Source: Flavobacterium sp. MDT1-60
GTDB lineage: Bacteria > Bacteroidota > Bacteroidia > Flavobacteriales > Flavobacteriaceae
Direction: 5' to 3'
Assembly (NCBI RefSeq): GCF_014844035.1
Contig: NZ_CP062159.1
Location: 620,001 to 684,000 of the forward strand
DNA length: 64,000 nt
In this document: piece after piece, positions 1 through 64,000 of the stretch
How the letters are laid out: each line of letters opens with the position of its first letter
Numbering within the stretch: the stretch's first letter is position 1
The notes under the pieces: model-generated
Database searches by the model: none
Seen by the model: the letters and a program-made list of their open reading frames with translations, nothing else
Told to the model about the DNA's origin: nothing
Position numbers and translations under genes: made by a program

Positions 1-608
1 TTATATTACTTGAAACCAGTATTACAAAAGGATTCAGAGCTGCAATTGTCTTTGATTTTGGTGTAGTTCTAGGTGATATTTTTTTTATAGCCGTTGCCTA
101 TTTAGGAAGTTACAGATTAATTCAGAGTTTAAAAGATAAACCGGCCTTGTTTATTTTTGGAGGTATTATTATGCTGGCCTATGGCATTATCTCTTTCGTA
201 AGATTAAGGAATGAAGAAAAAATTGATGACGAAGAAATTGATCGTGATATCATCAAAAGAAACTATGGAAGTTTGTTTATAAAAGGCTTTTTACTGAACG
301 TTATTAACATTGGAGTTCTTGGTTTCTGGTTAGCTGTTATTATTTCGATTGGACCAAAATTAGAAATGCAAAACTCCAGAATGATTACTTTTTTTACATC
401 AGTTATTATTACTTATTTATTAGTGGATTGTATTAAAATACTATTAGCCAAACAACTAAAATCTAAAATGACACCAAATAATATACTTAAAATAAAGAAA
501 ATTATAAGTATTGTTTTAATGGTTTTTGGATTTGCTTTGATGATTCAGGGCTGGTTTCCAAAAGAAAAAGAAATGGTTAGAAATGCTTTTGAGAAGATTG
601 AGAAGTAG
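1..608 (+). CDS. LysE-type amino-acid/metabolite exporter, 5' end missing
   Basis: The reading frame is open from base 3 and its start lies before the window, so about 200 C-terminal residues are seen. The visible part has hydrophobic segments around IVFDFGVVLGDIFFIAVAYL, FIFGGIIMLAYGIISFV, a paired hydrophobic stretch after GFLLNVINIGVLGFWL, and a last helix IISIVLMVFGFALMIQGW. Charged loops separate them, as in the C-terminal five helices of LysE/RhtB exporters, which pump amino acids or similar solutes out across the inner membrane. The motif NVINIGVLGFW resembles the second-half NP-like loop of the family. The substrate cannot be told. A hairpin terminator follows 27 bases after the stop. 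The family call is from overall pattern, so moderate confidence. Confidence 0.7.
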   Translation, partial: ILLETSITKGFRAAIVFDFGVVLGDIFFIAVAYLGSYRLIQSLKDKPALFIFGGIIMLAYGIISFVRLRNEEKIDDEEIDRDIIKRNYGSLFIKGFLLNVINIGVLGFWLAVIISIGPKLEMQNSRMITFFTSVIITYLLVDCIKILLAKQLKSKMTPNNILKIKKIISIVLMVFGFALMIQGWFPKEKEMVRNAFEKIEK

Positions 609-634
609 TTGTTAATAACTGAAAAATATAAATT

Positions 635-662
635 AAAACCTCTCATTTTGAGAGGTTTTTTT
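635..662 (+). terminator. Rho-independent terminator of the LysE-type gene
   Basis: The stem AAAACCTCTC / GAGAGGTTTT has a 5-base loop (ATTTT) and runs into a T tract. It lies 27 bases after the stop of the exporter gene. Confidence 0.85.
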
Positions 663-693
663 ATGTTCAAAATCACATATTAAAACACAGTTT

Positions 694-791
694 GTCATTC
701 TGAGGAACGAGAAATCTCCGCAAGTAACTCTATAAAGATTGATTAACTTTATGGATAATTGTCGCGGAGATTCCTCGTTCCTCGGAATGAC
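694..791. repeat. Long imperfect palindrome, intergenic repeat
   Basis: The left arm begins GTCATTCTGAGGAACGAG and the right arm ends CTCGTTCCTCGGAATGAC. The arms are about 28 bases each with few mismatches and enclose a 42-base centre. There is no ORF. It looks like one of the dispersed palindromic elements seen between Flavobacterium genes; that it is dispersed in this genome cannot be seen from one copy. Confidence 0.6.
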
Positions 792-839
792 ATACGGTAT
801 ATTGTAAATATAAAAGAAGATGTAATTTTCTGCAGATTT

Positions 840-1172
840 GTAAAATTATTATCTGGATTCGAACATAATCTTTATCTATTTTTTTCTAAAAATTAGACAT
901 AAAAAAGAGATACATTTCTGTAGGTTTTTAAAGGCATCGTCCGAATTCGAACGCAAACTTTATCTAATTTTTTCTAAAAATTAAACATAAAAAAACTTCG
1001 AATTGCTTTGAAGCTTTTAGAGGCATCATCCGGATTTGAACACAAACTTTATCTAATTTTTTCTAAAAATTAAACATAAAAAAAACTTCGAATTGCTTTG
1101 AAGCTTTTAGAGGCATCGTTGGGATTTGAACCAATATATTTAATTAATTTTTTCTAAAAATTAGACATAAAA
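840..1172 (-). repeat. Array of about 90-bp units, each a decayed tRNA 3' end plus terminator
   Basis: Read on the minus strand, the real tRNA-Cys is followed by further copies of its last 20 or so bases (T-loop TTCGAAT or TTCAAAT plus acceptor CGATGCCT). These begin on the plus strand at about 1111, 1021 and 932, with a fainter one near 851. The spacing is 92, 90, 89 and about 80 bases. Two of the units carry a small hairpin (CTTC..GAAG) followed by T's, and all share the AT-rich spacer TTTTTTCTAAAAATTA. No unit has the 5' half of a tRNA, so none can be functional. Confidence 0.7.
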
Positions 1173-1200
1173 AAAAGAGATACATTTCTGTATCTCTTCT
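1172..1200 (-). terminator. Terminator of tRNA-Cys
   Basis: On the minus strand, AAGAGATACA / TGTATCTCTT forms a 10-bp stem with a 4-base loop and is followed by a T run. It starts just after the tRNA 3' end. Confidence 0.85.
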
Positions 1201-1202
1201 TG

Positions 1203-1273
1203 AGGCATCGTCCGGATTCGAACCGGAGTAGGAGCTTTTGCAGAGCCCAGCCTAGCCGCTCGGCCACGACGCC
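1203..1273 (-). tRNA. tRNA-Cys (anticodon GCA)
   Basis: Read on the minus strand, this is a 71-base cloverleaf. The acceptor stem is GGCGTCG / CGATGCC. The anticodon stem GGGCT / AGCTC carries the loop CTGCAAA, so the anticodon is GCA. The T arm is CTCCG GTTCGAATC CGGAC. CCA is not encoded. The gene stands alone with its own terminator downstream. Confidence 0.95.
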
Positions 1274-1367
1274 ATTGCTTGAACGGATGGCAAAAGTAAC
1301 TAAAATCTTTAAAATTCAAAACTTTAAAAGTAACTATTTTAAAAAATTAGTTTTCTGCTGGGAATAA

Positions 1368-1727
1368 TTACTTTCTAATTTCCGTCATTTTTATAGTAAC
1401 TGATTCAACATCACCACCAATAGGAGGATTTATTTTAGAAACCCAAACCGTTGTTTTTTCTATTGTTTCTATCTCTGCCAAAACACGAATGTTGATTCTT
1501 TTGGCAACATGTTCTAATAAATGCGAACGAATAGCCATTTCTTCGGTAACAATTTTGTTTAAATGTACATAATCAACCGTGTCAGCAAGATGATCTGTTT
1601 GTGCTGATTTTTGTAAATTGGTTTTAATTTGTAGATCAACAGTGTAATCTGATCCAATTTTTCCTTCTTCAATTAAACACCCATGGTAGGAAAAAGTGCG
1701 GATGTTTTTTAGTTTTATAACTCCCAT
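1368..1727 (-). CDS. folB: Dihydroneopterin aldolase (FolB)
   Basis: The 119-residue product is the normal size for FolB, which converts 7,8-dihydroneopterin to 6-hydroxymethyl-dihydropterin and glycolaldehyde in cytosolic folate synthesis. Family features are visible: the N-terminal IKLKNIRTFSYHGCLIEE with the conserved Tyr-His-Gly, the substrate-binding EEG, DTVDYVHL in the middle, the LLEHVAKRI segment, and a C-terminal VWVSKINPPIGGDVESVTI strand matching the usual V.KP.AP...... pattern. The next gene, glnS, is divergent. The spacer between them holds an inverted repeat of the GTTTCAGGTTT type. No other folate genes are nearby. Confidence 0.93.
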   Translation of the reverse strand: MGVIKLKNIRTFSYHGCLIEEGKIGSDYTVDLQIKTNLQKSAQTDHLADTVDYVHLNKIVTEEMAIRSHLLEHVAKRINIRVLAEIETIEKTTVWVSKINPPIGGDVESVTIKMTEIRK

Positions 1728-1745
1728 TTTCTTATTGTTTAAAGT

Positions 1746-1802
1746 TTAAAGTTTCAGGTTTAACGCCACTTAAGTAACTTTAAAACTGAAACCTGAAACC
1801 TT
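1746..1802. repeat. GTTTCAGGTTT-type inverted repeat
   Basis: AAGTTTCAGGTTT on one side faces AAACCTGAAACC on the other across about 25 bases, in the gap between divergent folB and glnS. The same word family recurs behind mnmG (about 16766-16865), so it is probably a dispersed intergenic repeat rather than a site for either gene. Confidence 0.5.
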
Positions 1803-1807
1803 TTTTT

Positions 1808-1815
1808 TATCTTTG
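1808..1815 (+). promoter_or_regulatory. TAnnTTTG promoter element of glnS
   Basis: TATCTTTG matches the Bacteroidota -7 consensus TAnnTTTG exactly and lies 19 bases before the glnS ATG. A clear -33 TTG is not obvious. Confidence 0.6.
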
Positions 1816-1834
1816 CTAAAATTACTATAAAATA

Positions 1835-3952
1835 ATGGCATCAGAAGAGAAATCACTCAATTTTATTGAACAAATCATAGAGGAAGATTTAAAGTCAGGT
1901 CTTTCACAAAACAAACTTCATTTTCGTTTTCCACCAGAACCAAACGGATATTTGCACATTGGGCACGCAAGTTCGATTGCTCTAAATTTTGGTTTAGGAA
2001 TTGATTATCAGTCTCCTGTAAATTTACGTTTTGACGATACAAATCCAGAAAAAGAAGAACAGGAATTTGTTGACGCTATTAAAAAAGATGTAGAATGGTT
2101 AGGGTATACCTGGGCAGAAGAACGTTATGCTTCTGATTATTTTCAACAATTGTACGATTGGGCAGTTTTATTAATTAAAAAAGATAAAGCGTATGTTGAT
2201 AGTCAATCTTCTGAAGATATGGCAATTCAAAAAGGAACTCCCTCAACTGTTGGAACTGATAGTCCGTATAGAAATCGTTCTGTTGAAGAGAATTTAGATT
2301 TATTCGAAAGAATGAAAAACGGTGAATTTGAGGCTGGAACTCATATTCTTCGTGCCAAAATAGATATGAAATCTACCAATATGCTGATGCGTGATCCTAT
2401 CATGTACAGGATTTTGCACAGACACCATCATAGAACAGGAGACGATTGGAAAATCTATCCAATGTACGATTGGGCACACGGACAAAGTGATTATTTAGAA
2501 GCCATTTCACACTCCTTTTGTACACTTGAATTCTTGCCTCACCGTGAATTATACGATTGGTTTTTAGATCAGATTTTAGACGAAAATAAACTACGTCCAA
2601 AGCAAAGAGAATTTGCAAGACGTAACTTATCCCATACTGTTGTTAGTAAAAGAAAATTGCAACAACTGGTTAAGGAAAAGCATGTTAACGGTTGGGATGA
2701 TCCCAGAATGTCAACCATTTCAGGATTAAGAAGACGTGGTTATACAGCTGCTTCACTACGTAATTTTGCTAATACAATTGGTATTGCAAAACGCGATAAT
2801 TTGATCAATGTATCGGTTTTGGAATTTTGTATTCGCGAAGATTTGAATAAAATTGCACCTCGTGTAATGGCAGTTTTAGATCCTGTAAAATTGGTAATTA
2901 CAAACTATCCTGAAGGAAAAGAGGAGTGGTTAGAAGCTGAAAATAATCAGGAAGATGAGAATGCTGGTTTCAGAAAAGTTCCCTTTTCACGTGAGTTATA
3001 CATCGAAAGAGAAGACTTTTTAGAAGAAGCTCCGGCAAAGTTTTTCCGTTTGACTTTAGGAAAAGAAGTACGTCTTAAAAATGCGTATATTATTAAAGGA
3101 GAAGGTGTTATAAAAGATGCTTCCGGAAATATAACAGAGATTCATGTAACTTATGATACTGATTCTTTAAGCGGAAGCGGGACAGAAGCAAGTCAAAGAA
3201 AAGTATCCGGAACATTGCATTGGGTTTCTATTCAACATGCGGTTGAAGCAGAAGTTCGTATGTACGATCGTTTGTTTACAGATGAAGCACCGGACAGTTA
3301 TAAAGACAAAAATTTCTTAGATTTTGTAAACCCAAATTCATTAGAAATCATCAAAGGATTTGTTGAACCAAGTTTGGCAACAGCTCGAAATGAAGATAAA
3401 TTTCAGTTCCAACGTTTAGGATATTTTACTGTTGATAAAGACTCAACTCCTTCAAAATTAGTCTTTAACAAAACTGTTGGATTAAAAGATGCCTGGGAAG
3501 AAAAAGGTAAAAAAGAAGAAAACAGCATCAATAATTCTTTAAAAGATATTAATAAGTATTTTAAAGTTGAAAGTAAACCAGAACGTATCGCAATTGAAAG
3601 TGCGATAGGAGAGAGCATCAAAAATGTTTCAAGTTTTTCTTTATTACAAAATTCGTTAAAGAAAAACATCAACAATAATAAAGCTTCCTTATTGTTTGCT
3701 CAATTTATTTTGAAATATTCTCATTTGAAATCTGCGGATTTTGATGAAGAGGATATCAAAAAATTGTATACAATGTCACTAAGAAGTGAATCAACTTATG
3801 TTCGATCAAAAGCACTTTTGAATTTAAGAGATTTAGAAAATGAAAGTTTCAAAACTCAGTTTGAAGATGAAATTTTAAAATTATATTCTAATCCTCCAAA
3901 AAATGCTTCAGAGAGAGAAATTGAAATTCTTTCTGAAATGGTAAAGAAATAA
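1835..3952 (+). CDS. glnS: Glutaminyl-tRNA synthetase with C-terminal extension
   Basis: This class I synthetase charges tRNA-Gln with glutamine in the cytosol. The Rossmann-fold signature FPPEPNGYLHIGHAS (HIGH at residues 41-44) and the second signature VVSKRK (residues 269-274, the KMSKS equivalent) are both present. The GlnRS type is shown by PEPNG rather than the PSPTG of GluRS, by the tRNA-binding RRRGYTAASLRNF segment, and by the beta-barrel anticodon domains to about residue 560. The product is 705 residues against about 550 in E. coli. The extra 140 or so C-terminal residues are helical, Lys/Glu-rich and resemble the YqeY/GatB tail seen in some GlnRS. A strong terminator follows. Confidence 0.95.
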   Translation: MASEEKSLNFIEQIIEEDLKSGLSQNKLHFRFPPEPNGYLHIGHASSIALNFGLGIDYQSPVNLRFDDTNPEKEEQEFVDAIKKDVEWLGYTWAEERYASDYFQQLYDWAVLLIKKDKAYVDSQSSEDMAIQKGTPSTVGTDSPYRNRSVEENLDLFERMKNGEFEAGTHILRAKIDMKSTNMLMRDPIMYRILHRHHHRTGDDWKIYPMYDWAHGQSDYLEAISHSFCTLEFLPHRELYDWFLDQILDENKLRPKQREFARRNLSHTVVSKRKLQQLVKEKHVNGWDDPRMSTISGLRRRGYTAASLRNFANTIGIAKRDNLINVSVLEFCIREDLNKIAPRVMAVLDPVKLVITNYPEGKEEWLEAENNQEDENAGFRKVPFSRELYIEREDFLEEAPAKFFRLTLGKEVRLKNAYIIKGEGVIKDASGNITEIHVTYDTDSLSGSGTEASQRKVSGTLHWVSIQHAVEAEVRMYDRLFTDEAPDSYKDKNFLDFVNPNSLEIIKGFVEPSLATARNEDKFQFQRLGYFTVDKDSTPSKLVFNKTVGLKDAWEEKGKKEENSINNSLKDINKYFKVESKPERIAIESAIGESIKNVSSFSLLQNSLKKNINNNKASLLFAQFILKYSHLKSADFDEEDIKKLYTMSLRSESTYVRSKALLNLRDLENESFKTQFEDEILKLYSNPPKNASEREIEILSEMVKK

Positions 3953-3970
3953 TATCATTATAATCTATTA

Positions 3971-3998
3971 AAAAGCGCTTTTTATAAGCGCTTTTTTT
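3971..3998 (+). terminator. Terminator of glnS
   Basis: The perfect 10-bp stem AAAAGCGCTT / AAGCGCTTTT is followed by a T run, 19 bases after the stop codon. Confidence 0.9.
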
Positions 3999-3999
3999 A

Positions 4000-4830
4000 T
4001 TATTTGTATTTTCTATTTAAAATTAAATTTATATAGATATTTTATATTAAATATGACTTGCATAAATTGATTTTAAGAGGTTTTTTCATTTCTTCTGATA
4101 CAGAATTCATCTTTCGTAAAACTATTAAAATTAAGGCTTTATTTTAATTTTAGGTCTCATTTAGCCACCTTTAGCGCTTATTAACAATGGAATGTTTATA
4201 AAGTTGCTATTTGAAATTTACTTTTAATAAAAAGTATGTATTTCTTCAAAATAGAAATGGAATTTTATAATATCAATTTTAATGATCATTTTTTAAAAAT
4301 TGAAAGTTTATAATTATTATATTTAAAATCTATTGTATTTTATTTTTTAATAGATATTTTAAACTAAAAGTGACCTTCATAATTTAATTTTAAGACCTTT
4401 TTTTACTTCTTCCATCTCTTAACTCATCTTTTGAATAATTGTTGATTTTTAAGCTTTATTTAAGTTTTAGACATCGTTTTTGTGAGTTTAACGGGTTATT
4501 AACATACAATTGTTTATAAAGTTGCTATTTTTATCCAAAGGTCAAATCTGAAATTTTTTAATTTTAAAAATGGCACTTTAGGAATCAAATCTGAGTTTTT
4601 CTAAATTCAAAAATTAGTTTTTGTTTTTAGATTTAATTCTAAGTCTGAATTCCGAAAATTGATTTTATGGTCAATTCTAATTGTGTTGATGTTTTTGATA
4701 ATACTTCAGTAAAAGTTTTTTTCAATGCATTTCATAATTTTCAAATTTCATGAAATTGGTTTTGTGATTTATAAATTTTGATTTTCATTTTTGATCAAAG
4801 AAATTTTTTAATCCTTAAAATTTAATTATC
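4000..4830. other. 830-bp AT-rich gap with a diverged direct duplication
   Basis: No convincing ORF is present on either strand. Two segments, about 4033-4212 and 4350-4531, align over roughly 180 bases with perhaps 60-65% identity. Both start ATAGATATTTTA, share TTTTAAGA..TTTTTT..CTTCT in the middle, and end TGTTTATAAAGTTGCTATTT. The rest is low-complexity A/T. The 3' 300 bases are presumably the upstream region of the secreted-protein gene at 4831. Confidence 0.6.
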
Positions 4831-5307
4831 ATGAAAAATGTATTTTTTACTCTGGCTATTTTATTTGCAAACATTGCAATTTCTCAAACACATCAAATTT
4901 CAAAACACAATGGAGAAGAATTGGATGTTAATTTTATCAAACATGAAAATGATTTAATTCATTATTCTCTACATGGAAGTTTCGAAGAACATAAAATTAC
5001 GAAGTATGCTGTTTCAAAAATTACCAATAAGCAAACGAATCAAACTCAAAAAGTATCAGATAAAGTTATAGTCGATTCAAAATCAGATTATAAAATGGTA
5101 ACCGTTTTACCTCAGGAAAAGACAATAGGTTTAAAACAAGCAGCAAATTTTACAGGAATATCGACGAAGACAAAAGGAGAACCGCCAATGGCAAACCAAA
5201 ATCATACTGCTATGAGAATCAAAACGCATTCAGCTTCAAAGGGTTATCCGTTTGTAAGCGTAGTTGAAAATGACGGAAAATATGAAGCAATTGCTTACAT
5301 GTATTAA
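4831..5307 (+). CDS. Secreted protein of unknown function
   Basis: The 158-residue product starts with a clean signal peptide (MKNVFFTLAILFANIAISQ, cleavage probably after SQ or nearby), so it is exported to the periplasm or beyond. The mature part is hydrophilic. It has a strand-rich N-terminal half (HNGEELDVNFIKHENDLIHYSL), a Lys/Thr-rich centre, and a last segment AMRIKTHSASKGYPFVSVVE followed by YEAIAYMY. That last segment has the alternating pattern of small periplasmic folds in which an amide-containing helix precedes a strand. I do not recognise a family. It is a single-gene unit with a very long AT-rich upstream region. Confidence 0.7.
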   Translation: MKNVFFTLAILFANIAISQTHQISKHNGEELDVNFIKHENDLIHYSLHGSFEEHKITKYAVSKITNKQTNQTQKVSDKVIVDSKSDYKMVTVLPQEKTIGLKQAANFTGISTKTKGEPPMANQNHTAMRIKTHSASKGYPFVSVVENDGKYEAIAYMY

Positions 5308-5398
5308 TTGTATTGTTAAATATTTGTAAATATCTTTTATCCAATATTTTATAATTTAAAAAGAAGTATCTTTATTCATCATTTAAAATAAAACTATC

Positions 5399-5725
5399 AT
5401 GTCAAATAAATCAAATGCAATTGCTGCTGTAATAGCTGGTGCTGCGATAGGAGCGGCCATCGGAATTTTATTTGCTCCGGACAAAGGATCAAAAACGCGT
5501 GCTAAATTAAAAGAAGGAATAGATGACGCAACACATAATTTGAAAGATTCGTTATCAGCAAGTTCTGAAGTGCTACGTGAGAAGTTTACAAGTGCTACCC
5601 AGGGTCTTGATGGAACTTTTGATGAATTGTTATCAAATGTAAGCCATAAAACAGAAGAAGTAATTACTTTCTTAGAATCTAAATTGGCTGATTTAAAAGC
5701 GCAGAACGCTAAACTTCAGAAATAA
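5399..5725 (+). CDS. YtxH domain protein
   Basis: The 108-residue product has a single N-terminal transmembrane stretch (AIAAVIAGAAIGAAIGILFAPDKG). It ends in the APxxG turn typical of the YtxH (gas-vesicle-like) family, followed by an amphipathic helical tail of about 75 residues rich in Lys, Glu, Ser and Leu. YtxH proteins are small envelope-associated, often stress-induced proteins with no defined activity. It heads a three-gene group with a holin-like membrane protein and a short soluble protein, an arrangement common in Flavobacteriaceae. A hairpin lies between it and the next gene and may reduce read-through. Confidence 0.85.
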   Translation: MSNKSNAIAAVIAGAAIGAAIGILFAPDKGSKTRAKLKEGIDDATHNLKDSLSASSEVLREKFTSATQGLDGTFDELLSNVSHKTEEVITFLESKLADLKAQNAKLQK

Positions 5726-5736
5726 TATTAATACAT

Positions 5737-5783
5737 AAAGCGCAAAGCTTGCTTAAATTTTTAAGCAAGTTTTGTGCTTTTTA
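5737..5783 (+). terminator. Hairpin between the YtxH and holin-like genes
   Basis: AAAGCGCAAAGCTTGCTTAA pairs with TTAAGCAAGTTTTGTGCTTT and is followed by T's. It ends 15 bases before the next ATG, so it may act as a partial terminator within the gene group. Confidence 0.7.
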
Positions 5784-5797
5784 TTCAAACTATAACT

Positions 5798-6148
5798 ATG
5801 GCTTTTGAAGAATTAAAAGAAAATACCGAAAATATCCAGGATCAGGCTAAAGTTTATCTTGACAGTCACTTGGCCTATTATAAACTTTGGGGTTTTAAAG
5901 TAGCAATGAAATCAACAACTTTAATTTTTAAGTTTACTTTGATTTTATTGTGTTTCAGTATGGTTTTGATTTTTGGTTCTTTCGCAGCAGCGTACGCTTT
6001 TGGTTCTTTATTTGAAAGTACAGCACTTGGATTTTTGGCAGTAGGAGGAATCTATCTTGTTTTTACAATCTTGCTTTTCTTTATAAAAGATAAATTTGTT
6101 GAAGGCCCAATTTTAGAAAAATTCTCCGAAATCTTTTTTAACGACTAA
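5798..6148 (+). CDS. Holin-like (phage holin superfamily III) membrane protein
   Basis: I take the ATG at 5798 (product MAFEELKENT..., 116 residues). An in-frame GTG at 5774 lies inside the stem of the preceding hairpin and is an unlikely start. The protein has an N-terminal amphipathic helix of about 45 residues, then two long hydrophobic segments (TLIFKFTLILLCFSMVLIFG and LGFLAVGGIYLVFTILLFFI) joined by a short turn, and a charged tail. This is the topology of Pfam's Holin-X / superfamily III proteins that accompany YtxH genes in Bacteroidota. A role in cell lysis is not implied. The stop is 2 bases before the next start, so the two genes are co-translated. Confidence 0.75.
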   Translation: MAFEELKENTENIQDQAKVYLDSHLAYYKLWGFKVAMKSTTLIFKFTLILLCFSMVLIFGSFAAAYAFGSLFESTALGFLAVGGIYLVFTILLFFIKDKFVEGPILEKFSEIFFND

Positions 6149-6150
6149 TT

Positions 6151-6456
6151 ATGGAACCGAAAAAATACTCGTCATACGCTGAAATCGAAAGAGATTTGGA
6201 AATTCTGAAATTAGAAAAAGAGATTAATTACCAAAAGTTAGTTTTAAGTTTTCAGAAAACAAAGGAAGGAATTACACCGCAGAAAATTGTGAATGGATTC
6301 TTTTCATCTTATAAAGATTATTTTTCAAATAACTATCCTAAGATTTTGCAATCATTTTTACCACATATTATCAGTTGGTTATTTAATAAAAAAAGACTCT
6401 TTTCAGAGCTACCGTCTGGACACATCTCTAAAGAGTATCCAACCTTGCATGACTGA
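6151..6456 (+). pseudogene. Short conserved soluble protein, 3' end replaced by the insertion element
   Basis: The native part runs to about codon 86 (MEPKKYSSYAEIERDLEILK ... SWLFNKKRLFS). It is a Lys/Glu-rich amphipathic protein of the kind (DUF6327-like) that follows YtxH and holin-like genes in Flavobacterium. From 6409 the reading frame is inside the terminal repeat of the IS element, giving the foreign tail LPSGHISKEYPTLHD before a stop. If the flanks are joined across the element (CAGAG then GGCAATTAA), the frame would end almost at once. The insertion therefore probably costs only a few native residues and the protein may still work. Confidence 0.6.
6409..6424 (+). repeat. Left terminal inverted repeat of the IS
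   Basis: CTACCGTCTGGACACA matches the reverse complement of 7831-7846 exactly. Its outermost three bases, read on the minus strand, are the transposase stop codon TAG. Confidence 0.9.
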
Positions 6457-7800
6457 ATTGAATTTTTGCAGGCCAATCCAAAAGGTTGTGATGCCTGGTT
6501 TTCTTTCTGAAAGATAACCTTTCCATCCTCCTAATCTAGCAATAGCCCATATATATCGTTTCAAATCTGACGATTTATATGGGTTTTTTAGTTTTTCTGT
6601 TTTACCCTCTAATTGTGTGATTTGCAATTCTAAACATTCCATTTCTTGCTCTGAAAAACAGCTTCTGGGTTCAGTCTCTTCTTCGCAGCCATAGGCGATT
6701 TGCATAATAAAGAGCTTTATAATAGTCTCCAGCATCAAAAGACATAGTTTACGAACTGCTTTGCCTTGGGATAATTCGCTAGCTTCTATGTTGAAGCCCT
6801 CTTTCTTTAAAATTCTAAATACTTCTTCGATAGTCCACCTGTAGGTATACCATTGGATACAAAGTAATGCAGTTTGCAGATCTTCAACTTTCTTTGTCGT
6901 TAGTAATCTCCAAAGTATTGGGTTTTCAATGTTTTCTCCAACCTCTTTTGCCTCAATAGCGTAAAGCTTGATTTTATCAGGAAGATGTTTACCTGAATAT
7001 TGATGTTTGCCTATTGTTATTTCTGAAAAGCGTACTTCTATAGTAGCTGTTCTTTTCTGGATATTTCTCCTTTTGTCTCCTTCTAGTTCAATTGTGTACA
7101 TCCCTTGAAGCGGCTGAGAACTTAGATGATCGAAAAGTTTGATTTTATTACCCAACAATCGATTAAATCGGGATCTAATCAATAAATGTGTTTTACTGTC
7201 TGGGACAAGGCAAAATTGTTCAAAAATATCTCCCTCTCTGTCCTGAATAATGATTATTTCTTTTGCTTTACTTAGTCTTTTCTTAGTTTCAAGAGAAGAA
7301 TCGATCCATCTGTAAGACTCTTTTTCTTCAATGGGTATACGATTGTGAGTATTGGTCTTCATTTTAGGTGGCAGTTCATGACTTCTATTCCATATTTTCA
7401 CATCTGAAAAACCATATGGCATTAAAGTATCTGCATCTATGATAAAACTCGGATGAATAAAAAAGCCAAGTCCACCAACAGAAGCATTGGTCAGTCCAAT
7501 TGACTCATCCTTTTTGATCCTGTTTCTGTGATTATAAAGGTTTATTTCACTACTGTCCTGAATACACAAAACAGATTTATCTTCAACGCAGCTTACACAA
7601 TTAAGAGACATGTTCTTTATAATATCAGCCTCACTGACATTATCATTTTGCAAAAATCGGTAAATCGCTTTGGCTTCAGCGTCACTTTCTGCTAATTGTC
7701 TTATCGAATAAATACTATTAGCAAACAAGCGATTGAGAATAGAATTACCTCTATTCAACAATCGCTTGTCTTTTAAATTTTCAAAATATCTAGTCTGCAC
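6409..7800 (-). CDS. IS4-family DDE transposase
   Basis: The 463-residue protein cuts and rejoins the ends of its own element. It has an N-terminal Tn5-like DNA-binding region (FENLKDKRLLNRGNSIL...). The first catalytic Asp is in CIQDSSEI, the second in IIQDREGDIFEQF (the family DREGDIYE box), and the YREK signature is YRWTIEEVFRILKKEG with the catalytic Glu. These mark the IS50/Tn5 side of the IS4 family. The start is GTG, because an in-frame stop lies three codons upstream and no ATG is available. The reading frame reaches the last base of the element, the terminal repeat supplying the final residues and the stop. No frameshift is seen, so it may be active. Confidence 0.93.
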   Translation of the reverse strand: MQTRYFENLKDKRLLNRGNSILNRLFANSIYSIRQLAESDAEAKAIYRFLQNDNVSEADIIKNMSLNCVSCVEDKSVLCIQDSSEINLYNHRNRIKKDESIGLTNASVGGLGFFIHPSFIIDADTLMPYGFSDVKIWNRSHELPPKMKTNTHNRIPIEEKESYRWIDSSLETKKRLSKAKEIIIIQDREGDIFEQFCLVPDSKTHLLIRSRFNRLLGNKIKLFDHLSSQPLQGMYTIELEGDKRRNIQKRTATIEVRFSEITIGKHQYSGKHLPDKIKLYAIEAKEVGENIENPILWRLLTTKKVEDLQTALLCIQWYTYRWTIEEVFRILKKEGFNIEASELSQGKAVRKLCLLMLETIIKLFIMQIAYGCEEETEPRSCFSEQEMECLELQITQLEGKTEKLKNPYKSSDLKRYIWAIARLGGWKGYLSERKPGITTFWIGLQKFNSVMQGWILFRDVSRR

Positions 7801-7830
7801 TTTTTCTCAAATATAATTAAAAAAAATATT

Positions 7831-7846
7831 TGTGTCCAGACGGTAG
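7831..7846 (-). repeat. Right terminal inverted repeat of the IS
   Basis: TGTGTCCAGACGGTAG is the exact complement of the left end. It lies just upstream of the transposase start and so may overlap its promoter. Confidence 0.9.
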
Positions 7847-7872
7847 GGCAATTAAGCCTCTTTTTCTTTTTA

Positions 7873-8856
7873 CTATTCTTTTATTTCTGGTTGTATGTCA
7901 TCTTCATAACCAGATTGTGGCTGAATTGGTTTTGGTTTTTCTACTTTTTTATTGTGCTTTTTCATCATTTCTCCAACCTGGTTTGATGCTGTAAATGAAG
8001 CTACCATATTATTTAGCATATCACTTCCAGCTTGTGGAGAATTTGGTAGCAAGATTAAATTTGAATTTGCATCAGCACCAATTGCCTGTAAAGTATCATA
8101 ATGTTGTGTAACAACAATTAAGGCAGAAGCTTCTTGAGAATTAATTCCAACATTGTTCAAAACTTCAACACTTTCTACTAAACCTCTTGCAATTTCACGA
8201 CGCTGATCTGCAATACCCTGACCTTGTAAACGCTTACTTTCAGCTTCAGCTTTTGCTTTTGCAACGATTCTGATTCTTGAACTTTCAGCTTCAAATTCAG
8301 CAGCCGTTTTTTCTCTGTCGGCAGCGTTGATTCTGTTCATTGCATTTTTTACCTGGATATCCGGATCAATATCTGTTACCAAAGTATTGATAATATCATA
8401 ACCGTAAGTAGTCATTGCCTCATTCAATTCTCTTTTTACAGCAATTGCGATATCATCTTTTCTTTCAAAAACGTCATCCAATTTTAGTTTTGGAACTTCG
8501 GCACGAACAACATCAAATACATAAGCGGTGATCTGATCGTGCGGATATTCCAGTTTATAAAAAGCATCGTACACTTTTTCCTGAATAACTTTAAACTGAA
8601 CCGAAACTTTCATTTTTATAAAAACGTTGTCTTTGGTTTTCGTTTCGATGATAACATCTAATTGCTGAATCTTAAGATTTACACGTCCGGCAATTCTGTC
8701 GACAATCGGAATCTTAAGTTGTAAACCTGAATTTCTAACGCTCAAAAATTTACCAAATCTTTCGATTACAACAGACGATTGTTGTTTCACGGTAAAAAAG
8801 GAAGACATAAAAATGAATAATCCGAAGACTAAAAGGATAATTAATGCTGTGTTCAT
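7873..8856 (-). CDS. SPFH/band-7 (stomatin-like) membrane protein
   Basis: The 327-residue product has one N-terminal membrane anchor (ALIILLVFGLFIFMSSFF). The SPFH domain follows at about residues 22-200 (TVKQQSSVVIERFGKFLSV, GLQLKIPIVDRIAGRVNLKI). A coiled-coil segment comes next, rich in Glu and Ala (AADREKTAAEFEAESSRIRI), and the tail is Pro/Lys-rich. Such proteins form large oligomers at membranes, often in functional microdomains and with proteases. The partner usually encoded beside it (NfeD-type) is absent here. It is convergent with the IS-interrupted group and its stop lies only 26 bases from the IS end. It is separated from the upstream gltX gene by a terminator. Confidence 0.88.
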   Translation of the reverse strand: MNTALIILLVFGLFIFMSSFFTVKQQSSVVIERFGKFLSVRNSGLQLKIPIVDRIAGRVNLKIQQLDVIIETKTKDNVFIKMKVSVQFKVIQEKVYDAFYKLEYPHDQITAYVFDVVRAEVPKLKLDDVFERKDDIAIAVKRELNEAMTTYGYDIINTLVTDIDPDIQVKNAMNRINAADREKTAAEFEAESSRIRIVAKAKAEAESKRLQGQGIADQRREIARGLVESVEVLNNVGINSQEASALIVVTQHYDTLQAIGADANSNLILLPNSPQAGSDMLNNMVASFTASNQVGEMMKKHNKKVEKPKPIQPQSGYEDDIQPEIKE

Positions 8857-8923
8857 GGTGATATAGTTTAGTTTTATGATTGGGTAAATTACGAATATTC
8901 TTCCAATTTAAATTTTTTAGACA

Positions 8924-8969
8924 TTAAAAAAACGCTAAGAACATTTTACAGATGTTTTTTAGCGTTTGA
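8924..8969 (-). terminator. Terminator of gltX
   Basis: On the minus strand AAACGCTAA..TTAGCGTTT forms the outer stem of a long hairpin. It is followed by a T run starting about 20 bases after the gltX stop. Confidence 0.8.
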
Positions 8970-8988
8970 TATTTTAAAGTAAATTATT

Positions 8989-10494
8989 TTATAATGTACT
9001 TATTGCTTTTTGAATTCTCGAAATCGTTTCTTCTTTTCCAATGATTTCAACAATGTCAAATAGGTGAGGACCTTTAAGAGCTCCAACCAAACTTAGACGG
9101 AAAGGCTGCATAACTTTACCCATGCCAATTTCGTTTTTCGTTAACCAGTCTTTTACAATTGCTTCGATATTTGCTGAGTCAAATCCATCAATATATTCAA
9201 GAGTTGAAATCAATTCCTGCATTAAAGCCGGAGTTTCTTCCTTCCAGTTTTTGCTTGCTTTTTCATCATATGATGTTGGAGCCTGGAAAAAGAAATCAGT
9301 CAAATCCCAAAATTCAGAAACGAAATGCGCTCTTTCTTTTATCAGGGAAACGATTCTTGTAATGTCATATTTAGAAATATCAATACCTTTTTCAACTAGA
9401 ATAGGAGTGAAGTCTTTTGCTAAATCAGCATCATTTTGTTTGATTAAATATTGATGATTGAACCATTTGTTTTTCTCCGGATCAAATTTTGCTCCTGATT
9501 TATGAACTCTGTTTAAGTCAAAAGCGTCTACTAATTCTTCTAAAGAAAATAATTCTTTATCAGTTCCATCATTCCATCCTAACAAAGCCAAGAAGTTTAT
9601 AACGGCTTCCGGGAAAAATCCTTTTTCTCTGTAACCTGATGAAACACCTTCTTCGGTTTTCCATTCTAATGGAAACACAGGAAATCCTAACTTATCTCCA
9701 TCTCTTTTAGATAATTTTCCGTTTCCAACCGGTTTTAAAATCAATGGCAAATGTGCAAATTCAGGAGCATCCCAACCAAAAGCTCTGTATAATAAAACGT
9801 GAAGCGGCATAGATGGCAACCATTCTTCTCCACGAATTACGTGTGAAGTTTCCATTAAATGATCATCTACAATATTAGCCAAATGATAAGTTGGCATTCC
9901 GTCACTTTTGAATAATACTTTATCGTCAAGAAGATTGGTTTCGAATTTTACATCACCACGAATGATATCTTTTAAATGTAAAGTTTCATCAACCGGAGTT
10001 TTAAAACGGATTACATAATGCTCTCCATTAGCAATTCTCTTAGCAACTTCTTCTGCAGAAATTACCAAAGAGGTATCTAACTTTTCGCGATTATGATGGT
10101 TGTAAATAAATGTTTTTCCTTCTGCTTCATGTTGTTTTCTATGTGCATCTAAAGCTTCCGGAGTATCAAAAGCATAATACGCCCAACCCGAATTGATCAA
10201 TTGATCAGCGTAAGATTGATATAAATCTTTACGATCGCTTTGTCTGTATGGACCAAATTTTTCGTTTTTCCCAACGGTTTCTTCAGGAGCAATTCCTAAC
10301 CATTCTAATGCTTCCATAATATAAGCTTCGGCTCCAGGAACAAAACGAGTCTGATCTGTATCTTCAATTCTTAAATAGAAAACACCATTGTTTTTTTTGG
10401 CAAATAAATAATTAAATAGGGCAGTACGAACTCCGCCAATATGTAATGGTCCAGTCGGACTTGGTGCAAAACGCACGCGAACTTGCTTTGACAT
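8989..10494 (-). CDS. gltX: Glutamyl-tRNA synthetase
   Basis: This 501-residue class I synthetase has the GluRS form of the first signature, FAPSPTGPLHIGG (residues 9-21). Its KMSKS equivalent is KLSKRDGD (260-267). RIEDTDQTR (residues 42-50) is the conserved glutamate-binding loop, and the C-terminal third is the helical anticodon-binding domain. It charges tRNA-Glu. Because this genome also has glnS, GluRS is probably a discriminating enzyme. A consensus promoter (TTG, 17-base spacer, TATCTTTG) lies 17 bases before the ATG, which supports this start. It is transcribed alone. Confidence 0.96.
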   Translation of the reverse strand: MSKQVRVRFAPSPTGPLHIGGVRTALFNYLFAKKNNGVFYLRIEDTDQTRFVPGAEAYIMEALEWLGIAPEETVGKNEKFGPYRQSDRKDLYQSYADQLINSGWAYYAFDTPEALDAHRKQHEAEGKTFIYNHHNREKLDTSLVISAEEVAKRIANGEHYVIRFKTPVDETLHLKDIIRGDVKFETNLLDDKVLFKSDGMPTYHLANIVDDHLMETSHVIRGEEWLPSMPLHVLLYRAFGWDAPEFAHLPLILKPVGNGKLSKRDGDKLGFPVFPLEWKTEEGVSSGYREKGFFPEAVINFLALLGWNDGTDKELFSLEELVDAFDLNRVHKSGAKFDPEKNKWFNHQYLIKQNDADLAKDFTPILVEKGIDISKYDITRIVSLIKERAHFVSEFWDLTDFFFQAPTSYDEKASKNWKEETPALMQELISTLEYIDGFDSANIEAIVKDWLTKNEIGMGKVMQPFRLSLVGALKGPHLFDIVEIIGKEETISRIQKAISTL

Positions 10495-10511
10495 TTGTTT
10501 AAATTTTGATG

Positions 10512-10539
10512 CAAAGATACGATATTAGTCAAAAGTCAA
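10512..10539 (-). promoter_or_regulatory. Promoter of gltX
   Basis: On the minus strand TTG (10539-10537), a 17-base spacer and TATCTTTG (10519-10512) match the Bacteroidota TTG...TAnnTTTG promoter. The transcript would start about 12 bases before the ATG. Confidence 0.75.
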
Positions 10540-10612
10540 AAGTCGAAAGTTTGAAAGGTTTTGGATTGTATACAGAACTTTTGACTTTTGGCTTTTGGCT
10601 TTTGACTTTCAG
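10528..10612. repeat. AAAAGTC-type inverted repeat
   Basis: AGTCAAAAGTCAAAAGTC on the left faces ACTTTTGACTTTTGGC.. repeats on the right, in the gap between gltX and the DUF4175 gene. The -33 element of gltX falls in the left arm, so the repeat seems to have been taken into the promoter. Confidence 0.5.
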
Positions 10613-10665
10613 ACTTATCGTTATAATTATTACTTTTATAGGTTATAATCAAAAGAGATTTTATT

Positions 10666-13600
10666 TTGAAAACAACATCTGCCATATATCAAAAGTTAGA
10701 AGCTTTTATAAAGAAATATTACACCAACGAATTGATAAAAGGAGGGCTTCTTTTTATTGGTTTTGGATTATTGTATTTTCTGTTTACGCTTTTTATTGAG
10801 TATTTTCTTTGGTTAAAACCAGTAGGAAGAACGGTTTTATTTTGGATGTTTATTGGAGTAGAAGTTTTCCTTTTGTTCCGATTTATCTTGTTTCCAATTT
10901 TCAAGTTGTTCAAACTTCAAAAAGGAATTGATTATAATCAGGCTTCCAAAATTATTGGAAATCATTTTACGGAAGTGAGTGATAAGCTGACGAACTTTTT
11001 ACAATTATCTTCTTCTGAAAACTCCGCTGAAAGTTCAGAATTAATGTTGGCTTCTATAGAACAAAAAGCGAATTCATTGCAACCAATTCCGTTCGGGAAT
11101 GCTATTAATTTTAAAGCAAATAAAAGATATTTGCCATTGGCTCTTATTCCAATTTTGCTTTTTGCGGTGTTTTATATTTCTGGAAACAGCAATATCATTT
11201 CTCAAAGTTTAAATAGAGTAGTGCATTTCAATGCTACATTTTTGCCACCGGCACCTTTCAAATTTGTGGTTTTAAATTCAAATTTACAAACAGAACAAAA
11301 CAAAGATTTCGTTATCAAAATGGAATCGGTTGGGAAAGTAGTTCCGGAGAATGTGATGATCCATATTGGAGATGAAAGTTATTTTATGGAATCATCTCAG
11401 CCAGGAAAGTTTGAATTCAAGATTGAAAAACCAGTTGATAATGTTCAATTTTCTTTTGAAGGGAATTCGGTCTCATCAGATGAATATGAATTAAAAGTTA
11501 TTACAGTTCCATCAATTGCCAACTTCGAAATGGTATTGAATTTTCCATCTTATTTAAAAAAGAAATCAGAAACTATCCAGGGAACTGGAAACGCAATTGT
11601 ACCGGAAGGAACTTTGGTAACCTGGAAAATGAATACACAGTCGACTCAGGAGATTGTTTGGAAGGATGAGAATTCGGTTTTTAAATTCAATAAAGCTGAA
11701 AACGAGTTTAAATTGGCTAAAATTATCAGTCAAAATACAGAATATCAAATTCTTACCTCGAATAATAAGGTTAAAAACTATGAAAAATTGGATTATCAGC
11801 TGTCTGTCATCAAAGATCAGCATCCAACGATCATAGTTTCGCCTGCACCTGATAGTTTAAAGCTTGATAAAAATTATGTTTTAGGACGATTAGGAGATGA
11901 CTATGGTTTATCAAAATTACAGATTGTGTATTACGAACGTAACAAACCAAACACGGCAAAGCGCGGAACGATTCCTGTGAAGCAAGCAGTATTTGATCAA
12001 TTTGTTTTTAACTTTCCAAGTAATCTTGCTGTAGAAGAAGGAGTATCTTATGAATACTATTTTGAGGTTTTTGATAATGATGCGCCTCATCATTTTAAGA
12101 GTACAAAATCTTCTGTTTTTTCAGACAGAGTTTCTACTACAGACGAAGTTCAGGATATGGAATTGCAACAGCAAAACCAGAATATAAATAGTCTTGAAAA
12201 ATCTTTGAAGAATCAGAATAAGCAAATTTCTGAAATGGATAAGATTCAAAATACCGGAAAAGAAAAGGATAATTTAGAGTTTAAAGATCAGCAAAAAATC
12301 AATGATTTTATCAAACGTCAAAAACAACAAGACGAATTGATGAAACAGTTCGCTGAGAAAATGAATCAGAATTTAGACAAGTTCAAAGACGAGAAGAAAG
12401 ATAAAACAGCTGAAGATTTACAAAAGCGTTTAGATAATGCAGAAAAAGATTTGGAGAAAAACCAAAAGCTTTTAGATGAATTAAAGAACCTAAACGACAA
12501 ATTGAACAATGAAGATTTGTTTGATAAGATGGAAAAATTCAAACAGATCAGTAAGAACCAATCTCGCAACTTAGAACAATTAGTTGAGTTAACAAAACGT
12601 TTTTATGTTGAGAAGAAAGCAGATCAGGTTGCTGAAAAATTAAACAAGTTAGCAGATCAACAAGAGAAACTTTCTAATAAAGAAAGTGAAAATACAAAAG
12701 ACAAACAAGATGAAATCAATAAGTCTTTTGATAAAATCCAGGAAGATTTAATAGACTTAAAAGAAGAAAATAAAACATTAAAAGCGCCTTTGGATATTCC
12801 TTCGGATGCTTCAAAAGAAAAAGATGTTGATTCTGATTTGCAAAAAGCTTCTGAAGAGTTAGCTAAAAAGAATACTTCTTCGGCTAAGCCAAAACAAAAA
12901 AGTGCTGCTCAAAAAATGAAGAGCATGGCACAACAAATGCAATCGAGCATGGAAGGTGGAGATCAGGAACAACTAGAAGAAGATGTTGCAATGCTTCGTC
13001 AGGTTCTGGATAATCTACTAGCGTACTCTTTATCTCAGGAAGACGTTATGAAACAATTTAAGTCGATGAAATTAGGTTCTTCGGCTTATACCAAAAACAT
13101 AAAAGTACAACAGAATTTGAAACAACAGTTCAAACATGTAGATGATAGTTTGTTTGCTTTGTCTTTAAGAAATCCAAAAGTAGCGGAGGATGTAACGAAG
13201 GAAATTGGAAATGTACAATACAATGTTGACAAAGCTATCGAATCTTTGACCGACGTTCAGGTTCCAAAAGGAGTTTCGCATCAGCAATATGCTGTTTCAT
13301 CTGCCAATAAATTAGCTGACTTTTTAAGTGATTTATTAAACAACATGCAAATGTCAATGTCGAAACCAGGATCTGGAAAACCAAAACCAGGAGAGGGACA
13401 AGGAATGCAATTGCCAGATATTATTCAAAAACAAAAGGGGTTAGGTGAAAAAATGAAAGAAGGAATGAAGGAAGGGAATAAACCTGGAGAAGGAAAAGAA
13501 GGACAAAGACAAAATGGAGAAGGTAAACAAGGTCAGGGAAAAGATGGAAAAGGCAAAGACGGAAAAGGAAATCAATCTGGAGGAAAAGGAAATGAAAGTA

Positions 13601-14028
13601 AAGATGGAAATGATGGAGAAGGAGATGCAGAAGCCATTATGGAAATCTACAAAGAACAGGTTAAACTTCGTGAAGCCTTGCAAAAGGAATTAGCAAAGCA
13701 AGGTTTAGACTCTCAGGGAAAATCTGTAATTGATCAAATGAAACAATCTGAAAAACAACTTTTGAATAAAGGTTTTAAAAATGAAAACCTTCAAAGGATT
13801 TTAAATATTCAACAAGAATTATTAAAATTGAACAACGCAGTTCAGCAACAAGGTCAGGATACGAAGCGTCAATCGGAAACAAATAAAGCTGAATTTTCTA
13901 ATCGTTCGAATGCTTTACCAAGTTCACTTTTGGAATATTTAAACAGTGTAGAGATTTTAAATAGACAATCACTACCTTTGCGCTCGAATTTTAATCAAAA
14001 GGTTCAAGAATATTTTAATACAAAATGA
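10666..14028 (+). CDS. DUF4175 family large membrane protein
   Basis: The 1120-residue protein begins at TTG (product MKTTSAIYQKLEAFIKKYYT); no in-frame ATG gives the conserved beginning. It has hydrophobic segments at residues 25-48, 55-80 and about 162-180. A beta-rich domain of about 330 residues follows, resembling the extracytoplasmic part of DUF4175. Residues about 490-760 are Gln/Lys/Glu-rich coiled coil (KQKQQDELMKQFAEKMNQNL). A Gly/Lys-rich low-complexity stretch near residues 905-985 is made of GEGKEGQ- and GKDGKG-like repeats. The family is found mainly in Bacteroidota and its function is unknown. The stop overlaps the ybeY start by 4 bases (ATGA), so the two are translationally coupled. 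Confidence 0.88.
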   Translation: MKTTSAIYQKLEAFIKKYYTNELIKGGLLFIGFGLLYFLFTLFIEYFLWLKPVGRTVLFWMFIGVEVFLLFRFILFPIFKLFKLQKGIDYNQASKIIGNHFTEVSDKLTNFLQLSSSENSAESSELMLASIEQKANSLQPIPFGNAINFKANKRYLPLALIPILLFAVFYISGNSNIISQSLNRVVHFNATFLPPAPFKFVVLNSNLQTEQNKDFVIKMESVGKVVPENVMIHIGDESYFMESSQPGKFEFKIEKPVDNVQFSFEGNSVSSDEYELKVITVPSIANFEMVLNFPSYLKKKSETIQGTGNAIVPEGTLVTWKMNTQSTQEIVWKDENSVFKFNKAENEFKLAKIISQNTEYQILTSNNKVKNYEKLDYQLSVIKDQHPTIIVSPAPDSLKLDKNYVLGRLGDDYGLSKLQIVYYERNKPNTAKRGTIPVKQAVFDQFVFNFPSNLAVEEGVSYEYYFEVFDNDAPHHFKSTKSSVFSDRVSTTDEVQDMELQQQNQNINSLEKSLKNQNKQISEMDKIQNTGKEKDNLEFKDQQKINDFIKRQKQQDELMKQFAEKMNQNLDKFKDEKKDKTAEDLQKRLDNAEKDLEKNQKLLDELKNLNDKLNNEDLFDKMEKFKQISKNQSRNLEQLVELTKRFYVEKKADQVAEKLNKLADQQEKLSNKESENTKDKQDEINKSFDKIQEDLIDLKEENKTLKAPLDIPSDASKEKDVDSDLQKASEELAKKNTSSAKPKQKSAAQKMKSMAQQMQSSMEGGDQEQLEEDVAMLRQVLDNLLAYSLSQEDVMKQFKSMKLGSSAYTKNIKVQQNLKQQFKHVDDSLFALSLRNPKVAEDVTKEIGNVQYNVDKAIESLTDVQVPKGVSHQQYAVSSANKLADFLSDLLNNMQMSMSKPGSGKPKPGEGQGMQLPDIIQKQKGLGEKMKEGMKEGNKPGEGKEGQRQNGEGKQGQGKDGKGKDGKGNQSGGKGNESKDGNDGEGDAEAIMEIYKEQVKLREALQKELAKQGLDSQGKSVIDQMKQSEKQLLNKGFKNENLQRILNIQQELLKLNNAVQQQGQDTKRQSETNKAEFSNRSNALPSSLLEYLNSVEILNRQSLPLRSNFNQKVQEYFNTK

Positions 14029-14444
14029 TCAATTTTAATTACGAAACCGAATTTACTTTAGACAACGAACAAGCCTTTTCTGATTGGTTAAGTGCTGTAA
14101 TAGTTTCTGAGAATAAAAACGAGGGAGAGATAAATTACATTTTTTGTGATGATGAATATCTTCATAAGATAAATGTAGAATATCTGGATCACGATACTCT
14201 GACAGATATTATCAGTTTTGATTATACAGTTGGTAACGAACTAAACGGAGATATATTTGTTTCTGTAGAAAGAGTAGAAGACAATGCAAAAGATTTTAAT
14301 GTTTCCTTTGAAGAAGAATTGAAACGTGTTTTGGCTCACGGCATATTACATTACTGTGGATACAAAGACAAATCAGATAAAGACGCTGAATTAATGCGTT
14401 CCAAAGAAGATGAAAAAATCGCTATGTTTCACGTGGAACAGTAA
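14025..14444 (+). CDS. ybeY: Endoribonuclease / rRNA maturation factor YbeY
   Basis: The 139-residue metalloprotein processes rRNA ends and takes part in ribosome quality control. The family core is plain: DYLHKINVEYLDHDTLTDII-like central part, SFDY..GNELNGDIFVSVERV, then the metal box LAHGILHYCGYKDKSDKD. The box keeps the first two His (HGILH). The third His of the usual HxxxHxxGYxH is replaced by Lys-Asp, a variant I believe is usual in Bacteroidota. It is the second gene of a two-gene unit with the DUF4175 protein. Its last six codons (Met-Phe-His-Val-Glu-Gln) are written by a parS-like site, so coding and centromere sequence overlap. Confidence 0.93.
   Translation: MINFNYETEFTLDNEQAFSDWLSAVIVSENKNEGEINYIFCDDEYLHKINVEYLDHDTLTDIISFDYTVGNELNGDIFVSVERVEDNAKDFNVSFEEELKRVLAHGILHYCGYKDKSDKDAELMRSKEDEKIAMFHVEQ
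14425..14440. promoter_or_regulatory. parS-like site 1
   Basis: TGTTTCACGTGGAACA differs by one base from the classical parS palindrome TGTTTCACGTGAAACA bound by ParB. It lies inside the end of ybeY. Confidence 0.8.
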
Positions 14445-14484
14445 GGGAAAATAAATCCCAATAACATAAATCCCAAACACCAAT

Positions 14485-14500
14485 TGTTTCACGTAAAACA
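14485..14500. promoter_or_regulatory. parS-like site 2
   Basis: TGTTTCACGTAAAACA differs by one base from the parS consensus. It is 60 bases after site 1. Confidence 0.7.
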
Positions 14501-14524
14501 TAAGACTCGCTAAAAGAAATGAAA

Positions 14525-14540
14525 TGTTTCACGTGGAACA
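14525..14540. promoter_or_regulatory. parS-like site 3
   Basis: TGTTTCACGTGGAACA is identical to site 1 and 40 bases after site 2. Confidence 0.8.
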
Positions 14541-14551
14541 TTGAACATTAA

Positions 14552-14647
14552 AAGATTGGACTTAAAGATTGGACTTAAAGATTGGACTTAAAGATTGGAC
14601 TTAAAGATTGGACTTAAAGATTGGACTTAAAGATTGGACTTAAAGAT
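14552..14647. repeat. 13-bp tandem repeat, seven copies
   Basis: The unit AAGATTGGACTTA is repeated head to tail seven times without mismatch, with a partial eighth. It sits between parS-like sites 3 and 4. An open frame running through it is not a gene. Confidence 0.95.
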
Positions 14648-14654
14648 TTTAAAA

Positions 14655-14670
14655 TGTTCCACGTGGAACG
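14655..14670. promoter_or_regulatory. parS-like site 4
   Basis: TGTTCCACGTGGAACG is an extended palindrome around CACGTG. It lies just after the 13-bp repeat. Confidence 0.75.
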
Positions 14671-14706
14671 TTGTTTGTTTGAGTGTTGGGTTTTGAAAAG
14701 AAGATC

Positions 14707-14722
14707 TGTTCCACGTGGAACG
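14707..14722. promoter_or_regulatory. parS-like site 5
   Basis: TGTTCCACGTGGAACG is identical to site 4 and 52 bases after it. Confidence 0.75.
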
Positions 14723-14779
14723 ATTAAGTTAGATCGTGGAATTTGGAATTTCAAAGATTTAAAAATTGCGCGTCAGCGC

Positions 14780-14795
14780 CGTTCCACGTGGAACA
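14780..14795. promoter_or_regulatory. parS-like site 6
   Basis: CGTTCCACGTGGAACA is the reverse complement of sites 4 and 5. It lies 65 bases before the mnmG ATG. Confidence 0.75.
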
Positions 14796-14859
14796 AAAAG
14801 AATAAAGAAGTTAATTCTGAGAACTGCCTTAAACGGTTTCCGGAGAATAATAAAACAAA

Positions 14860-16731
14860 ATGTTTTTAGAAGAATACGATGTTATAGTGGTTGGTGCAGG
14901 TCATGCTGGATCTGAAGCCGCGGCAGCGGCCGCAAATTTAGGATCAAAAACTTTATTGGTTACGATGAGCCTGCAGAACATTGCACAGATGTCTTGCAAC
15001 CCGGCGATGGGTGGAATTGCAAAAGGACAAATTGTGCGTGAGATTGATGCGTTGGGAGGATACTCTGGAATTGTTTCAGACCGAACTGCAATTCAATTTA
15101 AGATGTTGAATAAATCAAAGGGACCTGCAATGTGGTCGCCGAGAGTTCAAAGTGATCGAATGCGTTTTGCCGAGGAATGGAGAATGATGTTGGAGGGAAC
15201 TCCAAATTTGGATTTCTACCAAGAGATGGTAAAAGGTTTGATTATCGAGAACGGAAAGATAAAAGGAATCAAAACTTCGTTAGGAGTTGAGATTCGATCT
15301 AAATCTGTTGTGTTGACAAATGGAACTTTTTTGAATGGTTTGATTCATATTGGAGAAAAACAATTTGGAGGAGGAAGAGCAGGAGAAAGTGCCGCGACCG
15401 GAATTACGGAAGATTTGGTGAAAGCAGGTTTTGAAGCCGGAAGAATGAAAACAGGAACGCCTCCACGTGTGGATGGACGTTCTTTAGATTATTCTAAAAT
15501 GAACGAAGAAAAAGGAGATGCAAAACCGGATAAGTTTTCTTATTCTGATTTGACAACTCCATTGACGCATCAAAGATCTTGTCACATGACATACACTTCT
15601 TTGGATGTTCATGATATTTTGAGAGAAGGTTTTGATCGCTCGCCAATGTTCAACGGAAGAATCAAAAGTCTTGGTCCAAGATATTGCCCTTCGATTGAAG
15701 ATAAAATAAACCGTTTCGCTGATAAGGAGCGTCATCAACTTTTTGTTGAACCAGAAGGATGGAATACATGTGAAGTTTATGTGAATGGATTTTCAACTTC
15801 GCTTCCGGAGGATATTCAGTTTAAAGCATTGCGTTCGGTTGTTGGATTTGAGAATGTGAAATTCTTTCGTCCTGGTTATGCAATCGAATATGATTATTTT
15901 CCGCCTACGCAATTGAAACATACTTTGGAAACAAAGTTAGTTGAAGGTTTATATTTTGCCGGACAAATAAATGGAACGACAGGATATGAAGAGGCAGCTT
16001 CGCAAGGTTTGATGGCAGGAATAAATGCGCATTTAAAAGTGCATGAAAAAGCACCATTGATTTTAAAACGTGACGAAGCATATATTGGGGTATTGATTGA
16101 CGACTTAATTACGAAAGGAACGGAAGAGCCTTATCGTATGTTTACATCAAGAGCAGAATATAGAACATTGTTGCGTCAGGATAATGCCGATTTCAGATTA
16201 ACACCGATGTCGCATGAAATTGGCTTAGCTTCTGAAGCTCGTTTACGCAGAATGGAAAAGAAATTAAACGAGTCTGAAAAGATGGTTGCTTTCTTTAGAG
16301 AGACGAGTGTTTCGGTTGCTGAAACAAATCCAATTTTGGAAGCTAAAGAAACAGCTCCGATTACGCAAGGTGATAAGATGTTTAAAGTTTTCTCTCGTCC
16401 ACAAATTGATTTGGAGGATATGATGAAATTTGAAAAAGTAAAAGAATATATTGAAGCTAATGATGTTGATCAGGAAATTTTGGAACAAGCCGAAATCCAG
16501 GTTAAGTATTCTGGTTATATCGAGAAAGAAAGAAATAACGCAGACAAACTTACTCGTTTAGAAGAAGTGAAAATTCCGGAGAATTTCGATTACAATAAAA
16601 TCAAATCAATGTCAATTGAAGCAAAACAGAAATTAAGTAAAATTCGCCCTGTGACAATTTCGCAAGCTTCTAGAATAAGCGGAGTTTCTCCTAGTGATAT
16701 TTCTGTGCTTTTGATCTATATGGGAAGATAA
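14860..16731 (+). CDS. mnmG: tRNA uridine-5-carboxymethylaminomethyl modification enzyme MnmG (GidA)
   Basis: This 623-residue flavoprotein, with MnmE, modifies U34 of certain tRNAs. The FAD-binding dinucleotide fold is at the N terminus (DVIVVGAGHAGSEAAAAAA, residues 7-25). The family signatures follow: MSCNPAMGGIAKGQIVREID, the second GidA box GRYCPSIEDK-like (LGPRYCPSIEDKI), and GQINGTTGYEEAASQG before the C-terminal helical MnmE- and tRNA-binding domain. The length is normal. It stands between six parS-like sites upstream and one downstream. In many bacteria mnmG lies near oriC and the par genes. A terminator follows directly. Confidence 0.97.
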   Translation: MFLEEYDVIVVGAGHAGSEAAAAAANLGSKTLLVTMSLQNIAQMSCNPAMGGIAKGQIVREIDALGGYSGIVSDRTAIQFKMLNKSKGPAMWSPRVQSDRMRFAEEWRMMLEGTPNLDFYQEMVKGLIIENGKIKGIKTSLGVEIRSKSVVLTNGTFLNGLIHIGEKQFGGGRAGESAATGITEDLVKAGFEAGRMKTGTPPRVDGRSLDYSKMNEEKGDAKPDKFSYSDLTTPLTHQRSCHMTYTSLDVHDILREGFDRSPMFNGRIKSLGPRYCPSIEDKINRFADKERHQLFVEPEGWNTCEVYVNGFSTSLPEDIQFKALRSVVGFENVKFFRPGYAIEYDYFPPTQLKHTLETKLVEGLYFAGQINGTTGYEEAASQGLMAGINAHLKVHEKAPLILKRDEAYIGVLIDDLITKGTEEPYRMFTSRAEYRTLLRQDNADFRLTPMSHEIGLASEARLRRMEKKLNESEKMVAFFRETSVSVAETNPILEAKETAPITQGDKMFKVFSRPQIDLEDMMKFEKVKEYIEANDVDQEILEQAEIQVKYSGYIEKERNNADKLTRLEEVKIPENFDYNKIKSMSIEAKQKLSKIRPVTISQASRISGVSPSDISVLLIYMGR

Positions 16732-16737
16732 ATGTAG

Positions 16738-16759
16738 AGACGCACTAAAGTGCGTCTTT
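16738..16759 (+). terminator. Terminator of mnmG
   Basis: The stem AGACGCAC / GTGCGTCT has a 4-base loop (TAAA) and lies seven bases after the stop codon. The T tract is short. Confidence 0.8.
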
Positions 16760-16765
16760 ATCTGT

Positions 16766-16868
16766 TTCAGGTTTCATGTTTCAATTTGTTGGAACGCGAA
16801 ACTAGAAGGGAATTTTAATTTTAAGGAGTGAACCTGAAACTTGAAACATGAAAAACTTGAAACAAAAA
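16766..16868. repeat. GTTTCAGGTTTCA-type inverted repeat
   Basis: TTTCAGGTTTCATGTTTCA on the left faces CCTGAAACTTGAAACATGAA on the right. The words are the same as in the folB/glnS gap. It is probably a dispersed repeat. Confidence 0.5.
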
Positions 16869-16873
16869 TAAAT

Positions 16874-16889
16874 TGTTCCACGTGAAACT
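16874..16889. promoter_or_regulatory. parS-like site 7
   Basis: TGTTCCACGTGAAACT has a core CCACGTGAAAC close to the parS consensus. It is 2.08 kb from site 6, on the other side of mnmG. Confidence 0.75.
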
Positions 16890-16922
16890 ATTTCAGTAAT
16901 CTAAAATCTAAACGTTTGTCTT

Positions 16923-17389
16923 ATGAAGATAGTGGAAACAGAAATTCTGTCTTTGGAAGAAAAAGAAGTTTTGCGTGAAATTTGGAACAATGAGTATCCG
17001 GCACGGTTATATCTAAATACGCTTGAAGATTTTGAATTGTATTTAAACGGACTTTCAAATACAAAACATTATTTGCTGTTTGATGATTCAAATAAGATTA
17101 TTGGCTGGACATTTACTTTTTTGAGAGATGAAGAAGATTGGTTTGCTATTATTTTAGATAGTAAAATTCAGGGAAGAGGCAATGGTACATTTTTGATTAA
17201 TGAAATAAAAAAGAATAATATCAGTTTGAGTGGTTGGGTTATTGACCACGGAAATGAAGTAAAACAAAATAAAGAATTATATAAAAATCTCCAATGCCTT
17301 TTTATATTAAAAATGGTTTTACAACTTTGACAGAAATAAGAATTGAAAACGAAAAAATGTCAGGTGTAAAAATAAATTGGAAACGCTAA
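16923..17389 (+). pseudogene. GNAT acetyltransferase with a 1-base frameshift
   Basis: The frame opens MKIVETEILSLEEKEVLREI and carries the acetyl-CoA-binding QGRGNG (residues 82-87) of GNAT N-acetyltransferases. After codon 122 it breaks into a short unrelated tail and stops at 17330. In the next frame the sequence continues as SPMPFYIKNGFTTLTEIRIE and on to a stop at 17387, which is the typical GNAT ending (xxxPxxFYxKxGF). A run of five A at 17283-17287 would restore the frame if it had six. It is therefore either a recent frameshift or a homopolymer error. The substrate is unknown. Confidence 0.8.
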
Positions 17390-17474
17390 AAAAACATTAA
17401 ATAATAAACCTAAAAATGAATTTTCATTTTTAGTGTTTGCTATAAAATTAAACCAAATACCTACTAATTATAAA

Positions 17475-18323
17475 ATGGACGTTTTAAACAAAAAACACTT
17501 TCTTACTGTAAAAGATCATTCTGTTTCGAAAGAAATTTTTGAGTTGTATCATGATGAAACTTTAGACATGCTGATTACATCTCCACAACCCGATTTGGAA
17601 AATCTTGGAAAATATTACGAAAGTGAAGATTACATTTCGCATACAGACAACAAACGTTCCTTCTTTGAAAAAGCGTATCATTTTGTAAAAAATATAGCGC
17701 TGAAAAATAAGCTGAATTTAATCAATTCTGAACAACCTCATAAAGGAAGAATTTTGGACATCGGTGCCGGAACAGGAGATTTTTTATTGACTGCAAAAAA
17801 TGATGGTTGGGAAACTGTTGGAGTGGAACCAAGCGAGCGTGCAAAAAATATTGCCATACAAAAAGGAATCTCTTTTGTAAATGAAATTGGTGATCTTGGA
17901 AATAGTTCTTTTGACGTAATTACAATGTGGCACGTTTTAGAACACGTTCCAAATTTAGAATTACAAATTGAGGAATTGAAGCGTTTACTTAAACCAACTG
18001 GAACATTAATTGTTGCGGTTCCAAATTTCAAATCGTACGACGCAAAATATTATAATGAATTTTGGGCAGCTTATGATGTGCCAATTCATTTTTGGCATTT
18101 TTCAAAAAAAGCTATTCAATCGCTTTTTGAAAAAGTGGATATGAAATTGGAAAAAGTGCTTCCAATGAAATTTGATTCTTTTTATGTGAGTTTATTATCC
18201 GAAAAATACAAAACCGGAAAAATGAATTATATCAGAGCATTTTTCATCGGATTAAAATCAAATTTGAAAGCGGGTAGTACAAAAGAGTATTCATCTCACA
18301 TTTATGTCTTAAAAAACAAGTAA
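17475..18323 (+). CDS. Class I SAM-dependent methyltransferase
   Basis: I choose the ATG at 17475 (MDVLNKKHFLTVKDH); an in-frame GTG at 17433 would add 14 residues that look unlike a protein start. The product is 282 residues. Motif I is GRILDIGAGTGDFLLTAK, the acidic end of strand 2 is VGVEPSE, and motif IV/post-I is FDVITMWHVLEHVPNLELQI. This is the usual order for Methyltransf_23/11 proteins, with an unusual C-terminal helical part. The N-terminal half (HDETLDMLITSPQPDLENLGKYYE) resembles the Cys-free version of the C-methyltransferase region next to sugar genes. The substrate is unknown. Confidence 0.82.
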   Translation: MDVLNKKHFLTVKDHSVSKEIFELYHDETLDMLITSPQPDLENLGKYYESEDYISHTDNKRSFFEKAYHFVKNIALKNKLNLINSEQPHKGRILDIGAGTGDFLLTAKNDGWETVGVEPSERAKNIAIQKGISFVNEIGDLGNSSFDVITMWHVLEHVPNLELQIEELKRLLKPTGTLIVAVPNFKSYDAKYYNEFWAAYDVPIHFWHFSKKAIQSLFEKVDMKLEKVLPMKFDSFYVSLLSEKYKTGKMNYIRAFFIGLKSNLKAGSTKEYSSHIYVLKNK

Positions 18324-18357
18324 AACGCAATTTAAGCGCGTTTCTGGCGTTTTTTTA
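18322..18357 (+). terminator. Terminator of the methyltransferase gene
   Basis: AAAACGC pairs with GCGTTTT around a 19-base loop, followed by T's, at the stop codon. Alternative inner pairing is possible. Confidence 0.6.
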
Positions 18358-18505
18358 CTTTAACCGAGGGAATTTATGTCTTTTTCGAGAAGATGTTTCT
18401 AATGAAAGCTATTAAAGCTGGTTTTAATAGTGTTGAATTATTGACATTTTTCTTTCCATAAATAAAAACAATATCATAAAATTATAGCATTTTTTAAACT
18501 TTATG

Positions 18506-18534
18506 TTGATGCTATTTATTTTTTTATATTTTTG
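18506..18534 (+). promoter_or_regulatory. Promoter of the OmpH-like lipoprotein gene
   Basis: TTG (18506-18508), an 18-base spacer and TATTTTTG (18527-18534) match the Bacteroidota consensus. The ATG is 36 bases downstream. Confidence 0.75.
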
Positions 18535-18569
18535 TCTTCAATACAATAAAAAAAATAGAAATTTAGAAA

Positions 18570-19139
18570 ATGAAAAAAGCATTAGTAATTATCGCACTTT
18601 CAATTTTGGTTGTTTCGTGTAATAAAGCAACAGAGGTTAAGGAAGTAAAAACAGCTTACGTTGATACTTCAGTTTTAATGAAAGAGTACACTGAAGCAAA
18701 AGATCTTGAGGCTAAATACAAAGCTCAGGCAGAAGAAAAAGGAAGACAGCTACAAGCGGAAATTACTCGTTTTAAACAAGACGCTGCTAATTTTCAAAGT
18801 CAGGCACAAGCTAATGGTCAGGCATGGGCTCAACAAAGAGGAGCTGAATTGCAAAAAAGAGAACAACAATTGGGTTATGCTCAACAAGCTTTGTCTCAAC
18901 AATTACAGCAAGAAAGTGGAGTTGAAATGGATTCTCTAATAAGCGGAGTTAAAAAATTCATCAAAGATTACGGTAAGAAAAAAGGTTATTCTTATATCTA
19001 CGGAACAGGAGATGCGGCATCAATTTTATACGCTGAAGAGAAATATGATATCACAAAAGATATTATTAAAGCTTTGAACGATAAATATAAAGCAGAACCA
19101 AAAACAGAAGCTCCGGCTAAAGAAGAAGCTAAAAAATAA
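18570..19139 (+). CDS. OmpH/Skp-like lipoprotein
   Basis: The 189-residue protein has a lipoprotein signal peptide ending in the lipobox LVVSC (Cys at residue 17), so it should be anchored to a membrane by its acylated Cys. The mature part starts with KTAYVDTSVLMKEYTEAKDL, matching the Skp/OmpH opening (xxAYVDxxxVLxxxPEA). It goes on as a long Gln-rich coiled coil (residues about 45-130) and ends with KKGYSYIYGTGDAASILY, matching the OmpH C-terminal strand, plus a Pro/Lys/Glu tail. Skp proteins chaperone outer-membrane proteins in the periplasm. A lipidated version is common in Bacteroidota. It is transcribed alone, between a promoter and a terminator. Confidence 0.88.
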   Translation: MKKALVIIALSILVVSCNKATEVKEVKTAYVDTSVLMKEYTEAKDLEAKYKAQAEEKGRQLQAEITRFKQDAANFQSQAQANGQAWAQQRGAELQKREQQLGYAQQALSQQLQQESGVEMDSLISGVKKFIKDYGKKKGYSYIYGTGDAASILYAEEKYDITKDIIKALNDKYKAEPKTEAPAKEEAKK

Positions 19140-19160
19140 TACCAAACTAACTAACTAAAG

Positions 19161-19195
19161 AAAAAACCTAAATCTGTCAAGATTTAGGTTTTTTC
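19161..19195 (+). terminator. Terminator of the OmpH-like gene
   Basis: The stem AAAAAACCTAAATC / GATTTAGGTTTTTT with a T run is 21 bases after the stop. Confidence 0.9.
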
Positions 19196-19211
19196 TTTTA
19201 TAAAAACACGA

Positions 19212-19219
19212 TACTTTTG
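19212..19219 (+). promoter_or_regulatory. TAnnTTTG element of the helicase gene
   Basis: TACTTTTG fits the -7 consensus and lies 19 bases before the ATG. The -33 part is not clear. Confidence 0.5.
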
Positions 19220-19238
19220 ATATTTCAATACACGCCCA

Positions 19239-21518
19239 ATGCAAAACGTCTCAGAAGCTGCTGCTTACACCTTACAATTCATCAATCAAACGCAAAAATC
19301 GATATTTCTAACCGGTAAAGCTGGAACAGGAAAGACGACCCTTTTGCGCGAAATCATTGCAACCACACACAAAAATACTGTTGTTGTGGCTCCAACTGGT
19401 ATTGCCGCACTGAATGCTGGTGGTGTGACCATTCATTCGATGTTTCAGCTGCCATTTTCAGCTTTTTTACCCACTTATGAGGAGAGTTCACAATTTACTG
19501 AGACGGTAAAATTCGAAAATAAAGAATCGCTGCGCAGGCATTTCAAAATGAATAATGTTAAGCGTAATGTGATCAGAAACATGGAGTTACTGATTATTGA
19601 TGAAGTAAGTATGTTGCGTGCCGATTTACTTGATGCTATTGATTTTATGATGCAGACGGTACGCAGAAATTCACGTGCGTTTGGTGGTGTTCAGGTGCTT
19701 TTTATTGGAGATTTATTGCAATTGCCGCCTGTAATCCGCGATGAAGAGTGGCGAACTTTGAGAAATTATTACAAAGGAAAATTCTTTTTCCACTCGCATG
19801 TAATTCAGCAAAATCCGCCTTTATACATTGAATTATCTAAGATTTATCGCCAGAGTGATGATAAATTCATTTCGGTTTTGAACAATCTTCGAAATAATCA
19901 GATTACACCGCTGGATATTCAGATTTTGAATGAGTATGTAAAACCAGATTTTGATCTAAAAAACAATCCTGGTTATATAACATTGACCACACATAATGCT
20001 AAAGCCGATTCGATGAATGAACAGGCAATTAACGATTTGGCAGGAAATGAACATGCTTATCAGCCTTTTGTGGTTGGAGATTTCCCTGAAAAAATCTTTC
20101 CTGTTGAAGAAAATCTGAAGCTAAAGGTTGGTGCACAAGTGATGTTTGTTAAGAATGATTTGTCTTTTGAAAAACGCTATTTCAACGGAAAAATGGGTGT
20201 TATCAAATCGCTTTCGCCCGAAGAAATTTTTGTGCATTTTCCGGAAGAAAATAAAACCATAGAAGTGGAGAAGTACGAATGGAAAAACATTCGTTACAAA
20301 GTAAATGAGCTGACAAAAGAGATTGAAGAGGAAGTTTTAGGCACATTTGCACATTATCCGCTCAAATTAGCCTGGGCGATTACGGTGCATAAAAGTCAGG
20401 GATTAACTTTTGAGAAAGCAGCGCTTGATGTATCGCAGGTTTTTGTTCCCGGACAAGCCTATGTAGCATTATCGCGTTTAACGTCTTTAAATGGGCTTAT
20501 TTTGCTTTCTCCGCTACAAATGAATGGCATTTCGAATGATCAGGATGTAATGGACTACGCTTTGAATAAAGCGACAGAAGAAGTCCTGAAAAATTCGCTG
20601 CATTTTGAAACCAAAAATTTTATTCATAACTATTTGATAAACAGTTTCAATTGGGCCGATTTAGCTCAGGAATGGCGCAATCATCGCTTTAGCTATAACG
20701 AGAATGCGGTAAATTCAGAAAAAGCAAAACATTCGGTTTGGGCGCATAAACGTTTAGAAACGATTGATTCGCTGGTTGATCCTTCTCAAAAATTCGTTCA
20801 GCAACTCAATAAAATTTTCAGTAAAGAAACTGTCGATTTGATTTTTGTGCAGGAAAGGGTAGTGGCAGCCTACGATTACTTTTTCAAACCAATGGACAAA
20901 TTAGTTACAGACCTTTTGCAGAAAATGGCTGAAATTCAGAAATTTAAAAAAGTCAAAGAATTTTATGAAGAATTGGCGCTTTTAGACGATCTGCAAACCA
21001 AAGCCGTTTTGCGCTTAATGAAGGCCAAATTGCTAATAGAAATTGTTGTTGCAGGTGAAACCATCTGCAAAGAGAAATTGACCTCTACAACAATTAAAAA
21101 CTATAAACTGGACAAGGTCGCGAAGATTCGGGAGGAGTTTAATATGTCGAATACCGATATTTTTAAATTGGATGAACCTACAGTGCGTTATACAGCCAGA
21201 AAATTAGACAAAAACGAACCGAAAGCTCTGAAGAAAACAACAGTTGAAGAAACGCATGATTTATGGCTTGAGAAAAATTCAATTCAGGATATTGCCAGAA
21301 TTAGAAAACTTACGATGCAAACTGTTGAAATGCATTTGGTTAAATTAATTCAGGCGAAGAAAGTTGATATTTCAGATGTCTTGCCGTATGATAAAATTCT
21401 CGCTTTGCGTGAGGCTTTTGAGTTTTATCAGGAAGAATCTCTGAACGGATTGAAAGAAAAACATGGCGACGAATTTACGTGGGACGAACTTAAAATGTTC
21501 AAAGCCAGCATTAATTAA
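19239..21518 (+). CDS. PIF1/RecD-like ATP-dependent DNA helicase with C-terminal HTH
   Basis: The 759-residue SF1B helicase has Walker A FLTGKAGTGKTTLLREI (residues 19-35), motif Ia VVVAPTGIAALNAGG, Walker B LLIIDEVSMLRADLLD and motif III VLFIGDLLQLPPV. The late motifs are AWAITVHKSQGLTFEKAALD and GQAYVALSRLTSL. Past residue 490 a helical region leads to a helix-turn-helix-like part (THDLWLEKNSIQDIARIRKL). That part resembles the Helicase_HTH (RQC-like) domain fused to such helicases in Bacteroidota. Probable role is unwinding DNA or RNA-DNA structures during replication or repair. It is transcribed alone. Confidence 0.9.
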   Translation: MQNVSEAAAYTLQFINQTQKSIFLTGKAGTGKTTLLREIIATTHKNTVVVAPTGIAALNAGGVTIHSMFQLPFSAFLPTYEESSQFTETVKFENKESLRRHFKMNNVKRNVIRNMELLIIDEVSMLRADLLDAIDFMMQTVRRNSRAFGGVQVLFIGDLLQLPPVIRDEEWRTLRNYYKGKFFFHSHVIQQNPPLYIELSKIYRQSDDKFISVLNNLRNNQITPLDIQILNEYVKPDFDLKNNPGYITLTTHNAKADSMNEQAINDLAGNEHAYQPFVVGDFPEKIFPVEENLKLKVGAQVMFVKNDLSFEKRYFNGKMGVIKSLSPEEIFVHFPEENKTIEVEKYEWKNIRYKVNELTKEIEEEVLGTFAHYPLKLAWAITVHKSQGLTFEKAALDVSQVFVPGQAYVALSRLTSLNGLILLSPLQMNGISNDQDVMDYALNKATEEVLKNSLHFETKNFIHNYLINSFNWADLAQEWRNHRFSYNENAVNSEKAKHSVWAHKRLETIDSLVDPSQKFVQQLNKIFSKETVDLIFVQERVVAAYDYFFKPMDKLVTDLLQKMAEIQKFKKVKEFYEELALLDDLQTKAVLRLMKAKLLIEIVVAGETICKEKLTSTTIKNYKLDKVAKIREEFNMSNTDIFKLDEPTVRYTARKLDKNEPKALKKTTVEETHDLWLEKNSIQDIARIRKLTMQTVEMHLVKLIQAKKVDISDVLPYDKILALREAFEFYQEESLNGLKEKHGDEFTWDELKMFKASIN

Positions 21519-21588
21519 TTTTGTGTTTTGTAACTTAGTGTTTGATAATTGGAATTAGCCAATTAAACATTATGTAAAATAGAAAATA

Positions 21589-22347
21589 ATGAGAAAGTTA
21601 ATTTACGTCATATTTATTGTCTTTTGCATCCAAAATACTTCAGGTCAGGATTTAAAACCAGAGTATCAAAAGTTCATTAAAAGCTTTATTGCCAATATAA
21701 AAAGCAACAACAAAGAAGGAGTTGCGGCTTTTATTTCTTTTCCACTAGGAAGAGAATATCCAATTCCCGCCGTTAAAAATAAAGCCGATTTTATAAAAAG
21801 ATACGATCAGATTTTTGATGTAACTCTTAAGAAGGAAATCATCAATTCAAATCCTGCAAAAGATTGGGCCGAAATGGGCTGGCGTGGTGTTATGCTGAGT
21901 CAGGGCGATATTTGGATGGATACAACCGGAAAAATCATTACAGTAAATTATCAATCGCAGGCAGAGAAAGATCTTAAGAATAAATTGATTTCCAGCGAAA
22001 AAGGAAAACTTCATTCGTCAATCGCAATTTTTAAAGCTCCCGTTTATGTATTAGAAACTTCAAAATTCAGAATAAGAATTGATGATTTAGGAAACGACAA
22101 CTACAGATATGCTTCCTGGTCCATTAAAAGACCAATGAGCGAAAAACCTGATTTGATTATCACTAATGGAAAATGGATCTCAGATGGAAGTGGAGGAAAC
22201 AGCCATTTCGAATTCAAAAAAGGTACTTATTTGTACGAATGTTACATCATTGTAATTGGCACATCCGATTCTCCTCCGGCACAATTAACAATTTCTCAGA
22301 ATGATAAAGAGATACTTAGCCAGGACGCTAAAATAGTGATTAAATAA
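21589..22347 (+). CDS. Secreted protein of unknown function, paralogue 1
   Basis: The 252-residue product has a signal peptide (KLIYVIFIVFCIQNTSGQ). The mature region starts DLKPEYQKFIKSFIANIKSN and carries FPLGREYPIPAVKNKADFIKR, a KDWAEMGWRGVML block with an internal Trp-rich motif, and a C-terminal beta-rich part ending SQNDKEILSQDAKIVIK. The next gene is a close paralogue of the same length, so it arose by tandem duplication. I do not recognise the family. Conserved polar and Trp residues suggest a periplasmic or surface binding domain. A terminator separates the two paralogues. Confidence 0.75.
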   Translation: MRKLIYVIFIVFCIQNTSGQDLKPEYQKFIKSFIANIKSNNKEGVAAFISFPLGREYPIPAVKNKADFIKRYDQIFDVTLKKEIINSNPAKDWAEMGWRGVMLSQGDIWMDTTGKIITVNYQSQAEKDLKNKLISSEKGKLHSSIAIFKAPVYVLETSKFRIRIDDLGNDNYRYASWSIKRPMSEKPDLIITNGKWISDGSGGNSHFEFKKGTYLYECYIIVIGTSDSPPAQLTISQNDKEILSQDAKIVIK

Positions 22348-22349
22348 GA

Positions 22350-22379
22350 AAAACCTGTTCCACATGAAACAGGTTTTTT
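22350..22379 (+). terminator. Terminator of the first paralogue
   Basis: The stem AAAACCTGTT / AACAGGTTTT with a T tract begins three bases after the stop. Its top spells a parS-like word (TGTTCCACATGAAACA), which I take as chance. Confidence 0.85.
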
Positions 22380-22462
22380 GGTTTTTAAAAGAAATAATAC
22401 TGAGGTTTAATTTGCTCGTAACAAAGTAAAAATGTACAAGGAAACTATAAATTAATTACTTT

Positions 22463-22470
22463 TATATTTG
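22463..22470 (+). promoter_or_regulatory. TAnnTTTG element of the second paralogue
   Basis: TATATTTG matches the -7 consensus, 43 bases before the ATG. With the terminator before it, this suggests the second gene has its own promoter. Confidence 0.5.
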
Positions 22471-22513
22471 GAACTTATTAATCAGATTAATAATCAATTA
22501 AAGTGTTTTTAAT

Positions 22514-23275
22514 ATGAAAAAAGTAAATCTGTTTCTGGTTTTAGTACTGCTTTTGAGCATTTTCGTTTCGGCTCAAACTGTAAAACCTGAGTATCAAAAA
22601 TGCATCAAAAGCTTTATTGATACTTTGAAAAGTGACAAAAAAGAGGTAATCGCAGAGATGGTTGCTTATCCTCTAAAACGCGAATATCCAATACCTGATG
22701 TTGTAGATAAATCGGATTTTATCAAACGTTATGATGAAATTTTCGATACAACCTTAAAAAATGAAATTACGAAATCTAATCCTGCAAAAGACTGGTCTGA
22801 TATGGGTTGGCGCGGAATAATGCTGAATCAGGGAAATGTCTGGATGGATTTTGACGGACGTTTGACCAGTGTAAATTATCAATCAAAAGCAGAGATTGAT
22901 CTTAAAAAGAAATTGATTGAGGCTCAAAAAAAGGAACTGGATTCCAGCATTGCCTTTTTTCAGAAACCGATTTGCATTTTGGAAACCGATAAATTCAAAA
23001 TCAGAATTGATAACTTAGGAAATAAAAATTACCGATATGTCTCCTGGTCAATTGATAAAGCAATGAGTGAAAAACCTGATTTGATAATATACAGAGGTAA
23101 TTTCGTAGTCGAAGGAAGCGGAGGGAATCACCAATATGAATTTAAAAAGGAAAATTATACTTATGAATGTGCCTTTATAGTAGCTGGCGAAAAAAATCCG
23201 CCTGCAGCAAAACTAACTATTTATCAGGGTGATAAAGTCATTCTTTCGCAAAACGCCAAGATAATTGCCAAATAA
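22514..23275 (+). CDS. Secreted protein of unknown function, paralogue 2
   Basis: The 253-residue product has a signal peptide (VNLFLVLVLLLSIFVSAQ) and aligns end to end with the preceding protein. Shared blocks are KPEYQKxIKSFI, REYPIPxV, FIKRYDxIFDxTLKxEI, NPAKDWxxMGWRGxML, VNYQSxAExDLKxKLI and MSEKPDLII. They look roughly 55-60% identical by eye, with the highest conservation in the N-terminal two thirds. Differences concentrate in the C-terminal strands. The duplicates have separate expression signals. The shared protein fold is unknown to me. Confidence 0.75.
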   Translation: MKKVNLFLVLVLLLSIFVSAQTVKPEYQKCIKSFIDTLKSDKKEVIAEMVAYPLKREYPIPDVVDKSDFIKRYDEIFDTTLKNEITKSNPAKDWSDMGWRGIMLNQGNVWMDFDGRLTSVNYQSKAEIDLKKKLIEAQKKELDSSIAFFQKPICILETDKFKIRIDNLGNKNYRYVSWSIDKAMSEKPDLIIYRGNFVVEGSGGNHQYEFKKENYTYECAFIVAGEKNPPAAKLTIYQGDKVILSQNAKIIAK

Positions 23276-23277
23276 AA

Positions 23278-23306
23278 AAAAGCCTAATCGCAAGATTAGG
23301 CTTTTA
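23278..23306. terminator. Bidirectional terminator
   Basis: AAAAGCCTAATC pairs with GATTAGGCTTTT with T's on both strands, between two convergent genes. Confidence 0.9.
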
Positions 23307-23310
23307 AGTT

Positions 23311-24273
23311 TTATAGATTTTCGACCAAAATCCAGGCATCCGGATTTTCGCCTTTTTGTATTTCTTTTTGTGCTTTTTGAGCCTCAGACATTGTTGCATA
23401 ACTTCCGTATAAAACCGGAAATAAACCATGCTTGTTTTCGCCAAGCATTCGGGCCTCATAGCCATCTTTAATCAATTGATTATAAGCTTTTCTTGCATTT
23501 TCTTCGCTTCTGTATGCACCTGCCATTATATGATATGGCATCACTTTTACAACTTCAGTTTTTGCAGAATCAACAGACAAAGTTACTGCGGGTAGCGGAT
23601 TTTCAATAAAGAATGTAGCTTCCTGAATTTTGTTCTCTACTTTTTTCTGAACCGCATTTTCTACCACAAGTGTTTTTGTAGTAATCTGATTTTGATATAA
23701 AGGATAACCGATGCTTCCGGTAATTCCAAGACCTAAAACAAAAATGGCAGCATATTTCAAAAATGAACCTGAAGATCTTGATTCTTCCCCAGAATCTTGT
23801 AATTCAAATACTTTCGACTCTTCGATTTCCTGTAATTTTTTCTCAAAAATTTCTCTTTTTACCATTGGAGCAACAAACGGACTAAGTCCGAAAGAACTCG
23901 TTAGATAATTAGTTTGATCACTTGGAGTGAAAACCATATTATTATCGGTATTTAGACGAATATCGCCGATGTTTTTTATATTTAAAACACCATATTCTTC
24001 TAATGTTTTTTTCCAGCTTAAAACTTCAAATGCAATAGCACTTACAGCAAATCCATATGATGTTTTTTCTGTTTGTGCAATATGATTTGCCAACAAACCA
24101 TCATTGTTTTTCAAAAGACTGTTAAATGCGATCGTTTTTCTTGGTGGAGAAAACGAATTTGTACTTGAATTAAGCTGCGCCGATTGAATTTCGGTTAAAA
24201 ATGCTCCAAACCCTGGAACCGTTACACACTGATAACGATACAATAACTGTGCTATATAAGTTTCGATTTTCAT
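23311..24273 (-). CDS. HU-domain and SPOR-domain membrane protein
   Basis: I take the ATG at 24273 (MKIETYIAQLLYRYQCVTVPGFG). The upstream alternative at 24291 falls inside the promoter element. The 320-residue protein has two N-terminal HU-like domains (about residues 1-135; the opening TYIAQLLYRYQCVTVPGFGA is typical of the bacterial HU-CCDC81 type). One transmembrane helix follows (FLKYAAIFVLGLGITGSIGY, about residue 175), then a linker and a C-terminal SPOR domain (YHIMAGAYRSEENARKAYNQ) that should bind denuded peptidoglycan. It probably links the nucleoid or cytoplasm to the division-site wall. It is transcribed alone. Confidence 0.85.
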   Translation of the reverse strand: MKIETYIAQLLYRYQCVTVPGFGAFLTEIQSAQLNSSTNSFSPPRKTIAFNSLLKNNDGLLANHIAQTEKTSYGFAVSAIAFEVLSWKKTLEEYGVLNIKNIGDIRLNTDNNMVFTPSDQTNYLTSSFGLSPFVAPMVKREIFEKKLQEIEESKVFELQDSGEESRSSGSFLKYAAIFVLGLGITGSIGYPLYQNQITTKTLVVENAVQKKVENKIQEATFFIENPLPAVTLSVDSAKTEVVKVMPYHIMAGAYRSEENARKAYNQLIKDGYEARMLGENKHGLFPVLYGSYATMSEAQKAQKEIQKGENPDAWILVENL

Positions 24274-24278
24274 AGTAA

Positions 24279-24286
24279 CAAAGTTA
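24279..24286 (-). promoter_or_regulatory. Promoter element of the HU-SPOR gene
   Basis: On the minus strand TAACTTTG ends five bases before the ATG, so the transcript should be leaderless or nearly so. This argues against the upstream ATG. Confidence 0.65.
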
Positions 24287-24450
24287 TACATCCAATATAG
24301 TTATCAAAATTTTATTCACAATTTTTATTAACAATTCTGATAATTTTATAGACAATTCGTTTTCAGATAGTTAAATAAAATTCGCTTTTTACCAAAAGAC
24401 ATGTGAAATCATTAATATTTTATTTTTTATAAGAATTTACTTCTAATTTA

Positions 24451-24458
24451 TATATTTG
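24451..24458 (+). promoter_or_regulatory. TAnnTTTG element of dprA
   Basis: TATATTTG matches the -7 consensus 73 bases before the ATG. The leader is A/T-rich and no -33 TTG is clear. Confidence 0.5.
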
Positions 24459-24531
24459 CGCTTCTTTTAATTTCATAAATATTTATTTTAAAAGATATTT
24501 TTTATTCTTTCAGTAAACCGTTTTCTAAGCC

Positions 24532-25632
24532 ATGTCAGATCAAGAATTATTTTATTTATTAGCCTTATTAAAAGTAGATGGCATTGGTGATATTATGGCC
24601 AAAAAACTATTGACACATTTTGGAAACCCCGAAGCTATTTTTAAAGTAAAAAATAATCAAATTGCTGGTATTGATGGTGTTGGTTCGGTTTTGTTGCGGA
24701 ATCTAAAAGACAAAACTGTTTTTGAAAAAGCCAATAAGGAATTGGAATTTATTAAATCGAATGCTATAAACGTTTCTTTTTTTCAGGATGAAAGTTATCC
24801 GGATCGTCTCAAACATTGTATCGATTCGCCAGTTTTGATTTTTACTTCTGGAAATATTAATTTAAAAAACAAAAAATTAATCAGTATTGTCGGAACACGT
24901 CAGATTACCTCGTATGGAATGGAATTCTGTAAAAAGTTTATTGAAGATCTGGCACCGCTTGATCCGGTAATTGTTAGTGGTTTTGCCTATGGAGTTGATA
25001 TAGTGGCACATCAATTGGCGATGGATAATAATTTGCAAACGATTGGGGTTTTAGCGCACGGATTAAATCAGATTTATCCGAAAACGCATAAAAAATATAT
25101 CCCCAGAATGGAAGAAAATGGCGGATTTATAACTGAATTCTGGAGCTCATCAAATCCGGATAAAGAGAAATTTGTGCGTCGAAACAGAATAGTTGCCGGA
25201 ATGACCGAGGCAACCATTGTAATTGAATCTGCCGATAAAGGTGGTTCTTTGATCACGGCCAATTTAGCCAACGATTACAATCGTGACGTTTTTGCCGTTC
25301 CTGGACGCGTTACAGACAAATATAGCCAGGGCTGTAATGATTTGATCAAAACGCAAAAAGCAAACGTTCTGACAAGCGCAGCTGATTTGGTTTATGTATT
25401 GAATTGGGATGTACAAACAAAATCAAAACCAGTACAGAAACAATTGTTTGTAGAATTAGAATTGGAAGAGCAAAAGATCTACGATTTTCTATTGAAAAAC
25501 GGAAAAGAATTACTGGATGTAATCGCACTTCAATGTGATTTCCCTATTTATAAAATCTCAGGAATGCTTTTGAATATGGAACTTAAAGGAGTTATTCGGC
25601 CTTTGCCGGGAAAATTGTTTGAAGCGATTTAA
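24532..25632 (+). CDS. dprA: DNA-processing protein DprA (Smf)
   Basis: The 366-residue protein loads RecA on incoming single-stranded DNA during natural transformation. It has an N-terminal helix-hairpin-helix/SAM-like region (GDIMAKKLLTHFGNPEAIF). The Rossmann-like core carries VGTRQITSYG, the DNA/RecA-binding VSGFAYGVDIVAHQLA, GVLAHGLNQIYPKTHK and the glycine-rich nucleotide motif VIESADKGGSLITANLANDY. The C-terminal winged helix (about 300-366) ends with GMLLNMELKGVIRPLPGKLF. Length and domain order are normal. The gene is alone and followed by a long palindrome shared with the convergent trpS gene. recA itself is 2.6 kb downstream. Confidence 0.95.
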   Translation: MSDQELFYLLALLKVDGIGDIMAKKLLTHFGNPEAIFKVKNNQIAGIDGVGSVLLRNLKDKTVFEKANKELEFIKSNAINVSFFQDESYPDRLKHCIDSPVLIFTSGNINLKNKKLISIVGTRQITSYGMEFCKKFIEDLAPLDPVIVSGFAYGVDIVAHQLAMDNNLQTIGVLAHGLNQIYPKTHKKYIPRMEENGGFITEFWSSSNPDKEKFVRRNRIVAGMTEATIVIESADKGGSLITANLANDYNRDVFAVPGRVTDKYSQGCNDLIKTQKANVLTSAADLVYVLNWDVQTKSKPVQKQLFVELELEEQKIYDFLLKNGKELLDVIALQCDFPIYKISGMLLNMELKGVIRPLPGKLFEAI

Positions 25633-25643
25633 TTTAAAAAAAG

Positions 25644-25704
25644 TTGCCACGAATTATACAAATTTTCACGAATTAATTAGTGCGAATTTGTGTAATTCGT
25701 GGCA
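25644..25704. repeat. Palindrome between dprA and trpS, GCCACGAATT type
   Basis: TTGCCACGAATTATACAAATT faces AATTTGTGTAATTCGTGGCAA around a short centre. It is almost perfect across 61 bases, with A/T on both sides. It can act as a terminator for both convergent genes. Confidence 0.8.
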
Positions 25705-25710
25705 AAAAAA

Positions 25711-26685
25711 TTATTTACCAAATCCAAGAACTTCTCGAACTTTGGCTAAAACACCATCCGCAACTACTGAAGCTTTTGCGGCACCTTTTTTCAAAAGTGC
25801 ATCAACTTCTTCAAGGTTATTGATGTAGTAATTGTATTTTTCTCTTTCGGTTTTAAATTTTTCGGTAATTAACTCAAACAAAGCTTGTTTTGCGTGACCA
25901 TAACCGTAATTTCCGCCTAAATAATTCGCTCTCATTTGGGCAGTTTGTTCTTCGTTTGCTAATAAAGAATAGATTGCAAAAGCATTACAGGTATCTGGGT
26001 TTTTTGGTTCTTCAAGTGGTGTACTATCGGTTTCAATACTCATTACCTGCTTGCGTAACGCTTTATCATCCAGGAAAATATTGATAATATTATTGGCTGA
26101 TTTACTCATTTTTCCACCATTGGTTCCTGGAATCAACATGCTGTCTTCCTGAATTTTGGCTTCCGGAATCACAAAAGTTTCTCCCATTTGATGATTGAAA
26201 CGGGAAGCCACATCACGTGTGATTTCTAAGTGTTGCAATTGGTCTTTTCCGACCGGTACAAATTCGGCATCATACAATAAAATATCCGCAGCCATTAACA
26301 TCGGATAAGTGAAAAGTCCGGCGTTAACGTCGTCTAAACGATCTGATTTATCTTTGAAAGAATGTGCTAATGTCAATCTTTGAAACGGAAAAAAACAACT
26401 TAAATACCAGGTTAATTCGGCTGTTTGAGTTACATCGGACTGTCTGTAAAAAGTAACTTTATCTGGATTTAAACCACAGGCAAGCCAGGCTGCTGCAGTG
26501 CTATAAGTATTTTCTCTTAATGTTTTTCCGTCTTTAATTTGTGTAATCGAATGTAAATCAGCGATAAACAAATAAGATTCGTTTGCAGGATTATTCGATA
26601 ATTCTATCGCAGGAATAATTGCGCCTAATAAATTTCCCAAGTGTGGCGTTCCAGTACTCTGAACACCAGTTAGTATTTTTGCCAT
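25711..26685 (-). CDS. trpS: Tryptophanyl-tRNA synthetase
   Basis: The 324-residue class I synthetase charges tRNA-Trp in the cytosol. The first signature is TGVQSTGTPHLGN (residues 6-18, HxGN form). The second is GGKMSKSANN (190-199). Between them lies the Trp-pocket region DLHSITQ and the helical segment FTYPMLMAADILLYDAEFVPVGKDQL. The length is that of the compact bacterial enzyme. An upstream element (GACATTTG on the minus strand, one mismatch to TAnnTTTG) may be its promoter. It lies between two palindromic repeats. Confidence 0.96.
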   Translation of the reverse strand: MAKILTGVQSTGTPHLGNLLGAIIPAIELSNNPANESYLFIADLHSITQIKDGKTLRENTYSTAAAWLACGLNPDKVTFYRQSDVTQTAELTWYLSCFFPFQRLTLAHSFKDKSDRLDDVNAGLFTYPMLMAADILLYDAEFVPVGKDQLQHLEITRDVASRFNHQMGETFVIPEAKIQEDSMLIPGTNGGKMSKSANNIINIFLDDKALRKQVMSIETDSTPLEEPKNPDTCNAFAIYSLLANEEQTAQMRANYLGGNYGYGHAKQALFELITEKFKTEREKYNYYINNLEEVDALLKKGAAKASVVADGVLAKVREVLGFGK

Positions 26686-26731
26686 TCTATTTTTCTTATT
26701 CTATAAACGCAAATGTCGTGATGTTTTTTTT

Positions 26732-26905
26732 AACCGCAAAGCTCGCAAAGATTTTACGCAAAGTTCGCAAGGTTTTTTATTAAAGTTTAGTGATAAATTA
26801 AAGAAATAGCCACAAATTACACCGATTAAAAAAGTTGTTCAATTTCTTTAATATATAACAATAAGCTTTGCGAACTTTGCGTAAAATCTTTGCGAGCTTT
26901 GCGGT
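26732..26905. repeat. Intergenic inverted repeat, AACCGCAAAG type
   Basis: A 40-base arm starting AACCGCAAAGCTCGCAAAGA at 26732 faces the arm CTTTGCGAACTTTGCGTAAA.. ending at 26905, with few mismatches and about 90 bases between. Each arm is itself made of imperfect CGCAAAG units. It separates divergent trpS and the acyltransferase gene and contains no ORF. Confidence 0.8.
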
Positions 26906-26955
26906 AAAATTATTTATTAAATAAATTCAGGTATTAAAATTCATTTCGCTTTTCT

Positions 26956-26963
26956 TACATTTG
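26956..26963 (+). promoter_or_regulatory. Promoter element of the acyltransferase gene
   Basis: TACATTTG ends five bases before the ATG, so the transcript should be leaderless. Confidence 0.6.
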
Positions 26964-26968
26964 AAACC

Positions 26969-27724
26969 ATGAAAGGAATTAAAATTTTTTTTTGGGTTTT
27001 ATGGCGCATTTGGTTTTATGTTTTAATGGCCATTCCGATATTGATTATGCTGCCGTTTTTACTTATTTCTATTATAACAGAAAGCGGATACCCCTATTTC
27101 TTTAAAATGGCCCGCATTTGGGCTAAATTCATCCTTTTCGGGATGGGTTTTTATTATATAGTTAAACGTGAGCAGAAACTGGAAAAAGGAAAAAGCTATA
27201 TGATAGTAGCCAATCATACATCGATGACAGATATTATGCTAACGTTAGCGATTGTTCGAAATCCTTTTGTTTTTGTGGGCAAAAAAGAATTAGTTAAGAT
27301 TCCTTTATTTGGATTTTTCTATAAAAGAACTTGTATTTTGGTTGATAGAAATTCTTCAAGAAGTAAAAACGAAGTTTTCAAGAGAGCACAAAGTAGACTT
27401 AATCAAGGGCTTAGTATTTGTATTTTCCCAGAAGGCGGTGTTCCTGATGATGAAAGTGTTTTGCTGGATGAGTTTAAAGACGGCGCTTTTCGCTTGGCAA
27501 TTGAGCATCAAATTCCAATCGTTCCAATTGTTTTTGCTGATAATAAAGAACGTTTCTCCTATACTTTTTTAAGCGGGAGTCCAGGAAAAATGCGTGTAAA
27601 AGTATTGCCTTTCATAGAAACAAGAGGATTAACCGGAGAAAACCGAAAGGAACTTCGGGATAAGGTCAGACTATTGATTTATAATAGTTTAATTGAATTT
27701 CACAAACCAAAAAACAAAGCATAG
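26969..27724 (+). CDS. plsC: 1-acylglycerol-3-phosphate acyltransferase (PlsC-type)
   Basis: The 251-residue membrane enzyme has N-terminal hydrophobic helices (IFFWVLWRIWFYVLMAIPIL and ILIMLPFLLISII). The acyltransferase boxes are in order: VANHTSMTDIML (NHxSxxD, block I), GFFYKRTCILVDR (block II), CIFPEGGVPDDE (FPEGxR-like, with Gly-Val after Gly) and IPIVPIVF (block IV). Such enzymes transfer a fatty acyl group to lysophosphatidic acid at the inner membrane, giving phosphatidic acid for phospholipids. Length fits. It could instead acylate another lyso-lipid, but the boxes are canonical. Confidence 0.9.
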   Translation: MKGIKIFFWVLWRIWFYVLMAIPILIMLPFLLISIITESGYPYFFKMARIWAKFILFGMGFYYIVKREQKLEKGKSYMIVANHTSMTDIMLTLAIVRNPFVFVGKKELVKIPLFGFFYKRTCILVDRNSSRSKNEVFKRAQSRLNQGLSICIFPEGGVPDDESVLLDEFKDGAFRLAIEHQIPIVPIVFADNKERFSYTFLSGSPGKMRVKVLPFIETRGLTGENRKELRDKVRLLIYNSLIEFHKPKNKA

Positions 27725-27735
27725 TTTAAAATATA

Positions 27736-27770
27736 AAAGCCGACTAATTACATTAATTAGTCGGCTTTCC
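27736..27770 (+). terminator. Terminator of the acyltransferase gene
   Basis: AAAGCCGACTAAT pairs with ATTAGTCGGCTTT; the tail is T-rich. It begins 11 bases after the stop. Confidence 0.9.
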
Positions 27771-28207
27771 TTTTGAATTAAAACCCCCCATTTTATATTC
27801 AAAAACTTATCTGTGGATAATTTTTTCTGAAATAAAGCGCAATACTTTTTTAAATTTTAATCTGGTTTTTTTACGGTTTTTATTCAACAACACTTCTAGT
27901 TTCTCTTTCATGGTAAAAATCTTAAGGTTGATAATAAAGAGTTTGACTAAAACTCAAGTTAACGTCACAATACTATAGAGAGCTAAAAATGAAAAAGGTT
28001 GCGTTGAAACGAAAATTATTTTCTTTAAAAACAATAAAAACCCGTTAGCACCAAATAAACCAACGGATTTTTATTAAAAACAATGAACCAAATTTATTCT
28101 AAAAACCTTCAAATTGAGTATTTATAACAATACCAAATTCTTATGTCTTGTTATAAGATGGAATTGTTTTAAAAAGGTTGCGTCATTTTTAATTTTATTT
28201 TTAAAAT
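27771..28207. other. Gap between convergent plsC and recA with small elements
   Basis: Besides the possible small ORF listed separately, this 440-bp gap holds a 13-base direct repeat AAAAAGGTTGCGT (27992 and 28171). It also holds a hairpin-like CCGTT..AACGG near 28038-28065 and an inverted repeat TATAACAA..TTGTTATA near 28122-28154. No convincing larger gene is seen. Confidence 0.5.
27807..27911 (-). CDS. Possible 34-residue very basic peptide
   Basis: On the minus strand an ATG at 27911 opens MKEKLEVLLNKNRKKTRLKF and ends FISEKIIHR, giving a strongly positive peptide. There is no clear consensus promoter or ribosome site. It lies in a 440-bp gap that has an upstream direct repeat with ACGCAACCTTTTT. 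Small basic peptides are not rare as chance ORFs in A/T-rich sequence, so this is weak. Confidence 0.25.
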   Translation of the reverse strand: MKEKLEVLLNKNRKKTRLKFKKVLRFISEKIIHR

Positions 28208-28241
28208 AAAAAACCCGACGAGATTTAAATCTCGTCGGGTA
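28208..28241 (-). terminator. Terminator of recA
   Basis: On the minus strand the stem ACCCGACGAGATTT / AAATCTCGTCGGGT is followed by a T run. It is 40 bases past the recA stop. Confidence 0.9.
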
Positions 28242-28279
28242 AGTATGTAAAGCCTTGTTTTAAAAAGACTTATATAAGT

Positions 28280-29311
28280 TTAAGCGTTTGCTAATTCTTT
28301 AATATGTGCTTTAATTTTAGCTTCTAATTCATCAGCTAATTCCGGATTATCTTTAATTAAAGATTTTACAGCATCACGACCTTGTCCTAATTTGGTATCA
28401 CCGTAGCTAAACCAGGATCCTGCTTTTTTGACGATTTCAAATTCAACCGCCAAATCTAAAATTTCTCCAGTTTTAGAAACCCCTTCTCCGTACATAATGT
28501 CGAATTCGGCAGTTTTAAAAGGCGGAGCTACTTTATTTTTGACCACTTTTACTTTAGTTCTGTTTCCAATTACGTTTTCTCCATCTTTAATTTGAGAAGA
28601 ACGACGAATGTCTAAACGTACTGAAGCGTAGAATTTTAAGGCATTACCCCCCGTTGTAGTTTCAGGATTTCCAAACATCACACCAATTTTCTCTCTCAAC
28701 TGGTTGATGAAGAAAACAGTACAATTTGTTTTACTGATAGTTCCTGTTAATTTTCTTAAAGCCTGAGACATCAAACGTGCGTGAAGACCCATTTTAGAAT
28801 CTCCCATTTCGCCTTCAATCTCACTTTTTGGAGTTAATGCAGCAACCGAGTCAATTACAACAATATCAATTGCTCCGGAACGAATTAAGTTTTCGGCAAT
28901 TTCTAAAGCTTGTTCTCCGTTGTCTGGCTGAGAGATGATCAGGTTTTCGATATCAACGCCTAATTTTTCGGCATAATTTCTATCAAAAGCATGTTCAGCA
29001 TCTATAAAAGCGGCAATTCCGCCTGCTTTCTGAGCTTCGGCAATTGCGTGTAAAGTTAAAGTCGTTTTACCAGAAGATTCTGGTCCGTATATTTCGATAA
29101 TTCTTCCTTTTGGATAACCGTTTACTCCAAGTGCTAAATCAACACCAAGAGAACCTGAAGAAATAGTTTCAACTTCTACAATGGCTTTATCGCCCATTTT
29201 CATTACGGTTCCTTTTCCGTAGGTCTTATCTAGTTTGTCAAGCGTAAGTTGTAACGCTTTTAATTTGGCTTCTTTTTCTGAACTCATCTCTTTTTTTTCT
29301 TTTTCTTTCAT
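28280..29311 (-). CDS. recA: Recombinase RecA
   Basis: The 343-residue ATPase forms filaments on single-stranded DNA, catalyses strand exchange and triggers the SOS response. Walker A is GPESSGKTT (residues 76-84). Walker B lies in [20 protein letters not shown], the L2 loop region is [27 protein letters not shown] (MAW/allosteric Gln-Thr area), and the C-terminal domain ends [10 protein letters not shown]. Length matches other Bacteroidota RecA. An internal ATG at codon 9 ([10 protein letters not shown]) is a possible alternative start; the first eight codons are Lys/Glu-rich. No LexA box is recognised upstream. The gene is on its own. Confidence 0.97.
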
Positions 29312-29452
29312 CTATATTTTTATAATTCTTTCATTATCAAAACAAACCAGAAATTAAATAACTTACTGATTTAGATTTGTATCAGGCTTGTAATTTTGTA
29401 AAAATACTTCTTTTTTTGAAGTTTGATTGTCCCAAATTGTATCAAAATTGTA

Positions 29453-29962
29453 CTATAAAAACAAAGCCTTTAATTCTGTGGCTTCAGCTGGTTTTATTTT
29501 TCCGGCAAGTAGTAAACTTAGTTGTTTACGACGAAGTGCAGCGTCAAAACGTTGTATTTCTAATTCCGTTTCCGGTATAATTGCGGGCACTTCAACAGGT
29601 CTTCCGCTATCATCCACTGCCACAAAAGTATAAATGGCTTCGTTAGCTTTGGTTCTGCTTCCGGATTCACGGTCTTCTACCCAAACATCAATAAAAACTT
29701 CCATAGAACTTTTAAAAGATCTTGAAACCTTTGCTTCTATTGTGACTACTGCTCCAAGAGGAATTGCTCTGTTAAATGCCACGTGATTTACAGAAGCCGT
29801 TACTACAATTCGGCGAGAATGCCTGCGGGCCGCAATACTGGCAGCACGATCCATACGGGCTAATAATTCGCCACCAAAAAGGTTATTTAAAGGATTTGTT
29901 TCGCTCGGTAAAACTAAATCTGTTAAAATTGTCAGGGATTCTGAAGGATGTTTTGGATTCAT
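29453..29962 (-). CDS. Acyl-CoA thioesterase (hotdog fold, YciA/BFIT type)
   Basis: The 169-residue protein has a single 4HBT hotdog domain. The catalytic loop and helix are in TNPLNNLFGGELLARMDRAA, with the conserved Asn and Gly-Gly and the Asp before the long helix. Then come VTASVNHVAFNRAIPLGAVV and VEVFIDVWVEDRESGSRTKA-like strands, and YTFVAVDDSGRPVEVPAI, the usual end of the fold. It hydrolyses acyl-CoA to free acid and CoA in the cytosol. The chain-length preference is not evident. Transcribed in the same direction as holB and DoxX but separated from them by a palindrome. Confidence 0.88.
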   Translation of the reverse strand: MNPKHPSESLTILTDLVLPSETNPLNNLFGGELLARMDRAASIAARRHSRRIVVTASVNHVAFNRAIPLGAVVTIEAKVSRSFKSSMEVFIDVWVEDRESGSRTKANEAIYTFVAVDDSGRPVEVPAIIPETELEIQRFDAALRRKQLSLLLAGKIKPAEATELKALFL

Positions 29963-29985
29963 TTTTTAATGTAAATTTATTTCTT

Positions 29986-30030
29986 GCCACAGATTAAAAT
30001 GATTAGAAAAGATCTGTAAAAATCTGTGGC
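29986..30030. repeat. Palindrome, GCCACAGATT type
   Basis: GCCACAGATT at 29986-29995 faces AATCTGTGGC ending at 30030, with further partial pairing inside (AGATCTGTAAA). It lies between the DoxX and thioesterase genes and may terminate DoxX transcription. Confidence 0.75.
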
Positions 30031-30038
30031 GTATTTTT

Positions 30039-30422
30039 TTAATTCAACCAATAAACAGCCATGACAGCTGGAATAAAATAGATAACAATGGTTCTTGCTC
30101 CATCGTAATCTTTTGCTAATCGTTGTCCGAAAAGCATCATCAACAAAGAAATACAGGAAAAAATAGCGCCATAAAAACCAAATTCACGACCACTGTTTGT
30201 TACTAATTGTATCGCGCCAACAACGCATAAAATTCCGGAAATTAATTCTAAAACTAAAAGATGAAATAAGGCGAGGGGTACATGGTTTTTTAGTGGCGTT
30301 TTGGCGAAATGCCCTTTTAGCCATTCGACATTATCTTTCCAGTAAAAAATTTTCTCATAACCTGATTGTAAAAAGGTTAAGGCTAAAAACGCTAACAGTA
30401 AAATGGAGGCAACATTATTCAT
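30039..30422 (-). CDS. DoxX family membrane protein
   Basis: The 127-residue protein has four hydrophobic segments (ASILLLAFLALTFLQSGYEK, PLALFHLLVLELISGILCVV, GFYGAIFSCISLLMMLFGQR and IVIYFIPAVMAVYWLN), and the first loop keeps the DoxX-type SGYEKIF. DoxX proteins are small integral membrane proteins of mostly unknown function, linked in some bacteria to quinone or thiosulfate metabolism. Its start lies six bases after the stop of holB, so the two probably share a transcript, although a functional link is not expected. Confidence 0.8.
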   Translation of the reverse strand: MNNVASILLLAFLALTFLQSGYEKIFYWKDNVEWLKGHFAKTPLKNHVPLALFHLLVLELISGILCVVGAIQLVTNSGREFGFYGAIFSCISLLMMLFGQRLAKDYDGARTIVIYFIPAVMAVYWLN

Positions 30423-30428
30423 TGAAAA

Positions 30429-31577
30429 CTATTTTTTATGAATTAAACGAGTCAGTTTTATAGATAAATCAGTTAAAATTATTTTTGCATTTCCGTTTCT
30501 TTCAATGTGATACATCGCATCTGAAAGCTCTTTGAAGATTTCATGAATATTATTTCCGTTTACAAAAGGCGCGAAATTTTCCAGCTTAAATTTATCAACT
30601 CTTGGTTCGATGTAAACCAAACTGGGAGCCTGATAATTTAATAAAAGCGCTTGTCGGAACATTTCGATACAAAACTGAATGAATTTTTTCTGGCTTTCGC
30701 GACCAAGTCCGGCAATTTCTTCACTCCAGGAAATTAAATCCTGAATGGCGGCGGCATTTCCTTTTGCCCTAAAAGCGGCACGAACCCAATTGACAAACCA
30801 TTGTTCAAAAGGAAATTCAGCATCATCTTCTTTTAATAAAGAAAGTGCCTTATTGAAATTTCCCTGAGCCTGATGTGCGATCTTTTTAGCTAGGTTGGAA
30901 TCAACGTTTTCTTTGGAAACTAATGCTTCGGCAATTACTTTTTCGGGTAAACCATTAAAGTGAATTACTTGGCAACGAGATCGTATGGTTTGTATAATGT
31001 CTTCCTCATTTTCAGAAATCAGAATAAAAATAGTTTTATCTGAGGGTTCTTCGAGAAGTTTCAATAATTTATTTGATGCAGCGATATTCATTTTATCGGC
31101 CATCCAGATAATCATAATTTTATAACCACCCTCATATGATTTTAATGATAGTGATTTTAAAACTTCCTGAGCATCTTCGACACGAATTTCTCCTTGTTTG
31201 TTTTGAACACCAAGCATCTTATACCAGTCAAATAAACCTCCATAAGGCATTTCCTGAATAAAAGTGCGCCAGTCCTGAATGAAATCTAAACTTTTTGGTT
31301 TTGTTTTTACGTCCTCTGTTGTAACTGTAGGATATATAAAGTGGAGGTCGGGATGCGAAATGTTTTGAAACTTCAGATTGCAGGAATCGTTGCCGTTTTC
31401 ATTTTCGTTACCGGTGTTATTACATAAAATATATTGCGCGTAAGCAATGGCGGTAGATAATGTACCACTTCCTTCTGGTCCAATGAATAATTGTGCATGC
31501 GGAATTCGTCCTGAAGCAGCACTTTTTATCAAGTGACTTTTGATGTAATCCTGACCTAAAATTTGTGAAAATTGCAT
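30429..31577 (-). CDS. holB: DNA polymerase III delta' subunit-like ATPase (HolB)
   Basis: The 382-residue protein is a clamp-loader subunit of the AAA+ family that helps load the sliding clamp at the replication fork. It starts MQFSQILGQDYIKSHLIKSA, with the family RIPHAQLFIGPEGSGTLSTA. The P-loop is degenerate, as in many delta' subunits. It has VEDAQEVLKSLSLKSYEGGY, the Walker B-like IMIIWMADKMNIAASNKLLK, the LLEEPSDKTIFILIS sensor-1 region and IRSRCQVIHF, the arginine-finger SRC motif. A consensus promoter ends four bases before the ATG, so the mRNA should be leaderless. DoxX follows by six bases. Confidence 0.93.
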   Translation of the reverse strand: MQFSQILGQDYIKSHLIKSAASGRIPHAQLFIGPEGSGTLSTAIAYAQYILCNNTGNENENGNDSCNLKFQNISHPDLHFIYPTVTTEDVKTKPKSLDFIQDWRTFIQEMPYGGLFDWYKMLGVQNKQGEIRVEDAQEVLKSLSLKSYEGGYKIMIIWMADKMNIAASNKLLKLLEEPSDKTIFILISENEEDIIQTIRSRCQVIHFNGLPEKVIAEALVSKENVDSNLAKKIAHQAQGNFNKALSLLKEDDAEFPFEQWFVNWVRAAFRAKGNAAAIQDLISWSEEIAGLGRESQKKFIQFCIEMFRQALLLNYQAPSLVYIEPRVDKFKLENFAPFVNGNNIHEIFKELSDAMYHIERNGNAKIILTDLSIKLTRLIHKK

Positions 31578-31581
31578 GAAG

Positions 31582-31609
31582 CAAAGATATAAGAAAATGA
31601 TGTAGTCAA
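31582..31609 (-). promoter_or_regulatory. Promoter of holB
   Basis: On the minus strand TTG (31609-31607), a 17-base spacer and TATCTTTG (31589-31582) match the consensus. The ATG follows four bases after the -7 element, so the transcript should start at or near the start codon. Confidence 0.75.
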
Positions 31610-31950
31610 AAATTTTCGTGAAAAAGTTTATAAGACTACTTTTTATTTTTGTTTTTTAAGAAGGTTTTTAACTTAATTTTTTTTGTTTTTGATGTCAGCT
31701 TTTGTTAATAAAGGGATTAATCGAGAGAGATATTAAGAAGATTTTGTTAATAGTTTTTTTTGAAAAAGCAATAATTGTTCTTTTTTTTTGGCTATTATTT
31801 TGTAGAAACGTTCTTTTTTATTGTGTAATATCTTACAGAATTTGTTTTAACAATTTTAACAAAAACCCCGTTAAAACGCAGATTTTCCCGACATAGGACT
31901 CGCTTTTAAGATTTTTTTAAGATTTTTTTTTGAAAAAAGAAATCAATAAA
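31610..31950. other. AT-rich gap before the gliding locus
   Basis: The holB promoter bounds this gap on the left and the operon promoter bounds it on the right. The 340 bases between are T-rich on the plus strand. A 64-codon open frame here has no promoter or signal pattern, so I take it as chance. Nothing else is recognised. Confidence 0.5.
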
Positions 31951-31951
31951 G

Positions 31952-31981
31952 TTGCAATTTAAGTTAATTTATATATTTTTG
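31952..31981 (+). promoter_or_regulatory. Promoter at the head of the gliding locus
   Basis: TTG (31952-31954), a 19-base spacer and TATTTTTG (31974-31981) match the Bacteroidota consensus. The ATG of the first gene lies 32 bases after it. Confidence 0.75.
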
Positions 31982-32013
31982 TTTTCATAACAACCAATTA
32001 TAAATAAGAATCT

Positions 32014-32466
32014 ATGAAAGGGAAAATTATTTTATTAAGCGCACTTTTTTTCTTGACTACTGGTGCTATTTCAGCACAGGCGAAAAATGCTCCTAGAAGT
32101 ATTATTAGTACAACAGCTCTAATCCGTAAATACCATGATCAAAAAGAGTTGAGTGGTATGCAAAAGGGAGAACTTTTGGAATTATACATTGAGCGTATTA
32201 AAGTTTTAGTGAAAACCCTTCCTTACATTGCATTGGTTACTAAGCCAGGTGTGACAATGGCAGACTTAGGTATTCCGGACGATTCTGAACATAAAAAAGT
32301 ATTAGACGCTCAGGCGGTTGGTACTACAACTTTCCTGGATACTACTGTAGACTTTCAGCGTAAAATGATGCCTTATTCAGATAAGGGTAACTTAATCGCT
32401 GCAATTTTATTCTACGAAAGCACATTGAAATCACTACATGAGTTCAACGATTTGAATGAAATGTAA
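32014..32466 (+). CDS. Secreted protein at the head of the sprB-type operon
   Basis: The 150-residue product has a signal peptide (MKGKIILLSALFFLTTGAIS, cleavage after AQA-like sequence). The mature helical part begins APRSIISTTALIRKYHDQKE and includes ELLELYIERIKVLVKTLPYI and FYESTLKSLHEFNDLNEM. I do not know the domain. Position matters: a small secreted protein and a larger one precede sprC, sprD and sprB, as in F. johnsoniae, where I recall the first two genes being called remF and remG. I cannot confirm that this is one of them. A hairpin after it may weaken read-through into the rest. Confidence 0.75.
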   Translation: MKGKIILLSALFFLTTGAISAQAKNAPRSIISTTALIRKYHDQKELSGMQKGELLELYIERIKVLVKTLPYIALVTKPGVTMADLGIPDDSEHKKVLDAQAVGTTTFLDTTVDFQRKMMPYSDKGNLIAAILFYESTLKSLHEFNDLNEM

Positions 32467-32555
32467 TAAAAAGAATATTTTTTAAAACCTTTTTTAGAGT
32501 GTTTACGTAGATGAACAAGACTTCATAACGTCATTTTGAAAAAGATATAAAAAAC

Positions 32556-32608
32556 AACTCGTTCTCGATGTGTCCTGAAATTATCAGAAAACCCGAGATG
32601 AGTTTTTT
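32556..32608 (+). terminator. Hairpin between the first two genes of the gliding locus
   Basis: AACTCGTTCTCG pairs with CGAGATGAGTT across about 28 bases, followed by TTTTTT. If it acts, the first gene is more expressed than the rest. Confidence 0.65.
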
Positions 32609-32658
32609 CATTTACGCATACCCAAATTTATTATTATTAACCCTAATACCCCCTTATC

Positions 32659-33948
32659 ATGAAAAAAATTACTCAAATTATCTGCGTTCTTTTGACGGTT
32701 ACGAGTATGAATGCTCAACAAGAGAAAGGAATTATGGGCTACACTAATTGGTTGAATAACTGGACCGAATTTAAGCCTAACAAAGTAGAGTATGGAGAAG
32801 CAAATCAAATTTTAGCAGGAAACATTTCTGTTAATACTAAGTTGCTAAAGAGGAATATTTATGTTTTACAAGGAAATGTTTATGTTACAAACAATGCTGT
32901 TTTAACAATCGAGCCTGGAACTTTAATTATTGGTGATTTCGAAACAAAAGGAACATTGGTAGTTACAAAAGGTGCACAACTTGTAGCAGACGGTTTAGAA
33001 ACTGATCCAATTGTATTTACTTCAAACCGCAGCCAGAAAAAAGCTGGTGACTGGGGTGGAGTTGTAATTCTTGGTGATGCTCCAATCAATAAATTTGGAA
33101 ATGTAGGTTCTTATAACTTAGATCTTGATCCAACGCTTACTACTTACGGTGGTGACAACGCTGCTGGAAATTCAGGAGTTTTAAGATATGTAAGAATCGA
33201 ATTTGCTGGAAAAAAAGTTAAAGGAGCTGATACTTTCAACGGATTAACTCTTGCAGCAGTTGGAAACAAAACTATATTAGAAAACGTTATGGTAAGCTAC
33301 TCAGGTGGTGACTCATTTGCTTTCTTTGGTGGTGACTTAAACGCTACTAAATTAGTTTCTTATAAATCAATCAACGACGATTACAAATTTACTCAAGGTG
33401 TACAATGTCGTTTATATAACTCATTAGCAGTAAGATCTTCTTATTTATCAAGTAATAAAGACGGATCTCGTTGCATGGAAGTGAAATCATTTGAAAGAAA
33501 AAATGAAACTGATTTTACTAAAAAACAAACTTTAGTTGTAGCTACAAATATTACAATGCTTAACGACAGTGAGAACATCAAAGCTGATATTCAGGCTGGT
33601 TTAGTAAAAGAGGCAATTTATGTTGCTGAAACTGCTTCACTAGAAATGAAAAGAAGCGTAATCTCTGGATTTAACCCTGCTGTATTATTAGACAGCAAAA
33701 CAGAGATTAATGATGCTAACCTAAAGAAAATCAAATTTGAAGAAATGTACTTTAACCTATGTAACGGAAACATCTTTACAGAGTACAATTCTAATAATGA
33801 AGATTTAGAAAGCTGGTACGGAAACAGTGTGTTTTTCAATGTTTATTCACAAAGTGATAACAAAGAAACATTCATTGATATTTTCAATGCTAAAAAGCCA
33901 GATTTCAGATTGCAATTAGGAAAAATCACAGCGTCAAGCGGCAAATAA
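32659..33948 (+). CDS. Secreted beta-helix-like protein of the gliding locus
   Basis: The 429-residue product has a signal peptide (KITQIICVLLTVTSMNAQ). The first half is a right-handed beta-helix-like run of strands: LKRNIYVLQGNVYVTNNAVL, TIEPGTLIIGDFETKGTLVV, DPIVFTSNRSQKKAGDWGGV, then GGDNAAGNSGVLRYVRIEFA and ILENVMVSYSGGDSFAFFGG. This pattern is common in Bacteroidota surface proteins. No type IX C-terminal signal is obvious at its end (LQLGKITASSGK). It lies 103 bases before the next gene and in the right place for the second gene of the F. johnsoniae sprB operon (perhaps remG). Its function is unknown. Confidence 0.78.
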   Translation: MKKITQIICVLLTVTSMNAQQEKGIMGYTNWLNNWTEFKPNKVEYGEANQILAGNISVNTKLLKRNIYVLQGNVYVTNNAVLTIEPGTLIIGDFETKGTLVVTKGAQLVADGLETDPIVFTSNRSQKKAGDWGGVVILGDAPINKFGNVGSYNLDLDPTLTTYGGDNAAGNSGVLRYVRIEFAGKKVKGADTFNGLTLAAVGNKTILENVMVSYSGGDSFAFFGGDLNATKLVSYKSINDDYKFTQGVQCRLYNSLAVRSSYLSSNKDGSRCMEVKSFERKNETDFTKKQTLVVATNITMLNDSENIKADIQAGLVKEAIYVAETASLEMKRSVISGFNPAVLLDSKTEINDANLKKIKFEEMYFNLCNGNIFTEYNSNNEDLESWYGNSVFFNVYSQSDNKETFIDIFNAKKPDFRLQLGKITASSGK

Positions 33949-34051
33949 GATTGATTTAGATTTTTATTTTACAGCGTAAATTTTATTAATAAAGTCCCCA
34001 GACACAATTTATGTATCGTCTTAAACCGGACTAAATAAAGATCAAAACATA

Positions 34052-34474
34052 ATGGCCCCAACTATAAAAAAGTATTTTATTTATACAATATTTTTGGTTT
34101 CTCCTATTGCGTTAAGTTTACATGCACAAACTACTGAAGCAAACAAAACTGTTTCTTGTACTGCAAAATGCGGAAAAACTTCGTCAACAACGTTAAACCA
34201 AAATAATGATATAGCTGATAAACGTATCAGCAAATTAGATGATAATTCTAATCAGTTAATAGCAGGGCTATCCATCCCCAAGGATAGCCTTTCTATGGCA
34301 GCTGAAACGAATAGTCAGACTTCTACAAACTGTCAGGAAAATTCATTACTGTCTGGTTCTTATTCTGTCCTTGCAAAGGATATTATTGAGAACTACAAAT
34401 ATGACTTTTCTGAAACATTTATTGATATTTTGTTTTTTGAAAATATAGATCTTGCAAGAACTCGTACTATATGA
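34052..34474 (+). CDS. Small secreted protein upstream of sprC
   Basis: The 140-residue product has a signal peptide (YFIYTIFLVSPIALSLHAQ) and a Ser/Thr/Asn-rich, low-complexity mature part with four Cys (TVSCTAKCGKTSSTT, TSTNCQENS). It ends with the helical SVLAKDIIENYKYDFSETFI. No family is recognised. It sits where F. johnsoniae has Fjoh_0982, of unknown role. Its stop overlaps the sprC start by four bases (ATGA), so the two are translationally coupled. Confidence 0.75.
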   Translation: MAPTIKKYFIYTIFLVSPIALSLHAQTTEANKTVSCTAKCGKTSSTTLNQNNDIADKRISKLDDNSNQLIAGLSIPKDSLSMAAETNSQTSTNCQENSLLSGSYSVLAKDIIENYKYDFSETFIDILFFENIDLARTRTI

Positions 34475-35943
34475 TTCGAAAAACTACTTTATCTTTAATT
34501 CGTTTTTCCCTTTTTTTTAGTATAATCCTTTGTACTAAGATGAATACCTATGCCCAGACAATAGTGCCTCAGCAACTTAATTTTGATAGAATTTGTGCTG
34601 GCCTTATTGTTGATGGTACGCCTTTTAATCAATATTCTGCCACTTTTAGTTATGTAGATTTCCCCGCAGGAACTGCTTTTGAAGTAGAACTTTCTGATGA
34701 TGCCGGAAACTTCACGACTCCTACGGCAACAACAAAAATTTCGATTACCGATGATCCAACATTAAAACAGCAAACCATTAGATTTGCTGTTCCAACTAAT
34801 TTAAAAGGATCAGACATTTATAGTCTTCGTGTAAAAAGCGTTACAACAATACCGGTATACAGTTTAAGATTTAAAAATCTTGCAAACAATACTTCTTTTC
34901 CAGCCTATTACAGTACCTATGTAAGTTCGTTTTATATTAATGAAAAGTCTCCAACTGCAACAATTTGTTCTGGCGGAAGTATTTCTCTTTCAATTTATAA
35001 TCCAACTCCTAGCGATCAGGCTTCATCGCCGGCAAATTATTCAAATCTGAAATACAAATGGTATAAAGATGATCTGTTGGTTGCAGGACAAAGTGGTACA
35101 ACGTTAGTGGTAAATACTACAGGTGTTTATTTTGCAAAATTAGATTATGGCTTATGTTCTGAAGATAATTTAAGTTCGAATCGTGTTACAGTAACCACTT
35201 CTACATCTGGTTCTTCTGTAACTATTGCTTCGAGTTTAGGAAATCCATTTTGTGCAACAGGAAGCGGAACTATACTAACAGCTACATCTGGAAATAAATA
35301 TCAATGGAAAAAAGGCGGAGCTGTAATTGCAGGTGCAACTAATCGTACTTATGCAACGAACGAATCAGGAGTTTACACAGTAGATGTAGATTTTGGAGGA
35401 TGTTCTGCGACAGGAACAATTGATCTTAAAAGTAATGGTTTTAATGCAAGTATTGATGTTGCTGATACAGTTGAACTTCAGCAAGGAGAAACTATAAATG
35501 TTAGCGTTACAACCGATGCTGCAAGCCCATCTTTTGAATGGTTTTTAAATGATAATTTAATTTCAGGCGCAACATCAAACACTTATCTGGTAGCCGCAAT
35601 TGGTAATTATAAAGTTAAAATTTCACAAGCTGCAGGTTGTATTGCTACAAAGGAGTTTCTTTTTAAAGTTACTGGAGAGTCCCTTCCAACTACAGTAATT
35701 CCAAACATAGTAAGCTTAAGTAGTTACCCATATTGGAACATCCCCGATGCATACAAAACCGCAAGTACTAAAGTCGTCATTATAAGTTCAAACGGAGAGA
35801 TTATGTTTGATGATGTTGGAAGTAATTATGACCCCCAAGTCAATTCGTTTATTAAAGATTTTAAAAATGTCAATCCAGTTTATTACTATGTCATTCAATC
35901 AGACACAGGTGAAAAAAAAGGATCAATTACTGTGATAAAATAA
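34471..35943 (+). CDS. sprC: SprC-like gliding motility protein
   Basis: The 490-residue product has an N-terminal signal region (LIRFSLFFSIILCTKMNTYAQ). A domain of about 130 residues with beta pattern opens VPQQLNFDRICAGLIVDGTP. Two or three Ig-like/PKD-like modules follow, each with a Cys pair and a YKW or YQW core (SNLKYKWYKDDLLVAGQSGT, KYQWKKGGAVIAGATNRTYA). The tail TKVVIISSNGEIMFDDVG..NPVYYYVIQSDTGEKKGSITVI has the pattern of the CHU_C / type B C-terminal signal used by the type IX secretion system. In F. johnsoniae sprC is needed with sprD and sprF for SprB function. Position and features agree. Confidence 0.85.
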   Translation: MIRKTTLSLIRFSLFFSIILCTKMNTYAQTIVPQQLNFDRICAGLIVDGTPFNQYSATFSYVDFPAGTAFEVELSDDAGNFTTPTATTKISITDDPTLKQQTIRFAVPTNLKGSDIYSLRVKSVTTIPVYSLRFKNLANNTSFPAYYSTYVSSFYINEKSPTATICSGGSISLSIYNPTPSDQASSPANYSNLKYKWYKDDLLVAGQSGTTLVVNTTGVYFAKLDYGLCSEDNLSSNRVTVTTSTSGSSVTIASSLGNPFCATGSGTILTATSGNKYQWKKGGAVIAGATNRTYATNESGVYTVDVDFGGCSATGTIDLKSNGFNASIDVADTVELQQGETINVSVTTDAASPSFEWFLNDNLISGATSNTYLVAAIGNYKVKISQAAGCIATKEFLFKVTGESLPTTVIPNIVSLSSYPYWNIPDAYKTASTKVVIISSNGEIMFDDVGSNYDPQVNSFIKDFKNVNPVYYYVIQSDTGEKKGSITVIK

Positions 35944-35944
35944 T

Positions 35945-38900
35945 ATGAAGAAAATCCTACTATTCATAACTTTATTTTACGGTTTTTCAAATTTACTCTA
36001 TTCCCAGGAAACTACTGAGAATGGAGTTGTTTCGTTTTCATTACCTATCAGAAATTCATTAAAGTTTAATAGATATTTAATCAACCCAACATTTAGTTTT
36101 GTTCGTGAATCGAATCCATATATAAGTTTTTATAATAAGAGACAATGGGTACAATTTGATGATGCACCAAATACTTATTTATTTAATTATTCAGGTCGTT
36201 TCAGAGAAAATGAAGCATTTGCTATAGGGTTGTTTCAACAAAATTATGGTCTAATGACCGTTTTTGGAGGAGTTGTCAATTTTGCCCATAATATTGTTTT
36301 GGAGCAGGATAGTAATTTAACTTTTGGTTTAAATGTAGGCGCTTATCAAAGTGGTTTAGACAAAGGGAAAATAATATCTGACGATCCAAATATTTTAAAT
36401 GGAGACTATCCATCAAATACAATGCTGACAGTTAATCCGGGAATTAATTATGGTACTGCATTTCTTGATTTCGGAGTATCGGTAAACAATCTTATTCTGT
36501 ACAATTTCGGTGGCGGAATGATAAAAGAAGATCCCGAAAGAGCAATTGAACTTCACGCAATGTACACTGGATATCTTGATAGTTACGGTTTTTTTGACAG
36601 AAGTAAATTTTCAGGAATTGTAAAAACGGAAATAAAACAAGATAAAACGGTTCTTTCCGGACTTGCTATGATCGCCATTCCACAGGGAGTTTGGGCACAG
36701 GCAGGATATAATACTTTATATGGAGTATCAGCAGGACTTGGTGTAAATATTTCGCCAAGTATTGCTATTGAATATAACTACGAAAGAGGAATGGGTAATT
36801 TCTCGAATTTGGGCGGTTCACACGAGTTTGTAATTGCTTATAAATTCAAAAATAAAAATTACTATTACGGAGATGACGATGAAGGTTCTCTTATCGATCC
36901 GGCCAGATCAAAACCAGTAATCGCTAAAAAAACAACGACTGCACCGGTTACCAGAGTCGATGGTGCTGAAAAAGCAAAATTAGCTGCTGAGGCTAAAGCT
37001 AAGGCAGATGCAGAAGCACAACAAGCGAGGTTAGCTGCTTCAGAAAAAGCAAAAGCAGACGCTGAATCTGCAAGGGTAAAATTGTTAGCTGATAATAAGG
37101 CGAAAGCCGATGCGGCAGAAGCGCAAAAATTAAAGTTAGCTGCTGACGCCAAAGCAAAAGCTGATGCTCAGGCTGCTGCCAGAAAAACAGCCGTTGCTGC
37201 TAAACCTGCACCACAAAAAACAGCGGCACAATTAGCTGCTGATAAATCAAGAGCTGATGCTGAAGCTGCTGCCAGAAAAACAGCCGTTGCAGCTAAGCCT
37301 GCACCACAAAAAACAGCGGCACAATTAGCTGCGGACAAATCAAGAGCTGATGCTGAAGCATTAAAAATAAAATTAGCTGCTGATGCGAAGGCTAAGGCCG
37401 ATGCTGAAAATGCTGCTAAAGCGAAAACAGCAAGCACATCAGCTGCACCACAAAAAACACAAGCACAATTAACTGCTGAAAAAGCTAAGGCAGATGCTGA
37501 AGCCGCTGCAAAAGCAAAATTAGCTGCGGACAAATCAAAAGCTGATGCTGAAGCGTTACAGGTTAAGTTAGCTGCCGATTCAAAAGCAAAAGCGGATGCT
37601 GCTGAAGCAAAAAGAAAAGCCGATGCAAAAGCAAAAGCTGAAGCTGCGGATTTACAATCAATATTAGCTGCCGACGCAAAAGCTAAAGCTGACTCAGATG
37701 CATATCAGGCGAAATTAGCTGCTGAAGCAAAAGCGAAAGCTGCTGCTGACTCAAAAACCAAAGCAAATATTGATGCTGCAAATAAAGCAAAATTAGCTGC
37801 TGCTGCAAAAGCAAAAGCTGCTGATGAAGCTGCTCTAAAAGAAAAATTAGCCGCCGATGCCAAAGCTAAAGCTGATGCGGAAGCGAGACAAGCGTTAATC
37901 GCTGCTGAGGCAAAAGCGAAAGCTGATGCAGAAGCATTAAAAATAAAATTAGCTGCCGATGCTAAGGCGAAAGCCGATGCAGATGTATTACAGGCAAAAT
38001 TAGCTGCTGATGCCAAAGCAAAAGCTGACGCAGAAGCTTTACAGGCAAAACTTGTTGCTGACGCCAAAGCAAAAGCCGATGCAGAAGCTTTACAAGCAAA
38101 ACTTGCTGCTGATGCCAAAGCAAAAGTTGATGCGGAAGCACAACAAGCAAAATTAGCTGCGGAAGCGAAAGCAAAAGCAGATATGGAAGCGTTGCAAGCA
38201 AAATTAATTGCCGATGCAAGAGTAAAAGCTGATGCAGAAGCACAACAAGCAAAATTAGCTGCCGATGCGAAAGCAAAAGCTGATGCAGAAGCACAGCAAG
38301 CAAAATTAGCTGCCGATGCCAAAGCGAAAGCCGATGCAGAAGCTTTACAGGCAAAACTAGCTGCCGATGCTAAAGCGAAAGCCGATGCAGAAGCACAACA
38401 AGCAAAATTAGCTGCCGATGCGAAAGCAAAAGCAGACGCTGAAGCGCAGCAAGCAAAACTAGCTGCTGATGCGAAAGCGAAAGCCGATGCAGAAGCACAA
38501 CAAGCAAAATTAGCTGCCGATGCCAAAGCGAAAGCCGATGCAGAAGCACAACAAGCAAAATTAGCTGCCGATGCGAAAGCAAAAGCAGACGCTGAAGCGC
38601 AGCAAGCAAAACTAGCTGCTGATGCGAAAGCCAAAGCCGATATGGAAGCATTGCAGGCAAAATTACTAGCTGATGCTAAATTAAAAGCTGATGCTGAAGC
38701 GACTGCCAAAATGAAAGCTGAAACCGAAGCAAAACAATTACAATTAGCTGAAGAAGCTCGATTGGCTAAATTAGCTGCCGATGCTAAAGCGAAAGCCGAT
38801 GCGGAAGCTTTACAAGCAAAACTTGCTGCAGATGCTAAAACAAAAGCAGACGCTGATGCTTTACAAGCAAAACTAGCCGCCGATGCCAAAGCAAAAGCTG

Positions 38901-40339
38901 ATGCAGAAGCGTTAAAAGCAAAATTAGCTGCCGATGCTAAAGCGAAAGCCGATGCAGAAGCTTTACAAGCAAAACTTGACGCCGACGCTAAAACAAAAGC
39001 AGACGCTGATGCTTTAAAAGCTAAACTAGCCGCCGATGCCAAAGCAAAAGCTGATGCAGAAGCGTTAAAAGCAAAATTAGCTGCCGATGCTAAAGCGAAA
39101 GCCGATGCAGAAGCTTTACAAGCAAAACTTGACGCCGACGCTAAAACAAAAGCCGATGCTTTAAAAGCTAAACTAGCCGCCGATGCCAAAGCAAAAGCTG
39201 ATGCAGAAGCGTTAAAAGCAAAATTAGCTGCCGATGCTAAAGCGAAAGCCGATGCGGAAGCTTTACAAGCAAAACTTGACGCCGACGCTAAAACAAAAGC
39301 AGATGCCGATGCTCTAAAAGCAAAACTTGCTGCAGATGCCCAAGCGAAAGCCGATGCAGAAGCCTTACAGGCAAGACTTGCAGAAGAAGCTGAGTTAAAA
39401 GCAAAATTGGCGGCAGATGCTAAAGCTAAGGCCGATGCCGATGCAGCAGCAAAATTAGCTGCGACACCAAAAGATGATTCAGCAAAAGAGATCGAGGCTT
39501 TATCTAAAGCTATTGAAGCAGCTATAAAAAATCAAAAAGAGGTATTTGCACAGTTTACCGCAACCGTAGCCAATAAACAAAAAGACTTAGATGACTTAAG
39601 AGAGGAGAATGATTTAAGTGAAAAAGGTATCTACAGAGAACCGAAACCATTTAAAAGTGTTGCTGCAGAAAACAGTCAGTTAGAGGCTTTCAAATTACAG
39701 CTTGCCGAAGCGAATAAAAATTCAAAAGAAGAACTTGTTAAGCTTACTAATTTGTACAATGAAAGACTTAGAAAAGTACCTAATAAAAATGATGCTTTAA
39801 ACAAAGCTTATCTTGAAAAAATAAATGAGTTAAAAGCAGCTCAGTTAAAAATGGAACAAGACAGTGCTGCTTTATTAGCGAATTTAGAGCGTATTAAGGC
39901 TGAAACTGAAATTGAGAAAAGACGTAGAATCAAGCGTGCAGCTTACGAAAATGATCAGGGAAGATATAATCAGGATCTTGCAGCTCTTAAACGTATCAAG
40001 GAAACTACAAAAGTAAGTAGCACACCATTGACGGCAAGTGATTTCGATTTTGGTGAAGACCAGTCAAATATGCAGATTATCAAGAATATCAAAAACTCTG
40101 ATAGCGGATATTATATGATTATTGCCGTTCATAGCAGTGTTGAAAAAAGAGATGAATTCCTGACCAAGGCAGTTGCCTCAGGACGTTCAGATGTTAATTT
40201 CTTTTACAATATAGCAACAAGTAAATATTATATCTATTACGAGAAATTTGATGGTTTATCTGAAGCAACTAAGGCATTGGAAGCAAAAGGAAATAAACCA
40301 TATAATGGCAAAATGGCCATCGTAAAAGTGGAGAATTAA
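35945..40339 (+). CDS. sprD: SprD-like gliding motility protein: PorP/SprF-type barrel, Ala/Lys repeat, SPOR-like tail
   Basis: The 1464-residue protein starts one base after the sprC stop. Residues 1-20 are a signal peptide. Residues 25-310 look like the PorP/SprF family of outer-membrane proteins (LIN PTFSFVRE, FYNKRQWVQFDDAPNTYLFN, AIGLFQQNYGLMTVFGGVVN, ending HEFVIAYKFKNKNYYYG). Residues about 340-1180 are an Ala/Lys/Asp repeat, mostly 17-residue units (LAADAKAKADAEAQQAK). A coiled coil follows (residues 1185-1340). Residues about 1365-1464 (GYYMIIAVHSSVEKRDEFLT) resemble a SPOR fold. The barrel probably anchors it in the outer membrane while the long repeat spans the periplasm or reaches the wall. 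Confidence 0.85.
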   Translation: MKKILLFITLFYGFSNLLYSQETTENGVVSFSLPIRNSLKFNRYLINPTFSFVRESNPYISFYNKRQWVQFDDAPNTYLFNYSGRFRENEAFAIGLFQQNYGLMTVFGGVVNFAHNIVLEQDSNLTFGLNVGAYQSGLDKGKIISDDPNILNGDYPSNTMLTVNPGINYGTAFLDFGVSVNNLILYNFGGGMIKEDPERAIELHAMYTGYLDSYGFFDRSKFSGIVKTEIKQDKTVLSGLAMIAIPQGVWAQAGYNTLYGVSAGLGVNISPSIAIEYNYERGMGNFSNLGGSHEFVIAYKFKNKNYYYGDDDEGSLIDPARSKPVIAKKTTTAPVTRVDGAEKAKLAAEAKAKADAEAQQARLAASEKAKADAESARVKLLADNKAKADAAEAQKLKLAADAKAKADAQAAARKTAVAAKPAPQKTAAQLAADKSRADAEAAARKTAVAAKPAPQKTAAQLAADKSRADAEALKIKLAADAKAKADAENAAKAKTASTSAAPQKTQAQLTAEKAKADAEAAAKAKLAADKSKADAEALQVKLAADSKAKADAAEAKRKADAKAKAEAADLQSILAADAKAKADSDAYQAKLAAEAKAKAAADSKTKANIDAANKAKLAAAAKAKAADEAALKEKLAADAKAKADAEARQALIAAEAKAKADAEALKIKLAADAKAKADADVLQAKLAADAKAKADAEALQAKLVADAKAKADAEALQAKLAADAKAKVDAEAQQAKLAAEAKAKADMEALQAKLIADARVKADAEAQQAKLAADAKAKADAEAQQAKLAADAKAKADAEALQAKLAADAKAKADAEAQQAKLAADAKAKADAEAQQAKLAADAKAKADAEAQQAKLAADAKAKADAEAQQAKLAADAKAKADAEAQQAKLAADAKAKADMEALQAKLLADAKLKADAEATAKMKAETEAKQLQLAEEARLAKLAADAKAKADAEALQAKLAADAKTKADADALQAKLAADAKAKADAEALKAKLAADAKAKADAEALQAKLDADAKTKADADALKAKLAADAKAKADAEALKAKLAADAKAKADAEALQAKLDADAKTKADALKAKLAADAKAKADAEALKAKLAADAKAKADAEALQAKLDADAKTKADADALKAKLAADAQAKADAEALQARLAEEAELKAKLAADAKAKADADAAAKLAATPKDDSAKEIEALSKAIEAAIKNQKEVFAQFTATVANKQKDLDDLREENDLSEKGIYREPKPFKSVAAENSQLEAFKLQLAEANKNSKEELVKLTNLYNERLRKVPNKNDALNKAYLEKINELKAAQLKMEQDSAALLANLERIKAETEIEKRRRIKRAAYENDQGRYNQDLAALKRIKETTKVSSTPLTASDFDFGEDQSNMQIIKNIKNSDSGYYMIIAVHSSVEKRDEFLTKAVASGRSDVNFFYNIATSKYYIYYEKFDGLSEATKALEAKGNKPYNGKMAIVKVEN
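36970..39460 (+). repeat. 51-bp coding repeats in sprD
   Basis: The coding sequence is a run of near-identical 51-bp units (17 residues). They are most regular between about 38220 and 38640, with synonymous changes. Long open frames on the other strand of this stretch are shadows caused by the composition. Confidence 0.9.
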
Positions 40340-40359
40340 TATAATGAGATTAAAATCAG

Positions 40360-40383
40360 GCCTTCTTAATGAGGTAAGAAGGC
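40360..40383 (+). other. Hairpin between sprD and sprB
   Basis: GCCTTCTTA pairs with TAAGAAGGC around a 6-base loop, 21 bases after the sprD stop and 86 bases before the sprB ATG. It has no good T tract, so it looks more like an mRNA-stability or processing hairpin than a terminator. Confidence 0.65.
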
Positions 40384-40469
40384 TTATAATAATAAATGTT
40401 CAAAGTGCTAAAATTTATTTTTTAATGCCCCTTAAGAAATAGGCAGAAGCCAAAAACAAAACGAAGACC

Positions 40470-43400
40470 ATGAAAAAACCTACTATCTTTAAAAGTGTAA
40501 AAACTGTCATTACGTTTGGTTCGAATTTAGGTTCGTATGCCAAAGGCCAGTTGGAGGATTTAAAGCGCAATTTTTCTGATTTTGATCTGGAAAAAATGGC
40601 AACTTTAAATAGAAAGAAAGTATCGCATTATGCGATGCTTGTTCTGTTCTTATTTTTAAGTTTTACTTCGGTAAATGCTCAGATCGGAAAAGCTTTTGCT
40701 CCGCGACTTACTGGTGGAAACATAAAAGTTAAAGGAGATGTTGTTTTAATTGGTAACACTGTAATTAATAAAGTGGATACTGCTCCAACATTCAGAAACG
40801 GAACGCCTCAAACAGGAGTTGCTTTTACTGGAACCGTTAGAAATTTAGCAACTTTAACAGCTGAAGCAAATACACCTTTTAATGCTGATGGGGACAACAA
40901 TGATTATAATGTTGAATATATCAATGTCGAACCAGGAACAGATGTTTTCAGTTCATCAAAGGCGGAATTAAAAATTAATAACAGTTGTAAAAAGATTGTT
41001 TATGCAGGTTTATATTGGTCTGCCATTTATCCTTATGAAAGAAGTACGGATAGTGGAAAGAAATACGATGGTTCATTAAGACCTCTTGATAGCTGGAAAA
41101 CGGTTAAACTTAAAGTTCCTGGTGGTACTTATCAAGACTTAACAGCAGATGAGGTTATTTTTGATGGCTATAATTATACAAACGTACAAAACTCATTTAA
41201 AGACTCACCATACGTTTGTTATAAAAACGTAACGACTACATTACAAGGTTTAGCAAATGCCGATGGTGTTTATGCCGTTGCCAATGTGCGCGCGGCATTA
41301 GGAAAACGTGATGGAGGAGGAGCAGGAGGATGGTCTTTGGTTGTGATTTATGAAAGTCCTACAATGCCAAGTAAATTTATATCTGTTTTTGATGGATATG
41401 TTGGTGTTAACCCAGATGCCGGAGCAGTAACACAAGTAGATTATAAGGTTACCGGTTTTCAAACTTTACCGGCACCGTTTCCTGTAAATGCAAAAATTGG
41501 TGTTGGAGCCCTTGAAGGTGATAACCTTAAAACAGGTGATAACTTACAATTTAAAGCTGATAAAAGTTCTGCATGGACAGTTATATATGATAATGTAAAC
41601 CCTGTAGGGAATTTCTTTAATGCTACAGTTTCTGATAATGGATCACATTACCTTTCGAGAACTCCTAATAGTACTAATACTATGGGATTCGATATTGATC
41701 ATGTTATTATACAAAACCCACCATCAAGCTCAGGTGCTCTTAATAGTGTTGTTCCTAATGATGAAAAAGGTGCTACGTTAAGACTAACAACTTCTAGTGA
41801 TGGTTATGGTGCTTTTCTTTCAACTTTTGCTGTTGAAATTATTGAACCAACTGTATTATTGACTAAACAGGTTTTTGACGCTAATGGTGCAGATGCAAGT
41901 TTAAAAGATGTAACCTTAGGGGAACAATTAAACTATGTAATTGGATTTGAAAATCAAGGTAACGATGATGCCAAAGAATTTGTAATTAAAGATATTTTAC
42001 CAAAAAACATTAATTTCAATTTCCCGGGTGATATTACTTCATTGCCTGCAGGAATGACTGTTGCAAATGATGTAACTTATGATGCAGCAACCAGAACACT
42101 TCTTTTCAAAATTCCTGACGCATTAGTTAAAAAGAACTTAATTCCGGGACCACCTTTTGTTCGTAGTTTAATTAGATTTAGTGTTAAAGTTGTACCGACT
42201 TGTAATGAGTTAAGTGACGCTTGCGATCCTATTATTCAAAATTCAGCTTACGCTACTTATAAAGGAGATATAAATAAAACGCAAATTACAGATGACCCAA
42301 GTTTATCTTCTTATACTTCTTGTAATCTTGGAACACCACAATCTACAAACTTCTTAGTTGGGGTTAAGGATTGTAAGTTTACGCAAAACGTAGTTTTATG
42401 TAGTGCAAGCCAGGTTATTAAAGCTTCTGATGGATATGCCAGCTATAGTTGGACAGGGCCAGGAAATTTTACAGCAACAGGTCAATCTGTTACAGTAACA
42501 CAGCCCGGACTTTATAAAGTAGCCGGAATTGGAAATAAGCCTTGTACAGATTATGTTGAGGAAATTACAGTTGTTCCTTTTGGAGGAATTGCAACAAATC
42601 CTGTTATTGCTTACGCTAGCCAAGTCGTACAATGTACAAGTAATGGTAAATTACTACCAAATATTTTCTTGTGCGGCGCTAATGATTATAAAGATATTCC
42701 AACAGGAATTAATGACAGTTCCGTTATTATTTGGGAAAAATTAAACGAATCAAGCTGTACGGCATCGACTAGTCAGAATTGTGCAAATGAAGGAACTTCT
42801 TGTACATGGACTAAAGTTGGTGAAGGACCTGATTATAGAGCTGATCAGTCTGGACAATTCCGTTTAACATTAAACTATACTGGCGGATGTTTTAACCGTT
42901 TTTACTTTAATGTATATAAGAATGTCTTTAACCCAACAGAAACACATAAAGATATTATGTGTGGAAAAGCCGGAAGTATTACTGTTGGCGGAGGATCTGC
43001 ACAATATCAATATGCAATTGCAGAACAAACTGCTAATCCAGTACCAGGAGCTTATCAATCTAGTCCAGTATTTCCAATTACAGGAACTGGCTGGGGTGCA
43101 GGCGTAACTCAAAAAACATATATCATTTTTATTAAACAAGTTGGAGTAAACACAAACCCTTGTATTTTTAATATTAAAGATATTGTAATTAGGAAGAGAG
43201 CTTTTAGTATGACTGCTACTGCTTCTCAACCTTTATGTTACGGCGATTTAGGTAAGGTATTAATTGTAGCCAATGATGCCGATCCCCAATATACTTTTAA
43301 TATTTATAGAAGAACGCCTAAGCTCCTTATAAATACTTCTGGAAAAATTACGCCCAACCAATATTTGTATGATCAATTAGCTGCAGGTAACTATACCGTA

Positions 43401-46400
43401 GAAGTTATTACGGATGATGGTTGTACGGCAACTCAGGATATTACAATCAATAGTGTTTCGCAACTTACTCTTACACCATCTCTTTCGCCAGCACTAACAG
43501 CTTGTCAGGATGGTGCAATTAAATTGACAATAGGAGGAGGAACGTCACCATATTATTATTCTGTTAATGGTGCAGATTATATTTTACACACAACAACATC
43601 AACTATACCGGTAACATTTGCAACTTTACCTGCAGGCGGTATTTATAATATTATTGTTTCAGATGCAAATGGCTGTAAAGTGACTAATTCTATTACGGTT
43701 ACGGCAAACCCAAAACCAGAATATACAATCAGCACTACTGATATTAAGTGTTATTCTGACAAAGGTGAAATCAAAATTAATGTTACAGCACAAAACGGAT
43801 ACACTTTAGAATATAGTATTAACAATGGTGCATCATGGAGTACTAATCCAACTTTCTCTAATTTGGCTGGAGGAACTTATAATGTAGTGGTTAGATATAC
43901 TTTATCTGGAAACACTTGTACAGATCCAGTTCAGGTTAAAGTAATTGCTTCACCAACTTCAGAGTTAACAGCTTCCGGAGGTGTCGCTGAATTAGCGGGT
44001 TGTACATTAGCAGGCCTTGGCGGTAAATTAAGAATCACAAACGTAACCGGAGGAACTGCTCCTTATCAATATAGTTTTGATGGTGGATCAACGTGGCAGG
44101 CATCTCCTGAAAAAGATGTTTTGAACGGAAGTTATACTTTAGTAGTAAAAGACAATTTGGGATGTACTTTTATAATTCCTTACACCGTTAAGCTTGATCC
44201 AAAACCAGCAGATCCAACAATTGACATAGCTCCTGTAGTCTATAATTGTGATGGTACCGGAAAAACTTCGGCGACAGTAACTAATACTGGTGGAACAAAT
44301 TATACTTATGAGTATTATTTGGATGGTGTTGCTAATACGCCTATTACGAATAATGTTTTTAATAATATTGTATCAGGTCCACATAAAATTGTTGTAAAAT
44401 ATAATTTAGTAGCTGCGGCTACTTATAGTAATTTATTAAAAGAAGATTTTGGTAGAGGGCTTCCAACCACAAGTCCGGGTATTGCTTCGGCATATTGTTT
44501 TAATGATCAAAGAGTAAATTCACCTTATCAATGTGGAACACGATCAGTAGAGGACAATCAATATTCTGTAGCAAGTTTCTTCTGGAGAAATGATACATCA
44601 TGGTATCCATTTAAAGATCATACTTCAAACGGTACAGTTGCAGACGGAAGATATTTATTAGTAAATATTGGTGACGCAGCTGGAGATTATGGTATCTTGT
44701 ATAGTAAACCAATTGCAGATGTTATTCCAAATCAGCCAGTAAAAGTAGATTTGGCTGTTGCCAATTTATTAAATGCTGGTAAGACCGGAGCAGCTCCAAT
44801 TGTACGATTTGAATTAGTTAATCCTTTAGGGGTTGTTGTAGCACGTGTCGATACCGGAAAAATTGCTGAGGCATCAAATGATCCTAATAGAACAAAATGG
44901 ATTAATATTCCAACGATTTCTCTAAATCCGGGTCCTAATACAAATTTAACATTTGTAATTCGTTCAGGAAGTTTAGAATATAATGGAAATGATTTATTAA
45001 TTGATGATATTTCAGTTTATCAGTTACCTAAATCTTGTCTGTCTTCAAGAGAATTTGATTTTGAAGTTGGAACTGATAAAGCATTTACAGTTTTAGAACC
45101 AACCATTCAAAATGTTGCATGTAACGGAGGTAATACAGGTTCTATTACTATTACAGCCCAAAATTTTAACGGAAGTTTCCAATATTCTATAAATGGAGGA
45201 GCATGGAAAACTTCAACTGTATCCCCTGTAACGGAAGGTGGATTAATAGCAGGTGATTATACTGTTACCGTACGTAGTGATGCTACAGGTACTTGTTCTA
45301 AATCATTCAGCAAAACAATTGGAGCAGGAAGTCCTGTAACGGTTACGGCATCAGTTACAACACCTCAAACTTGTTCTGCTAAAGCAACAATTACTGCCGT
45401 TGCTAGTGGAGGAACAAGTCCATATAAATATGAACTTAGGGCAGCCAATGGTACAACAGTTTTAGTTCCATTCCAGGATTTAGCAGTATTTCCAAACATA
45501 GCTAAAGGAAGTTATACTGTTGTTGCAAAAGATATTAATAATTGTCCATCAGGGGCTTCTACTGTTGTAATTGTAAATGACCCAACAGCGCCTACGGCAA
45601 GTTTAGCCGCTACATCGGATTTATGTTTTGATTCAGATAAAGCAACGATTGTTGTTACCGCTACCGGAACTGGAACATTGTCTTATAGTTTAGATGGTGC
45701 TCCAGGTGTTACAAATAATACTTTTACAAATGTTGGAGTAGGAACGCATACTGTTGTAGTAACTGATAGTAACAGTTGTACGGCAACAGTTGCTAATATT
45801 GTAGTTGCTACAGAGATTAAAGCGACGCCACAAATAACCAAAACGCTAGACTGTAATACTACAGGTGCAACTATTAAAGTTGACATTACAGGAGGTAAGG
45901 CAGCATTTACATATAAAGTTAAAGAAGGTTCTAATTTGTATGGATCAAGTATACCAGTTACTGGAAATACATTTAATTATGCTGCTCCAGGTGCTGGATT
46001 TTATACTTTCGAAATTTCAGATTCTAATAGCCCAACGTCTTGTAAAGTTGAAATTACCGCAACTGTTGATGCACTTACGAATCCAACCGTTAATGCTACG
46101 CCAGTGCAGGTTGCTTGTAATGGTGGATCGACAGGAGAAGTAACTTTGTCTGCTTCAGGAGGTTCTTTAAGTTATACTTATAGTTTTAATAATAGTGGAT
46201 TTACAAATACCGTAAAATACACAGGATTAAAAGCAGGTATTGCTTATCCATACCAGGTTATGGACAGTAAAGGTTGTAAATCAGCTATTGGATCTATTAC
46301 ATTAACAGAACCAAGCGTTGTAGGAGGAACTATTTCTGCTACTCAAATTAAATGTAGTGCCACAGGAACTACTCCTGCTGTAGTTACAATTGTTGGTTCA

Positions 46401-49400
46401 GGAGGAACAGGAGCTTACACTTATAGCTTTAACGGCACGGCCAACTTTACAAGTACTAATACTTATCCTACAAGTACTGCAGGACCAGTAACAGCTTATG
46501 TGAAAGACGCCAATGGATGTCAAGCAGGGCCATTTTCTATAACAATTGGTGTTTTACAACCAATAACAGCAATTAATTTAGTTGATAGCGGTTATGATTG
46601 TTCAACAACTCCTCAAGGAGGTCATGTTACAATTACAGCTGTAAAAGCAGGAAGCTTAGCAAATGTTTCTTATCAAATTATTGCAGGGCCTGCGGGTTAT
46701 AACACTGCTAGTAATACTACAGGAGATTTTAAACCATTAGCACCCGGACTTTATACTTTTCAAGCTACAGACAGTCAAACAGGTTGTTCTTTAACTATAA
46801 GTCATGATGTAAAAGGAACATCAGATATTGTAGCTGGAGGATCAATTACTACAACAATTAAATGTAATGCCGCAACAGGAAATATTCAGTTTACTGTTAG
46901 CGGAGCAAAAACTAGCGGATACGACTATGTTATTAAAAATGCTGGTGGAACAACTATTCAACAAGCGAATGGAGTTCCTGCAACGACAACTACTATAGCT
47001 GTAACTTCTGCAGTACCTGCTGGAGATTATACTATAACTGTTACCGACATATTAACAAAATGTAAAGATGACTACACTGTTAGTTTAACACAACCAGCTA
47101 ATGCCTTAGATGTTACAGCAACAGCTCCAAACATCAATTGTAATAATGGTAGTACTATTATTACCGCTGTTGGTGCAGGAGGAACAACAAGCTATTCTTA
47201 TGCTGTTGTAACTCAAGGGGCAACTGCTCCGACAACATTCCAACCAGATCCTAAAATGACTGTAAACACAGTTAATGGTACAGTTACAAAATGGGATGTT
47301 TATATTAAAGACGCGAACAATTGTACTGATTTCGTTACAATTGAAATTTTAAAAGATCAGGTACCAAGCGTTACAGCTACTTTAGACAATCAATGTACAG
47401 GTTCTGGAAATAAATTCAGAATTACTGCAACGGGTACTGGAGGTGTTGGTACTTTACAATATGGAATTAATGGTCCTACAGGAGCATTCTCTACAAGTAA
47501 TATATTTGATGTTACTGCAAGTGTAACTCCATATACTGTTTGGGTAAGAGATGCTAACTTATGTACAGCTTCGGCTACACCAATAACGGTTTACCCTCAA
47601 TTGACTGCAACTGCAGCCGTAAAAGAATTAGATTGTTCTACTAGTCCAAACGCAACGATTACGATTACTGCTAATGGAGGAAATGGTCCATATAAATATG
47701 AAGTTTCATCTAACGGAGGAACTACTTATACTTTAATGGCTTCTAATGTTTATACTGCTTTGACATCAGGTACTTATTTAATAAAAGTTACTGATGCGAA
47801 TACATGTACATTTGTTGTTACAACTCCAATTCTTTCTATTTCTAATCCAACCGTTAGCGTTGTCACACAGGTTGATGTAACTTGTAATGGAGCCGCAAAC
47901 GGTTCAGTGAAACTAAAAGGAGCCGGAGGTTCAGGAGGATATACTTATAGTAATAATGCAACAACAGGATTTGCGGCAGCAGATACTTTCACTGGATTAA
48001 CACCGGGAGCTCATACTTTCTATGTTAAAGACAGTAAAGGGTGTATCGGTAGTGTTGGTGTTACTATTGCACAGCCATCGACTCTAACCGCTACAGCAAG
48101 TGCTCCTGCATTTACTTGTAGTTCTACAAATACAAAACAATCAACTATTGTAACTATTGCGTTACCGACTACCGGAACAGCGCCATATGAATACAGTTTC
48201 AACGGAGGCGGTTATTCTCTAACAGTAAATACTTTAACAGTAAATGATAACGGAACAGACCAGGTGATTAACTATTCTGTTCGCGATAAGAATTTATGTG
48301 TGTTCAATGGTACAGTATCATTGGCAAAATTAAATCCTCCGGTAATTTCAAGTATTGTTCCTAGCGCCGTTACCTGTTTGCTTGTAACGAGCACAGTTCA
48401 GGTTAATGTAACAGGGGGAACAGGAGTTGGAACTTTGCAATACGAAACTATTGCACCATCTCCAATCATCAGAGCCAAACAAGCAGGAAATTCATTTGCG
48501 GGATTAACTCCTGGTGATTATGTATTTAGAGTTACTGATGCAAATGGTTGTTATGACACGAAATCTGTTACGGTTAAATCGGTTACTCCGATTGCGATTG
48601 CAGGAAATAAAAACAACGATGCAAAATGTAAAGGTACTTCAACAGGAAACGGAACATTTACAGTTTCAGGAAATGCTACAGTTGGAAACTATACATTTAC
48701 ATTAACAGCAGGTACTTTAGGAACAGGTACACTTACAAAATCAGGTAATACCTTAACATTGGCTAATGTTGCCGCTGGAACATATACAGTATCAGTAACT
48801 GATACCGCTACAGGTTGTAGCAATACGGCAAGTATTACTATCGGTGAGCCTGCTTTGGCTTTAGATGTTACGGCAACAGCTACGAACATCAACTGTAATA
48901 ATGACAATGCAGTGATTACGGTAGTTGGAACAGGCGGTACAACAAGCTACAAATATGCTGTTGTTAAGCAAGGAACTCCAACAGTTGCCCCTATAGCTTC
49001 AGATTACGGAACAAGCGATAAACTAACAGTTGATACTAACAGCGGAGCTGACATGAACTGGGTTGTTTATATAATGGACGCCAATGGATGTACAGATTCA
49101 GTTGTAAGATCAATTGCAGCAGATCCAATTCCAACAGTTACTGCGGTTTTAAGTAACCAATGTACAGCTTCTGGAAGCGGATTTACTATTACTGCAACAG
49201 GTTCAGGAGGTTTTGGTGCGTTGACTTACGGAATCAGTGGTCCTACAGGATCATTTACATCAAATAATGTTTTCAATGTTCCGGCTTCGACTACACCTTA
49301 TACAGTTTGGGTAAGAGATGCCAATATGTGTACAGCTTCAGCTACACCAATTACGGTTTACCCACAATTGACTGCAGTTGCAAATGTGACTAAGGAATTA

Positions 49401-52400
49401 GATTGTACAACATCTCCATCTGCACAAATCACGGTTGATATTGCAGGCGGAAAATCTGGATATACTTATAAAGTAGATTCAGGATCAGGTTATGGTTCAA
49501 GTGTTGCCGTTACAGGAACTCAGTTTGTTTATCCTGCGACAGCTTCGGGAACTTATAATTTTGAAATTTCAGATTCGAATACTCCGGGTTGTAAAGTAAT
49601 TGTTTCAGCAACAGTTGGGGCAATTACAAATCCAACAGTTACGGCCACTCAGGTTGATGTAACTTGTAACGGAGCCGCAAACGGTTCAGTAAAATTACAA
49701 GGAGCCGGAGGTTCAGGAGGATATACTTATAGTAATAATGCAACAACAGGATTTGCGGCAGCAAATACTTTCACTGGATTAACACCTGGAGCTCATACCT
49801 TCTATGTTAAAGACAGTAAAGGCTGTACAGGCAGCATTGGTGTTACTATCACTCAGCCTTCAGTATTAACTACTACAGCAAGTGCTCCGGCATTTACATG
49901 TAGTTCTACAAATGCTAAGGAATCTAAGGTTTTAACTATTGCGCCTCCAACAACAGGAACAGCGCCATACGAATATAGCTTCCAGGGTGGTGGATATTCA
50001 TCTACAAATACATTAACAGTAAGCGATACGGGAGTATCTCAGAATATTGCTTACTCTGTCAAAGATAAAAACGGATGTATTTTCAACGGATCAGTTACAC
50101 TTGCTCCGTTAAATCCTCCGGTAATTTCAAGTATTGTTCCTAGCGCCGTTACCTGTTTGCTTGTAACGAGCACAGTTCAGGTTAATGTAACAGGGGGAAC
50201 AGGAGTTGGAACTTTGCAATACGAAACTATTGCACCATCTCCAATCATCAGAGCCAAACAAGCAGGAAATTCATTTGCGGGATTAACTCCTGGTGATTAT
50301 GTATTTAGAGTTACTGATGCAAATGGTTGTTATGACACGAAATCTGTTACGGTTAAATCGGTTACTCCGATTGCGATTGCAGGAAATAAAAACAACGATG
50401 CAAAATGTAAAGGTACTTCAACAGGAAACGGAACATTTACAGTTTCAGGAAATGCTACAGTTGGAAACTATACATTTACATTAACAGCAGGTACTTTAGG
50501 AACAGGTACACTTACAAAATCAGGTAATACCTTAACATTGGCTAATGTTGCCGCTGGAACATATACAGTATCAGTAACTGATACCGCTACAGGTTGTAGC
50601 AATACGGCAAGTATTACTATCGGTGAGCCTGCTTTGGCTTTAGATGTTACGGCAACAGCTACGAACATCAACTGTAATAATGACAATGCAGTGATTACGG
50701 TAGTTGGAACAGGCGGTACAACAAGCTACAAATATGCTGTTGTTAAGCAAGGAACTCCAACAGTTGCCCCTATAGCTTCAGATTACGGAACAAGCGATAA
50801 ACTAACAGTTGATACTAACAGCGGAGCTGACATGAACTGGGTTGTTTATATAATGGACGCCAATGGATGTACAGATTCAGTTGTAAGATCAATTGCAGCA
50901 GATCCAATTCCAACAGTTACTGCGGTTTTAAGTAACCAATGTACAGCTTCTGGAAGCGGATTTACTATTACTGCAACAGGTTCAGGAGGTTTTGGTGCGT
51001 TGACTTACGGAATCAGTGGTCCTACAGGATCATTTACATCAAATAATGTTTTCAATGTTCCGGCTTCGACTACACCTTATACAGTTTGGGTAAGAGATGC
51101 CAATATGTGTACAGCTTCAGCTACACCAATTACGGTTTACCCACAATTGACTGCAGTTGCAAATGTGACTAAGGAATTAGATTGTACAACATCTCCATCT
51201 GCACAAATCACGGTTGATATTGCAGGCGGAAAATCTGGATATACTTATAAAGTAGATTCAGGATCAGGTTATGGTTCAAGTGTTGCCGTTACAGGAACTC
51301 AGTTTGTTTATCCTGCGACAGCTTCGGGAACTTATAATTTTGAAATTTCAGATTCGAATACTCCGGGTTGTAAAGTAATTGTTTCAGCAACAGTTGGGGC
51401 AATTACAAATCCAACAGTTACGGCCACTCAGGTTGATGTAACTTGTAACGGAGCCGCAAACGGTTCAGTAAAATTACAAGGAGCCGGAGGTTCAGGAGGA
51501 TATACTTATAGTAATAATGCAACAACAGGATTTGCGGCAGCAAATACTTTCACTGGATTAACACCTGGAGCTCATACCTTCTATGTTAAAGACAGTAAAG
51601 GCTGTACAGGCAGCATTGGTGTTACTATCACTCAGCCTTCAGTATTAACTACTACAGCAAGTGCTCCGGCATTTACATGTAGTTCTACAAATGCTAAGGA
51701 ATCTAAGGTTTTAACTATTGCGCCTCCAACAACAGGAACAGCGCCATACGAATATAGCTTCCAGGGTGGTGGATATTCATCTACAAATACATTAACAGTA
51801 AGCGATACGGGAGTATCTCAGAATATTGCTTACTCTGTCAAAGATAAAAACGGATGTATTTTCAACGGATCAGTTACACTTGCTCCGTTAAATCCTCCGG
51901 TAATTTCAAGTATTGTTCCTAGCGCCGTTACCTGTTTGCTTGTAACGAGCACAGTTCAGGTTAATGTAACAGGGGGAACAGGAGTTGGAACTTTGCAATA
52001 CGAAACTATTGCACCATCTCCAATCATCAGAGCCAAACAAGCAGGAAATTCATTTGCGGGATTAACTCCTGGTGATTATGTATTTAGAGTTACTGATGCA
52101 AATGGTTGTTATGACACGAAATCGGTTACTGTTAAACCAGTAGTAAAAATTGCAATTAACCCAAGTGTAACAAATCATGTTAATTGTTTTGGAAACAGTA
52201 CAGGTAATGCTGTGTTTACCATTTCTGGATTTACAGGAACATACAGTTATACTATAAATGGAGGAACTGCTGTTACAGCACAAACTTCCGGAGTAGTTAA
52301 CTTAACAAATCAACCTGCAGGAACTTATAATATTGCAGTTACGGACAACGTTACGGGTTGTACAGAAAATAGTTCTGTTACAATTCAACAGCCAGCGGCT

Positions 52401-55400
52401 GCATTGACGGCAAGTTATATTACAGTAAATGCAAATTGTAATGTAGGTACATCTAAAGTGACGGTAACGGCTGTAGGTGGAACACAATCGTACAAATATT
52501 CGTTTGTACAAAATAATGCGGGAATAGGAACGTTGACAACTTCAAATATTGCAAATTTAGATCCGACTGTTACTACGGATTGGGATGCTTATGTGGTAGA
52601 TGCTAACGGATGTCAGGTAAAACTTGATGTTACTATTGCAAAAGATAATACTCCAACAGTTTCAGCTACGGCTGTAAACCAATGTTTAGGAGTGGGAACT
52701 TATACCATAACTGCTGTAGGAGTAGGAAAAGCTCCATTGACTTATAGTATTAATAGCCCAACGTCTGGTTTTGATACGCCAAATACATTTGCAGTAACGG
52801 CTTCAGGTACCTATAATGTATGGGTAAAAGATGCTAATGGTTGTGTTGCTATGACTACGGTTCCGGTAATAGTAAATGATAAATTGACAATTTCAGCTCA
52901 ATTAACTAAGGACAACACTTGTTCTGGTACTACAGACGCTGTAATTACATTAAATGCTTCAGGCGGTTCAGGTTCTTATACTTACACATATACAAGTACA
53001 CCTGTTGCTGCGGGAACTTTTGCTGGAAACGTCTTTACAACAAGTGCAGCAGCAGACTTTATTTTTACGGTAACAGATACTAAAAATTGTACAGCTACAA
53101 CGACAGTTGCAGTAAAAACTACAGTGCCTGTTAATCCGGATGTTACAGTAACTCCTGGTACTTTAATTTCTTGTAATGGTGATTCTTCTGCTTCTTTAAA
53201 TGTTGTAGTTGACGCTACTAAAGGTTTAGCCCCATTTGTAATTAATGTTAATAACAATACCTTAGGAATTAATTATGGAACACAGACTTCAGGCTTAAGA
53301 GCCGGAGCATATACTGTTACAGTAACCGATGCAAAAGGATGTACAGATATAGAGAATATTTCTATTACAGAGCCAGGCGATCTGGTTGTTATTACAGATA
53401 AGACTGATATGCGTTGTGACGCAAGTACAGGTGGTGTATCGAAAGGTGAGATCATCATTCAATCTGTTACTGGTGGTACTGGACCTTACGATTACTATGT
53501 TACGGGAATTAATGGTTATGCAGGAGAAGCACATGGTATTCCTGGTACTACAGTTGTATTTGAAGTTGTAGATTTCGGTTTTTATCAAGTTAGAGTGGTT
53601 GATAGAAATGGATGTTCTAAATTTATAAAAGATGTTCTGATTGCTGCACCTGTAACAGGACTTGGAATTACAATTAATACTAGTGCAACTTGTGCTCCAA
53701 CAGGTGGTTCTGCTACAATTACTATTAATAGTGCATATGCAGGTACAGGACCATTCCATTTCAATATTTACAAAGGATCTACTCCTCCTCAGATATGGAC
53801 TATGGATGGAGTTGATGGATGGATAGGAGAGTCATCTCCTGGTCAGGCTGTTTATACTGGTTTGACACCTGGTGTAAAATATACTTTTATTGTTTACTCA
53901 GAAAATACAGGATGTTATTATTTCCAGGCCGCTCCGGATCCGATTCCAACAAACTCTAAGTTAGAAGTTGTTAGTGAAGTTGCCAGCAATATTACTTGTA
54001 AAAATGCGGCAAACGGAAGTGTAACTTTTGCAGTTAGAAATAATTATCCTACAACACCGGCTCCAGGTACTTCAGTAGATTTGCGTTATTCAGTTCGTGA
54101 GGCATTTACAAATGCTGAAATTATTGCACCTACAACCGTTACTGGTTTAGCAGCAGGTGCAACATCACCTAGTGTAACATTAAATCCACTTGCAGTTGGT
54201 ACTTATTATATATTAGTTGAAGAAATTGCAGGTCCTTTTGCTGGTTGTTCAGTAGTTTCTGATAGCTTTACAATAAATGAATCCGTTGCACTATTAGATC
54301 TTACGGCTTCTGCGACTTCAATTGCAGACTGTACGAACTTAGCGACAATTTCTGCTCAGGCAAAAGATGGAACAGGACCTTATAGTTATATGGTATTGCC
54401 AGCTGGTACAACTACTCCTCAGGCAACTGATGCCGGATGGGTTCCTGGTAATACATTTACAAGAGCGGGAAGTGTTGCCGGAATCACTTATGATGTCTAT
54501 GCAAAAGATGACTATGGATGTATCAAATTTGTGCCGGTTACGGTTTACAAATATGAAGAGCCAACAATTGCTGCACCAGCAACAATTTGTTATACAGGTA
54601 CTCCATTTACTTTTACTATAGGCGGTACAGTGGACGGGACTATCATTGGAGGTGCAACTTATAGTGTTGATGGAAGTACATTCCAAACATCACCAAGTTT
54701 TACATTTAATACGCCTAAAATTTATAATTTAGTAATTAAAGATGGAAAAGGTTGTACAAAAACTACTACTTTCGAAGTAAAACCGCAATTACTATTAGAT
54801 GTTAAATTAACAAGAGAACTAAGTTGTATTGTTGGTAGCGATGCTGCACAATTTACGCTTACACCAAAAGACGGTTACGGTACTTATACTTATTCTTATA
54901 CTTTAAATGGTGGAGCAGTAACTCCAACAGGAACCGTACTTACAACAAGCGCTATAGGAACTTATATTTTTACAGTAAGAGATGCTCAGAATTGTACAGC
55001 AACTTATACTATTAAATTAGATCCGATTCCGGCAATTGCATTTACTCCAACGGCAACAAATTTAAGTTGTTTTGCGAGTGCAGACGGAACAATCAATGTT
55101 GATGTTACAGCAGGAGTAGGTCCTTATGAATATCAACTTGAAAGAGGTGCAACTATGGTTACAGCGTTCCAGCCATTAAATAAATTTACAGGATTAATTG
55201 CTGCAAATAATTATGTAGTTACTGTAAGAGATGCTAAAAAATGTATCCTTACAGCGCCAGTTACAATTACGCAGCCGGCAATTTTGGCAGCGACATCATC
55301 AATTACAACACCATTATTGTGTACTGCAGGAAATACACCTTCACAAGCAGTTGTAACAATTGTTCCAACAGGAGGAACAACTCCTTACTTATATAGTTAT

Positions 55401-58400
55401 GACTTAGGAATTAATTACATTACTGATGACACTTACGAGACAACAGTTGGTAAAACTTTTGATGTTTATGTAAAAGATAAGAACGGTTGTATTTTCACTT
55501 TAACCAATGGTGTTGATGTACCGGCTTTAGTACCTCCGACAGATTTGACAATTGTAACTTCAATTGCCGATACATGTCTGGCAGATGCTACGGTTGAGAT
55601 TACAAATCATGTAGGTGGAACAGGAACTATTCAATACGAGATTTTATCTCCAATTGTAAGAGCAAAACAAACGTCTACAACATTTGCAAACCTGGCTCCT
55701 GGTACTTATGTATTCCAGATTACAGATGGAAACGGATGTACTTATTCAGAGTCACATACAGTGGTTCCGGTAACTAACATTACGGTATCTGCTGCAGTGA
55801 TTGCGAATGTTTCTTGCAACGGTGGTTCTAACGGATCATTGAAATTTACAGTAGCAAACAATACAGGAGCATTTACTGCTGTATTGACTGCAGGAACAGG
55901 AACGCTTACAACAGCAGGAAATGTAGTTACGGCTTCAGGTTTAGTGGCAGGAAACTATACATTAGAGGTTACAGATACAGCCACAGGCTGTACCAATACT
56001 GCTTCTATTGTAGTTACAGAACCTACTGCGTTAGCATTGGCATTAGCTAGTAATGTAAACGCAAATTGTGATTTTGGTGCTAAAGTAAGTGTAACAGCTT
56101 CAGGCGGAACTGCTCCTTATGAGTACTCATTTGTACCGGCAAGTGCTGCAGGACCTGGAACTTATACAGCTTCAAACGAAGCCGAATTAAACCCAGCAAC
56201 TACTACAAACTGGAAAGTTTATGTGAGAGATGCTAACAACTGTGTTATCGGTACACCGCTTGCAATTCCAATTGAAAGAGATGTTGATCCAACTATTACG
56301 GCTCCTGCCTTAATTTGTTTTACAGGAACTCCGGTTACCGTTACGGTTACAGGAACTCCGGATCCAGATGTTGTGCCAGCTGCGACTTACAGTGTAAACG
56401 GTGGTGCTTTCCAGGCTTCACGTGACTTTACAATTAGTGCTCCGGGAACTTATGTGTTTAGAATTAAGGACGGAAACGGATGTATTGCATCAGTTTCTTA
56501 CGAAGTAAAACCACAATTGACTTTACAGGCTAATTTAGTTCAGGATTTAACCTGTGCTTTAGATGCTGATATCACTTTGGTTCCAAGTGGAGGAACAGGA
56601 ACTTACACGAAGTATGAAGTTTATGACGGAACAACTTACACGACTATCCTTACTCCTGCATACAAACCTACTGTTGACGGAACATACAGTTTCAGAGTAA
56701 CAGATTCACAAAATTGTGAGGCGGTATCAAATGTTATCGTGGTAACTCCTAAAACAACTCCAACAGCAGCATTCACTCAGGTTAATGTAAGTTGTTTTGG
56801 AGGAAATACCGGAAGTTTTGTATTGACTCCTGCTGACGGAATTGCTCCTTATACTTATAGTGTAAATGGTGCTGGTTTCGTAACAGGAAATACTTTCAGT
56901 AATTTAACTCAGGGAGTTTATAATGTTATCGTTAAAGATGCTAAGCAATGTGTATCTACTGTTCCTATAACAATTACAATTACAGAGCCTTCAGCATTAT
57001 CAGCTACCTCATCAATTACTACAGCTTTAGTATGTACTGCAGGAAATGCACCATCACAAGCAGTTGTAACGGTTGTTGGTGCAGGCGGAACAACTCCATA
57101 TGAATATAGTTTTGATGGAACAAATTATTCATCAGACAATACATTTGAAACATTTGCAGGAGTTACGATGACTGTTTATGTAAAAGATAAAAACGGTTGT
57201 ACTTTCACGTTGACTAATGGTGTTAATGTACCTGCATTGGTACCTCCGACAGACTTGACAATTGTAACTTCAATTGCTGATACTTGTCTGGCAGATGCTA
57301 CGGTTGAGATTACAAATCATGTAGGTGGAACAGGAACTCTTCAATATGAGATTTTATCTCCAATTGTAAGAGTGAAACAAACGTCTACAACATTTGCAAA
57401 CCTGGCTCCAGATACTTATGTATTCCAGATTACAGATGGAAACGGATGTACGTATTCAGAGTCTCATACAGTGACTCCGGTAACTAATATTACAGTATCT
57501 GCTGCAGTGATTGCGAATGTTTCTTGCAACGGTGGTTCTAACGGATCATTGAAATTTACAGTGGCAAACAATACAGGAGCATTTACTGCTGTATTGACTG
57601 CAGGAACAGGAACGCTTTCAACAACAGGAAATGTAGTTACGGCTTCAGGTTTAGTGGCAGGAAACTATACATTACAAGTTACCGATACAGCTACAGGCTG
57701 TCCAAGTACTGCTTCTATCGCAGTTACAGAACCTGCTGCGTTAGCATTGGCATTAGCTAGTAATGTAAATGCAAATTGTGATTTTGGTGCTAAAGTAAGT
57801 GTAACAGCTTCAGGTGGAACTGCTCCTTATGAGTACTCATTTGTACCGGCAAGTGCTGCAGGACCTGGAACTTATACAGCTTCAAACGAAGCCGAATTAA
57901 ACCCAGCAACCACTACAAGCTGGAAAGTTTATGTGAGAGATGCTAACAACTGTGTTATCGGTACACCGCTTGCAATCCCAATTGAAAGAGATGTTGATCC
58001 AACCATTACAGCTCCGGCCTTAATTTGTTTTACAGGAACTCCGGTTACCGTTACGGTTACAGGAACTCCGGATCCAGATGTTGTGCCAGCTGCGACTTAC
58101 AGTGTAAACGGTGGTGCTTTCCAGGCTTCACGTGACTTTACAATTAGTGCTCCGGGAACTTATGTGTTTAGAATTAAGGACGGAAACGGATGTATTGCAT
58201 CAGTTTCTTACGAAGTAAAACCACAATTGACTTTACAGGCTAATTTAGTTCAGGATTTAACCTGTGCTTTAGATGCTGATATCACTTTGGTTCCAAGTGG
58301 AGGAACAGGAACTTACACGAAGTATGAAGTTTATGACGGAACAACTTACACGACTATCCTTACTCCTGCATACAAACCTACTGTTGACGGAACATACAGT

Positions 58401-61400
58401 TTCAGAGTAACAGATTCACAAAATTGTGAGGCGGTATCAAATGTTATCGTGGTAACTCCTAAAACAACTCCAACAGCAGCATTCACTCAGGTTAATGTAA
58501 GTTGTTTTGGAGGAAATAATGGAAGTTTCGTATTGACTCCGGCAGGCGGAATTGCTCCTTACACGTATAATGTAAACGGTGCTGGTTTCGTAACAGGAAA
58601 TACTTTCAGTAATTTAACTCAGGGAGTTTATAATGTTATCGTTAAAGATGCTAAGCAATGTGTATCTCTTCCAATAACTGTAACAATTACACAGCCTTCA
58701 GCATTATCAGCAACATCATCAATTACAACACCATTATTGTGTACTGCAGGAAATGCGCCATCACAAGCAGTTGTAACGGTTGTTGGTGCAGGCGGAACAA
58801 CTCCATACGAATATAGTTTTGATGGAACAAATTATTCATCAGACAATACATTTGAAACCTACGCAGGAGTTACGATGACTGCCTATGTAAAAGATAAAAA
58901 CGGTTGTATTTTCACTTTGACTAATGGTGTTAATGTACCTGCTTTGGTACCTCCGACAGATTTGACAATTGTAACTTCAGTTGCTGATACCTGTCTGGCA
59001 GATGCTACAGTTGAGATTACAGCTCATGCAGGTGGAACAAACCCAGTACAATACGAGATTTTATCTCCAATTGTAAGAGTGAAACAAACGTCTACAACAT
59101 TTGCAAACCTGGCTCCGGGTACTTATGTATTCCAAATTACAGATGGAAACGGATGTACTTATTCAGAGTCACATACAGTGGTTCCGGTAACTAACATTAC
59201 GGTTTCAGGTTCATTGGTTAAAAATGTGTCTTGTAACGGTGGTGTCGATGGTTCGATCAAATTCAAAGTAGAAAACAAAGCTGGTGGATATACTGCTACT
59301 TTAAGCCCTAATGTAGGTACGCTTACTCAGGTTGCAGATGTAGTTACGATTACGAATCTACCTGCAGGACCGTATACACTTAATGTTGTGGATGCTATTA
59401 CAGGTTGTGTTAATTCAGCAGATGTAAAAGTGGAGCAGCCTGCTGCTTTAGGCCTTTCAGTTGTATCTAAGACAGCAGCAAATTGCTACTTCGGTGCGAT
59501 TGTTACTGTAAAAGCAGTTGGTGGAAGTCCAGTTTATAAGTACGCTTTTGTTGCATCTGGAACAACTCCAATTGCATCAGATTATAGTACTGATGACACA
59601 GCAATTTTAGATCCTGCTACACCAAATTGGGATGTTTATGTAATGGATGCAAATTTGATTTGTTCTGCTATGATTACTGTTCCAATTACAAAAGATGATG
59701 CACCAACAATTAATGTAAATGCAAATGTATATTGCTATACTGGTGGTCCGGTTCCAATTACTATTTCTGGAACTACTGATGGAGATATAGTTAATCCACC
59801 AATGTACAGTATTGGAAATGGTTATTATCTAAGTCCAAACTTTACATTAAATGCACCAGGATCTTACGAATTCTTTATTAAAGATGGTAATGGTTGTGTA
59901 GCAAAAGCAACTTATGTATTGAGACAAGAATTGTTGATAGATGCAACTCTTACACAAGATTTGAATTGTACAACAAGCACTGCAACAATTACATTGACCG
60001 CTTCGCAGGGAACAGGCGCAGGAACATATTCTTTCGAATACGACCTTAATAATAGTGGAACTTTTAATGCTGTTACAGCTTTACCATTTGTGACATCTAC
60101 TCCGGGTACATATACTTTCAGAGTAAAAGATGCCCAATGTTCAACAATTTCTGTACCTGTTGTAGTCACACCAAAAACAGACCCAACGTTTACAGTTGCT
60201 ACTGTTAACGCTCGTTGTAAAGGAGACTCAAACGGAAGTATCACAGTAACAGCTAAAGATGGAGTTGCTCCATATGAATACAGTATGACTGATGGAACAA
60301 CGACATGGCCATATCAAGCTTCTAATCTTTTCACAGGATTAAAAGCAGGTACATATACAATAACTGTTCAGGATGCTAAAAAATGCGTATCGGTAGCAGC
60401 TGCTCCGGTTGCAATTACAGAACCAACTGTTTTAACAGTGACTCATGTGATTTCACCATTTGGTTGTGATCCTTCAAATACAGCAAAAGATGCAGTAGTT
60501 ACATTAACGGCTCATGATGGCACAGGACCATACAGTTACAGTTTTGACAACGGTGTGACTTTTGGAACTTCTCCAACACATACTATGAATACTGCAACTA
60601 CTGTAAGTTATGTTATAGTTGATATTAATGGCTGTAGAGCTACAGGAACTGCAAATGTTCCGGTATACAATCCGCCAACGCATTTCGATCTTAGCGCTAC
60701 GCCAATTTATTGTAATAATGTGGCTGGAACTGCAACAGTAACGGTATCAAATATTACTGGAGGTGAAGCAGGATACACTTATGCTATTATTGAGCCAATT
60801 GCTTCAGCTACTTCAAACACAGTAGGAAGTTTTGCTAATCTATTGCCAGCAACATATGTAATAAAAGTTACGGATGCTAATGGTTGTAGCACATTAAATT
60901 CAATTGATGTTAAAAAAGCAAGTGAAGTAAGTGTTGATGCTCAATTGTTAAGTGATGTTGCTTGTAACGGAGGAACAACAGGTTCGATTGCCTTTACAGT
61001 AAGTAATTATATTACTCCGGCTAATTATACATTTGCATTGTCTCCTAATAACGGAACATTTACTAAAACAGGTGATGTTGTGACTTACACAGGATTAACT
61101 GCTGCGAATTATACATTCACAGTTACTGATAATACTTCAGGTTGTACAGATAATGTTGCTAACTTCTTAGTTAATCAACCAGCTGCAGCTCTGAACTTTA
61201 CAATGACTGCTACTAATATTACTTGTAACGAGAAAAATGCTACTATTACAGTAACTGCTACAGGCGGAACTCCTGCTTACAGCTACGCTGCTGTAGTTAG
61301 TGGAGCAGTAGCTCCAACAACGTTCAGTACTGATAATAAAATAGTAGTAGATACAAACAACGGAACAAGATTAGCTTGGGATGTTTATGTGAAAGATTTT

Positions 61401-64000
61401 AATGGATGTACTACGTTAGTAAAAACTCAAAACATTTTAACTGATGCACTTCCAAGTGCTGTAACTGCAAATGTTACCAGCCAATGTCCGAATGCGACAG
61501 GAACTTATGAGATTGTAGTGTCAGCAACTGGTAAAGCTCCATTAGAGTATAGTATAGGAACTGGTTTCCAATCTAGCCCTAGCTTCCAGGTGAATTCATC
61601 CGGATCTTACGATGTTACCGTAAAAGATGGTAACGGATGTACAGTTACTGTAACAGGTGCTGTTGTAATCGATGGCGCTCTTGATTTACAATTAGACATT
61701 CAGGCATTACCAAGTTGTGATGCTCCTGATGGTAGAATTGTTGCAAAAGCTACTGGAGGTTCAGGAAATTACAGATATAGCTCAGGTGCTTATGTTCCGG
61801 TAACTGGTGCTACAGCTACATTCAACAATGTTTCAGCTGGTTCTCATACAGTTGTAGTTACAGATTTAACTACAGGATGTAGAGACACAGTGATTGTTGA
61901 ATTGTCAGAAGCTACTAAGATTACTGGTTTAGCTTTAAACAAAACAGATGTAACATGTAATGGAGGTTCTAATGGTAGAATCATCGTTAACCTGGCTCCA
62001 AATGCACCTGGTGTAAATGATAATCCAATTTACAGATATACTTTAACAGGTACAGCTATTGGTAACGTACCCGTTAGCGTAGGTCCTCAGGATAGTAATG
62101 TATTTGATAATTTATTACCGGGAGATTATACAGTTAGAGTAACTTCAGGAAGAGGTTGTAATGCTCAGGTAGATACCAGAATTACACAACCAACTCCAAT
62201 TGTAGTTAATGCACCAACAATTACACCTTTCGGATGTACTGCAGGTACAAATACTACAAGCTTTGCAAGTATTACAGTTAATTCTGTAACTGGAGGAACA
62301 AATCCTTACGTTCTATATGTGTTCAGTAAAAACGGAACTGTTGTTCAAAGCAGCGCTTCTAATGTTTACAACGAAACTGATCTTGCTGGAGGTTCTTACT
62401 CAGTAAAAGTATTTGACAGTAAAGGTTGTGAAGGTTCTTCTACAGCTCCAATTGTAATTGCACCGTTCATTACTATGAATGATATCAATGTTACTGTAGT
62501 AACTCCAATAACTTGTATCAATAATGAAACTATTCAGGTGTCTGTTGCTACAACTGGAGGAACTCCAACAGCTTTAGTTTATACACTTACTGGTACAAAC
62601 GGAACTGTTTTCAATCAAACAAACCCAACTGGATTATTCTCAGGATTAGCTATAGGAAATTATGCAATTACTGTGTTTAACCCAACAACGGGATGTACAA
62701 TAAAAGATTTCCACTACATATTCGACCCTAATACTTTCGCTATCGAAGTAGCACAAGTTAAAGGCGAAGTTTGTTATGGAGATGCTGATGGAAGCATAGA
62801 CTTGACGTTTGTTGACAATCAATTGAATCCAACAAATGATGCAGGAGCATTTACGTATACTATTACAGGTCCGGTACCAAGTTCTGGAACTTCAGCAACA
62901 GCTGGTCCAGTTAGAATCTCAGGTTTAAGAGCTGGTCAGTATTCAGTTACAGCTAAGTTGGTTAATAGACCGGAATGTACGGTTACGAATGTGTTCACCA
63001 TTAATCAGCCAACAGCTCCATTATTGGTTACTAAATCTCAATCTGAAATTACTTGTATTACAGGTAACAATGACGGTGTGATTTCTGCATCTGCTACAGG
63101 CGGATGGGGTACAAATTACCAATATGAATTAGTTGGTCCGGTAAATGTTGCTTACTCTGATAAATATGAATTTACTGGTTTAACTGCCGGAAGCTATACG
63201 ATCAATGTGAAAGATGAGAAAGGATGTATTGCAACAACAACTGCTCAATTAGTTGTTCCGACACCAATCGTGATTACTGCGACTGCAAACGCTTCAATGT
63301 TATCATGTTTTGGAGATAAAAACGGTATCATCACTGTAGCTCAGCCAACAGGTGGTCAGGGAAGTAATTATATGTATACTTTAAATATCGTTTCTGCGAC
63401 ACCGGTTATCGTGTCAGGTCCTCAGGCTGGCAGAGTGTTTACAGGCTTAAGCGCTGGAACCTATACAATAACAGTTACTGACGGATTTGCCTGTACAGCG
63501 ACTTCTGCAACTGTCGTGATAAGCGAACCTACAGAAGTGAAACCAACATTAGATGTGTCAAGAACTCAAACTTGTCTGACGTTATCACAAATTACGTTAG
63601 GTGCAACAGGCGGAACAGCTCCTTATACTTATAGTACAAGCGCTAATTTTGCAACGGTTATTGGATCATTTGCTTCTTCTGTATCATTTGATGTTCCGGT
63701 AGGTAAATATCAATACTACGTAAAAGACGCTAATGGTTGTGTTGGATTTGTTTCTAATGAGATTAAAATTGATCCATTAGTACCACTATCACTTGATTTA
63801 GATGTAACCAATGCGGTTGTAAAATGTCAAGGTGAGTCAACAGGAGTTATTGTTGCTGATGCCGTGGGTGGTTTAGGAAACTATAGTTATACATTACTAA
63901 ACGGTGCTGGTACAGCTATCCTTCCTGCTCAGGCTGAAGGTAGATTCGAGAATCTTGCAATAGGTACTTATAGAGTAAAAGTAGATAGTGGAGATTGTAC
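40470..64000 (+). CDS. sprB: Giant SprB-type cell-surface gliding adhesin, 3' end outside the window
   Basis: The frame stays open from the ATG at 40470 to the last base (at least 7843 codons); no stop was met where I checked. Residues 1-70 form an unusually long leader with a hydrophobic core (HYAMLVLFLFLSFTS) and VNAQ; an inner ATG at 40596 would give a normal 29-residue signal peptide. A head region (to about residue 640) includes KKIVYAGLYWSAIYPYE and GGWSLVVIYESP, then a DUF11-like domain (LTKQVFDANGADASLKDVTL). From about residue 900 on it is SprB repeats of about 80-90 residues, each with two Cys (xxCNGxxxG and DxNGC). In F. johnsoniae SprB is a 6497-residue filament moved along the cell surface by the gliding motor and secreted by the type IX system with SprF. 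A partner sprF gene would lie beyond the window. Confidence 0.93.
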   Translation, partial: MKKPTIFKSVKTVITFGSNLGSYAKGQLEDLKRNFSDFDLEKMATLNRKKVSHYAMLVLFLFLSFTSVNAQIGKAFAPRLTGGNIKVKGDVVLIGNTVINKVDTAPTFRNGTPQTGVAFTGTVRNLATLTAEANTPFNADGDNNDYNVEYINVEPGTDVFSSSKAELKINNSCKKIVYAGLYWSAIYPYERSTDSGKKYDGSLRPLDSWKTVKLKVPGGTYQDLTADEVIFDGYNYTNVQNSFKDSPYVCYKNVTTTLQGLANADGVYAVANVRAALGKRDGGGAGGWSLVVIYESPTMPSKFISVFDGYVGVNPDAGAVTQVDYKVTGFQTLPAPFPVNAKIGVGALEGDNLKTGDNLQFKADKSSAWTVIYDNVNPVGNFFNATVSDNGSHYLSRTPNSTNTMGFDIDHVIIQNPPSSSGALNSVVPNDEKGATLRLTTSSDGYGAFLSTFAVEIIEPTVLLTKQVFDANGADASLKDVTLGEQLNYVIGFENQGNDDAKEFVIKDILPKNINFNFPGDITSLPAGMTVANDVTYDAATRTLLFKIPDALVKKNLIPGPPFVRSLIRFSVKVVPTCNELSDACDPIIQNSAYATYKGDINKTQITDDPSLSSYTSCNLGTPQSTNFLVGVKDCKFTQNVVLCSASQVIKASDGYASYSWTGPGNFTATGQSVTVTQPGLYKVAGIGNKPCTDYVEEITVVPFGGIATNPVIAYASQVVQCTSNGKLLPNIFLCGANDYKDIPTGINDSSVIIWEKLNESSCTASTSQNCANEGTSCTWTKVGEGPDYRADQSGQFRLTLNYTGGCFNRFYFNVYKNVFNPTETHKDIMCGKAGSITVGGGSAQYQYAIAEQTANPVPGAYQSSPVFPITGTGWGAGVTQKTYIIFIKQVGVNTNPCIFNIKDIVIRKRAFSMTATASQPLCYGDLGKVLIVANDADPQYTFNIYRRTPKLLINTSGKITPNQYLYDQLAAGNYTVEVITDDGCTATQDITINSVSQLTLTPSLSPALTACQDGAIKLTIGGGTSPYYYSVNGADYILHTTTSTIPVTFATLPAGGIYNIIVSDANGCKVTNSITVTANPKPEYTISTTDIKCYSDKGEIKINVTAQNGYTLEYSINNGASWSTNPTFSNLAGGTYNVVVRYTLSGNTCTDPVQVKVIASPTSELTASGGVAELAGCTLAGLGGKLRITNVTGGTAPYQYSFDGGSTWQASPEKDVLNGSYTLVVKDNLGCTFIIPYTVKLDPKPADPTIDIAPVVYNCDGTGKTSATVTNTGGTNYTYEYYLDGVANTPITNNVFNNIVSGPHKIVVKYNLVAAATYSNLLKEDFGRGLPTTSPGIASAYCFNDQRVNSPYQCGTRSVEDNQYSVASFFWRNDTSWYPFKDHTSNGTVADGRYLLVNIGDAAGDYGILYSKPIADVIPNQPVKVDLAVANLLNAGKTGAAPIVRFELVNPLGVVVARVDTGKIAEASNDPNRTKWINIPTISLNPGPNTNLTFVIRSGSLEYNGNDLLIDDISVYQLPKSCLSSREFDFEVGTDKAFTVLEPTIQNVACNGGNTGSITITAQNFNGSFQYSINGGAWKTSTVSPVTEGGLIAGDYTVTVRSDATGTCSKSFSKTIGAGSPVTVTASVTTPQTCSAKATITAVASGGTSPYKYELRAANGTTVLVPFQDLAVFPNIAKGSYTVVAKDINNCPSGASTVVIVNDPTAPTASLAATSDLCFDSDKATIVVTATGTGTLSYSLDGAPGVTNNTFTNVGVGTHTVVVTDSNSCTATVANIVVATEIKATPQITKTLDCNTTGATIKVDITGGKAAFTYKVKEGSNLYGSSIPVTGNTFNYAAPGAGFYTFEISDSNSPTSCKVEITATVDALTNPTVNATPVQVACNGGSTGEVTLSASGGSLSYTYSFNNSGFTNTVKYTGLKAGIAYPYQVMDSKGCKSAIGSITLTEPSVVGGTISATQIKCSATGTTPAVVTIVGSGGTGAYTYSFNGTANFTSTNTYPTSTAGPVTAYVKDANGCQAGPFSITIGVLQPITAINLVDSGYDCSTTPQGGHVTITAVKAGSLANVSYQIIAGPAGYNTASNTTGDFKPLAPGLYTFQATDSQTGCSLTISHDVKGTSDIVAGGSITTTIKCNAATGNIQFTVSGAKTSGYDYVIKNAGGTTIQQANGVPATTTTIAVTSAVPAGDYTITVTDILTKCKDDYTVSLTQPANALDVTATAPNINCNNGSTIITAVGAGGTTSYSYAVVTQGATAPTTFQPDPKMTVNTVNGTVTKWDVYIKDANNCTDFVTIEILKDQVPSVTATLDNQCTGSGNKFRITATGTGGVGTLQYGINGPTGAFSTSNIFDVTASVTPYTVWVRDANLCTASATPITVYPQLTATAAVKELDCSTSPNATITITANGGNGPYKYEVSSNGGTTYTLMASNVYTALTSGTYLIKVTDANTCTFVVTTPILSISNPTVSVVTQVDVTCNGAANGSVKLKGAGGSGGYTYSNNATTGFAAADTFTGLTPGAHTFYVKDSKGCIGSVGVTIAQPSTLTATASAPAFTCSSTNTKQSTIVTIALPTTGTAPYEYSFNGGGYSLTVNTLTVNDNGTDQVINYSVRDKNLCVFNGTVSLAKLNPPVISSIVPSAVTCLLVTSTVQVNVTGGTGVGTLQYETIAPSPIIRAKQAGNSFAGLTPGDYVFRVTDANGCYDTKSVTVKSVTPIAIAGNKNNDAKCKGTSTGNGTFTVSGNATVGNYTFTLTAGTLGTGTLTKSGNTLTLANVAAGTYTVSVTDTATGCSNTASITIGEPALALDVTATATNINCNNDNAVITVVGTGGTTSYKYAVVKQGTPTVAPIASDYGTSDKLTVDTNSGADMNWVVYIMDANGCTDSVVRSIAADPIPTVTAVLSNQCTASGSGFTITATGSGGFGALTYGISGPTGSFTSNNVFNVPASTTPYTVWVRDANMCTASATPITVYPQLTAVANVTKELDCTTSPSAQITVDIAGGKSGYTYKVDSGSGYGSSVAVTGTQFVYPATASGTYNFEISDSNTPGCKVIVSATVGAITNPTVTATQVDVTCNGAANGSVKLQGAGGSGGYTYSNNATTGFAAANTFTGLTPGAHTFYVKDSKGCTGSIGVTITQPSVLTTTASAPAFTCSSTNAKESKVLTIAPPTTGTAPYEYSFQGGGYSSTNTLTVSDTGVSQNIAYSVKDKNGCIFNGSVTLAPLNPPVISSIVPSAVTCLLVTSTVQVNVTGGTGVGTLQYETIAPSPIIRAKQAGNSFAGLTPGDYVFRVTDANGCYDTKSVTVKSVTPIAIAGNKNNDAKCKGTSTGNGTFTVSGNATVGNYTFTLTAGTLGTGTLTKSGNTLTLANVAAGTYTVSVTDTATGCSNTASITIGEPALALDVTATATNINCNNDNAVITVVGTGGTTSYKYAVVKQGTPTVAPIASDYGTSDKLTVDTNSGADMNWVVYIMDANGCTDSVVRSIAADPIPTVTAVLSNQCTASGSGFTITATGSGGFGALTYGISGPTGSFTSNNVFNVPASTTPYTVWVRDANMCTASATPITVYPQLTAVANVTKELDCTTSPSAQITVDIAGGKSGYTYKVDSGSGYGSSVAVTGTQFVYPATASGTYNFEISDSNTPGCKVIVSATVGAITNPTVTATQVDVTCNGAANGSVKLQGAGGSGGYTYSNNATTGFAAANTFTGLTPGAHTFYVKDSKGCTGSIGVTITQPSVLTTTASAPAFTCSSTNAKESKVLTIAPPTTGTAPYEYSFQGGGYSSTNTLTVSDTGVSQNIAYSVKDKNGCIFNGSVTLAPLNPPVISSIVPSAVTCLLVTSTVQVNVTGGTGVGTLQYETIAPSPIIRAKQAGNSFAGLTPGDYVFRVTDANGCYDTKSVTVKPVVKIAINPSVTNHVNCFGNSTGNAVFTISGFTGTYSYTINGGTAVTAQTSGVVNLTNQPAGTYNIAVTDNVTGCTENSSVTIQQPAAALTASYITVNANCNVGTSKVTVTAVGGTQSYKYSFVQNNAGIGTLTTSNIANLDPTVTTDWDAYVVDANGCQVKLDVTIAKDNTPTVSATAVNQCLGVGTYTITAVGVGKAPLTYSINSPTSGFDTPNTFAVTASGTYNVWVKDANGCVAMTTVPVIVNDKLTISAQLTKDNTCSGTTDAVITLNASGGSGSYTYTYTSTPVAAGTFAGNVFTTSAAADFIFTVTDTKNCTATTTVAVKTTVPVNPDVTVTPGTLISCNGDSSASLNVVVDATKGLAPFVINVNNNTLGINYGTQTSGLRAGAYTVTVTDAKGCTDIENISITEPGDLVVITDKTDMRCDASTGGVSKGEIIIQSVTGGTGPYDYYVTGINGYAGEAHGIPGTTVVFEVVDFGFYQVRVVDRNGCSKFIKDVLIAAPVTGLGITINTSATCAPTGGSATITINSAYAGTGPFHFNIYKGSTPPQIWTMDGVDGWIGESSPGQAVYTGLTPGVKYTFIVYSENTGCYYFQAAPDPIPTNSKLEVVSEVASNITCKNAANGSVTFAVRNNYPTTPAPGTSVDLRYSVREAFTNAEIIAPTTVTGLAAGATSPSVTLNPLAVGTYYILVEEIAGPFAGCSVVSDSFTINESVALLDLTASATSIADCTNLATISAQAKDGTGPYSYMVLPAGTTTPQATDAGWVPGNTFTRAGSVAGITYDVYAKDDYGCIKFVPVTVYKYEEPTIAAPATICYTGTPFTFTIGGTVDGTIIGGATYSVDGSTFQTSPSFTFNTPKIYNLVIKDGKGCTKTTTFEVKPQLLLDVKLTRELSCIVGSDAAQFTLTPKDGYGTYTYSYTLNGGAVTPTGTVLTTSAIGTYIFTVRDAQNCTATYTIKLDPIPAIAFTPTATNLSCFASADGTINVDVTAGVGPYEYQLERGATMVTAFQPLNKFTGLIAANNYVVTVRDAKKCILTAPVTITQPAILAATSSITTPLLCTAGNTPSQAVVTIVPTGGTTPYLYSYDLGINYITDDTYETTVGKTFDVYVKDKNGCIFTLTNGVDVPALVPPTDLTIVTSIADTCLADATVEITNHVGGTGTIQYEILSPIVRAKQTSTTFANLAPGTYVFQITDGNGCTYSESHTVVPVTNITVSAAVIANVSCNGGSNGSLKFTVANNTGAFTAVLTAGTGTLTTAGNVVTASGLVAGNYTLEVTDTATGCTNTASIVVTEPTALALALASNVNANCDFGAKVSVTASGGTAPYEYSFVPASAAGPGTYTASNEAELNPATTTNWKVYVRDANNCVIGTPLAIPIERDVDPTITAPALICFTGTPVTVTVTGTPDPDVVPAATYSVNGGAFQASRDFTISAPGTYVFRIKDGNGCIASVSYEVKPQLTLQANLVQDLTCALDADITLVPSGGTGTYTKYEVYDGTTYTTILTPAYKPTVDGTYSFRVTDSQNCEAVSNVIVVTPKTTPTAAFTQVNVSCFGGNTGSFVLTPADGIAPYTYSVNGAGFVTGNTFSNLTQGVYNVIVKDAKQCVSTVPITITITEPSALSATSSITTALVCTAGNAPSQAVVTVVGAGGTTPYEYSFDGTNYSSDNTFETFAGVTMTVYVKDKNGCTFTLTNGVNVPALVPPTDLTIVTSIADTCLADATVEITNHVGGTGTLQYEILSPIVRVKQTSTTFANLAPDTYVFQITDGNGCTYSESHTVTPVTNITVSAAVIANVSCNGGSNGSLKFTVANNTGAFTAVLTAGTGTLSTTGNVVTASGLVAGNYTLQVTDTATGCPSTASIAVTEPAALALALASNVNANCDFGAKVSVTASGGTAPYEYSFVPASAAGPGTYTASNEAELNPATTTSWKVYVRDANNCVIGTPLAIPIERDVDPTITAPALICFTGTPVTVTVTGTPDPDVVPAATYSVNGGAFQASRDFTISAPGTYVFRIKDGNGCIASVSYEVKPQLTLQANLVQDLTCALDADITLVPSGGTGTYTKYEVYDGTTYTTILTPAYKPTVDGTYSFRVTDSQNCEAVSNVIVVTPKTTPTAAFTQVNVSCFGGNNGSFVLTPAGGIAPYTYNVNGAGFVTGNTFSNLTQGVYNVIVKDAKQCVSLPITVTITQPSALSATSSITTPLLCTAGNAPSQAVVTVVGAGGTTPYEYSFDGTNYSSDNTFETYAGVTMTAYVKDKNGCIFTLTNGVNVPALVPPTDLTIVTSVADTCLADATVEITAHAGGTNPVQYEILSPIVRVKQTSTTFANLAPGTYVFQITDGNGCTYSESHTVVPVTNITVSGSLVKNVSCNGGVDGSIKFKVENKAGGYTATLSPNVGTLTQVADVVTITNLPAGPYTLNVVDAITGCVNSADVKVEQPAALGLSVVSKTAANCYFGAIVTVKAVGGSPVYKYAFVASGTTPIASDYSTDDTAILDPATPNWDVYVMDANLICSAMITVPITKDDAPTINVNANVYCYTGGPVPITISGTTDGDIVNPPMYSIGNGYYLSPNFTLNAPGSYEFFIKDGNGCVAKATYVLRQELLIDATLTQDLNCTTSTATITLTASQGTGAGTYSFEYDLNNSGTFNAVTALPFVTSTPGTYTFRVKDAQCSTISVPVVVTPKTDPTFTVATVNARCKGDSNGSITVTAKDGVAPYEYSMTDGTTTWPYQASNLFTGLKAGTYTITVQDAKKCVSVAAAPVAITEPTVLTVTHVISPFGCDPSNTAKDAVVTLTAHDGTGPYSYSFDNGVTFGTSPTHTMNTATTVSYVIVDINGCRATGTANVPVYNPPTHFDLSATPIYCNNVAGTATVTVSNITGGEAGYTYAIIEPIASATSNTVGSFANLLPATYVIKVTDANGCSTLNSIDVKKASEVSVDAQLLSDVACNGGTTGSIAFTVSNYITPANYTFALSPNNGTFTKTGDVVTYTGLTAANYTFTVTDNTSGCTDNVANFLVNQPAAALNFTMTATNITCNEKNATITVTATGGTPAYSYAAVVSGAVAPTTFSTDNKIVVDTNNGTRLAWDVYVKDFNGCTTLVKTQNILTDALPSAVTANVTSQCPNATGTYEIVVSATGKAPLEYSIGTGFQSSPSFQVNSSGSYDVTVKDGNGCTVTVTGAVVIDGALDLQLDIQALPSCDAPDGRIVAKATGGSGNYRYSSGAYVPVTGATATFNNVSAGSHTVVVTDLTTGCRDTVIVELSEATKITGLALNKTDVTCNGGSNGRIIVNLAPNAPGVNDNPIYRYTLTGTAIGNVPVSVGPQDSNVFDNLLPGDYTVRVTSGRGCNAQVDTRITQPTPIVVNAPTITPFGCTAGTNTTSFASITVNSVTGGTNPYVLYVFSKNGTVVQSSASNVYNETDLAGGSYSVKVFDSKGCEGSSTAPIVIAPFITMNDINVTVVTPITCINNETIQVSVATTGGTPTALVYTLTGTNGTVFNQTNPTGLFSGLAIGNYAITVFNPTTGCTIKDFHYIFDPNTFAIEVAQVKGEVCYGDADGSIDLTFVDNQLNPTNDAGAFTYTITGPVPSSGTSATAGPVRISGLRAGQYSVTAKLVNRPECTVTNVFTINQPTAPLLVTKSQSEITCITGNNDGVISASATGGWGTNYQYELVGPVNVAYSDKYEFTGLTAGSYTINVKDEKGCIATTTAQLVVPTPIVITATANASMLSCFGDKNGIITVAQPTGGQGSNYMYTLNIVSATPVIVSGPQAGRVFTGLSAGTYTITVTDGFACTATSATVVISEPTEVKPTLDVSRTQTCLTLSQITLGATGGTAPYTYSTSANFATVIGSFASSVSFDVPVGKYQYYVKDANGCVGFVSNEIKIDPLVPLSLDLDVTNAVVKCQGESTGVIVADAVGGLGNYSYTLLNGAGTAILPAQAEGRFENLAIGTYRVKVDSGDC
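48330..50108 (+). repeat. 1779-bp exact tandem repeat in sprB, copy 1
   Basis: The unit of 593 codons begins TTAAATCCTCCGGTAATTTC. Read in full, it encodes seven SprB domains with 14 Cys. All bases that I compared with copy 2 are identical. Confidence 0.95.
50109..51887 (+). repeat. 1779-bp exact tandem repeat in sprB, copy 2
   Basis: It repeats copy 1 at a distance of exactly 1779 bases, keeping the reading frame. Confidence 0.95.
51888..52123 (+). repeat. Partial third copy of the sprB tandem repeat
   Basis: The first 236 bases match copies 1 and 2 and then diverge abruptly inside a codon for the SprB linker (ACGAAATC then GGTTACT instead of TGTTACG). The duplicated region is therefore 3794 bases long. 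Confidence 0.92.
55531..57240 (+). repeat. 1.71-kb near-identical super-repeat in sprB, copy 1
   Basis: The unit begins TACCTCCGACAGATTTGACA and is followed by a second copy 1710 bases on (570 codons). Differences are scattered single bases. Confidence 0.9.
57241..58947 (+). repeat. 1.71-kb near-identical super-repeat in sprB, copy 2
   Basis: It is 1707 bases long to the next start, one codon shorter. About 56311-56806 looks identical to 58021-58516, while flanking stretches differ by scattered changes. Confidence 0.9.
58948..59210 (+). repeat. Partial third copy of the 1.71-kb super-repeat
   Basis: It keeps close similarity through TACCTCCGACAGATTTGAC..GGTTCCGGTAACTAAC, then falls to the level of the other SprB repeats. 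Confidence 0.8.

Follow-up and report, generated by a model that had tools for sequence, protein, structure and literature searches.

Equal arms and paired seven-domain steps suggest that the gliding adhesin SprB folds back into a two-stranded ladder

The domains of the giant gliding adhesin SprB recur in a fixed order of seven and are divided into two arms of equal number about a conserved middle. Our analysis of the sprB gene in a 64,000-nucleotide stretch of the Flavobacterium sp. MDT1-60 genome (hereafter the window; positions 620001-684000 of a single 5.56-Mb contig) and of its relatives shows further that the two arms change length in lockstep, that added blocks tend to lie at facing positions and that domains of the two arms covary in an antiparallel sense. 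We consider it highly probable that the SprB chain folds back near its middle into an antiparallel two-stranded ladder, with its tip outward, that lengthens by seven rungs at a time. Physical pairing of the arms, the outward tip, an N-terminus at the base and a twist as the cause of the number seven are what we infer from these patterns.

The sprB reading frame is open to the end of the window and stops at 64215-64217, giving a product of 7915 aa. About 350 aa before the end of the protein, at about 64190-64217 (L006:1190-1218) and thus just beyond the window, the frame changes, and a 357-codon downstream frame carries the end of the split domain, three further domains and the type B sorting domain (TIGR04131, Bac_Flav_CTERM, 1e-25, 89 bits; PF13585, 59 bits). 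Unlike the split copy of this assembly, sprB copies are intact in relatives, and the frame change is either a true break or an assembly error. We left the split unmended and counted the two pieces apart, giving 82 + 3 = 85 domains of about 84 aa each. A PorP/SprF gene lies directly downstream (L006:2215-3285, TIGR03519, 244 bits) and would, by position, encode the cognate shuttle of the sprB product. Upstream, two genes that we take from their position to be sprC and sprD form an operon-like run with sprB (Table 1). In its SprB repeats, type B sorting domain, downstream PorP/SprF gene and upstream sprC/sprD-like genes the locus resembles that of F. johnsoniae SprB (PF13573, TIGR04131), the difference being the 85 domains, counted piecewise, of the window copy. 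The same genome has three more large open frames (2107, 2384 and 1865 aa; G000:C1:323973-329276, 3123049-3127371 and 407443-407868) with stretches resembling a SprB block.

Table 1. Features of the sprB locus, in window coordinates. Offsets are counted from the middle domain of the array.
Feature	Coordinates	Strand	Description
sprC-like gene	34471..35943	+	490 aa, Ig_7 match
sprD-like gene	35945..40339	+	1464 aa, N-terminal PorP/SprF-family domain
sprB	40470..64000	+	putative giant gliding adhesin, T9SS substrate of type B; 7843 codons lie inside the window
N-terminal region preceding the domain array	40470..42902	+	DUF11-type repeat match, residues 477-516
N-arm to proposed apex	42903..53621	+	domains -42 to -3
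Insert following array domain 6	44433..45068	+	about 200 aa; no Pfam match at E 0.01
Near-identical copies at 7-domain lag, N-arm	47838..52136	+	47838-50357 vs 49623-52136, 96.0% DNA identity
Domains -2 and -1	53622..54236	+	long domains; proposed hairpin apex / filament tip
Middle domain	54237..54542	+	offset 0, 43rd of 85; site of the fifth marker box
C-arm	54543..64000	+	domains +1 to +38; the window ends inside +38
Near-identical copies at 7-domain lag, C-arm	55258..59243	+	55258-57536 vs 56971-59243, 92.4% DNA identity

A search with the SprB repeat profile, which the earlier note had proposed, matches the sprB product (PF13573, E 3e-57, 190 bits), with eight stretches passing E 0.001 within its first 5000 aa. 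A home-made profile built from the protein itself resolves a long array of SprB repeats, with 81 domains between residues 905 and 7908 and a weaker match ahead of them that brings the count to 82. The domains abut except at the one insert of about 200 aa, and the last is truncated by the end of the frame: the frame change splits domain +39, which begins at 64008 and whose end lies with the three additional domains in the downstream piece. Most relatives have an insert like that of the window protein and some do not; one database relative (P0145) is named MAM domain-containing, possibly for a part other than this insert.

The period of 570-640 residues on which the earlier note had staked its seven-domain super-repeat is present. 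Compared with itself at offsets of 20-2999, the protein has its identity peak at 593 residues (16.6%; mean 8.0%, sd 0.4) and the next at 570. Domains seven apart share a mean pairwise identity of 0.52; the mean falls to 0.42 at lag 14, 0.38 at lag 21 and 0.37 at lag 28 and is 0.29-0.31 at the remaining lags from 1 to 29. Together, these comparisons rule out chance or a frame artefact as the source of the period. For 82% of the 82 domains the most similar partner in the array stands at a lag divisible by seven, in agreement with the constant domain order between blocks that had been expected. Exceptions include domains 38 and 40 of the 81-domain count, which lie in a divergent central block (53118-54272) that has domains of up to 109 aa and contains the long marker spacing of 1908 bases. 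The super-repeat thus stands as a recurrence at every seventh domain, though its register covers about domains 9-71 of the 81-domain count and excludes the ends.

The nine marker boxes from which this super-repeat was first read are all found in the frame of the open reading frame starting at 40470; eight begin with W and the fifth reads YDVYAKDDYGC. That their spacings are multiples of three is true and trivial, being automatic within one frame. All nine belong to one domain class (domains 15, 22, 29, 36, 43, 50, 57, 64 and 71), at offsets -28, -21 and so on through 0 to +28 relative to the array middle. Two Cys per domain, as reported before, occur in 79 of 81 domains (69 of 82 under alternative boundaries, which push some Cys into the neighbouring domain).

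Each arm also contains near-identical DNA stretches at a seven-domain lag (Table 1) that arose through recent duplication or homogenisation. Such blocks (96% and 92% identity) are in keeping with an ordinary higher-order repeat, in which unequal recombination shifts seven domains at a time, the number seven has no structural meaning and SprB is an extended chain; the peak of lag-7 similarity in the longest proteins points the same way. We regard this explanation as unlikely, for reasons that emerge from the comparison of sprB genes between genomes.

To compare arm lengths, the N-terminal 810 aa was sought in 150 and then in 396 genomes of the genus, with matches in 45 genomes at E 1e-60 and in at least 187 at 1e-40. 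From these, 83 genes besides that of the window, a subset of all matches, were picked for apparent completeness and spread of length. Among the 77 complete genes, 68 fit a total of 2 x 7k + 1 domains (29, 43, 57, 71, 85 or 99); 26 genes have 57 domains and 13 have 43. Totals that would fill in a series stepping by seven (36, 50, 64, 78 and 92) are absent from the 77; 64 was later encountered in database proteins with 35 N-arm and 28 C-arm domains (35/28). A conserved, longer domain triplet marks the middle of the array, where domains -2 and -1 are the longest on average and where the centre occurs in more than one sequence type. Trained solely on the 26 genes with 57 domains, a profile of domains -2 and -1 locates the SprB middle at other arm lengths too.

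Equal arms are found in 67 of the 77 complete genus genes (41 of 51 without the training genes) and recur in every further set. Among the best 80 of 230 matches in species-representative genomes, some of which overlap the genus set, all 50 named loci whose array is complete at both ends have equal arms, as do, among the matches listed, 86 of the 100 complete proteins in a set of 120 from the database and 61 of the 70 complete in 77 further ones. These gene and protein sets overlap; pooled, with the training genes included, and clustered at 97% core identity, they give 268 clusters of complete proteins, of which 243 have equal arms when scored by their representative, at least three of them being clusters that mix 35/35 and 35/28 and yet score as equal. 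The equal values seen are 11/11, 14/14, 21/21, 28/28, 35/35, 42/42 and 49/49. Arms of 11/11 occur in Jejuia, Hyunsoonleella, Mariniflexile and metagenome-assembled Winogradskyella and Algibacter, and in these proteins no heptad is visible by domain-lag similarity. A structural meaning of seven is plausible; the 11/11 proteins of other genera show equal arms without the heptad. Recombination alone leaves equal arms of 11 and 14 domains unaccounted for.

The 25 unequal clusters comprise nine with C-arm extras, five of 27/21, two of 35/28, one of 22/35 and eight that are off by one. Parsing errors are possible for the last eight, where a first domain may have been missed or added; the C-arm extras are real domains. 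In the nine clusters that carry them, the N-arm has 14 or 21 domains and the C-arm 3 to 48 additional ones, a multiple of three in seven cases (12, 15, 27, 42, 48, 3 and 15) and not in the other two (13 and 25). Those present in the first tree belong to a single clade, which has 11 rows, including three partial ones. The extra stretch sits toward the C-terminal end, ahead of the last domain (G319, G130, G224 and G033 compared with the 14/14 gene of G345), which in a hairpin would be where a single-stranded base lies. Some repetition at lag 3 is seen in this group (L017/L018 of G130, L063 of G343, L079 of G319 and L070 of G224). The 35/28 proteins are candidates for recent one-arm losses or for collapsed assemblies. 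They stand alone in two clusters, and three times they share a cluster with 35/35 proteins at 97% core identity or more (P0013/P0021/P0022, P0014/P0026 and P0019/P0029), so that changes of a single arm do occur, as recombination would have it. Among the matches listed, six proteins with lengths of 6419-6438 aa are built of 64 domains arranged 35/28, and it is our guess that the 6497-aa F. johnsoniae SprB could belong to this class, three blocks shorter than the window protein. The 27/21 proteins, from Arenibacter where named, and the one 22/35 protein are a real difficulty for the hairpin.

Changes in arm length are frequent and mostly matched. On a tree of the 268, the number of domains changes at least 61 times in the N-arm and at least 65 times in the C-arm, while the equal or unequal state changes 10 times. 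On a tree of 207, we obtained 46 independent differences (pairs joined by disjoint paths that differ in an arm), and in 36 of these the difference is the same in both arms: 7/7 in 28 pairs, 14/14 in four, 3/3 in three and 10/10 in one. Shuffles yield a mean of 10.2 matched differences and a maximum of 20 in 10,000. The remaining ten pairs involve the group with C-arm extras (five), a 35/28 protein (two), an Arenibacter protein (one) and off-by-one counts (two). Equal arms that change together, the pattern expected of a folded-back chain, are thus what most clusters and most independent differences show, with exceptions. Growth in whole seven-domain blocks, an earlier proposal, is supported with an amendment: gains and losses are mostly paired, one per half and at facing positions, and for this reason the total usually steps by 14, giving the series of totals above.

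The placement of the added blocks was examined as the best block position per arm in the 28 independent 7/7 pairs and in two pairs chosen by hand; the 14/14, 3/3 and 10/10 differences were left out. Positions in the N-arm and C-arm are correlated (Spearman 0.72, n = 28, within-arm permutation P 0.0005), both within arms of 21 (0.63, n = 16) and within arms of 28 (0.96, n = 7). The N-arm position exceeds the C-arm position by a median of 4, and this offset lies between 3 and 5 in 16 of the 28 pairs, compared with 9.2 in within-arm shuffles (P 0.0012). The offsets scatter: with the hand-chosen pairs included, 17 of 30 lie in this range and two are negative, one of the latter being the hand-added comparison of the window protein with that of G409 (35/35), which differ by one extra seven-domain block per arm. 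Unequal recombination may well be the mutational source of such block changes, but by itself it gives no reason for an equal gain in the other half, tending to the facing position.

A third line of evidence comes from covariation between the arms. We took the per-domain pairwise divergence of genes, removed the gene-wide divergence and compared the residuals between domain positions. The residuals of domain i in the N-arm (-5 and further out) correlate with those of domain j in the C-arm on the line i+j = -4/-3, that is, in antiparallel fashion, in four of the five arm sets, with a peak mean r of 0.31 for 14/14 (35 genes), 0.32 for 21/21 (64 genes), 0.35 for 28/28 (95 genes) and 0.26 for 35/35 (27 genes). 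This ridge is about as strong as the correlation between chain neighbours (0.31-0.44). In the fifth set (11/11, 15 genes) there is no ridge, and chain neighbours hardly correlate there either (0.075). A circular shift of the C-arm, presumably by one, scores slightly better than the true register in the 14/14 (0.370 vs 0.334) and 35/35 (0.269 vs 0.266) sets. Within four clades of constant arm number the statistic is higher than in shuffles of domain order, with P values of below 0.0005, below 0.0005, 0.039 and 0.001, all optimistic because such permutations take no account of autocorrelation. Of these clades, the 21/21 clade and one of the two 14/14 clades have a sharp ridge, the 28/28 clade has a broad one and the second 14/14 clade a weak one. 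Since the ridge appears inside these clades, length changes alone do not create it, and recombination alone leaves it unaccounted for. Judged by its centre, the turn falls on domain -2 or on the junction of domains -2 and -1, and an offset of 4 is common to the ridge and the insertion positions. Column covariation over domains -8 to +8 at all arm lengths was set aside, as it mixes non-orthologous positions; when arms of 21 or more are used, it is confounded at the apex by differing tip sequence types.

The width of the ridge bears on whether the arms need to be paired at all. Symmetry could also arise if both ends were held at the cell with an open loop between them, or if conserved ends enclosed a variable middle, the domains of the two arms not touching in either case. 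This would cover the equal arms and part of the covariation, chiefly the broad ridges of the 28/28 and 35/35 sets and of one clade, and a centre with more than one sequence type is compatible with it. However, the ridges of the 14/14 and 21/21 sets decay within two to three domains, just as correlation does along the chain, and facing insertion sites at a typical offset of 4 are unexpected for an open loop. We consider symmetry without contact quite unlikely.

The simplest cause of the equal arms, the facing gains and the antiparallel covariation is a fold-back at the middle with paired halves. With paired strands, any change of length would have to add or remove an equal number of rungs at matching heights in the two arms. 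The chain would turn once, at domains -2/-1, with the N-arm and C-arm antiparallel and side by side. This would bring domain -5 next to +1, -6 next to +2 and so forth down the ladder; extrapolation of the register to the turn would bring -3 next to -1 and -4 next to 0. SprB is a type B substrate with SprF as its carrier, according to the accessible text of PMC12635249, so that its C-terminus should be at the membrane; under a fold-back the N-terminus would be there too and the middle would form the tip. The apex would then point outward as the natural site of surface contact, and at the base the N-terminal region would come close to the C-terminal type B sorting domain held by the shuttle SprF. 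The last three or four domains of the C-arm would be without partners and form the base, which would be enlarged in the one group with C-arm extras. Seven domains may be the repeat that returns the twist of the ladder to the same face, in which case paired seven-domain blocks would be accepted and others rarely.

GhpA, the grappling hook protein of Aureispira, is a T9SS substrate described as a heptamer. Like SprB it is giant and built of Ig-like domains, and it provides the best sequence and fold match of the SprB centre (PDB 9flp, 9flw, 9fly and others; profile E 4e-37); it differs in forming assemblies, with 56 chains in 8 entries, a mean of seven per entry. Among the Foldseek matches listed for the central region the nearest solved structures are GhpA fragments; the global fit is poor throughout (rmsd at least 9 angstrom in the 50 matches listed). 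A single-sequence search with one block at E 0.01 gave no match among solved structures. The match to GhpA would agree with a multi-chain bundle, and pairing between two molecules in an antiparallel dimer would be expected to leave the same covariation as a hairpin. Nevertheless, a parallel bundle leaves the equal arms without a reason, and an antiparallel dimer would have its C-terminal anchors at opposite ends even though SprF carries SprB in one membrane; we judge either arrangement very unlikely. A heptamer as the origin of the number seven was likewise rejected, as it offers no link to equal arms.

Structure prediction and filament length were also considered. AlphaFold2 models of 13 central domains (pTM 0.55, pLDDT 82) and of 13 N-arm domains (pTM 0.32, pLDDT 83) differ chiefly in pTM, though part of this difference may reflect alignment depth (67 vs 27 rows). 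The central value indicates a predicted common arrangement of the domains, without telling which arrangement. At a rise of about 4 nm per domain, a SprB of about 64 domains would measure about 260 nm in single file and about half of that if folded back. A fold-back would therefore account for a SprB of about 6,500 aa as a filament of about 150 nm, the values given in the accessible text of a 2026 review (PMC13104615); that of PMC4094633 likewise has about 150 nm.

Several known systems share parts of this design. Titin has super-repeats of 7 and 11 domains and nebulin of 7 modules, and both resemble SprB in that ordered classes of similar domains are repeated as a longer unit; they differ in being single-file rulers along another filament, without mirrored halves. 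The SMC/Rad50 proteins form an antiparallel intramolecular fold-back with discrete arm lengths, and in both systems a chain folded at a hinge must keep its two arms equally long, although the rungs of SprB are beta domains of about 84 residues instead of coiled-coil residues and we claim no homology. SMC arms measure 49 nm from head to hinge (PMC5526789, accessible text). Extending this likeness, we lean towards the view that the gliding adhesins of Bacteroidota are two-stranded ladders formed within one molecule and correspond to SMC/Rad50 at the scale of domains: seven Ig-like domains per arm would take the place of the seven residues of a coiled coil, and filament length would evolve seven rungs at a time.

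In bacterial gliding SprB is the component at the surface, and the way in which its roughly 6,500 residues are arranged is undescribed in the accessible parts of the literature covered. In the same literature (including PMC9870892, PMC12635249, PMC13104615 and PMC4094633) the heptad order, the equal arms and the hairpin are not described for SprB; preprints and most subscription papers lay outside this scope, so the novelty of the equal arms and the hairpin is not certain. If true, the ladder places the tip, the base and both ends of SprB, offers an explanation of its length of about 150 nm, serves as a sequence-only length ruler across species and makes the transfer of force from the moving track to the surface testable. 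Equal arms maintained through dozens of length changes would then be an unusually clean case of a fold governing the expansion of a repeat gene.

Two further observations concern the arrays themselves. Domains separated by 3 or 4 positions modulo 7 are slightly more alike, a pattern resembling the 3-4 spacing of coiled-coil heptads. This excess is found in 158 of 159 equal-arm genes with arms of at least 21 and in 27 of 30 with shorter arms; it fits a 3-4 rhythm but may stem from two alike classes copied with each block. Finally, one genome (G266) carries two adjacent sprB-like genes, L072 and L095, with 21/21 and 28/28 domains, each with equal arms.
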